From positions 1-32,515 of the forward strand of contig JAILQX010000003.1 in NCBI GenBank assembly GCA_024698705.1: DNA of 32,515 nucleotides. The letters are read 5' to 3'. The first letter of the stretch is position 1. Each line of letters begins with the position of its first letter. Shown here one piece after another: positions 1 to 32,515 of the stretch. Origin of the DNA: Lachnospiraceae bacterium. Lineage in GTDB: Bacteria; Bacillota; Clostridia; Lachnospirales; Lachnospiraceae. A model generated the notes under the pieces. It did not search any database and was not told where the DNA came from. It saw nothing but the letters and a program-made list of their open reading frames with translations. The translations under genes were made by a program, and so were the position numbers.

Positions 1-16
1 GTGACCGCTGCTTGGC

Positions 17-751
17 TTAGCCATGGGCGCCTCCTTTCTTGGATACAAAAGCAAGACTTGTATCACTGGGAAAAGATATGATACGGATACCCATATCGGA
101 AAGTTTTTTGAAGCAATCATAATTGGCTGAGCCATATACAACAATAGTATGAGGATTAAGCACCTCAACCATTTTGAAAAGACCGGCTTCGAAGTCAGGA
201 CGGTTTTCAAGCTTATTAATCCCGCTTGCAACGGTCCCAATAGAAACAATGCTGTTATAAGGGATGCCGTCGAAACAGTAATCCCAGGTTTCTTCGGTTC
301 CCCAGCGGACATTATTAATGACAGAGATCCCCTGAGAGCCGAGCCAGAAGCCTAAAGCTCTCATGCGATACGTGTTATATCGCTTGATTGGATCAGGAAA
401 GTCCGCATTGGTTGAAAAGTCTGCAGTGATCACACCGGCAAAATGGCGGAGTACTTCCAGGGCTTTTGGGGGATAAAGCCATACGCTGCTCTTTGGACCG
501 TCAAACTTCTGATCATCAATGTAAAAATGCACATAGGCATCAATATGATAATCAGGCCTGGAGTTGTGATTTATCTTATGAAGGTGTTTGGCTTCTACAT
601 AAGATATCATTTTTGGGGGAATATCTTTAGAGGTGCAGGGACAGACAGGAATATCTGATCCTAAGACGAATTCAGCACCCTGAACCATAAAGGCATTCCA
701 CATGTCGGCGCATCCGTTACGAATGTGCTCTTCATTAGAATTATGAATCAT
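17..751 (-). CDS. DUF4417 domain protein
   Basis: A 244-residue protein that I recognise as DUF4417, an uncharacterised family often met on phages and other mobile elements. The C-terminal half has the family's typical run: a WD-x-CFDGIP stretch near residue 155, an IGTVASG stretch near 172, and a predicted beta strand with IVVYGSAN near 203. No membrane segment or signal peptide is visible. The start is well supported by a GGAGG ribosome binding site about 8 bases before the ATG. It is divergent from the unknown gene at 933, across a 181-bp gap holding a 16-bp near-palindrome. The molecular function is unknown; the family assignment is from recall of its conserved motifs. Confidence 0.8.
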   Translation of the reverse strand: MIHNSNEEHIRNGCADMWNAFMVQGAEFVLGSDIPVCPCTSKDIPPKMISYVEAKHLHKINHNSRPDYHIDAYVHFYIDDQKFDGPKSSVWLYPPKALEVLRHFAGVITADFSTNADFPDPIKRYNTYRMRALGFWLGSQGISVINNVRWGTEETWDYCFDGIPYNSIVSIGTVASGINKLENRPDFEAGLFKMVEVLNPHTIVVYGSANYDCFKKLSDMGIRIISFPSDTSLAFVSKKGGAHG

Positions 752-822
752 TGTGATTCCTCCTTCCTTTTAGAAGGTGAAACTACTTTCCGGTAGCAGA
801 ATCACAGATTGTTTAAATTGAT

Positions 823-838
823 GATGCTCCGGAACATC
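823..838. promoter_or_regulatory. operator-like near-palindrome in divergent gap
   Basis: The sequence GATGCTCCGGAACATC equals its own reverse complement at 14 of 16 positions. It sits in the gap between the divergent genes at 751 and 933, where a repressor site would be expected. No convincing promoter hexamers were found beside it, so the role is inferred from symmetry and position only. Confidence 0.3.
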
Positions 839-932
839 GTTGATCGGGCGACGAGCTATCATCGATTACAGATTACCAAAGACGTGAAAGGAGAAACATT
901 CCTGGAGTTTTCCTGGGATTGGATTTTTTAGG

Positions 933-2273
933 ATGAGTGAGTTATGCTTAGGAACATATTTGCAGATTCTTTACAATGCAAGAAACGAAGATAGGACCAA
1001 TACAAAAGTATTCTTTATCGGAGAGATTCTTTCCCTGCTGACAAATGATTTCGATTCGAGTAATACTGCAATGTCAAAATTATTCACGGGGATTAATAAT
1101 CCGACAAATGAACTTACTAAAAAAGCGGCGTGCCTAACTAAAGAAGTCTATCCAATATTTGTTGAGGACTTCAAAATGATTGTTATGCCGATGCTAAACC
1201 CTAACAAACTTTCTGATGCGGTAAAAATGTTAGAAGTTGCAATTGTAGAGGATTCGGATATTAACCATGATACTGAAGTGGATATAATTACCGGTCTGAA
1301 AAAAAGTGAATTACAGGGGAAGGTAGAAAATCAGGCAGATTTTTTTGCAGGAGTTTTTTTGTATGTTATGAAGTGTACAAGAAATCCCGGAAAGAGCGGA
1401 GTTGTTGGCTCTATCATGGAAAAGTTGATTAAAATTACACCTGATTATGTTTTCGTACCATGTAAAAATCAAAGCACTCATGTCTTGGAAAACGATGAAA
1501 CAAACTGTTCACGCAAAAGGAGAGAAGAAGAAAGATACGATGAGCAGATAGAACAAAAGGCTACAGCTTTTTGTATAAAATATGATTTGCAGAGAGACTG
1601 GATTCCACTTTGCCAGATTGCTCAAATTACCAACCCAACGAAGAAACACAGCAGAAAGATTTTTAACGATTTTTGCAAATGCACCCGCAGCGTTCAGGGA
1701 AAAATTTTGGAAATAAACGGTATTAAGAAATTTGAATTAGCTGGTGACGACTGGTGGTATGAGTATCTGGCCATGTTCAAAAATGATTACAGAAAATACG
1801 AGCTTGGTGCTGAGAGATACTTATATACTTTTAGTCAGTATTTTCCCAGATTACTGGAATATGGTGGAGAGCGCATCAATGATTATACGCAAATATCATT
1901 TGTGCCTAAAATCATCCCTCCTATGGTAATCTCAAAGAATTACAAACTCGATGTCGCAGGACTTATTGATGAATATATTCATTACAAAGAAGATAAGAAA
2001 TACAAAAAAGTATTAGAACCGCCTATGGACTTTATGTGGAGAGAACTGGACTTTGGCAGTTGCCCGGAACTTATGCTCACAGCTTTTCTGGCATTATTCA
2101 TTATCGGAACCTGTCGGGGAATACCGCTTCCGCAGGATGCTGAAATTCAGCCATTTGTTTTTAGTGGTATAGGTGCTTCTGATTTAGAAACTGCAGAGGA
2201 TATTTTCTATCAGACGATACTCACTTTATATGAAAACTATGAAGTTTGTACAAAATTAACCTCTCCTGATTGA
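933..2273 (+). CDS. protein of unknown function, 446 aa
   Basis: I do not recognise this protein. It appears all-soluble. The N-terminal ~170 residues look mainly helical, a short basic and charged linker (CSRKRREEERYDEQ) follows near residue 190, and the C-terminal part is rich in aromatic residues. There is no Walker motif, nuclease motif, zinc cluster or membrane span that I can identify. Codon use is more AT-rich than in downstream genes, which fits recent acquisition, and its divergent neighbour DUF4417 is a mobile-element-associated family. The start is uncertain: the reading frame is open back to 888, the ATG at 933 has no well-spaced ribosome binding site, and the nearest good one (AAGGAG at 888-893) is about 40 bases upstream with no in-frame ATG behind it. 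A defence or mobile-element role is possible but unproven. Confidence 0.6.
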   Translation: MSELCLGTYLQILYNARNEDRTNTKVFFIGEILSLLTNDFDSSNTAMSKLFTGINNPTNELTKKAACLTKEVYPIFVEDFKMIVMPMLNPNKLSDAVKMLEVAIVEDSDINHDTEVDIITGLKKSELQGKVENQADFFAGVFLYVMKCTRNPGKSGVVGSIMEKLIKITPDYVFVPCKNQSTHVLENDETNCSRKRREEERYDEQIEQKATAFCIKYDLQRDWIPLCQIAQITNPTKKHSRKIFNDFCKCTRSVQGKILEINGIKKFELAGDDWWYEYLAMFKNDYRKYELGAERYLYTFSQYFPRLLEYGGERINDYTQISFVPKIIPPMVISKNYKLDVAGLIDEYIHYKEDKKYKKVLEPPMDFMWRELDFGSCPELMLTAFLALFIIGTCRGIPLPQDAEIQPFVFSGIGASDLETAEDIFYQTILTLYENYEVCTKLTSPD

Positions 2274-2388
2274 AAAAGTAGGTTTTTGGTATGATTTCGG
2301 TAGGTTTTGAGTATTCTGTCTTTCAAAAAAATATGATAGAGTTACAATGACAGAAGTTGACGATGATGATCACTCCGGATTTAATGAA

Positions 2389-2426
2389 AGTACGAAAATA
2401 GTACGAGAATAGTACGTGAATAGTAC
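2389..2426 (+). repeat. 3.5 tandem copies of an 11-bp repeat upstream of grpB-like gene
   Basis: AGTACGAAAAT (2389), AGTACGAGAAT (2400) and AGTACGTGAAT (2411) are followed by a last AGTAC (2422). The 11-bp period is close to one helical turn, so each copy faces the same side of the DNA. The array ends 15 bp before a TATAAT box at 2442-2447 and occupies the place of the -35 element, as expected for activator binding sites. Confidence 0.75.
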
Positions 2427-2441
2427 CCGGGCCGGAAGAGT

Positions 2442-2447
2442 TATAAT
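2442..2447 (+). promoter_or_regulatory. -10 box of a probable activator-dependent promoter
   Basis: A perfect TATAAT lies 31 bases before the start codon of the gene at 2479. The position 17 bp upstream has no recognisable -35 hexamer; it is covered by the 11-bp direct repeats. This suggests transcription that needs a bound activator. A weaker alternative is TTGACG (2357) with TTAATG (2381) at 18-bp spacing. Confidence 0.5.
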
Positions 2448-2478
2448 GTATTTAAGGACCTGAAGAGGGGATGACCGA

Positions 2479-2991
2479 ATGATAAGCAAATATGTTGTGG
2501 TATTGCCCTATGACAGGCAGTGGGGACAGGATTTCCGGCAGATAAAAAATGAACTTAAGAATGCACTCGGAGATCTGGCTTTGAGGATCGAACATGTCGG
2601 AAGTACTTCTGTGCAGGGACTGTCTGCAAAACCGATCATTGATATTGATGTTGTCATAAAAGACTATACGGTCTTTGAAGATGTAGTATTCGCCCTGAAT
2701 AAGATCGGATACAGGCATGAGGGAAATATGGGTATTGAAGGTCGGGAGGCTTTTAAATACGATAACAAGGATCACCTTAAAAAGCACCATCTTTATGTCT
2801 GTCCGCAGGATTCAGCGGAACTTGCGCGGCACATTGCTTTCAGAGATCATCTGCGCCGGGACCCCGAGGCCGTACGGGAGTACAGCATGATCAAGGAGAA
2901 AGGCGCCGAGCTCTTTCCGTACGATATTGAAAGGTATATCGAATATAAATCACCCTTTATCGAAAAGATATACAGAGAAATAGGTATATAA
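2479..2991 (+). CDS. GrpB family protein
   Basis: A 170-residue GrpB/UPF0157 family protein, a fold related to nucleotidyltransferases. The family signature is clear: PYDRQW near residue 9, the EHVGSTSVQGLSAKPIIDID block at about 37-57 (the GSTS...KPIIDIDV pattern), and the C-terminal Y-x-x-x-K-x-P/F ending. Length is normal for the family. The start has a GAGGGG ribosome binding site. It has its own promoter region with 11-bp direct repeats and is followed 42 bp later by the hydrolase gene, so the two may be cotranscribed. The cellular substrate of this family is not firmly established; a nucleotidyl-transfer role is inferred from the family. Confidence 0.85.
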   Translation: MISKYVVVLPYDRQWGQDFRQIKNELKNALGDLALRIEHVGSTSVQGLSAKPIIDIDVVIKDYTVFEDVVFALNKIGYRHEGNMGIEGREAFKYDNKDHLKKHHLYVCPQDSAELARHIAFRDHLRRDPEAVREYSMIKEKGAELFPYDIERYIEYKSPFIEKIYREIGI

Positions 2992-3033
2992 CATGCGACG
3001 AGGAACAGAAACAGTCTTCCGAGGTAAATATAT

Positions 3034-4128
3034 ATGGATCACGAAATAAAGAAAAGATCAAAAAAGAAAATCGTTTTAATTATTTTTTTATGCGTTATCA
3101 TGCTGATGATCATCGGATGGGAGATGCTCTGCATCAGTATATATAATGCTAACTTTAATGTGCGCTGCGACAGTTATGAGCCGATCATGCTTCGCACGGA
3201 GGATTTTAGCGGACTAAGTTGTGATGAATACTCGTTTCCCTCCGATAAGGGGCAGATGCTTGCAGGATATTTGTACAGAGTGGGTGAAGATCAACACGGG
3301 ATAGTGGTGATCGCTCATGGATTTGGTGACGGAGGCCACAATTCCTACATGGACTGCGCAGATTATTTTGCACGAAACGGCTATTATGTTTTTGCTTATG
3401 ATGCTACCGGAGCAGATAAAAGTGAGGGAGAAGGTGTAGGTGGCGTCCCACAGGGCGTGATAGATCTTGAACATGCCATTTCCTTTGTTGAAGCGAATGA
3501 TGATATCCCCGATCTGCCGATCGTTCTTTTCGGACACAGCTGGGGAGCGTACAGTGTATGCAGTGTTTTGACATATCACCCTGAGGTAAGGGCGGTTATT
3601 GAATGTTCGGGTTTTAACCGGTCGTCAGACATGTTTGAGTCGGGCGGAAAATCACAGGCCGGTGATGTCATTTATGCGATGACACCTTTTGTCAGGATCT
3701 ATGAACTGTTTAAGTATGGTAAATATGCGTCAAATACCGCAATGGACGGTTTCCGGTCTACAGATGCATCCGTGATGATCGTTCACAGTGCGGATGATGA
3801 CGTGATAGGAATAGAATACGGGTATGATCGGTTTTATGAGAAATTTAAGGATGATGCCCGTTTCACATTCATCAGATTTGAGGATAGGGGACACAACAGT
3901 ATCCTAAACGATCCGGATAATACTTATTTAGACGAATTCAACGCCGGATTGGATTCATGGCTTAAGACACTTGATTATGATAATAAATCTGAGGAAAACA
4001 GGGACCGCTTCATAAAAGATAAAGCAGATTACATCACAGAGAACCTTGATCACGCAAGGTGGAGCCATCGTCTGGATAAAGATCTGTTTGATAAGTTTTT
4101 GGGCTTTTATGACAGGGCGATACAGTGA
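3034..4128 (+). CDS. membrane-anchored alpha/beta hydrolase
   Basis: A 364-residue serine hydrolase of the alpha/beta fold. Residues 1-12 are basic and residues 13-32 form one hydrophobic segment, so the enzyme is probably anchored with its catalytic domain outside the cell. Catalytic features: HGFGDGG near 95-101 (oxyanion region), the nucleophile elbow GHSWG at 167-171 (Ser169), an Asp in HSADDD at 251-256, and His287 in DRGHN. These look like a complete triad. The GAGG site 8 bases before the ATG supports this start. Similar proteins are annotated as lysophospholipase- or peptidase-like hydrolases; the substrate cannot be told from sequence. Confidence 0.85.
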   Translation: MDHEIKKRSKKKIVLIIFLCVIMLMIIGWEMLCISIYNANFNVRCDSYEPIMLRTEDFSGLSCDEYSFPSDKGQMLAGYLYRVGEDQHGIVVIAHGFGDGGHNSYMDCADYFARNGYYVFAYDATGADKSEGEGVGGVPQGVIDLEHAISFVEANDDIPDLPIVLFGHSWGAYSVCSVLTYHPEVRAVIECSGFNRSSDMFESGGKSQAGDVIYAMTPFVRIYELFKYGKYASNTAMDGFRSTDASVMIVHSADDDVIGIEYGYDRFYEKFKDDARFTFIRFEDRGHNSILNDPDNTYLDEFNAGLDSWLKTLDYDNKSEENRDRFIKDKADYITENLDHARWSHRLDKDLFDKFLGFYDRAIQ

Positions 4129-4193
4129 CAGACTGATCGCAGCTTGTCGGGGGTTTGCACCCGGACACTAAATTTGATATCATTAGAATGAAC

Positions 4194-4224
4194 AATACAC
4201 AGGGGCTGTACAGACCTGTGTATT
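4194..4224. repeat. perfect 10-bp inverted repeat
   Basis: AATACACAGG (4194-4203) and CCTGTGTATT (4215-4224) are perfect inverted copies around an 11-base loop. There is no following T-run, so it is either a weak terminator for the hydrolase gene or a protein-binding dyad upstream of the exporter leader. Confidence 0.5.
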
Positions 4225-4272
4225 CATATTTACATCAATATTGTTAGAGTGTGTAAAGGAAGGGATAAGACC

Positions 4273-4311
4273 ATGATTCTTTGTATTGCATCAGCTCCAT
4301 GCAGGGTTTGA
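4273..4311 (+). CDS. possible 12-aa leader peptide of the MFS exporter
   Basis: A 12-codon ORF (MILCIASAPCRV) preceded by a well-placed AAGGAAGG ribosome binding site. Its last codons and stop fall in the first arm and loop of the hairpin at 4295-4326. A short translated ORF whose end overlaps a hairpin ahead of a drug-type exporter is the layout of drug-sensing attenuators such as those of erm genes. Two further mini-ORFs (4321-4344 and 4341-4418) overlap each other and the exporter start. This is a prediction; short ORFs arise by chance. Confidence 0.35.
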   Translation: MILCIASAPCRV

Positions 4312-4326
4312 GGAAACTGTATGGAG
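4295..4326 (+). promoter_or_regulatory. leader hairpin upstream of MFS exporter
   Basis: CTCCATGCAG (4295-4304) pairs with CTGTATGGAG (4317-4326) over 10 bp, with one G-U pair and a 12-base loop. The stop codon of the 12-codon leader ORF lies in the loop, so a ribosome finishing or stalling on the leader would prevent the stem from forming. No T-run follows, so any control would be translational or through another structure. Confidence 0.4.
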
Positions 4327-4398
4327 AAACGGATAATAAAATGATACGTATATCCTCAGACTTTGCTTCTGAAATAAAGATAAAAAAGGAGCAAAGAA

Positions 4399-5682
4399 AT
4401 GAAAACAAAAAATACATATGATCTGAAAAATTTTTATATTCTGTGGAGTACACAGAGTTTATCACAGCTGGGAAGCAGTATCACAGCATTTGCACTGACA
4501 TTATGGCTGTATGAGACAACCGGCTCAGCATTAAGTACGGCTGCGTTGACGATCTGCTCATATGCGCCTTATGTTGTTATGAGTATATTTGCAGGTGCGT
4601 TGACGGACAGGTTCGATAAGAAAAGAACAATGCTCGTATGTGATACACTGGCCGCGTTATGCACTATTATCGTTTTTTTACTCTACAGATCGGGTAACCT
4701 TGCGATATGGCATCTTTATGCGATAAATGCCTTTTCGGGTCTCATGAATACGGTTCAGCAACCGGCAAGCGAAGTGACGATGACATTGATCGTGCCCAAA
4801 GAAAGATACCAGAAAGCAAGTGCGTTAAAGTCGCTTTCAAGGTCGCTCATATCGGTACTGAATCCGCTTATAGCCGCGGCTTTGTATTCGCTGGCGGGAC
4901 TGGATATCGTGATCGCAACGGATATCATAAGCTTTGCAATAGCATTTGCTGCATTGGCATTATTTATCAAAATGCCCGAAGTAACAGTTGTGAAGAAAGA
5001 AAGTACTATCAAACTTGTCAGGGAGGGACTGGGATTCTTAAAACAGACTCCGATGGTGTTAACCATGCTTTTGTTCATGTCGGGTGTTAATCTTATCGCA
5101 TCGGCTTTTGATGCAACCCTTCCGGGGTATGTAATACCCAATCCGAAAGGCGGGACCAATGTACTCGGAATAGTAACAAGTTCGGCAGGTCTGGCTATGA
5201 TAGCCGGAAGTCTGATCGCGGCACATTTGCCAAAGCCAAAGGACAGAGTTAAGGTGGTATATGTCACGATGCTCATATCACTCGGAAGCGAGAATTTTCT
5301 GCTTGCATTTTCAAGGGAACCCGTGCTCTGGTGCATCGGTCAGATCATCGGATGGATACTTGTTCCGATCATGAGTACAAATCTGGAGGTCATATTGCGC
5401 AATACTATACCTGTAGAATTGCAGGGGAGGGTATATGCATGCAGAAACACCTTACAGTTTTTCACGATACCGATAGGCCTTTTTATCGGCGGACTCATGG
5501 TGGACAATGTGTGTGAACCATATATGGAGACGCACGGAAAGTCTGCTGCGCTTACAGCGATGTTCGGTTCGGGAAAAGGTAGCGGCGCCGCGATGATGAT
5601 GCTCATACTCGGAGTGGTCGGAAGCATATTATGCTTTGTTACAGGTAGAAGATTAAAGAAGTATCATTATACCGAAGGCTGA
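4399..5682 (+). CDS. MFS transporter, macrolide-efflux-like (DHA3 type)
   Basis: A 427-residue major facilitator protein with about 12 hydrophobic segments and the loop 2-3 signature GALTDRFDKKRTM near residues 69-82. The start (LWSTQSLSQLGSSITAFAL) is typical of the DHA3/MefA-like group of proton-driven exporters. A GGAG site 9 bases before the ATG fixes the start. The gene stands alone, with a 270-bp leader holding a short ORF and hairpin, and a strong terminator downstream at 5732. Drug export is inferred from the family; the substrate is unknown. Confidence 0.85.
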   Translation: MKTKNTYDLKNFYILWSTQSLSQLGSSITAFALTLWLYETTGSALSTAALTICSYAPYVVMSIFAGALTDRFDKKRTMLVCDTLAALCTIIVFLLYRSGNLAIWHLYAINAFSGLMNTVQQPASEVTMTLIVPKERYQKASALKSLSRSLISVLNPLIAAALYSLAGLDIVIATDIISFAIAFAALALFIKMPEVTVVKKESTIKLVREGLGFLKQTPMVLTMLLFMSGVNLIASAFDATLPGYVIPNPKGGTNVLGIVTSSAGLAMIAGSLIAAHLPKPKDRVKVVYVTMLISLGSENFLLAFSREPVLWCIGQIIGWILVPIMSTNLEVILRNTIPVELQGRVYACRNTLQFFTIPIGLFIGGLMVDNVCEPYMETHGKSAALTAMFGSGKGSGAAMMMLILGVVGSILCFVTGRRLKKYHYTEG

Positions 5683-5731
5683 TCTGAGTGGTGATCTGAA
5701 AATACGATCGGATATAAAAACATATAACGGC

Positions 5732-5764
5732 AAAGGAACCGGAGTTATAAACCGGTTCCTTTTT
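5732..5764 (+). terminator. rho-independent terminator of the MFS gene
   Basis: AAAGGAACCGG (5732-5742) pairs with CCGGTTCCTTT (5752-5762) around a 9-base loop, followed by a short T-run. Confidence 0.9.
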
Positions 5765-5789
5765 GCATACGGAAAAGAATAAAAATCCC

Positions 5790-5818
5790 GTGCCATATAT
5801 GAGCGAAAATGGTATTAT
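5790..5818 (+). promoter_or_regulatory. probable promoter of the TIGR04076 gene
   Basis: GTGCCA (5790-5795) and TATTAT (5813-5818) are separated by 17 bp and lie about 40 bp before the start codon. The -35 is a 4 of 6 match. Confidence 0.45.
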
Positions 5819-5856
5819 AGACATAGTTAAGATACATAATACCAAGGAGAATGAAC

Positions 5857-6219
5857 ATGAAAAAGTGGTATGATGAGGAATATGAATTCAGCATTGAAGT
5901 GACGGGATTTCTTCACGGAGACCATACGGAAAGATATTGCCGTAACGGTGAAGAGATCGGTGATAAGTATACATGCACCTACGGTTGTCCGGTCAATAAG
6001 GACGGATACGGGATCTGCTCAAAGACCATGATGATGCTTTATCCGGTCATGGAAGCCGTCAGAAGCGGAGGAGATCTTGAAAATATAGGCGGTGACGGTA
6101 AATACACCAAAACCATCGTATGTCCGGACGGATGTGTGATATTTAAACTGACAGCCACACCATTGGGAAATGAAAACTTTCATAAAGGCGGCTTCTGGGA
6201 TTATCCGGATGAGACATGA
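5857..6219 (+). CDS. TIGR04076 family small protein
   Basis: A 120-residue protein that matches the TIGR04076 family. It has the family's Cys-rich middle (ATG followed by YGCPVNKDGYGICSK near residues 40-55), the LYP-x-x-E-x-x-R-x-GG motif near 60-73, and the CPDG motif near 90. The function of the family is unknown; the conserved cysteines could bind a metal. The ATG at 5857 is preferred over one at 5851 because AAGGAG (5844-5849) is 7 bases from 5857 but only 1 base from 5851. The degV gene follows 34 bp later and is probably cotranscribed. Confidence 0.8.
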   Translation: MKKWYDEEYEFSIEVTGFLHGDHTERYCRNGEEIGDKYTCTYGCPVNKDGYGICSKTMMMLYPVMEAVRSGGDLENIGGDGKYTKTIVCPDGCVIFKLTATPLGNENFHKGGFWDYPDET

Positions 6220-6253
6220 GTAAATACATTAAAAGATAAGGATGAGTGAAAGT

Positions 6254-7099
6254 ATGATTAAGATCATTTCGGACAGCACCTGCGATCTGTCAAAAGAAAT
6301 TATAGAAAGATACGATATAGAGATCATCCCTCTGCATGTGATCATGGGAGATGATGAGAGAGAGGACGGGGTAAACGTAACGCCCGATGAACTGTACAAG
6401 TGGTCGGATGCACATAAGACCACGCCGGGAACTTCAGCAATTGCGATAGATAAGGCAATGGAGGTATTTGACAAATATAAAGATGATGAGATCATTGCTT
6501 TTGCCATTTCGGCAGATATGTCCGCCACCTGCAATGTCATGAGGATGGCAGCTGAAGAACTCGGAAGAGAGGATAAGATACATGTGATCGATTCCGCAAA
6601 TCTTTCGACAGGTGTCGGTCACCTTGTAGTGGAAGCCGCCATAATGGCCGGGAACGGCCTTGCTGCGGAGGAGATAGTTTCCGAGATCGAAGCTTTAAAG
6701 CCACGCGTTAGGGCCAGCTTTGTCGTGGATACTCTGGTTTATCTTCAAAGAGGCGGAAGGTGCTCAAGTGTCGCTGCGATCGCAGGCGGGATACTTAAAC
6801 TTCATCCGAGGATCATTGTTGAAAACGGTAAGATGAGTGCCAATAAGAAATACAGGGGACGCCTTGAGAATGTGATCCTTGAGTACACCAAAGATATGGA
6901 GAGCGGCCTTTTGAGTGCAAAAAAAGACAGGGTTTTCATAACCCACTCGGGATGTGATCCGGAGACTGTCGATAAGGTAAGGGATTATCTTAAGGGACTT
7001 GAACATTTCGATGAGATCATAGAGACAAGAGCGGGAAGTGTTATCTCAAGCCATTGCGGCCCGGGAACCCTGGGAGTGCTGTATATAGCGGACAAATAA
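6254..7099 (+). CDS. DegV family fatty-acid-binding protein
   Basis: A 281-residue DegV protein. Members bind a fatty acid and, with FakA-type kinases, supply acyl phosphate for lipid synthesis. The opening IKIISDSTCDLS, the PGTSA motif near residue 58, and the TLVYLQRGGRCS block near 160 are characteristic, and the length is normal. I prefer the ATG at 6254 over 6242 because the AAGGATG ribosome binding site overlaps the upstream ATG, and DegV proteins begin close to the I-x-x-D-S-T motif. No fakA kinase gene is nearby, so which kinase it works with is unknown. Confidence 0.92.
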   Translation: MIKIISDSTCDLSKEIIERYDIEIIPLHVIMGDDEREDGVNVTPDELYKWSDAHKTTPGTSAIAIDKAMEVFDKYKDDEIIAFAISADMSATCNVMRMAAEELGREDKIHVIDSANLSTGVGHLVVEAAIMAGNGLAAEEIVSEIEALKPRVRASFVVDTLVYLQRGGRCSSVAAIAGGILKLHPRIIVENGKMSANKKYRGRLENVILEYTKDMESGLLSAKKDRVFITHSGCDPETVDKVRDYLKGLEHFDEIIETRAGSVISSHCGPGTLGVLYIADK

Positions 7100-7149
7100 C
7101 AGTATTGGGCTTAACAGCAAATAAACTGTATAGGAAACGGAGGCGGAAC

Positions 7150-7659
7150 ATGGATAAACAAATGCGAACAGTCGGTATCAAAATGAGTATTATGATGTCT
7201 GTTACAATGAGTCTGGTGCTTTCTCTTGTGGGAACACTGCTTGGAGGACATTTCAACATCCCGTCATGGCTTATTTCATTTGCTGTTTCACTTATCATTT
7301 CACTTCTGATTGGCTTGGCGGTACCGATCAAAAAGATCGTAGATGCATTCTGCGATAAGTGCAATACCGATCCGCAAAGCATGAAAGGAAACCTTTTAAG
7401 CGGAATAATATCGGATATCATTTACACACCGATCATAACCGTGATCATGGTCATCGTCATGCTTAAAAGTGCCGCAAAACATGCTCCGGCAGGAGCGGTG
7501 CCCCCGGTATCAAGAGTTCTCCCCGTATCTCTCATAGTATGTATGATGGTCGGATATATTGTCATAATAACGGTGCAGCCGCTGCTTATCAAAATGCTTA
7601 CAAAGAATCTGCGTGGAAATGGAATGCAACTTCAGATGAAAGAAGAGGATAAACAATGA
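7150..7659 (+). CDS. four-helix membrane protein, DUF2798-like
   Basis: A 169-residue membrane protein with four predicted helices in two similar pairs: residues about 6-28 and 34-54, then 80-98 and 120-144. The hairpin pattern (IKMSIMMSVTMSL... then I-S-F-x-V-S...P) resembles DUF2798, an uncharacterised family. Start: the reading frame is open back to 7054, but GGAGGC lies just before the ATG at 7150. Its stop overlaps the start of the MutS-like gene by four bases (ATGA), which implies translational coupling. Function is unknown. Confidence 0.7.
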   Translation: MDKQMRTVGIKMSIMMSVTMSLVLSLVGTLLGGHFNIPSWLISFAVSLIISLLIGLAVPIKKIVDAFCDKCNTDPQSMKGNLLSGIISDIIYTPIITVIMVIVMLKSAAKHAPAGAVPPVSRVLPVSLIVCMMVGYIVIITVQPLLIKMLTKNLRGNGMQLQMKEEDKQ

Positions 7660-9197
7660 ATCTATTGTCCCCAAAGGAAGATGTCAAATACAATCAGTTA
7701 TATGAGCCTGCATGGAACGATCTTGGGATAGATGCGCTGATCGATATGATAACCTCTCTCGATATAAATAAGCAGATCATCCGGAAGGTATTTAACAGTA
7801 TCCCGACAGATACAGAGACCATAATTTACAGACAGGAAATATTCAGGGATCTGTTCGATGATCCCGACATGTGCCGTGACATGAAGGCGGTTCTGGAGAA
7901 TCTGGATGTGCTTTTGGAATATGACAGCCATAAGCAGTTCGGACTGATCAAAAAATCCAGTATCTGGGATCTTATCAGTTACATGGAAGAGATGGATGTG
8001 TATGTTAAGGTCATAGAAGGCCTGAATGCACTGTTTGGTAAATATGAGGTGAAGTCCGCAGGATTGAACGAGGTGAAGAAGAGAGTGGAAAATGCGACCA
8101 CCACGGACGATCTTGATGATATCAAAGAAGTCATTGCCAGACTTAAGGTGGATCTGTCACAGGTTAAGAGCGTAACTATGACGATAAATCTTTCGACCGA
8201 CATGTTTCCCGAAGGAGTCGTAATACATAATTTTAATAATTTCCAATACAATCCGAACTATACGAGCAGGGCTCAGGGACATTTTGACATGCGCAGCAGA
8301 GCGGATCAGACCGTTATGAGGTATCTGACACAGGATCTAGAAAAGGAGCTTGCAAAGGAATTGAGGAGGACCAAGAAGGCATTTAAGGAATATCTCAGTC
8401 TTGACGGTTTTTTTCTTTTGGATCTTATAGACGATCTTAGATACTATCTGCTAATGGTTGATTTTGCGACCGGACTTTCTTCCAAAGGAAACAGAATATG
8501 CATCCCGAAGATAGTTACGGACAACGGGTCACTGACCATAAAGAATCTTTACAATATCCGTCTGACGGAAGATAAAGACATAAATATAATAAAAAATGAT
8601 TTTGCTTTTAAGGAAGATGAGAGACTGTTCATACTTACGGGGCCGAACAGAGGCGGTAAGACAATTTTGTCGCAGGCTGTGGGTCTTTCGCTGCTGATGG
8701 CGGCGCAGGGATTGTTTGTCACAGCCGACAGCTACGAAGGCTTTGTATTTGATCAGATATTTACGCATTTCCCCGCAGATGAACAGGAAACGTTGGGCTA
8801 CGGACGGCTCGGTGAGGAAGCGATACGTATAAAGAATATAGTGAAGAACGCTGACGATCATTCGCTGTTATTGCTAAATGAAACTTATTCATCGACATAT
8901 TCGACGGACGGTGCATATCTGGCGGAGGATCTGATACGCCTTCTCAAAAATAAAAACATACCTATGATCTACAATACGCATTTGCTTGAACTGGCTCATA
9001 AGACGGACCTGATGGACAAATGGGAAGGTATAAGCAAAGTCGTAAGCATCACGATGGAACTTAAAGACAATGTCAACACCTTTAGGCTGCTCAGAGATGT
9101 GCCTGACGATAATTCACATGCACGTAACATAGCGACCATGTACGGGATCACATACGAACAGATGCTGGAAGACACGGATCAAAGTGAGGAGAAGTAA
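7656..9197 (+). CDS. MutS-like ATPase (lacks mismatch-binding domain)
   Basis: A 513-residue protein with a MutS-type helical core/lever (about residues 20-300) and a C-terminal MutS domain V ATPase. The Walker A motif GPNRGGKT is at 329-336. The Walker B region reads LLLLNETYSS, with Asn408-Glu409 where canonical MutS has Asp-Glu; this substitution is, as far as I recall, common in this short MutS-like group. There is no N-terminal mismatch-recognition domain, so classic mismatch repair is unlikely. A role in DNA or RNA structure handling is inferred only from the fold. It sits between a membrane protein (overlapping) and a lipoprotein that starts at the base after its stop. Confidence 0.8.
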   Translation: MNLLSPKEDVKYNQLYEPAWNDLGIDALIDMITSLDINKQIIRKVFNSIPTDTETIIYRQEIFRDLFDDPDMCRDMKAVLENLDVLLEYDSHKQFGLIKKSSIWDLISYMEEMDVYVKVIEGLNALFGKYEVKSAGLNEVKKRVENATTTDDLDDIKEVIARLKVDLSQVKSVTMTINLSTDMFPEGVVIHNFNNFQYNPNYTSRAQGHFDMRSRADQTVMRYLTQDLEKELAKELRRTKKAFKEYLSLDGFFLLDLIDDLRYYLLMVDFATGLSSKGNRICIPKIVTDNGSLTIKNLYNIRLTEDKDINIIKNDFAFKEDERLFILTGPNRGGKTILSQAVGLSLLMAAQGLFVTADSYEGFVFDQIFTHFPADEQETLGYGRLGEEAIRIKNIVKNADDHSLLLLNETYSSTYSTDGAYLAEDLIRLLKNKNIPMIYNTHLLELAHKTDLMDKWEGISKVVSITMELKDNVNTFRLLRDVPDDNSHARNIATMYGITYEQMLEDTDQSEEK

Positions 9198-10259
9198 ATG
9201 AAAAAACCGAAATTAAAACTTATCATGACGGTTTTCATGTGCATTCTGTTATCACTGAGTCTTGCCGGATGTGAAAAAGAGATAGATATGGATGAAGAGG
9301 GGGAAGAAGTGTTCAAGCCGGGGAATAAGAAAGATGACGATGAGTTAATCTGCGGAGGAAGAACCACCAAAATAGATGATAAGGCTCCAAAGGAGATAAA
9401 GAGCAAAGATATCACCGAGTTTTCTGCGAGCTTTTCGCTTAACGGTGACTGGCAGGCGGAGGATCCGAGGAACAGGGACTGGAGAGCGTTTACATTTACC
9501 GTAAAAGCCGATGAAAACGGTGATCTCATCGCCTGTGAGGAAACAGACGGTGTCTCAATGCCCGCTGATGAGAAGCTTCTTACCGGACTTCAGGAAGCGA
9601 TAGACAAAAATGATCTTGTAAAGCGCAACGGTGTCTACGATGTGACGGCAGGTTTGCCGCCCGAATATCAGAGATGCGATATGGAGGTCACATACAGATC
9701 CGGAGAAGTGCTGTATTTTGCCGAAGATAACAATCCGTTGGGAAAATGGCAGAGAGATATATGCAAGGTATTTATGGACTGGTTTGCGGATAACGGCAAT
9801 GATTTCCTCCTTCCGCCTTTGGAAACTTCAAAGATCAGCCGTATAGATATTACATTCAGGGAAGGTAGCATTATAAAGTGGTATAGCGGTATCACGGTTG
9901 ACGATAATGATGCGATAGACGGAGAAACCTATCTGTTTGGAAGAAGCGTTTATGATTATGACACCAAAAGCTCGGTCAGCGATGATTATGTAAAATTTCC
10001 GAAGGACTACTACGACCGCATTACGGAAATATTGTCAAAGTACAGAATTAGTCAGTATAAAGACGTCCCGCCCTATGCAAATTGGAGACAGGATGAGTTT
10101 GACAGCGACCCGGATTCGGACGATCTGAAACTGGAGATATACATCGAATACGAAGACGGGAGCATACTCAATATAAGGACCTCAAAACAGTTTGTGTTTG
10201 ATGAAATCAGACCTATATTGGATGAGGTGCTGGAGTATCAGGATTCGTTGTTTGAGTAA
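9198..10259 (+). CDS. lipoprotein of unknown function
   Basis: A 353-residue exported lipoprotein. Residues 1-8 are basic, 9-22 hydrophobic, and the lipobox LAGC ends at Cys25, which would be lipidated. After it comes an acidic linker (about 28-50), then two roughly similar beta-rich halves, each with a start such as ITEFSASFSLNGDW (near 72) or ISRIDITFREGS (near 213) and a later D-G-S/E-V-L strand. It begins directly after the MutS-like stop codon, with GAGGAGAAG as its ribosome binding site inside that gene. I do not recognise the family. Confidence 0.75.
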   Translation: MKKPKLKLIMTVFMCILLSLSLAGCEKEIDMDEEGEEVFKPGNKKDDDELICGGRTTKIDDKAPKEIKSKDITEFSASFSLNGDWQAEDPRNRDWRAFTFTVKADENGDLIACEETDGVSMPADEKLLTGLQEAIDKNDLVKRNGVYDVTAGLPPEYQRCDMEVTYRSGEVLYFAEDNNPLGKWQRDICKVFMDWFADNGNDFLLPPLETSKISRIDITFREGSIIKWYSGITVDDNDAIDGETYLFGRSVYDYDTKSSVSDDYVKFPKDYYDRITEILSKYRISQYKDVPPYANWRQDEFDSDPDSDDLKLEIYIEYEDGSILNIRTSKQFVFDEIRPILDEVLEYQDSLFE

Positions 10260-10342
10260 TTTCGGGGAGAACTGTTGAATGATTGTTTACAGAAATATCA
10301 TATACGGGTTGTTTTTATGACCCTGTGCGATCTGGTTATATC

Positions 10343-10366
10343 AAAATATCGAAAACTGGATATTTT
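10343..10366. repeat. AT-rich inverted repeat upstream of pyridoxamine kinase
   Basis: AAAATATC (10343-10350) and GATATTTT (10359-10366) are perfect 8-bp inverted copies around an 8-base spacer. It could be a weak terminator of the lipoprotein gene or an operator for the next gene. Confidence 0.4.
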
Positions 10367-10427
10367 CTAATACCAAATTCGGGTATACACTCCTTTTAAG
10401 ATAAACGAGCTTATAGGAGAAAAAATT

Positions 10428-11258
10428 ATGAAACGTATACTTACCATTCAGGACATATCCTGCCTAGGAAAGTGCTCTGTAACAGTTGCACTTCCTGTTA
10501 TATCAGCTATGGGTGTTGAAACGGTCATACTTCCCACGGCTGTACTTTCAACACATACCATGTTTAAGGATTTTACCGTTAAGGATCTTACGGATCAGCT
10601 GATCCCGATCACTGAGCACTGGAAGAGCCAGGGCGTAAAGTTTGACGGTATTTATACAGGATATCTCGGTTCTGCGGAAGAGATAGAGATCGCAAAGAAG
10701 ATATTTGATGAGTTTGGCGGAGACGATACACTTATATTTATAGATCCGGTCATGGCGGATAACGGTAAGCTCTATCCTGCGTTTGACCTTGAATATGCCA
10801 AGCTGAACGCATCACTCTGCGGCAAGGCCGACATCATCGTTCCGAATATCACTGAAGCATGCTTCATGACTGATACCGAATACAAAGAGGCTTATGATGA
10901 GTCATACATCCTTACATTGCTTGAAAAACTTTCAAAGCTTGGTGCAAAGAAGGTTGTCCTTACAGGTGTATCTCTTTCGGAAGGCAAGACGGGTGTATAC
11001 GGACTCGATACGGTCACAGGTGAGAAGATCGTATATCAGAACGACAGGGTTGATGCTTCTTATCACGGTACAGGTGATATATTTGCAAGTGTCTGCGTGG
11101 GTGGATTGATGAGAGGATTGTCATTGTATGACACCTTCAAGCTTGCAGCCGATTATACAGCGGATACCATAAGAGAGACTCTCAAGAACCCTGCTGAGCC
11201 ATGGTACGGCGTTGACTTCGAAGCAACATTGCCGAAGCTTATCAAGGCGTTGGATTAA
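10428..11258 (+). CDS. pdxY: pyridoxamine/pyridoxal kinase
   Basis: A 276-residue ribokinase-fold enzyme of the pyridoxamine kinase group, which phosphorylates B6 vitamers in salvage of pyridoxal phosphate. The opening RILTIQDISCLGKCS, the LPTAVLSTHT stretch near residues 35-44, YTGYLGS near 76-82, and the GTGD anion-hole motif at 214-217 (Asp217 as catalytic base) support this. It is shorter than E. coli PdxY, but this is usual in Clostridia. AGGAGA lies 8 bases before the ATG. It is a single gene with a terminator right behind it. The symbol pdxY is by family; pdxK is an alternative name. Confidence 0.85.
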   Translation: MKRILTIQDISCLGKCSVTVALPVISAMGVETVILPTAVLSTHTMFKDFTVKDLTDQLIPITEHWKSQGVKFDGIYTGYLGSAEEIEIAKKIFDEFGGDDTLIFIDPVMADNGKLYPAFDLEYAKLNASLCGKADIIVPNITEACFMTDTEYKEAYDESYILTLLEKLSKLGAKKVVLTGVSLSEGKTGVYGLDTVTGEKIVYQNDRVDASYHGTGDIFASVCVGGLMRGLSLYDTFKLAADYTADTIRETLKNPAEPWYGVDFEATLPKLIKALD

Positions 11259-11290
11259 GATAGTATTATCAGCTGAATAAAAAAACGAAT

Positions 11291-11348
11291 GACAGCCGAC
11301 AATATCAGGTGGCGGAAAACGCTGAATATTATTGGCTGTTATTTTTTA
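11291..11348 (+). terminator. terminator of pyridoxamine kinase gene
   Basis: A long imperfect hairpin: ACAGCCGACAATAT (from 11292) pairs with the copy ending ATTATTGGCTGT at 11339, and is followed by TATTTTTTATA. Confidence 0.8.
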
Positions 11349-11436
11349 TATAGCCAAAAGTTTATGTTTAAAAAGAGAAGCATCAGGATGTTGGGTTTAC
11401 ATAATATAGTTAATTTTGCGATGACTCATCAGATAG

Positions 11437-11617
11437 ACAGAAAAAATAAGCAATATTGTAATTTTATCTGTTAAAAAGCCTATGTTGAAATAAAGATCAA
11501 TCATACCAAACAGATAAAACAAGTAAAAAACAATATTTATCTGTCCTGAGAGTTTACATAATGTCAATTTAAATCACTTTTTACAGATAAATCACGTTGA
11601 TTCAGAAATTTATCTGT
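11437..11617. repeat. three 35-bp dyads with exact 73-bp period
   Basis: Elements at 11437-11471, 11510-11544 and 11583-11617 each follow ACAGATAAA-N17-TTTATCTGT; the first has one change in the left arm and weaker inner pairing. Starts are exactly 73 bp apart, and the 38-bp stretches between them are unrelated. The 17-bp centres are only loosely alike. The array lies 39 bp before the -35 box of the TSCPD gene promoter. Seventy-three bp is close to seven DNA turns. It could be a phased operator array or a decayed tandem intergenic repeat. The rest of the 11259-11735 gap holds the terminator, an 11-bp direct repeat (GTTTACATAAT at 11395 and 11552) and the promoter. Confidence 0.8.
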
Positions 11618-11656
11618 CCCACCCCCAAAACACCACGCTTCACTCATTAAATCGGA

Positions 11657-11685
11657 TTGACAATATAAACTTATGATGCTATTAT
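11657..11685 (+). promoter_or_regulatory. strong promoter of the TSCPD gene
   Basis: TTGACA (11657-11662) and TATTAT (11680-11685) are spaced by 17 bp, a near-consensus vegetative promoter. It gives a 5' UTR of about 45 bases. Confidence 0.8.
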
Positions 11686-11735
11686 CAGAAAAATATTTAT
11701 GAACATTTCATGCGGAAAGGACAGGGTTAGAATAT

Positions 11736-11990
11736 ATGGAACACGTTAGATTCAGTCCAAAGGGTGTCTGTTCAATGCAGGTAGATTTTGATATTGAAGA
11801 AGGCAAATTACACAATGTTGTATTTATGGGCGGATGCAACGGCAACCTTAAAGCGATAGGCAGGCTCGTAGAAGGTCACGACGCAAAAGAGATCGCAGAT
11901 ATCCTCAGGGGCAACAACTGCGGTATGAGAGGTACTTCATGTGCCGACCAGTTTGCGAAAGCGATCGATCAGTATATGGCAAAGGCATGA
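11736..11990 (+). CDS. TSCPD domain protein, TIGR03905 family
   Basis: An 84-residue protein consisting of one TSCPD domain, the small domain also found at the end of B12-dependent ribonucleotide reductases. It has the family pattern GVCSMQV near residues 11-17, GGCNGNL near 32-38, C-G at 62-63, and GTSCADQ near 66-72; four conserved cysteines suggest metal or redox chemistry. The length matches TIGR03905. The gene is single, with its own strong promoter and the upstream dyad array. Its biochemical function is not established. Confidence 0.88.
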   Translation: MEHVRFSPKGVCSMQVDFDIEEGKLHNVVFMGGCNGNLKAIGRLVEGHDAKEIADILRGNNCGMRGTSCADQFAKAIDQYMAKA

Positions 11991-12073
11991 AAATGCGAAA
12001 GTAACGGGCTGGTATATTAAAAAGCAGGAAAACGAAAGACCTTTAGATGAATACAGGGCTAAATGTAAGTAAG

Positions 12074-12118
12074 AGGGCATCAACCGCAAAAGCGAGGGGT
12101 GCCTTATTTAATTAGTTT
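12074..12118 (+). terminator. probable terminator after the TSCPD gene
   Basis: AGGGCATC (12074-12081) pairs with GGTGCCTT (12098-12105) with two G-U pairs and an inner CC/GG extension. A T-rich tail follows. Confidence 0.55.
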
Positions 12119-12132
12119 TTATAAGCAAATGA

Positions 12133-12161
12133 TGGAAAACAACACCGAAAAATGCTAGTAT
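12133..12161 (+). promoter_or_regulatory. extended -10 promoter, possibly giving a leaderless mRNA
   Basis: TGGAAA (12133-12138), 17 bp, then TAGTAT (12156-12161) preceded by TGC, an extended -10 element. Initiation about 7 bp downstream would fall on the A of the ATG at 12168. Confidence 0.45.
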
Positions 12162-12167
12162 ATCCTT

Positions 12168-12905
12168 ATGTTGGTAGAAAATGGTGAATGGGTCATGTAT
12201 GGAGTTGAGGAGGACGATCCCTGCTGCATCCATACAGTTGATGAACTGGTCAATTACATAAATAAAGCAGGATTCCTTCCGCTTTTCCGTAATGAGATCC
12301 CGGGATTTTCGGTTGAGGAAAGGACTGTGCCTTATCACTGGTGGAGTGAAGATGCAAAAAAGGATCCATGGAAATGGAGAGAGATCATTGCGGGCAGAGG
12401 AGATATAGCTTACGGCAAATTCTTTAACCGCAAAGCAGGCTTTATCTCGAAGGAGTGGTTTCCTTACCTGGCCAATATCAGAAGAGACGGATATGACTTC
12501 GATGCGCTCTGGGACGATGAGAAGGCCACAAGGAGAGAGAAGAAGATCATGGATCTGTTTGATGATGATACCGAACTATTCTCATATGAGGTCAAAGAGA
12601 AAGCCGGATTTTACAAAGGCGGAGAAAAGAATTTTGAAGGCGTGGCATGTGACCTGCAGATGAAGACCTATCTGTGTGCAAGAGATTTCAGGCAAAGGAC
12701 AAATAAGCGCGGCGAAAAATACGGCTGGGCCATTGCCGTTTATTCGAAGCCGGAGCATTTGTGGGGTTATGAGCATGTAACAAAAGCATATAAAGAAGAG
12801 CCGGAAAAAAGCGCAGAGCGTATCAGAAAGTTTATCACAGGTAATTTTGATGTTACCGATGAAAAGCTGATAAGAAAAGTGCTTGGAATAAAGAAATTTG
12901 TATAG
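12168..12905 (+). CDS. AlkZ-related protein of unknown function
   Basis: A 245-residue soluble protein rich in Trp and charged residues. I recall close relatives in Clostridia annotated as AlkZ-related, after the AlkZ/YcaQ DNA glycosylases. Recognisable conserved blocks are GFLPLF near 35-40, the WWSEDAKKDPWKWREII run near 58-74, AYGKFFNRKAGFIS near 81-94, and KAGFYKGGEKNFEG near 145-158. I cannot identify the QxQ catalytic motif of true AlkZ, so glycosylase activity is doubtful. The ATG at 12168 has no ribosome binding site and may head a leaderless message; otherwise translation could begin at the Met at 12195. The gene ends 35 bp before epsC. Confidence 0.6.
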   Translation: MLVENGEWVMYGVEEDDPCCIHTVDELVNYINKAGFLPLFRNEIPGFSVEERTVPYHWWSEDAKKDPWKWREIIAGRGDIAYGKFFNRKAGFISKEWFPYLANIRRDGYDFDALWDDEKATRREKKIMDLFDDDTELFSYEVKEKAGFYKGGEKNFEGVACDLQMKTYLCARDFRQRTNKRGEKYGWAIAVYSKPEHLWGYEHVTKAYKEEPEKSAERIRKFITGNFDVTDEKLIRKVLGIKKFV

Positions 12906-12940
12906 AATACGGGATTTATCCGTTTACAGGAGAATATATC

Positions 12941-13876
12941 ATGACGCAAAAAGACAAAAATACCATACTTGACGATCTTGCGGGAGAACTCAATAAGAAC
13001 TACGAAGAAGTCGATCTTCTCAATGCCTACGGCAAGAGAAAGCTTCCGGACAGGGACCGCATCATAGTCATAATCAAGGCCATCAGGAGATTGATGTTCC
13101 CCGGATATTTCGGGCAGGTCGCATTTGAAAAGACCACATCGCATTATTTTGCGGGTGAGATGCTCAGCTCGATAATAGAGGAGCTTAAAAAGCAGATAGT
13201 CATCGCACTCAATTATTACAATACGGACGAAGCGAACGATCAGAACGTACCGGATGAGGCGGAGAAGATATGCTATGATTTCGCATCAACATTTCCCGAT
13301 GTGCAGAGGATACTTCTTACGGATATCCAGGCGGGATTTGACGGGGATCCGGCGGCGAAGAGTAAGGAAGCTATCATATTTTCATATCCCGGCTTCAATG
13401 CGATATTTGTCTACAGGATCGCACATGAACTTTACAAGCTCAAGGTGCCGTTCATACCGCGTATCATGACCGAGTATGCGCATTCGAGAACAGGTATTGA
13501 TATCAACCCGGGTGCCACGATAGGCGAGTATTTCTTTATCGATCACGGTACGGGTGTTGTTATCGGTGAGACCACAGAAATAGGCAATAACGTGAAGATA
13601 TATCAGGGCGTTACGCTGGGTGCCCTTTCAACGAGACAGGGACAGCTGCTTTCGGAGGTAAAGCGTCATCCCACGATCAGGGATAATGTTACAATATATG
13701 CAAATGCATCAGTTCTCGGCGGCGAAACGGTCATTGGCGCAAATTCAACGATCGGCGGCAGTGCATTCATCACGGAATCGGTACCGCCCAATACACGCGT
13801 CAGCGTCAAGAAACCCGAACTTTCATTTAAGGGTGATGAAAATAACAAAGTTTACATGTTTGACTGGGTCATATAG
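12941..13876 (+). CDS. epsC: serine O-acetyltransferase, EpsC/CysE type
   Basis: A 311-residue serine acetyltransferase making O-acetylserine from serine and acetyl-CoA, the first step of cysteine synthesis. The N-terminal ~170 residues form the helical domain of the EpsC group; residues about 180-290 form the left-handed beta helix with hexapeptide repeats. Active-site residues are visible: His181 in EYAHSRTGIDI and Asp201-His202 in DHGTG. The C-terminal tail extends about 30 residues past the beta helix. AGGAGA precedes the ATG. A GNAT gene follows 27 bp later and is probably cotranscribed. No cysK is in the window. Confidence 0.9.
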   Translation: MTQKDKNTILDDLAGELNKNYEEVDLLNAYGKRKLPDRDRIIVIIKAIRRLMFPGYFGQVAFEKTTSHYFAGEMLSSIIEELKKQIVIALNYYNTDEANDQNVPDEAEKICYDFASTFPDVQRILLTDIQAGFDGDPAAKSKEAIIFSYPGFNAIFVYRIAHELYKLKVPFIPRIMTEYAHSRTGIDINPGATIGEYFFIDHGTGVVIGETTEIGNNVKIYQGVTLGALSTRQGQLLSEVKRHPTIRDNVTIYANASVLGGETVIGANSTIGGSAFITESVPPNTRVSVKKPELSFKGDENNKVYMFDWVI

Positions 13877-13903
13877 CCGGGGAGCGTGGTTTGAGGAGTG
13901 TAT

Positions 13904-14371
13904 ATGGAAATAAGAAGAGCCGGAGCAGCAGATCTGGAAGGGGTTAAGAAACTTCTGGATCAGGTCAATCTTGTGCATCACATAGGAAGACCGGATCTGT
14001 TTAAAAAAGCAAGAAAATATTCGGATGAGCAGATACTTGAGATATTTGAGGACGACAGCAGACCTGTTTTTGCTGCTGTCGATGAAAATGACAGGGTGCT
14101 CGGATATGCTTTCTGCGAACATATAGAACATAAAAATGAGCAGATGCTGGCAGATATAAAAACGCTTTACATTGATGACATCTGTGTCGATGAAGAGATG
14201 AGAGGCAAACATATAGGTACGGAGATATATGAGTATGTAAAAAAATATGCCGTATCCAGGGACTGTCATAACATAACGTTAAATGTTTGGTCGCTCAATC
14301 CCGCGGCTTGCGCATTTTATAAAAGTCTGGGTATGGAGGTTCAGAAATACGGAATGGAAACCATTCTGTGA
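13904..14371 (+). CDS. GNAT family N-acetyltransferase
   Basis: A 155-residue acetyltransferase of the GNAT fold. The acetyl-CoA-binding motif is clear: IDDICVDEEMRGKHIGTEI around residues 92-110 with the R-G-x-x-I-G turn, and NPAACAFYKSLGM near 136-148 (the typical A-x-x-FYxxxGF motif). The acceptor substrate is unknown. The ATG at 13904 is preferred over an upstream GTG at 13898 because GAGGAG (13893-13898) is correctly spaced from 13904. It is downstream of epsC on the same strand. Confidence 0.88.
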   Translation: MEIRRAGAADLEGVKKLLDQVNLVHHIGRPDLFKKARKYSDEQILEIFEDDSRPVFAAVDENDRVLGYAFCEHIEHKNEQMLADIKTLYIDDICVDEEMRGKHIGTEIYEYVKKYAVSRDCHNITLNVWSLNPAACAFYKSLGMEVQKYGMETIL

Positions 14372-14450
14372 TCCTGACGAAAAAACAGATCATATCCTGA
14401 CGAAAAAACAGATTATTTCGGGAACGTAAAAAACTTTTCGGACACGTAAA
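14371..14450 (+). repeat. paired short tandem duplications upstream of the pyrB promoter
   Basis: A 20-bp unit beginning ATCCTGACG and ending ACAGAT occurs at 14371-14390 and again at 14394-14413 (period 23). Directly after, TTCGGGAACGTAAA (14417) and TTCGGACACGTAAA (14437) form a second pair (period 20). The ACAGAT core is shared with the dyad array at 11437-11617. They lie just upstream of the pyrB promoter. Confidence 0.7.
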
Positions 14451-14462
14451 TATAAATTAATG

Positions 14463-14491
14463 TTGCATATAACAACTATATATGGTATGAT
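14463..14491 (+). promoter_or_regulatory. promoter of pyrBI leader
   Basis: TTGCAT (14463-14468) and TATGAT (14486-14491) are spaced by 17 bp. Transcription would begin near 14498, about 18 bases before the leader-peptide start codon. Confidence 0.75.
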
Positions 14492-14515
14492 GTCGAAGAA
14501 ATCGGAGGATATATT

Positions 14516-14566
14516 GTGAGAGAGCATGGTTTGGTGTCCTACAATTTCATAGATAAAGATTCTTAA
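14516..14566 (+). CDS. pyrL: pyrB leader peptide, 16 aa
   Basis: A GTG-started 16-codon ORF (MREHGLVSYNFIDKDS) with a good GGAGG site at 14504-14508, 7 bases before the start. Its TAA stop (14564-14566) overlaps the first bases of the terminator stem. In E. coli pyrBI, a ribosome closely following RNA polymerase through a leader ORF blocks the terminator when UTP is low; this layout fits the same logic. Sequence similarity to E. coli PyrL is not evident, so the name is by position and role. Confidence 0.55.
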   Translation: MREHGLVSYNFIDKDS

Positions 14567-14598
14567 CGGTGGGAATATTATTTTCTCACCGTTTTTTT
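14565..14598 (+). terminator. attenuator terminator before pyrB
   Basis: AACGGTGGGAA (14565-14575) pairs with TTCTCACCGTT (14583-14593), with one mismatched pair, and runs into a seven-T tract. It lies between the leader peptide and pyrB, so readthrough is needed for pyrB expression. I see no PyrR-binding consensus in the leader. Confidence 0.85.
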
Positions 14599-14632
14599 AG
14601 GTTATTTAATCAATTCAAAGGAGGAGAGAGAT

Positions 14633-15556
14633 ATGCGACATCTGATGAATCCGCTGGATTTTTCGGTGGAGGAGCTTGACAGCCTGTTTGACCTGGCTGA
14701 AGATATGATGAAGGATCCTGCTAAATACGCCGATGTATGCCACGGCAAGAAACTTGCTACATGCTTCTATGAGCCCAGTACAAGGACGAGGCTGAGCTTT
14801 GAGGCGGCCATGATGAATCTCGGAGGTAACGTTCTCGGTTTTTCTTCGGCCGATTCATCTTCTGCGGCAAAGGGCGAGAGCGTATCCGATACGATAAGGG
14901 TCATAAGCTGTTACGCCGATATATGCGCCATGAGACATCCGAAGGAAGGTGCCCCGATGGTAGCGGCGGGCAAGTCACTCATACCGGTCATCAATGCAGG
15001 AGACGGCGGACATCAACATCCCACACAGACACTTACGGACCTTCTGACGATAAGGAGTCTGAAGGGGAGGCTCGGAAGCTTTACGATCGGGCTTTGCGGA
15101 GACCTGAAATTCGGACGTACGGTCCATTCGCTGATCGAAGCTTTGTGTAGATACAAGGATATCAATTTCATATTTATCTCTCCGGAAGAACTCAGGGTTC
15201 CCGATTATGTTACGGAGATGTTAAAGAGCAGGAACATAAGCTTTAAGGAAGTCATAAGCCTCGAGGAAGTCATGCCGGAGCTGGATCTCCTCTATATGAC
15301 AAGAGTCCAGAGAGAGAGATTCTTCAATGAAGAGGACTATATAAGACTCAAGGATTTCTATATACTCACCAAGGAAAAGATGGAACTGGCAAAGGAAGAT
15401 ATGCTTGTTCTCCATCCCCTGCCGAGGGTAAACGAGATCAGCGTGGAAATAGATTCGGACCCGAGGGCCGCTTATTTCAAGCAGGCGAACTACGGTGTGT
15501 ACGTAAGGATGGCGCTTATATATACATTGCTGGAACTGGGTAAAAAGGAGGCTTAG
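14633..15556 (+). CDS. pyrB: aspartate carbamoyltransferase catalytic chain
   Basis: A 307-residue enzyme joining carbamoyl phosphate and aspartate in the second step of pyrimidine synthesis. Carbamoyl-phosphate-binding residues STRTR are at 49-53; the [12 protein letters not shown] block is near 128-139; HPLPRVNEI is near 260-268. Length is normal. AAAGGAGG precedes the ATG. The regulatory-chain gene pyrI begins two bases after the stop codon, so the product is expected to be the allosteric B-type holoenzyme. Expression is probably controlled by the upstream attenuator. Confidence 0.97.
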
Positions 15557-15557
15557 T

Positions 15558-16010
15558 ATGTTAAATGTAGGCAAGATAGAAGAAGGATTCGTGCTGGATC
15601 ATATAAAAGCGGGACAGAGTCTTTCGATATACCATCATCTTCAGCTTGACACAAAAGACTGCACGGTTGCGATGATCATGAATGCAAGATCAAAGAAGAT
15701 GGGCAAAAAGGATATATTAAAGGTTGAATGTGACATCAACGAGCTCAACATGGATGTCCTTGCGGTCATTGATCACAATATAACGGTCAATGTCATAAAG
15801 GACGGTGTTATAGTTGCCAAAAAGGAACTCACGCTCCCCAAGGAGATCCACAGGGTATTCAAATGCAAGAACCCCAGATGCATAACCTCGATCGAGCAGG
15901 AACTGCCTCATATATTTTACCTTGCCGATGAGGAAAAGTGCATATACAGATGCAGATATTGTGAAGAAAAATTTGACATGCACAGCCTCGAGCGAGTAAA
16001 AATAATGTAA
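15558..16010 (+). CDS. pyrI: aspartate carbamoyltransferase regulatory chain
   Basis: A 150-residue PyrI. The N-terminal ~95 residues form the nucleotide-binding domain, and the C-terminal zinc domain has Cys103, Cys108, Cys132 and Cys135 in the C-x4-C...C-x2-C pattern. The subunit lets CTP, UTP or ATP tune PyrB. A GGAGG ribosome binding site lies at the end of pyrB. Together with the attenuator, this gives pyrimidine control both of gene expression and of enzyme activity. Confidence 0.95.
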   Translation: MLNVGKIEEGFVLDHIKAGQSLSIYHHLQLDTKDCTVAMIMNARSKKMGKKDILKVECDINELNMDVLAVIDHNITVNVIKDGVIVAKKELTLPKEIHRVFKCKNPRCITSIEQELPHIFYLADEEKCIYRCRYCEEKFDMHSLERVKIM

Positions 16011-16058
16011 TTCTTTCGACTTTGTGTTATATTCTATATAGGCGAAAGGAGAGTATCA

Positions 16059-16445
16059 ATGGGATTTGTGGAAAGAAAAAGGTGGCTGTTCCTCGGACTG
16101 CCATGGACATTTACAAAATATACCGTTACGGAAGACGTACTTACCATCGATGAGGGGCTTATCAATACCAAGGAAAACGACTGCTATATGTACAAGATCA
16201 CTGATGTTGAACTTGATGTAAGTCTCATGGAAAGAATCTGCGGACTCGGTACGATCAAGTGCATAACGGGTGACAAAACACATCCGGTGCTTCTTATAAA
16301 GCATATAAAGCATTCAAAGGATGTTAAGAATTATATCCTTGAGGAATCCGAGAAAGCACGTATCCGCAGACGTACGGTCAACATGCAGGATATCGGCGGT
16401 GCCGATTTGGCTCTCGATGATATGGATGATGTTGATATGTCATAA
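16059..16445 (+). CDS. PH domain protein (bacterial bPH2/YdbT-like)
   Basis: A 128-residue protein with a bacterial pleckstrin-homology-like domain over about residues 15-95: the strand series around Y-T-V-T-x-x-x-L-T-I-D-x-G-L and the Y-K-I-T-D-V-E-L segment are typical of the YdbS/YdbT group. It lacks the two membrane helices many relatives have. The tail (100-128) is basic and then strongly acidic (DDMDDVDMS). GAAAGGAGAG precedes the ATG. It is separated from pyrI by 48 bp. Function is unknown. Confidence 0.75.
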   Translation: MGFVERKRWLFLGLPWTFTKYTVTEDVLTIDEGLINTKENDCYMYKITDVELDVSLMERICGLGTIKCITGDKTHPVLLIKHIKHSKDVKNYILEESEKARIRRRTVNMQDIGGADLALDDMDDVDMS

Positions 16446-16460
16446 GATAATGAGGAGATC

Positions 16461-16490
16461 AGGCTGTGATTTATCACAGCCTTGTTTTTT
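16461..16490 (+). terminator. terminator-like hairpin just before folC
   Basis: AGGCTGTGA (16461-16469) pairs perfectly with TCACAGCCT (16474-16482), loop TTTA, followed by TGTTTTTT. It ends only about 6 bases before the folC start codon, so it could be an attenuator of folC as well as the end of the PH gene. Confidence 0.85.
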
Positions 16491-16495
16491 GAGAA

Positions 16496-17779
16496 ATGAA
16501 ATATACCGAATGTTTGGAACGAATTGATGAAACAGCCCACAGTGTGGGAATCGTACCCGGGCTTGATACCATAAGGGAATTGTGCCGTAGATTGGGTGAT
16601 CCGCAGGATAAGCTTAAGTTTATTCATATAGCAGGAACAAACGGCAAAGGATCATGCCTTGCATTTATTTCTTCGATCCTTAAGGAAGCGGGATATAAGA
16701 CAGGATGTTATTGTTCTCCCGTGATCCGAGATTACCGTGAAAGATTTACTATCAACGGACGTATGATATCCATGAAGGCGATGTGCGGATATATGGAGAG
16801 GATATTTGATATTTGTGACCGTATGGTTGCAGATGGATTCACTCACCCTTCTGCATTTGAAATTGAAACGGCAGTCGCGTTTTGTTATTTTCTTGATAAG
16901 GGCTGTGATGTGGTCGTACTTGAAGCCGGAATGGGAGGAAAACTGGATGCTACCAATGTTGTGAAAACAACCTCCCTGGCGGTACTCACATCCATTTCAA
17001 TGGACCATATGGCATACCTGGGTGATACACCGGCAAAGATCGCGGAAAACAAATGCGGTATCATTAAAACTCATGTGCCTGTTGTCAGCATGTATGCAAC
17101 AGAAGAAATCACGGAGGTTACAGACCGGATCTGTGCAGCCAATGAAACCGGCTGTACCTATGTCGACAGGGACAGCATCAAAAACATAAGATACGGAACA
17201 ACGAAACAGTTCTTTGAATACAGGTATACTAGATATGCGATATCGCTCCTGGGTACGTGGCAGACAGATAACGCCGCGCTTGCGATAGAAGCTGCGGAAA
17301 CGCTGATGTGGCACGGCTTTGAAAGGATCACATCCGAAAAGATAAAAAAGGGTCTGGCATCGGCTACCTGGCCCGCAAGGTTCCAGACAGTCTGTAAGAA
17401 TCCGCGCTTTATCATTGATGGTGCGCATAACGATGACGCAGCAAAAAGGCTGCGCGAATCGATCGATATATTTGCAAAAGACAAAAAGAAGATATATATC
17501 GTCGGAATGTTCAGGGATAAAGAGATCGAAAAAGTAATAAGCCGCATCACAGGTGACGGGGAACTGGTATTTACATGCGCTGCGAGAAGCGCCAGGGCCA
17601 TGGATCCGATCGAACTGGCCGGGATCGTAAGGAATATAAACCCGCGTGTGACAGCCTGCGATTCGGTAAATGAGGCAGTTGAATTTGCCATGGCGGCTGC
17701 GGATGAAGATACTGTCATAATCGCATTCGGGTCACTGGCTTATCTGGGGAAAATAATGGATATATTTGATGTCAAGTGA
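16496..17779 (+). CDS. folC: folylpolyglutamate/dihydrofolate synthase
   Basis: A 427-residue Mur-ligase-family enzyme that adds glutamate to dihydropteroate and/or folates, using ATP. The P-loop GTNGKGS is at 47-53; the F-T-I-N-G-R segment, the E-A-G-M-G-G-K-L-D-A-T-N block near 141-152, the SISMDHMAYLGDT block near 166-178, and DGAHN near 307-311 are all family signatures. The start is unusual: no ribosome binding site lies directly before the ATG, because the upstream hairpin and its T-run reach to within about 6 bases. A GAGGAG (16451-16456) lies on the far side of that hairpin. It is the first gene of the folate cluster. Confidence 0.92.
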   Translation: MKYTECLERIDETAHSVGIVPGLDTIRELCRRLGDPQDKLKFIHIAGTNGKGSCLAFISSILKEAGYKTGCYCSPVIRDYRERFTINGRMISMKAMCGYMERIFDICDRMVADGFTHPSAFEIETAVAFCYFLDKGCDVVVLEAGMGGKLDATNVVKTTSLAVLTSISMDHMAYLGDTPAKIAENKCGIIKTHVPVVSMYATEEITEVTDRICAANETGCTYVDRDSIKNIRYGTTKQFFEYRYTRYAISLLGTWQTDNAALAIEAAETLMWHGFERITSEKIKKGLASATWPARFQTVCKNPRFIIDGAHNDDAAKRLRESIDIFAKDKKKIYIVGMFRDKEIEKVISRITGDGELVFTCAARSARAMDPIELAGIVRNINPRVTACDSVNEAVEFAMAAADEDTVIIAFGSLAYLGKIMDIFDVK

Positions 17780-17836
17780 TATAATATGTTTTGACTTTTC
17801 AGCGTAGGGTCATGAATGATCCAAAGGAGCATTATT

Positions 17837-18394
17837 ATGATAGACAAGATTAAAGTTGAAGAAGCGGTTAAGATGCTTCTTGAGGCCATCGGCGAGGATC
17901 CGTCCAGAGAAGGTCTTGCCGAGACACCGGCCAGGATCGCAAGGATGTATGAAGAGATATTTGCCGGTATAGATGAAAGCCCGAAGCCGATACTTGCTAA
18001 GCGTTTTACATGTGATAACAGCGGGATAGTACTCGAAAAGGATATAACGTTTTATTCGATGTGCGAGCACCATCTGCTTCCGTTTTACGGAAAGGCTCAT
18101 GTGGCCTATATCCCGGGAAAGGAAGTCGTGGGACTCAGTAAGCTGGCAAGGACGGTGGAGTTATTTGCCAAAAGACCTCAGCTTCAGGAGCGTATGACGG
18201 CGCAGATAGCCGATGCGATCATGAGCGAGCTTGACTGTGCGGGTGTTATGGTCATGGTTGAGGCCGAGCATATGTGCATGACGATGAGAGGTGTCAAAAA
18301 GCCCGGAAGCACGACAGTAACCTGCCAGGCAAGAGGCGAATTCGAACGTGAAGACATGAAGGCGGCATTTTACAGGATGATGGGAAGAGACTGA
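17837..18394 (+). CDS. folE: GTP cyclohydrolase I
   Basis: A 185-residue type IA enzyme converting GTP to dihydroneopterin triphosphate, the first step of folate synthesis. Zinc ligands are visible as Cys76 and His79 in [12 protein letters not shown], plus Cys147 in HMCMTMRGV; the [10 protein letters not shown] motif is near 99-108. The ATG at 17837 is chosen over 17816 because AAGGAG (17824-17829) lies 7 bases before it and inside the longer version. Its stop overlaps the folP start (TGATG). Confidence 0.96.
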
Positions 18395-19194
18395 TGATAA
18401 TTGCTGATAAAACATATGATAAGAACAGAACATATATAATGGGAATCCTGAACGTTACACCGGATTCCTTTTATGATGGAGACAGATATTCGAGCCTTGA
18501 TCGTGCCGTTAAGCGTGCACTTACAATAGTTGAAGAGGGCGGGGATATCATAGATATAGGCGGAGAATCGACCAGACCGGGTTCAACTCATGTCAGCGAA
18601 CAGGAGGAACTTGAAAGGGTCATGCCGGTTATCGAAGCGGTCAGGCGTGAGGTCGATGTGCCCTTGAGTCTCGACACTTACAAGGCAAATGTTGCAGCAG
18701 AAGGGATAAAAGCGGGTATAGATCTTATCAATGACATTTGGGGCTTAAGATACGATGATAACATGGCCGGTGTTATTTCCGAGAGCGGTGTGGCATGTTG
18801 TCTTATGCATAACAGAAATGACAGGACATATAATGATCTTGTTAAAGATGTATACAATGAATTGAACGGGTGTATTGATATCGCACTTAAGGCGGGAATA
18901 GATAAAGACAGGATCATGATCGATCCCGGTATAGGCTTCGGCAAGGACACTGATCAGAACCTTGAAGTGCTCAAACACCTTGAAATATATAAAGACAGTC
19001 CGTATCCGGTCCTGCTCGGAGTGAGCAGGAAATCCGTCATAGGAAATGTACTTCATGTTGAGACCGAAGACAGGCTGAGCGGTACACTGGCGCTTGCTTC
19101 ATGGGGGATCGTTAATCATGTATCATGGTTAAGGGTACATGACGTAAAAGAACATGTACATACTGTGAAAATGCTTGAATATATGATAAGATGA
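18394..19194 (+). CDS. folP: dihydropteroate synthase
   Basis: A 266-residue TIM-barrel enzyme joining p-aminobenzoate to dihydropterin pyrophosphate. Signatures: MGILNVTPDSFYDGD at 16-30, DIGGESTRPGS near 51-61, the VPLSLDTYK region near 89-97, the DPGIGFGK motif near 177-184, and the LLGVSRKS block near 208-215. It is the target of sulfonamides. The one-base overlap with folE shows tight translational coupling. Confidence 0.96.
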   Translation: MIIADKTYDKNRTYIMGILNVTPDSFYDGDRYSSLDRAVKRALTIVEEGGDIIDIGGESTRPGSTHVSEQEELERVMPVIEAVRREVDVPLSLDTYKANVAAEGIKAGIDLINDIWGLRYDDNMAGVISESGVACCLMHNRNDRTYNDLVKDVYNELNGCIDIALKAGIDKDRIMIDPGIGFGKDTDQNLEVLKHLEIYKDSPYPVLLGVSRKSVIGNVLHVETEDRLSGTLALASWGIVNHVSWLRVHDVKEHVHTVKMLEYMIR

Positions 19195-19238
19195 ACTTAA
19201 GGGTAAACTGCAAAACAATCAATATTGAGGGGTGAAAT

Positions 19239-20057
19239 ATGGATCGGATAATAATCGAAGATCTTAAGGTGTATGCTTATCACGGAATCTATGAATCCGA
19301 AAAGGATAAGGGGCAGAATTTTTATGTGAATGCTGTTCTTTATACGGATTTCAGGGATTCTACCAAGAAGGATGATATCGAGCTTTCGGTCGATTATGCC
19401 GAGGTATGCAAGGTCATCAAGGAAACAATGACAGTCAAGACTTATGATCTGATAGAGACGGTTGCCGAGCGTGTTGCGGAGGCGCTGCTAATATCATTTT
19501 CCAGGGTTGAAGCAGTCGATATAGAGATCAGGAAGCCGCAGGCTCCGGTACCGATGGAATTTGAGTCTATCTCCGTTAAGATCAGCCGCAGATGGTCGGA
19601 GGCTTATATTTCATACGGATCGAATCTCGGAGACATGGAAGAGAATATCGAAAAAGCTCTCTTCAAACTGTGTGACAGGACCGATTGTAAGATGGTGCAG
19701 AATTCAACCCTGTACAAGACTAAGCCCTACGGCAATGTGGTACAGGATGATTTCCTGAACGGAGCATGTCTTATAAAAACATTGCTGGATCCCGAGGATC
19801 TGCTTGATGTCCTTCATGAACTTGAGAATGATGCCGGAAGAGTGAGAGACGTACATTGGGGACCCAGAACCCTCGATATGGATATTGTATTTTATGATGA
19901 TCTTATATTTGACAGTGACGATCTTATCATACCGCATGTGGATATAGAGAACAGGGAATTTGTACTCGCACCCATGGCGGAGATAGCACCTCACAAGAGA
20001 CATCCCATTTTCAGAAAAACAATACAGGAAATGTATAACGAACTTAAGAACAGATAA
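19239..20057 (+). CDS. folBK: bifunctional dihydroneopterin aldolase / HPPK
   Basis: A 272-residue fusion. Residues 1-118 are FolB (dihydroneopterin aldolase), with VYAYHGIYESEK near 11-22, SVDYAEV near 50-56 and E-x-R-K-P-x-A-P-V-P near 96-105. Residues 122-272 are FolK (6-hydroxymethyl-dihydropterin pyrophosphokinase), with SYGSNLGDMEENI near 125-137, the GPRTLDMDIVFYDD block near 208-221, IPHVDIENREFVLAPM near 231-246. Fusion of these two consecutive steps is known in Firmicutes. AGGGGTG lies before the ATG. It closes the folate cluster and is followed by a two-way terminator. Confidence 0.95.
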   Translation: MDRIIIEDLKVYAYHGIYESEKDKGQNFYVNAVLYTDFRDSTKKDDIELSVDYAEVCKVIKETMTVKTYDLIETVAERVAEALLISFSRVEAVDIEIRKPQAPVPMEFESISVKISRRWSEAYISYGSNLGDMEENIEKALFKLCDRTDCKMVQNSTLYKTKPYGNVVQDDFLNGACLIKTLLDPEDLLDVLHELENDAGRVRDVHWGPRTLDMDIVFYDDLIFDSDDLIIPHVDIENREFVLAPMAEIAPHKRHPIFRKTIQEMYNELKNR

Positions 20058-20060
20058 AAA

Positions 20061-20100
20061 TGAGCCGTGTGGTCATCCACACGGCTTTATTGATATTTTA
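20061..20100. terminator. bidirectional terminator between folBK and DUF5050 gene
   Basis: AGCCGTGTGG (20063-20072) pairs with CCACACGGCT (20077-20086), loop TCAT. There are T-rich stretches on both outer sides, so it serves the two convergent genes. Confidence 0.85.
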
Positions 20101-20112
20101 TCCGTAGTATAT

Positions 20113-21123
20113 CTATTTTACGTAGAAGGGACCCGCGGGGCTTGTACCGTTGTGAGGAGCATGGAAGACAACGGTCTCATCGTCAAATGACCTGTAGTAC
20201 ACATATTGCGATGTTGTCTGGATATCCTTGAACACGCCCTCGGAGAGCACGGTATCACCGCTGCCGTCAGATGATATGCGGTGGAGCGACGGGTTGGGTC
20301 CGACACTCACCTGATAATAGATAATGTCTCCGTAAATGTTGTAGAAATCTATCCTTTCTTCACTGAGTTTTGTATCCGTGTCAGAGAAAGGATCGTATCT
20401 GTGAAGGGTGTAATCATCAAAGGGATCTATAAAATATATCATACCGTCATCGTGATAAACGGGCATATAAACATCGTGCTCCCAATACGAGCCAACTGCT
20501 TCGGTAAGAGGATCGAGAGCATTCAGATAATGGTTACCAGATACACCGCTGAAATAGATGGTGCCGTTACGTATGCATGAAGGATCGATCATGTCGGGAC
20601 TGACCTGATGATCGTTCTCTCTGGCGATATCGATACTGTAAAGAGAAGTTCCGCTTGATTTGATATAGTTCTGATAAAACAATGTATTACCGTACAATAC
20701 GGCCCTGGCAACGGGATTCTGGGTGTAGCATATCGTATTGGTCCCTTTATGGTTGCTGCCGTAGAGTCCGGCAACCTTTCTTACGAAGCCGAGGCCCGAG
20801 CCGGCTGATTTGCCTGACTGGCAATAATATATCCTGTGGTCATCAACGTTTATGGAAAGGACGGCAGTATTGATGAGTTTTTTGATCCCGGACTCATCGG
20901 GGTTCATGACATACAGCGAGTCATTATCACCTGCATAGGCAAAATAAACCTTCCCGTCATGCTCACAGTAATAACCGCCATTGTAAAGATTGGATGCGGT
21001 ATTGCCAACGTAGTCCACAGGATTCTTGTAGGTACGGTGGCTGAAAAAAAGCATAACGGCAATAATCCCAAGAAATACGATAACCGAACATATAATTATA
21101 AGGTTTTTTAGTTTATTATCCAT
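20113..21123 (-). CDS. DUF5050 beta-propeller-like membrane-anchored protein
   Basis: A 336-residue protein. Residues 7-28 form one hydrophobic segment, so the rest is likely outside the cell. The start of the outer part (GNTASNLYNGGYYCEHDGKVYFAY, split here into its motifs NLYNGG and GKVYFAY near 40-58) is the typical DUF5050 beginning, followed by repeated Y-Y-x-x and D-x-x-x-Y-Y/F strand units resembling beta-propeller blades (for example IYYCQS, TLFYQNY, IYFSGVS, IYFIDP, IIYYQV, YVYYRS). Ligand and function are unknown. It is divergent from the DUF815 gene and shares a -35 palindrome with it. Confidence 0.8.
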   Translation of the reverse strand: MDNKLKNLIIICSVIVFLGIIAVMLFFSHRTYKNPVDYVGNTASNLYNGGYYCEHDGKVYFAYAGDNDSLYVMNPDESGIKKLINTAVLSINVDDHRIYYCQSGKSAGSGLGFVRKVAGLYGSNHKGTNTICYTQNPVARAVLYGNTLFYQNYIKSSGTSLYSIDIARENDHQVSPDMIDPSCIRNGTIYFSGVSGNHYLNALDPLTEAVGSYWEHDVYMPVYHDDGMIYFIDPFDDYTLHRYDPFSDTDTKLSEERIDFYNIYGDIIYYQVSVGPNPSLHRISSDGSGDTVLSEGVFKDIQTTSQYVYYRSFDDETVVFHAPHNGTSPAGPFYVK

Positions 21124-21168
21124 ATTTTAAAATGTTCCCGTCTTGTGGAATCAACTGTTTATATATAA

Positions 21169-21197
21169 ATTATAGACGGAGTATTTCTTGATATCAA
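21169..21197 (-). promoter_or_regulatory. promoter of DUF5050 gene
   Basis: On the reverse strand TTGATA (21197-21192), 17 bp, TATAAT (21174-21169). Its -35 lies inside the palindrome TTGATATCAA shared with the opposite promoter. Confidence 0.8.
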
Positions 21198-21216
21198 GGT
21201 CAATCTGCGATAAGAT
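21188..21216 (+). promoter_or_regulatory. promoter of DUF815 ATPase gene
   Basis: TTGATA (21188-21193), 17 bp, TAAGAT (21211-21216). The -35 overlaps the opposite-strand -35 by two bases within the 12-bp palindrome CTTGATATCAAG (21187-21198). Confidence 0.75.
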
Positions 21217-21252
21217 TTATACATACAATCGAATACGGGACGGAATGGAAAA

Positions 21253-22545
21253 ATGTTGATAAACGAATTGATATTATACAAGATCGATGAAAATGAAACT
21301 ATATTGAAAAACATGTCATATCTTATGGATCTTATGGAAAGACCCAAAGAGGAAAGAGACACCGTAAAAATGCGCGACATGTTCTATTCGTGCATGCAGG
21401 GACTCCTTGAACTTGGCGGTAACTACGGATTTTACGGTAATCTCTGGCATTGTTATCTGGCCAATATCCTGGTCAACAATGAGAACAGTTACAGCCGGTC
21501 AACCGAGATAGTAGGTAATATCGTCGGTACGATCAATGATGCCGTATTGCATGACATTGTTATTTTCAAAAAACTCTTTGATTACAGTTTTGATGATATG
21601 ATCTCATTTCTTGATATAGACGGCTTTGATCTCATACTGGATTACAGAGCAAGCTGTGAAGAGAGCAAGGTATATAACCAGAGGATCAAGGAGAGGATAT
21701 GCACGCTTGCGGCCAGGTTCAACGATGACCACACACCGACCGAGATGAAGGATACCCTGACAGATTTCTACAGGGATTACGGTGTCGGTAAATTCGGACT
21801 GCATAAGGCTTTCAGGATCGAGGAAAAGGACGGGGAAACGCAGATCGTTCCGATACTCAATATTGCCCATGTAAAACTTGACGATCTTGTGGGATATGAG
21901 ATACCAAAGAAGAAACTGACTGACAACACCGAAGCATTTGTTGACGGCAAACGTGCGAACAACTGCCTCCTTTACGGTGATGCGGGAACCGGTAAATCTT
22001 CTTCGATAAAGGCCATAACCAATGCATATTACGAGAGAGGATTAAGGGTCATAGAGATATACAAGCATCAGTTTAAAATGCTCAATGATGTCATTGCCCA
22101 GATCAAAAACAGAAATTATAAATTCATAATATACATGGATGACTTAAGCTTCGAGGATTTCGAGATAGAATACAAATACCTGAAGGCAGTTATTGAAGGC
22201 GGACTTGAGAAAAAGCCTTCAAATGTGCTCATCTATGCTACATCAAACAAAAGACATCTGATAAATGAGACATTTTCCGAGAGAGAGGATGCTTTAAATG
22301 TAAGAGATACGATGCAGGAGAAACTCTCGCTCGTAGCAAGATTCGGTGTAACGATCTATTTCGAATCACCGGAAAAGAAGGAGTTTCAGAATATCGTAAG
22401 GGAACTGGCCTCAAGGGCGGGACTTAAGCTTACGGATGAGGAACTCATGAAAGAAGCAAATAAATGGGAGATGACCCATGGAGGTTATTCCGGAAGAGCC
22501 GCGACCCAGCTCATAGATTATCTTCTGGGTAAACAGCAGGTATAA
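21253..22545 (+). CDS. DUF815 AAA-type ATPase
   Basis: A 430-residue protein. The N-terminal ~185 residues are helical and of unknown role. The C-terminal part is the DUF815 ATPase: DLVGYEIPKKKLTDNTEAF near residues 212-230, Walker A GDAGTGKS at 242-249, Walker B FIIYMDDLSFE near 294-304, and an ATSNKRHLI sensor-like motif near 332-340. The family is widespread, often annotated only as ATP-binding protein. The start codon is preceded by GGAATGGAAA. It has its own promoter and lies 26 bp before ppk1, so the two are probably cotranscribed. Confidence 0.88.
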   Translation: MLINELILYKIDENETILKNMSYLMDLMERPKEERDTVKMRDMFYSCMQGLLELGGNYGFYGNLWHCYLANILVNNENSYSRSTEIVGNIVGTINDAVLHDIVIFKKLFDYSFDDMISFLDIDGFDLILDYRASCEESKVYNQRIKERICTLAARFNDDHTPTEMKDTLTDFYRDYGVGKFGLHKAFRIEEKDGETQIVPILNIAHVKLDDLVGYEIPKKKLTDNTEAFVDGKRANNCLLYGDAGTGKSSSIKAITNAYYERGLRVIEIYKHQFKMLNDVIAQIKNRNYKFIIYMDDLSFEDFEIEYKYLKAVIEGGLEKKPSNVLIYATSNKRHLINETFSEREDALNVRDTMQEKLSLVARFGVTIYFESPEKKEFQNIVRELASRAGLKLTDEELMKEANKWEMTHGGYSGRAATQLIDYLLGKQQV

Positions 22546-22571
22546 CAGCAAGTTAAAAAGGGGTATGACAA

Positions 22572-24644
22572 ATGGCGAAGAAGAGTCTGTACAATCCTGA
22601 ATATTATTATAACAGGGAACTAAGCTGGCTGAAATTTGATGAAAGAGTCCTCTTGGAAGCATGGGACAGGAATACTCTGCTTTTTGAAAAACTTAAATTC
22701 TTAAGTATCACGGCATCCAATCTGGACGAATTCTTTATGATAAGGGTTGCTTCACTCAAGGACATGGTCAATGCGGGATACCGAAAGACCGATATCGCAG
22801 GTATGACTCCAAAGGAGCAGCTTGAAAAGATCGACAAAGCCACACATAAGCTTGTCGATAAGCAATATGAGACATATTCCACACTTTGGAGCGAACTTAA
22901 GGATAAAGGGATAGAGATAATCGGTAAGGACAGGAAACTGACCAAAAAGCAGGAAAAATATATAGAGAATTATTTCATGACCAATATTTATCCGGTACTT
23001 ACTCCCATGGCTGTTGACAGCTCGAGACCGTTTCCGCTGATACGCAACAAGACACTCAATATCGGTGCCATCGTACATAAGAAGAACGATCCTTCAAAGG
23101 AGATCGAATTTGCGACTGTTCAGGTCCCGAGTGTGCTTTCGAGGATAGTCGAGATACCGCAGGATGCCGGTGGAACCAGGCTTTTCATGCTTCTCGAGGA
23201 CATAATAGAGAGATATATCAGCAAGCTGTTTCTCAATTATGAGATCGTATCGACATGTCAGTTCAGGATCATGAGAAATGCCGATCTTACCATCGATGAG
23301 GATGAGGCTGCCGATCTTCTCAAGGAGATAGAAAAGCAGATCAAGAAACGTCAATGGGGAGAGGTCATCAGGCTTGAGATAAGCGATTATTCGGACGGTC
23401 AGCTGGTAGCGATCTTAAAGAACGAATTATTTATCAGGGAAGAGGATACATATTATATCAACGGTCCGCTGGATCTCACATTTCTCATGAAGATATACGG
23501 ACTCGAGGGATATGAAGACATGAAGCTTTCCGAGCATGTGCCTTCGCCCGTTAAGGAGATGAGAGACAAGGCGAGCATATTTGATGCTATAAAGGAAAAG
23601 GACATACTTGTTCATCATCCTTATCAGTCATTCGAACCGGTCGTTGATTTTATAAAGGAAGCCAGCAGGGATCCCAATGTCCTTGCGATCAAACAGACAT
23701 TGTATAGGGTATCCGGAAATTCACCGATAATCGCGGCGCTTGAGTCTGCGGCGGATAACGGGAAACAGGTAACCGTTCTTGTCGAGCTCAAGGCCAGATT
23801 TGATGAGGAAAATAATATAGTTTGGGCCAGACAGCTCGAACATGCCGGATGTCACGTTATATACGGGCTGGTAGGCTTAAAGACTCACAGCAAGATAACC
23901 CTTGTGGTAAGAAAAGAAGAAGACGGCATAAGAAGATATGTCCATCTCGGTACAGGCAATTACAATGATGCGACTGCCAAACTGTATACGGATATCGGTC
24001 TGTTCACATCGAAGGAATCCTACGGTGAGGATGCAACAGCTGTTTTCAACATGCTCAGCGGTTATTCGGAGCCGGAAGCGTGGAATAAACTTTCATTGGC
24101 ACCGCTGTGGCTTAAGGACAGATTCTTACAGCTCATAGACAGAGAGAAGAAGATAGCCAAAACAGGAGCGGAGGCTCACATTATCGCAAAGGTCAATTCG
24201 CTCTGTGATGCCGATATCATAGAAGCTTTGTATGAGGCCGGTATGGCAGGTGTAAAGATAGACCTGATCATACGAGGCATATGCTGCATCAAGGTGGGAA
24301 TACCGGGAATAAGCGACAATATCAGTGTGCGTTCCATCGTAGGCAATTTCCTTGAGCACAGCAGGATATTCTATTTCCACAATAACGGTTCGCCGGAGAT
24401 TTTCTGCGGAAGTGCTGACTGGATGCCGAGAAATCTGGAGAGGAGAGTTGAGATACTGTTTCCAATTGAACAGGAGGACCTTAAGAAAAAGATCTGTCAT
24501 ATACTCGATGTGGAGATGAAGGACAATGTAAAGGCCCATATACTCATGCCGGATGGAACTTACGTCAAGGAAGAGGTTAAGAAGGAAGACAGGATCAATT
24601 CCCAGATGATATTTGTTAAAGAACAGAGAAAAAAAGCCGAATAA
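22572..24644 (+). CDS. ppk1: polyphosphate kinase 1
   Basis: A 690-residue PPK1 that makes long-chain polyphosphate from ATP. The N-terminal domain opens with the YYNRELSWLKFDERVL block near residues 12-27 and SNLDEFFMIRVA near 49-60. The phospholipase-D-like catalytic half carries the phosphohistidine His439 in LKTHSKITLV and the partner His near RYVHLGTGNYND; a second such site is near the SADWMPRNLERRVE block close to the C-terminus. Length is normal. AAAAGGGG precedes the ATG. Coexpression with the DUF815 ATPase and the following small acidic protein is likely. Confidence 0.96.
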   Translation: MAKKSLYNPEYYYNRELSWLKFDERVLLEAWDRNTLLFEKLKFLSITASNLDEFFMIRVASLKDMVNAGYRKTDIAGMTPKEQLEKIDKATHKLVDKQYETYSTLWSELKDKGIEIIGKDRKLTKKQEKYIENYFMTNIYPVLTPMAVDSSRPFPLIRNKTLNIGAIVHKKNDPSKEIEFATVQVPSVLSRIVEIPQDAGGTRLFMLLEDIIERYISKLFLNYEIVSTCQFRIMRNADLTIDEDEAADLLKEIEKQIKKRQWGEVIRLEISDYSDGQLVAILKNELFIREEDTYYINGPLDLTFLMKIYGLEGYEDMKLSEHVPSPVKEMRDKASIFDAIKEKDILVHHPYQSFEPVVDFIKEASRDPNVLAIKQTLYRVSGNSPIIAALESAADNGKQVTVLVELKARFDEENNIVWARQLEHAGCHVIYGLVGLKTHSKITLVVRKEEDGIRRYVHLGTGNYNDATAKLYTDIGLFTSKESYGEDATAVFNMLSGYSEPEAWNKLSLAPLWLKDRFLQLIDREKKIAKTGAEAHIIAKVNSLCDADIIEALYEAGMAGVKIDLIIRGICCIKVGIPGISDNISVRSIVGNFLEHSRIFYFHNNGSPEIFCGSADWMPRNLERRVEILFPIEQEDLKKKICHILDVEMKDNVKAHILMPDGTYVKEEVKKEDRINSQMIFVKEQRKKAE

Positions 24645-24685
24645 TATAATGAAATGGTTGATAACACGGAAGCGGAGGTGAGAGA

Positions 24686-24949
24686 ATGTTCAACTATGAT
24701 GAGACGGTATTGGATGTATTTTTGGAAAATCAGGAGAAATTGTATCCGGAAACTGTAGCCGCGACCAGAGAAGAGGCTGACGATTTTCTCAGCGAAGTGA
24801 TGGCTGTGGTTGTAGAGAATTCAAAAGAGGTTCGGGAGTATTTTGAAGAGCAGTGCATCGACGTGGAAGGTGCGGATCTCGATGAGATACTCGAAGCCGA
24901 TGAAGTATTTGAACTTCCGGACGGCAGGTATCTGATCGTGGAAGCTTAA
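24686..24949 (+). CDS. small acidic protein of unknown function
   Basis: An 87-residue, strongly acidic protein with no Cys-rich or membrane region (one Cys only). The end LPDGRYLIVEA looks like a conserved beta hairpin. Relatives in Lachnospiraceae are, as I recall, carried under misleading names such as glyoxalase; nothing in the sequence supports that. GGAGGTGAG precedes the ATG well. It follows ppk1 by 41 bp and ends at a strong terminator, so it is probably the last gene of that unit. Confidence 0.7.
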   Translation: MFNYDETVLDVFLENQEKLYPETVAATREEADDFLSEVMAVVVENSKEVREYFEEQCIDVEGADLDEILEADEVFELPDGRYLIVEA

Positions 24950-24961
24950 AAAAAGCATTAT

Positions 24962-24990
24962 AAAAGGGTTGCCGAGTGGCAACCCTTTTT
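24962..24990. terminator. bidirectional terminator
   Basis: AAAAGGGTTGCC (24962-24973) pairs with GGCAACCCTTTT (24978-24989), loop GAGT, with A- and T-runs on the two sides. It ends the ppk1 unit and also the convergent gene at 25016. Confidence 0.92.
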
Positions 24991-25015
24991 ATCATATGCC
25001 GGTATATTAAAGATA

Positions 25016-26608
25016 CTAAACACCTTTGATGATAACATTGATAACTTCAAGATCTGTTTTATCCATGTTTTCTTTCTTTACCGAAAGGAACTGTTCATCC
25101 GTAATACCAAGGTTTCCGATAAGAAGCTGAATATCGATCGGGATCACGTAGGTGGATACGGGTTCCTCTACAACAGGAGTTTCAGGTGTAGGATGGAACT
25201 GTGCGGCAACCTTTGCTGCATCATATGCTTCCTGAAGCATTCTGGTAAGTTCGGTGGCAGCCATATGTTCAGCTTCGGCTTTTGCTCTGGCAAGTGCTTT
25301 CTGTTCGGCTTCCATACGTTTCTCGATAGCGATCGCTTCGGCAGCGGCTTTTTCTTCAGCAGCCTTTGCAGCGGAAGCTTTGGCATTGGCGTATTTTTCC
25401 TGTGCTTCAAGTATTGCTTTCTCTATAACGAGTGCTTCCTCGGGACTTACGACCGTTCTGTTGGCCATAGCTTCCTCGAGTTCTCTTGCTTCTTTTGCGG
25501 CGATCTCGGCTTCAAGTTCAGCCTTGGCAGCTTCATCTATCTTCTGGTTAGCCTGCTGGTTTGCCATAGCAGCCTGCATTGCAGCCATAGCATCTTCGGC
25601 AGCTTTTGCTTCAGCATCAGCTTTTGCGGCAGCTTCTTCGGCAGCGGCAGCTTCAGCGGCTCTCGCAGCTTCTTCAAGTGCGAGTCTTGCTTCTTCAGCG
25701 CGTCTTGCATCCTCAGCAGCCTTTGCTTCTCTTGCACGTCTTGCTTCTTCAGCAGCCTTTGCGGCATCTTCAAGAGCTCTCTGTGCTTCAGCTGCAAGTC
25801 TTGCTTCTTCAGCAGCTCTTGCTTCTGCTTCTTGTCTTGCTTTTTCTTCAGCAGCCTTTGCTTCGGCGATCGCTTTCTGTGCAGCGGCCATAGCTTCTTC
25901 GGCGGCCTTTGCCATAGCAGCGGCTTTTTCTGCCTCTTCGGCAGCCTTTGCTTCAGCGGCGAGTCTTGCTTCTTCAAGCTGAGCGGCTTTCTCTGCGGCA
26001 GCCTTGGCAGCCTGTTCAGCAGCGCTGGTTGTATCATCATCCTGGGGGATAGCGGGAGCAGTGGCAGCTTTGGCTTTTTCAGCCTGTTCAGCTGCGGCCT
26101 TTTCGGCAGCGATCCTGGCTTCCTCCATGGCTTTTTCTTCTTCTGCACGTCTTGCTTCTTCAGCAGCTTTTTCTTCAGCGGCACGCCTTGCTTCCTCGGC
26201 GGCCTTCTCAGCGGCGAGTCTTGCTTCTTCGGCAGCCTTTGCTTCGGCTTCGGCTCTTGCGGCTTCTTCGGCTGCAGCCTTCTCAGCGGCGAGTCTTGCT
26301 TCCTCGGCAGCCTTCTCGGCAGCGATCCTGGCTTCCTGGGCAGCCTTTGCTTCTGCAGCGGCTTTGAGAGCAGCGGCTTTTTCTTCAGCGGCTCTTATGG
26401 CTTTTGTCTTGGAAGGCAGAACACCTTTTTTGTTTTTCACCAAATTATCAACAATGTTTACCGGGTCCCAGTCACGATGAAGAGAACGTTCTGAGTTGTA
26501 ATCACTTCTTTCGATATTACATTCTTCAAGCAGTTCCTCGATCGTATCGTAATAACTACCGTCGTAGTAAAGCGTTGTTGGTCTTTTTACGATATCTTTT
26601 AATCCCAT
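25016..26608 (-). CDS. bead-rod-bead protein A (paralogue of 27373 gene)
   Basis: A 530-residue protein with three parts. Residues 1-69 are a folded-looking head with KRPTTLYYDGSYYD (8-21), then a ~38-residue repeat (24-62). Residues about 70-470 are an Ala/Glu/Lys/Arg-rich rod built of units such as AAEEARLAAEK, strongly predicted to be one long helix or coiled coil. Residues 493-530 are a second copy of the repeat (LL...NLGI...F..VK....D..DLEVINVI). The same head and repeat occur in the gene at 27373 on the other side of mscL. No signal peptide or membrane helix is present, so it is probably cytoplasmic. GGAGG precedes the ATG and a TATAAT promoter lies upstream. I recognise no named family; TolA-like rods are similar only in composition. 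Confidence 0.8.
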   Translation of the reverse strand: MGLKDIVKRPTTLYYDGSYYDTIEELLEECNIERSDYNSERSLHRDWDPVNIVDNLVKNKKGVLPSKTKAIRAAEEKAAALKAAAEAKAAQEARIAAEKAAEEARLAAEKAAAEEAARAEAEAKAAEEARLAAEKAAEEARRAAEEKAAEEARRAEEEKAMEEARIAAEKAAAEQAEKAKAATAPAIPQDDDTTSAAEQAAKAAAEKAAQLEEARLAAEAKAAEEAEKAAAMAKAAEEAMAAAQKAIAEAKAAEEKARQEAEARAAEEARLAAEAQRALEDAAKAAEEARRAREAKAAEDARRAEEARLALEEAARAAEAAAAEEAAAKADAEAKAAEDAMAAMQAAMANQQANQKIDEAAKAELEAEIAAKEARELEEAMANRTVVSPEEALVIEKAILEAQEKYANAKASAAKAAEEKAAAEAIAIEKRMEAEQKALARAKAEAEHMAATELTRMLQEAYDAAKVAAQFHPTPETPVVEEPVSTYVIPIDIQLLIGNLGITDEQFLSVKKENMDKTDLEVINVIIKGV

Positions 26609-26633
26609 CTGATTATTTCCTCCATTAACAAAT

Positions 26634-26662
26634 ATTATAGCCCCATTTGACTGATTTTTGAA
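26634..26662 (-). promoter_or_regulatory. promoter of bead-rod-bead gene A
   Basis: On the reverse strand TTCAAA (26662-26657), 17 bp, TATAAT (26639-26634). It gives a 5' UTR of about 20 bases. Confidence 0.65.
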
Positions 26663-26707
26663 TTGTTTTTATTAACTTTGTTTATTTTTTTCGTAAAAAT
26701 GATATAA

Positions 26708-26737
26708 TTGACTTGAATTTAAGAAAAGTAGTGTAAA
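26708..26737 (+). promoter_or_regulatory. probable promoter of mscL
   Basis: TTGACT (26708-26713), 18 bp, TGTAAA (26732-26737). The -10 is weak, and a dyad GTAGTG...CACTAC (26728-26733 and 26756-26761) covers it, as a repressor site might. An alternative -10 is the TATAAT at 26703-26708. Confidence 0.4.
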
Positions 26738-26764
26738 ATTTATATGAAAATTGTGCACTACACA

Positions 26765-26804
26765 AGCCACACCTTCATGAAATTTAACTTTTTACGGTGT
26801 GGCT
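26765..26804 (+). promoter_or_regulatory. 5' UTR hairpin of mscL
   Basis: AGCCACACC (26765-26773) and GGTGTGGCT (26796-26804) form a perfect 9-bp stem with a 22-base AT-rich loop. No T-run follows on either strand, so it is not a standard terminator. It ends 12 bases before the mscL ribosome binding site. Confidence 0.6.
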
Positions 26805-26828
26805 CTCAATAGATATGGGAGGGTGATC

Positions 26829-27239
26829 ATGAAAAAAATTGCAAAAGAGTTTAAAGAATTCATATCGCGAGGTAACGTTATGGACATGGCTGTCGGAGTT
26901 ATCATCGGCGGAGCTTTTACAGCTATAGTAACTTCGCTTGTTAATGATATCATAATGCCTGTTCTGTCATTGCTCACCGGTGGTTTTGATTTTACCGCTT
27001 TATGTGTGAAGCTGGGAGAAGGAGAGGAAGCAGCAACACTTAATTACGGTGCCTTTATAGCAGCGATCATCAACTTCATACTTATCGCGCTGGTTATTTT
27101 TTTCATTATCAAGAGTATCAACAAGGTTTCAAAGAAGAAAGAACCCGAAGCCACTACCAAGGAATGTCCTTATTGCTTCGAGAAGATATCTATCAAAGCT
27201 ACAAGATGTCCTCATTGTACAGCAGAACTTGATAAATAG
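26829..27239 (+). CDS. mscL: large-conductance mechanosensitive channel with zinc-ribbon tail
   Basis: A 136-residue MscL, a pentameric pore that opens under membrane tension to release solutes in osmotic downshock. The N-terminal amphipathic helix ([15 protein letters not shown], 2-16), the pore helix with [14 protein letters not shown] near 21-34, the periplasmic loop (about 50-72) and the second helix (about 76-97) are all present. In place of the usual C-terminal helix, residues 113-130 form a zinc ribbon with Cys113, Cys116, Cys127 and Cys130. GGGAGG precedes the ATG at 26829; the frame is open further up but that GTG lies in the hairpin. It lies between two paralogous genes, divergent from one and convergent with the other. 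Confidence 0.95.
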
Positions 27240-27294
27240 AAGAGCAGTTGATATAAAAAGCGCAGCATATATTTAAAAGGGTATCGTATAAAAT

Positions 27295-27324
27295 AAAAAA
27301 GACGTCCTGACGGGCGTCTTTTTC
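27295..27324. terminator. terminator after mscL
   Basis: A-run, then GACGTCC pairing with GGGCGTC (loop TGAC), then a T-run. Symmetric, so it works in both directions. Confidence 0.9.
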
Positions 27325-27330
27325 ATGCAT

Positions 27331-27364
27331 AAAAAAATCCGGTGATCGCTCACCGGATTTTTAT
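27331..27364. terminator. second terminator, ends bead-rod-bead gene B
   Basis: AAATCCGGTGA (27335-27345) pairs with TCACCGGATTT (27350-27360), loop TCGC, with A- and T-runs outside. Two strong hairpins back to back insulate the convergent genes. Confidence 0.9.
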
Positions 27365-27372
27365 GATATATA

Positions 27373-28371
27373 TTATCTGCTCTTAATGATCGCATTGATA
27401 ACATCAAGGTCTGACCAGTCACTGTGGATCTGCTTAACAAGCTGGAATCCAATCTTAGGTGTGTTAAGGTTTGCAAGCAATTCATCAAAGTCTTTGCTTG
27501 TTTCGCCGATTGGATTACCCTTGGTTGTAAGGATAGCATTGACGATATCAAGATCAGACATATCTGACTGTACCTGTTTAACAACAAGGAAACCTTCCTT
27601 TGCAATGTTAAGGTTTACAAGCAATTCATCAAACGCTTTTGCTGTACTTCCGCTGGGAGCGGGTGTCGGTTTAGCTGCTGCTTTGTCTGTCTTTGCTGCA
27701 TCGGCAGCCTGTGTGTAATCATACTCGTTCATGGTTGTTTTGTCCTCCTTAGTCTTTTCCGGTGCTGTCTCTGAGACAGACTTGTCTTTTTCTTCGGTCT
27801 TTTCAACTTTTTCGTCAACCTTGGCTTCTTCGCGGGCCTTTAGCATCTCGGCTATCTTGGCATCAACTGCACTTGTGTCGACAGGTTTATCTTTTGTCTT
27901 TTCTTCGGCCTTAGCGGAATCCTTGTCGTCTTTAGCATCAGACTTATCTTCAGCTTTATCTGCCTTATCGGCTTTAGCATCAGCCTTGGCACCTTCCTTG
28001 ACTTCTTCTTTGACTTCCTTTTCGGCTTCTGCAGCTGCAGGAACTTTTTCTTCTGCCTTTGTCTCGGCAGGAGCGGGCTCCGGTTTTTCCTCTTCGGGTA
28101 TGTTGACAAGATTGATAACAGGTTCATCATTGCCTGCCTTCTTTGCCTTATACTGAGGATTCTTTGAAGGTAAAACGCCTTTGTTTGACTTTACGAGAAA
28201 ATCAACAACGTTCATCGCATCCCAATCACGATGTGTAGCCTTAACTTGTGTGTAATCCGCCCTCGTTATATTACATGCAGCGAGAAGATCATCAACGCTG
28301 TTGTAATAGTCGCCGTCAAAAAACAAGGTTGTGGGTCTTTTGACGGTTTCAATAACATCTTTTATTCCCAT
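27373..28371 (-). CDS. bead-rod-bead protein B (paralogue of 25016 gene)
   Basis: A 332-residue protein. Residues 1-70 match the head of protein A closely (VKRPTTLFFDGDYYNS, then THRDWDAMNVVDFLVK and GVLPSK). The ~38-residue repeat appears three times: 27-65, 247-284 and 295-332, the last two as FDELL-x-NLN...F..VKQ...SD.SDLD..NAI. Between them, residues about 71-245 are a Lys/Glu/Ala/Asp/Ser-rich linker that looks highly charged and partly disordered. No membrane segment or export signal. I place the start at 28371, with AGAGGTG just upstream, instead of 28392. It follows a HAD gene on the same strand by 74 bp. No known family recognised. Confidence 0.8.
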   Translation of the reverse strand: MGIKDVIETVKRPTTLFFDGDYYNSVDDLLAACNITRADYTQVKATHRDWDAMNVVDFLVKSNKGVLPSKNPQYKAKKAGNDEPVINLVNIPEEEKPEPAPAETKAEEKVPAAAEAEKEVKEEVKEGAKADAKADKADKAEDKSDAKDDKDSAKAEEKTKDKPVDTSAVDAKIAEMLKAREEAKVDEKVEKTEEKDKSVSETAPEKTKEDKTTMNEYDYTQAADAAKTDKAAAKPTPAPSGSTAKAFDELLVNLNIAKEGFLVVKQVQSDMSDLDIVNAILTTKGNPIGETSKDFDELLANLNTPKIGFQLVKQIHSDWSDLDVINAIIKSR

Positions 28372-28445
28372 ATCATTCACCTCTCTAAACAATATTATAT
28401 ATATAATAACACAAAAAGCAAACTAAATTTTTACAAAATCATGTA

Positions 28446-29249
28446 TTATTTTACTGATTTTTCAATATAACGGGCAAGACCGTCGTTATTGTTGTCAAAT
28501 TCAGTTATAATGTCGCAATAATCAAATATTTTCGGATTGCCGTTGCACATTCCGACACCGGTACCGGCGGCTCTGAGCATGGAAATATCATTTTCCTCAT
28601 CGCCGAAAGCATAGGAATCCTTTATGTCAATGCCAAGGTAATCACACAGCAGTCTTAAAGCTTCACCTTTTCCGGCATTTGCAGGAAATACTTCAAGATA
28701 TCTGCTGTTGGAGAACAGGGTGGTGAGAGAAGAAAAACCTTCATCCACAAGTTTTGAAAACCGCACCAGTTTTTCATGATCTTCAAGATCTATCGCAAGA
28801 AGTTTGCACGGAGGTTTATCCATCACGTTTGTCGGATCCGATGCGATGAGCAGGGGATGAGGACAGCGTATCATATAAAAATCAGTCTCTTTTGTACGTT
28901 TCCCGATCACCAGTGAAGTATCGGTGTAGGTCTGGATGTATACCCCGTTTTCTTTTGCCAGCTGCCATACTTTTCGCACTTCTTCATATGTGAGCCTTGA
29001 TTCAAACACCGTCTCGAGTTTGTCACAGTCGTATATGAGAGTACCGTTGGTGGCAATGATGTAAGAACCGGGAAGGTTAAGATTAAGGTCGCTTAAAACC
29101 TTGAGTACGCTCGGAAGAGAACGTCCGGAAGAGAATGCGATATTATTGCCGGCTGATGTATATCCCGTAAGTATTTTCCTTGTATAATCAGATATGACGG
29201 AATCATCATTTAAGAGGGTTCCGTCAAGATCGGTAAATATTATGCTCAT
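28446..29249 (-). CDS. Cof-type HAD-IIB phosphatase
   Basis: A 267-residue haloacid-dehalogenase phosphatase of subclass IIB (Cof type), which usually acts on sugar phosphates or flavin-type phosphates. Motif I is TDLDGTLL with nucleophile Asp7 and Asp9; motif II is the SSGRS near 40-44; motif IV is GDEENDISML near 216-225. Its start overlaps the stop of the PHP gene (ATGA), so it is the third gene of an ABC-F - PHP - HAD operon. The exact substrate is unknown. Confidence 0.9.
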   Translation of the reverse strand: MSIIFTDLDGTLLNDDSVISDYTRKILTGYTSAGNNIAFSSGRSLPSVLKVLSDLNLNLPGSYIIATNGTLIYDCDKLETVFESRLTYEEVRKVWQLAKENGVYIQTYTDTSLVIGKRTKETDFYMIRCPHPLLIASDPTNVMDKPPCKLLAIDLEDHEKLVRFSKLVDEGFSSLTTLFSNSRYLEVFPANAGKGEALRLLCDYLGIDIKDSYAFGDEENDISMLRAAGTGVGMCNGNPKIFDYCDIITEFDNNNDGLARYIEKSVK

Positions 29250-30091
29250 ATCATTTTCCTTTTGTAGGCGGTCAGGGTATCGAGGACACTGTCGTCCACA
29301 TACATCTTTCCGTAGCCGGTCCCGAGCTCAAGTCCGGGTTTTGCATCACCGTGGAAATCACTTCCGCCGCTGATCAGAAGATCGTGTTTCGCGGCAAGTT
29401 TACGCATATCACGTTCATCGGAAGCAGTGTAGGTGCCGTATATGGCTTCCATACCGACAAGTCCCGCTTCTTTAAGTTCGATCACAAGATCTTCAAGCGC
29501 ATCCTTGCCGAGACCGTACAGAAGAGGATGTGCAAGAATGGGTAATCCGCCGGCTTTTTTTATAAGATCCATACCGCGTTCGGGTGTGACCTTTTCACGC
29601 GGTACATAATAGGGACAATGGTCTCCGATGTACCTGTCAAAGGCTTCCTTTACGGATTTGATATAGCCTTTTTCAAGCATGTATCTTGCAAAATGAGCTC
29701 GTGTGATGACTGATTCTCCGTAGCGTGCACAAAGCTCGTCATAATCCGTGACAAGTCCGGCTTTGGTGAGTTTATCGCACATCTTTCTGTTGCGAACGGA
29801 TCTGGAATCGACGAAATCATTGAGTTCTTTTATGAACCTGCTGTCGTGATGATCGATGAACAGACCGACAATGTGCACATCATGTCCGTTGCGGTCACAG
29901 CTGAGTTCTACTCCGGGGATGACGTTCACACCGGTATCATAGCCTCTTTCCATCGCTTCGTCCAGGCCGGTGACAGTATCGTGATCGGTCAGTGCGATGG
30001 CACTTAAGCCCTTTGCACTTGCAAGATCTATGAGTTCGGTCGGCGAAAGGCTGCCGTCCGATCTGTTGGAATGTGAATGAAGATCAACCAT
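29246..30091 (-). CDS. PHP domain phosphoesterase
   Basis: A 281-residue PHP-family metal phosphoesterase of the YciV/RNase AM type, whose members remove phosphate from 3',5'-nucleotides or trim RNA ends. Metal ligands are visible in DLHSHSNRSDGSLSP (His5, His7, Asp12), in LTDHDT near 36-41, in H-P-L near 188-190, and in the GGSDFHG block near 242-248. CGGAG precedes the ATG. It is 18 bp from the ABC-F gene and overlaps the HAD gene. Confidence 0.88.
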   Translation of the reverse strand: MVDLHSHSNRSDGSLSPTELIDLASAKGLSAIALTDHDTVTGLDEAMERGYDTGVNVIPGVELSCDRNGHDVHIVGLFIDHHDSRFIKELNDFVDSRSVRNRKMCDKLTKAGLVTDYDELCARYGESVITRAHFARYMLEKGYIKSVKEAFDRYIGDHCPYYVPREKVTPERGMDLIKKAGGLPILAHPLLYGLGKDALEDLVIELKEAGLVGMEAIYGTYTASDERDMRKLAAKHDLLISGGSDFHGDAKPGLELGTGYGKMYVDDSVLDTLTAYKRKMI

Positions 30092-30109
30092 ACAAATACT
30101 CCGTTATGA

Positions 30110-31747
30110 TCAGTTATCGTCATCCTCACGGTTGGCGACATATACCGTACGTTTTCTGGCCATTTCATCGCTGGCAAGATATTCGTCATAGGTCGTTATC
30201 TTATCTATTATCGAACCGTCGGGCATTATCTCGATGATCCTGTTGGCGGTAGTTTGTACAAACTGATGGTCACGGCAGGAGAAGAGGGCGACACCCTTGT
30301 ATTTGATGAGACCTTCGTTGAGAGCCGTGATGGCTTCCATGTCGAGATGGTTGGTCGGCTCGTCCAGGATCAGACAGTTTGCACCGCTTATCATCATTTT
30401 GGAAAGAAGACATCTTACCTTTTCACCACCGGAAAGGACCTTTACCTTTTTGATACCGTCATCTCCGGCAAAAAGCATCCTTCCGAGGAAGCCGCGCACA
30501 TAGGTCACATCCTTTACAGGCGAATAACCTGTAAGCCATTCGGTTATATTGTAATCATTGTTGAATTCGTCAGTACTGTCCTTCGGGAAATAAGCCTGTG
30601 AGGTGGTAACCCCCCATTTATAGGTTCCCTCATCGGGTTCAAGCTCGCCCATCAGGATCTTGAACAATGTTGTCTTTGCGAGCTCGTTGCTGCCGACAAA
30701 TGCTATCTTGTCATCGTGTCCCATTATAAATGAAACATTATTGAGTACTTTTTCACCGTTTACCGTCTTGCTGATACCTTCGACAGAAAGGACCTCATTG
30801 CCGATCTCACGATCCGGTCTGAAGTCGATATAAGGGTATTTTCTTGATGAAGGCTTGATCTCGTCAAGTTCGATCTTTTCAAGAGCACGTTTCCTTGAAG
30901 TTGCCTGCTTTGATTTGGAAGCATTTGCGGAGAAACGTGAGATGAATTCCTGTAATTCCTTGATCTTTTCCTCTTTTTTCTTGTTGGCTTCCTTCATCTG
31001 TTTGATGAGCAGCTGGCTTGACTCATACCAGAAATCATAGTTGCCGGCATAAAGTTCAATCTTGCCGTAGTCGATATCTGCAGTATCCGTGCAGACTTTA
31101 TTCAAAAAGTAACGGTCGTGGGAAACCACGATGACCGTATTTTCAAAATTGATCAAAAATTCTTCGAGCCAGGCGATGGCAGCCAGGTCAAGGTTGTTGG
31201 TCGGCTCGTCGAGGAGAAGAATGTCAGGGTTGCCGAAAAGGGCTTTGGCAAGAAGGACCTTGACCTTATCTGCGCCGTTTAAGCTGCCCATTTGTGAATA
31301 ATGAAGATCAGTCCCGATCCCAAGACCGTTTAACAGGGTGGCAGCGTCTGCTTCCGCATTCCATCCGTCCATTTCGGCGAATTCCGCTTCAAGCTCGCTT
31401 GCACGAATACCGTCCTCATCGTTAAAATCTTCCTTTAAATAGATCGCGTCTTTTTCCTTCATGACATCGTACAGATGCTGATTGCCCATGATAACCGTAT
31501 CAAGAACCGTATATTCGTCATATTTGAAGTGATCCTGTTCTAACACGGAAAGGCGCTGTCCCGGTGTAATGATAATCTCACCGTTCGTCGGTTCAAGATC
31601 GCCGGAAAGGATCTTTAAAAATGTGGATTTACCGGCACCGTTGGCACCGATGAGTCCGTAGCAGTTGCCCTCGGTAAATTTGATGTTCACCTCTTCAAAG
31701 AGGGCTTTTTTACCGATCCGAAGTGTAATGTTGCTCGCTTGTATCAT
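30110..31747 (-). CDS. ABC-F ATPase, YkpA/YbiT type
   Basis: A 545-residue ABC-F protein with two ATPase domains and no membrane part; the class acts on ribosomes in translation or antibiotic protection. Domain 1: Walker A GANGAGKST at 34-42, signature SLNGADKV near 155-162, LLLDEPTNNLD near 177-187 and switch His210 in SHDR. The linker (about 243-300) is basic and charged as usual. Domain 2: Walker A reads GSNELAKTT at 352-360, the signature LSGGEKVR near 438-445 is intact, LILDEPTNHLD near 459-469, but the switch region is SCRDHQF, with Arg492 in place of the usual His. The degenerate second P-loop (AKTT) is, as I recall, normal for the YkpA group. Confidence 0.92.
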   Translation of the reverse strand: MIQASNITLRIGKKALFEEVNIKFTEGNCYGLIGANGAGKSTFLKILSGDLEPTNGEIIITPGQRLSVLEQDHFKYDEYTVLDTVIMGNQHLYDVMKEKDAIYLKEDFNDEDGIRASELEAEFAEMDGWNAEADAATLLNGLGIGTDLHYSQMGSLNGADKVKVLLAKALFGNPDILLLDEPTNNLDLAAIAWLEEFLINFENTVIVVSHDRYFLNKVCTDTADIDYGKIELYAGNYDFWYESSQLLIKQMKEANKKKEEKIKELQEFISRFSANASKSKQATSRKRALEKIELDEIKPSSRKYPYIDFRPDREIGNEVLSVEGISKTVNGEKVLNNVSFIMGHDDKIAFVGSNELAKTTLFKILMGELEPDEGTYKWGVTTSQAYFPKDSTDEFNNDYNITEWLTGYSPVKDVTYVRGFLGRMLFAGDDGIKKVKVLSGGEKVRCLLSKMMISGANCLILDEPTNHLDMEAITALNEGLIKYKGVALFSCRDHQFVQTTANRIIEIMPDGSIIDKITTYDEYLASDEMARKRTVYVANREDDDN

Positions 31748-31797
31748 AGTAAACTCCTTTTATCGTAGGGTCCGCGTGTTTGTTTACAATCTTATCT

Positions 31798-31826
31798 ATT
31801 CTACTAAAATATTTTTCTTATTTCAA
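31798..31826 (-). promoter_or_regulatory. promoter of the ABC-F operon
   Basis: On the reverse strand TTGAAA (31826-31821), 17 bp, TAGAAT (31803-31798). It is about 50 bp before the ABC-F start codon. Confidence 0.65.
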
Positions 31827-31887
31827 TATTAGGAATATTTTTCAGTCAAATGTACTAATTTTTATACTGTATTTTGGGGATTTCCTA

Positions 31888-31916
31888 TTGAATTATTATA
31901 GATTTTCAACTATATT
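31888..31916 (+). promoter_or_regulatory. promoter of the pyruvate:ferredoxin oxidoreductase gene
   Basis: TTGAAT (31888-31893), 17 bp, TATATT (31911-31916). It gives a 5' UTR of about 57 bases. Confidence 0.7.
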
Positions 31917-31925
31917 AGTAATTAG

Positions 31926-32515
<590 letters not shown>

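Follow-up and report, generated by a model that had tools for sequence, protein, structure and literature searches.

Results

The window, by which we mean the whole 32,515-nucleotide stretch of DNA that was analyzed, contains two neighboring genes from a little-studied gut/rumen bacterial lineage, both on the minus strand. Gene A (positions 25016–26608) encodes a protein of 530 amino acids with two small domains, hereafter beads, on a long Ala/Glu-rich spacer. Gene B (27373–28371) encodes a protein of 332 amino acids, counted from an ATG, with three beads; an alternative TTG start at position 28392 is likewise open. Both open reading frames are real genes, and the sequence-only reading was correct in calling them paralogues (BLASTP E 6e-30). 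The opening K-(R/K)-PTTL-(Y/F)-(Y/F)-DG and the motif HRDW-(D/E) are present in 5/5 A and 6/6 B sequences found, and the motif MNEYDYTQ (27709–27732, minus strand) is invariant across the five complete B sequences. With the truncated B of genome G014, which ends at a contig end, excluded from divergence counts, we observed pN/pS values of 0.09–0.15 for the beads and 0.13–0.20 for the parts of A, save for the short break between its rods (0.62). In codon usage, B and A are nearest GroES/GroEL among the 25 genes of the window. This indicator is indirect, its background set being the window genome; in the relative L015, B (0.110) and A (0.093) have scores similar to those of MscL (0.108) and ABC-F (0.084). 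Genome L017 was left out of this scoring.

Among 20 genomes of one genus, the A/B pair was found in six; in two of the 20, G004 and G010, the locus itself was not read. A and B co-occur in all five genomes with a complete locus. A search for further genes with the repeat yielded five copies per genome wherever both genes are complete (five genomes), and no bead copy outside A and B in the 20 genus genomes at E 0.1. The pair was found in no other genome among the 391 of the class or, bar two chance-like matches, the 299 of the family that were searched; one of these matches contains stop codons, and a long reading frame runs opposite the other.

A repeat of ~39 residues, with two copies in A and three in B, is confined to the ends of the proteins, as had been proposed, and the copy positions given earlier match our 39-column register to within 1–2 residues. 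All of the following coordinates are on the minus strand. The N-terminal bead of A spans residues 8–67 (26408–26587), with its 39-column copy at residues 22–60 (26429–26545), and the C-terminal bead spans residues 492–530 (25019–25135). The N-terminal bead of B, which includes a beta-hairpin, lies at 28162–28341, with its 39-column copy at residues 25–63 (28183–28299). The two C-terminal beads of B are C1 (residues 246–284; 27520–27636) and C2 (residues 294–332; 27376–27492); the latter connects the N- and C-terminal beads.

We compared the copies with one another by profile methods. Alignment of the N-copy and C-copy profiles with hhalign gave a score of 28.7 (probability 85), whereas 200 column-shuffled N profiles gave a mean of 8.6 (sd 1.8) and a maximum of 16.1. 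In six-frame searches, a profile of N copies only matched B-C2 at E 0.0012–0.0024 in all five genomes with a complete B. We also ranked each retrieval against shuffled decoys, of which 88,842–93,113 of 100,000 were scored. The B-C model retrieved the C copy of A, the A-C model retrieved both C copies of B, and the N model retrieved B-C2, in each case with no decoy as good. The B-C model also retrieved the N copy of B, with 1–4 decoys as good; for the N copy of A, 117–221 decoys were as good, and 9,524 in one species. Retrieval of B-C1 by the N model was weak (495–1,208 decoys as good). By contrast, the N model failed to retrieve the C copy of A (6,906–25,825 decoys as good), and the A-C model failed to retrieve the N copies (1,161–86,661 decoys as good). 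Hence, the expectation that profile searches would retrieve one copy from another holds between the C copies of A and B and from N to B-C2, but not between N and the C copy of A. Since the N model does not match the C copy of A directly, the relation between these two is transitive, through B-C2. Note that the five species are not independent, as four of the five N copies of B have the same sequence. Judged from these sequence comparisons, the N and C repeats share homology, linked through B-C2.

The sequence-only reading had also expected the copies to have the same small helical fold, and in an AlphaFold2 model of B the predicted helices fall at matching columns in the three copies: helix 1 ends at column 8, helix 2 occupies columns 13–22, and helix 3 occupies columns 28–37 (N) or 28–38 (C1 and C2). 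The pLDDT values are 83–88 for residues 21–60 of the N block and modest for the C beads (58–69 for C1, 52–74 for C2). The N copies have an additional predicted beta-hairpin ahead of the three-helix element. We conclude that a common three-helix core is predicted for all three copies in B.

The spacers of A and B differ, and the earlier description of both proteins as bead-rod-bead stands for A, which has a long helix-prone stretch, but not for B. The charged spacer of B (residues 71–213; 27733–28161, minus strand) is mostly predicted to be disordered and varies in length, with 144 gap columns across ten pairs among five species. Across the same pairs, A rod 1 (residues 68–182; 26063–26407, minus strand) has 124 gap columns, its length differing among species, and rods 2+3 (residues 197–472, 276 residues; 25193–26020, minus strand) have none. 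Between them lies a short break (residues 183–196; 26021–26062, minus strand). The rod DNA contains imperfect tandem repeats, yet rods 2+3 are of constant length. The spacer of A is Ala/Glu-rich and helix-prone, and its rod is ~40% Ala, with breaks. In five A rods we found no peak at the heptad (3.5) or hendecad (11/3) period, with power of 0.2–2.2 and 0.6–3.3, respectively, versus 8.9–12.0 at the strongest period, which is 3.25. Pairs of K/R to D/E at i+4, which are favored in single alpha-helices according to one account (PMC5347031), number 47 in the A rod versus 14.7 ± 3.2 in shuffles. The rod has the sequence features listed in the same account for single alpha-helices: it is charged, lacks a hydrophobic seam, and has i+3/i+4 charge pairs. 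The spacer of A thus resembles a single alpha-helix, as judged by composition.

The beads have no convincing match in Pfam, NCBIfam, PHROGs, PADLOC, or PDB sequences, in agreement with the sequence-only reading, which recognized no described family. Weak matches were to DUF6945 (E 0.058), P4Ha_N (E 0.12), and DUF1965 (E 0.19) in Pfam, phrog_23160 (E 0.19) in PHROGs, and 4bru (E 0.18) among PDB sequences; the NCBIfam matches (best E 0.0014) begin and end in or beside the B spacer. We rejected DUF6945, which had matched the N bead of B: a single match was found in 196 genomes, under the family cut-off, in a protein that resembles MltG/YceG by eye. A pooled bead profile matched 19 PDB sequences (best E 0.087), mostly designed repeat proteins over 11–15 residues, and these were also rejected. 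No HTH or NUMOD family was found in Pfam at E 10 for the five bead sequences; NUMOD1, also rejected, had no match in the window genome at E 1e-5, and one genome of 60 had a match, which was in an unrelated protein. For IF2_N (PF04760), compared using 22 of 30 IF2_N loci, hhalign scores were 10.8–15.9 (probability ≤10) over 8–15 columns, near those of shuffles, and homology to IF2_N was rejected. Comparisons A1 (13.5) and A3 (15.9) slightly exceeded their own shuffles (maxima of 12.2 for A1, 16.9 for A2, and 12.6 for A3; 50 each), and the positive control, IF2 N1 versus N2, scored 40.3 over 47 columns. In phages and plasmids, tblastn gave matches at E 3–7 only, and the flanks of two phage matches were uninformative. 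Scans of viral contigs yielded no confirmed relative, Rfam gave no match at gathering score, and we found no matching protein among the open-access papers listed, which does not establish absence from print. Overall, the bead is a small, well-delimited domain that is absent from the databases searched.

Discussion

With the same bead on either side of a long spacer, A and B look like two-ended molecular linkers, and a linker or cross-bridge role, as the sequence-only reading suggested, fits their anatomy. We tentatively favor the view that both are cytoplasmic multivalent linker (scaffold) proteins, A a rod and B flexible and trivalent. In its favor we count the repeat homology and matching helix placement in B, the restriction of the five copies to A and B, the constant length of rods 2+3, the i+4 charge pairs of a rod that lacks heptad and hendecad peaks, the acidity and pN/pS of the beads, the GroES/GroEL-like codon usage, and the joint occurrence of A and B; the modest pLDDT of the C beads, the 3.25 period of the rod, the indirectness of codon bias, and the comparison of five species only weigh against it. 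The beads would be protein-binding modules that pair mutually or with a shared partner. The spacer of A may be a stable single alpha-helix with interruptions, keeping the two ends far apart; were its 405 residues helical throughout, with a rise of 0.15 nm per residue, its reach would be at most about 60 nm. B would be a flexible trivalent cross-linker, and together A and B could tether two structures or form a network in the cell. A more specific version, which we regard as rather unlikely, is a two-component, lineage-specific cytoplasmic scaffold in which A is a rigid single-helix ruler bearing one adhesive bead type on each end and B a flexible trivalent cross-linker with the same bead, the pair setting a fixed spacing of tens of nm between cell structures or building a protein network in a Gram-positive bacterium of the gut or rumen.

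Other explanations account for parts of these data. The beads might be small helix-turn-helix modules of DNA-bridging nucleoid proteins, with spacers spanning distant DNA sites. Consistent with this, the bead is a hairpin plus three short helices; its best viral match in Foldseek is an intron-associated endonuclease (probability 0.77, 55 columns, rmsd 3.0), and several of its weak PDB matches are DNA-binding proteins (C.Esp1396I, Myb). However, these matches are insignificant (E 0.73 and 3.9–9.5, respectively), the beads are acidic (pI 4.3–5.6), and the Pfam search at E 10 described above found no HTH or NUMOD match, making DNA bridging improbable. We also doubt that A polymerizes end to end via its beads into a filament or cytoskeletal element that B caps or cross-links. 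Identical bead types on both rod ends would provide a head-to-tail geometry, and the codon usage suggests abundance, but the A rods lack a heptad or hendecad signal.

Association with granules, such as those of polyphosphate, appears least probable. Ppk1 is encoded two genes from A/B in the five complete loci, with inserted genes in two of them, and Ppx is absent from the site in the A/B clade; moreover, a protein with a granule-spacing role, AlgP, exists elsewhere (PMC9239181). Nonetheless, Ppk1 is also at this locus in sister genomes lacking A and B. Acidic proteins bind polyphosphate poorly, which further counts against a granule role for A and B. A last alternative concerns the repeat itself: the N and C repeats could be convergent three-helix elements, with true kinship among the C copies only. 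The failure of N copies to find the C copy of A, their weak match to B-C1, and the failure of the A-C model to retrieve N would all be expected in that case. Retrieval of B-C2 by N with no decoy as good, an hhalign score well beyond the shuffle maximum, and the agreement of predicted helix boundaries among the B copies argue against convergence, which we consider unlikely.

A and B are a natural pair built on one bead type, bivalent on a rod in A and trivalent on a flexible chain in B. Should the beads bind one another or a single partner, the pair would offer a compact system for testing how the stiffness of the spacer and the valence determine spacing or network formation in bacteria, and how single lineages come to invent structural proteins.

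Several known systems resemble A and B in part. TolA-like Ala-rich helical proteins (TIGR02794; E 0.54, B spacer only) also have a charged, Ala-rich spacer between end parts; the match is compositional only, and by eye neither A nor B shows a signal peptide or a membrane segment. The NUMOD/HTH domains of intron-associated endonucleases (GIY-YIG enzymes; PMC1564403) combine a hairpin and short helices as the beads do, by eye, but the beads are acidic, lack a Pfam match, and are not accompanied by a nuclease domain. The N-terminal region of IF2 in this genome, with two IF2_N domains, has a bead-spacer-bead layout with related small beads, as in A and B. Its beads are unrelated or nearly so to those of A and B by profile comparison, its spacer is not an Ala-rich rod, and A and B lack the GTPase part. 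We know of no rigid-rod partner like A for PopZ, the Caulobacter polar scaffold. PopZ itself (PMC9512792) has a layout like that of B, with a helical client-binding N-terminal part, a disordered linker, and a helical C-terminal part whose valence drives assembly; the ends of B differ in carrying copies of one bead, and the likeness would be one of layout and manner of working. Single alpha-helix linkers (PMC5347031; PMC4183817) are like A in lacking a hydrophobic seam, in pairing K/R with E at i+4, and in joining two domains, whereas the rod of A is distinguished by its high Ala content and its breaks.

A repeat shared by the ends of A and B

The assembly totals 2.5 Mb in 54 contigs, one of which is the window. 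Gene A (positions 25016-26608, minus strand) encodes 530 amino acids; gene B (27373-28371, minus strand) encodes 332 counted from the ATG, with an alternative TTG start open 21 bases upstream. They flank mscL (26829-27239, plus strand, divergent from A), which lies between A and B in all five complete A/B loci. By BLASTP, the N-terminal ~75 residues of A and B share 42/76 identities (E 6e-30), and A's C-terminal ~35 residues align with both C-terminal copies of a repeat in B. Inspection by eye revealed no signal peptide or membrane segment in either protein. Gene names without a Pfam call (e.g. PFOR, FolC, PyrB) were assigned by eye; for an ORF of 446 amino acids at 933-2273, Pfam gave nothing at E 0.001.

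Placed in a register of 39 columns, the repeat, or bead, occupies residues 22-60 and 492-530 of A, and 25-63, 246-284 and 294-332 of B. A profile of N-terminal copies only matched B's last copy in all five genomes with a complete B (E 0.0012-0.0024), and alignment of N and C profiles scored 28.7 in hhalign, against a maximum of 16.1 in 200 column shuffles. The sequence-only reading had proposed that profile searches would retrieve one copy from another, which a decoy test bore out in part. The C copies of A and B found each other and the N model found B's last copy, with no decoy as good; the model of B's C copies found B's N copy, with 1-4 of 93,113 decoys as good. By contrast, the N model did not retrieve A's C copy, nor did the model of A's C copy retrieve the N copies. 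The beads are acidic (pI 4.3-5.6).

Further genes with the repeat had also been sought, and were found as A and B in relatives within the genus: a pooled model detected five copies per genome where both genes are complete (five genomes), a single copy in the genome where a contig end cuts B, and none outside A and B at E 0.1 in 20 genus genomes. Separately, a protein bearing a weak Sel1 repeat (L035:667-1614, contig C21 of the window's own genome, match at 215996-216100) ends in a stretch similar to the N bead (E 0.006) and, weakly, to DUF2525 (E 0.0078); this stretch is either a distant bead or a chance likeness.

B was modelled twice with AlphaFold2, without an alignment and with five sequences. 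The N bead was predicted as a beta-hairpin plus three helices (block pLDDT 83-88), and each C-terminal copy as three helices (58-69 for the first, 52-74 for the second), with helix boundaries agreeing in repeat columns. By the sequence-only reading, differing predicted folds of the N and C copies would have refuted the shared repeat; in B the predictions agree, although confidence in the C copies is modest. Foldseek returned nothing significant against the PDB (best E 3.9) or viral models (best E 0.73).

Spacers, selection and codon usage

Ala makes up 41% and Glu 21% of the A spacer (residues 68-484), which contains 47 i+4 pairs of K/R to D/E, versus 14.7 ± 3.2 in shuffles; single alpha-helices favour such pairing (PMC5347031). 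The A spacer shows no periodic peak at 3.5 or 11/3 residues, and its strongest component lies at 3.25 residues. The B spacer (residues 71-213) is predicted to be disordered over most of its length; MNEYDYTQ, at its end, is invariant across the five complete sequences. We read the length of rods 2+3 of A (residues 197-472) as probably under selection, because ten pairwise comparisons among five species gave 0 gap columns there (85% identity) versus 124 in A residues 68-182 and 144 in the B spacer (56% identity), despite imperfect tandem repeats in the rod DNA of A.

In A, pN/pS is 0.13 for the N bead, 0.15 for the C bead and 0.18-0.20 for the rods; in B it is 0.09 for the beads and 0.47 for the spacer. 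Comparison values are 0.12 for Ppk1 and 0.13 for MscL. Synonymous divergence is low in the region coding for B's N bead (28162-28371; pS 0.315 versus 0.776 in Ppk1), perhaps lower than codon bias explains. Ranked by likeness to the codon usage of GroES/GroEL from three relatives, B, A and MscL come first, second and third among 25 genes of the window; A is first and B second among 8 genes in each of loci L016 and L018, and B first and A third among 7 in L015. This codon usage suggests that A and B may be abundant proteins.

Distribution and gene order

B matched in 6 of 61 genomes, all in the window's genus, and the N-bead profile in 6 of 20 genus genomes. A family sample gave matches in 3 of 299 genomes (the window's own and two chance-like), and a class sample of 391 gave none beyond the window's own. 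A named genome collection yielded five loci, all in Lachnospiraceae MAGs and apparently on the same contigs as the five other genus matches; two are labelled water-buffalo and yak rumen.

Genus members were grouped by identity, not by tree. The window group comprises eight genomes, window included (Ppk1 80-81% or PHP 65-68% identical to the window); the remaining genus genomes with matches have values of 64-71% and 54-58%. Both genes are complete in five of the eight, and in one a contig end truncates B. In the other two the contig stops in HAD or shortly past Ppk1, so absence of A and B there is uninformative. Ten sister genomes were read at the locus: seven span the stretch from Ppk1 to HAD and have neither gene, and three are partial. 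In three members of the window group (G014, G009 and G015; loci L014, L108 and L109) the contig stops within the A/B region or close to it. The low-complexity DNA of the spacers may disrupt assembly at this point, so that a lack of A and B in a MAG is not reliable.

The window, L015, L017 and L018 share the order DUF815, Ppk1, an 87-amino-acid gene, A, mscL, B, HAD, PHP, ABC-F, with one gene inserted in L015; L016, whose contig begins at HAD, keeps the order from DUF815 to that point but has two genes inserted, of which one is an MCP. The seven complete sister loci read DUF815 (this end left out for L107), Ppx-like, Ppk1, Maf-like, ABC-F, PHP, HAD, with the 87-amino-acid gene recognised in three; Ppx and Maf are Pfam-confirmed in G017 alone and were called by eye in nine other sister genomes. 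Set against the sister order (window 21253-31747 versus L101-L107), the A/B group lacks Ppx-GppA and Maf at the Ppk1 locus, has the ABC-F/PHP/HAD block in reverse orientation, and contains A, mscL and B. In all ten sister genomes mscL is located elsewhere.

Possible roles of A and B

A and B co-occur. Their ends bear beads of a single type, two copies in A and three in B, and their spacers differ. The beads may interact among themselves or with a common partner; A would then keep two attachment points far apart, and B would act as a flexible cross-linker. We tentatively favour A and B being a tether or scaffold, at somewhat short of an even chance. Bridging of DNA we consider unlikely; assembly into a filament seems marginally less probable, and association with a granule slightly less again. 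Convergence of the N and C repeats, about as improbable as a filament, is compatible with all these functional readings rather than an alternative to them.

The sequence-only reading had recognised no described family for the repeat, and likewise no convincing family match was found in Pfam, NCBIfam, PHROGs, PADLOC or PDB sequences. We rate the bead as undescribed and lineage-restricted, in what would be multivalent linker proteins. Bead-spacer-bead layouts already exist, and multivalent linker proteins are a known kind. IF2 of this genome is likewise bead-spacer-bead, its beads being unrelated, or nearly so, to those of A and B. A precedent for the layout of B is PopZ, in which a helical N part that binds clients is followed by a disordered linker and a helical C part, the valence of which governs assembly (PMC9512792).
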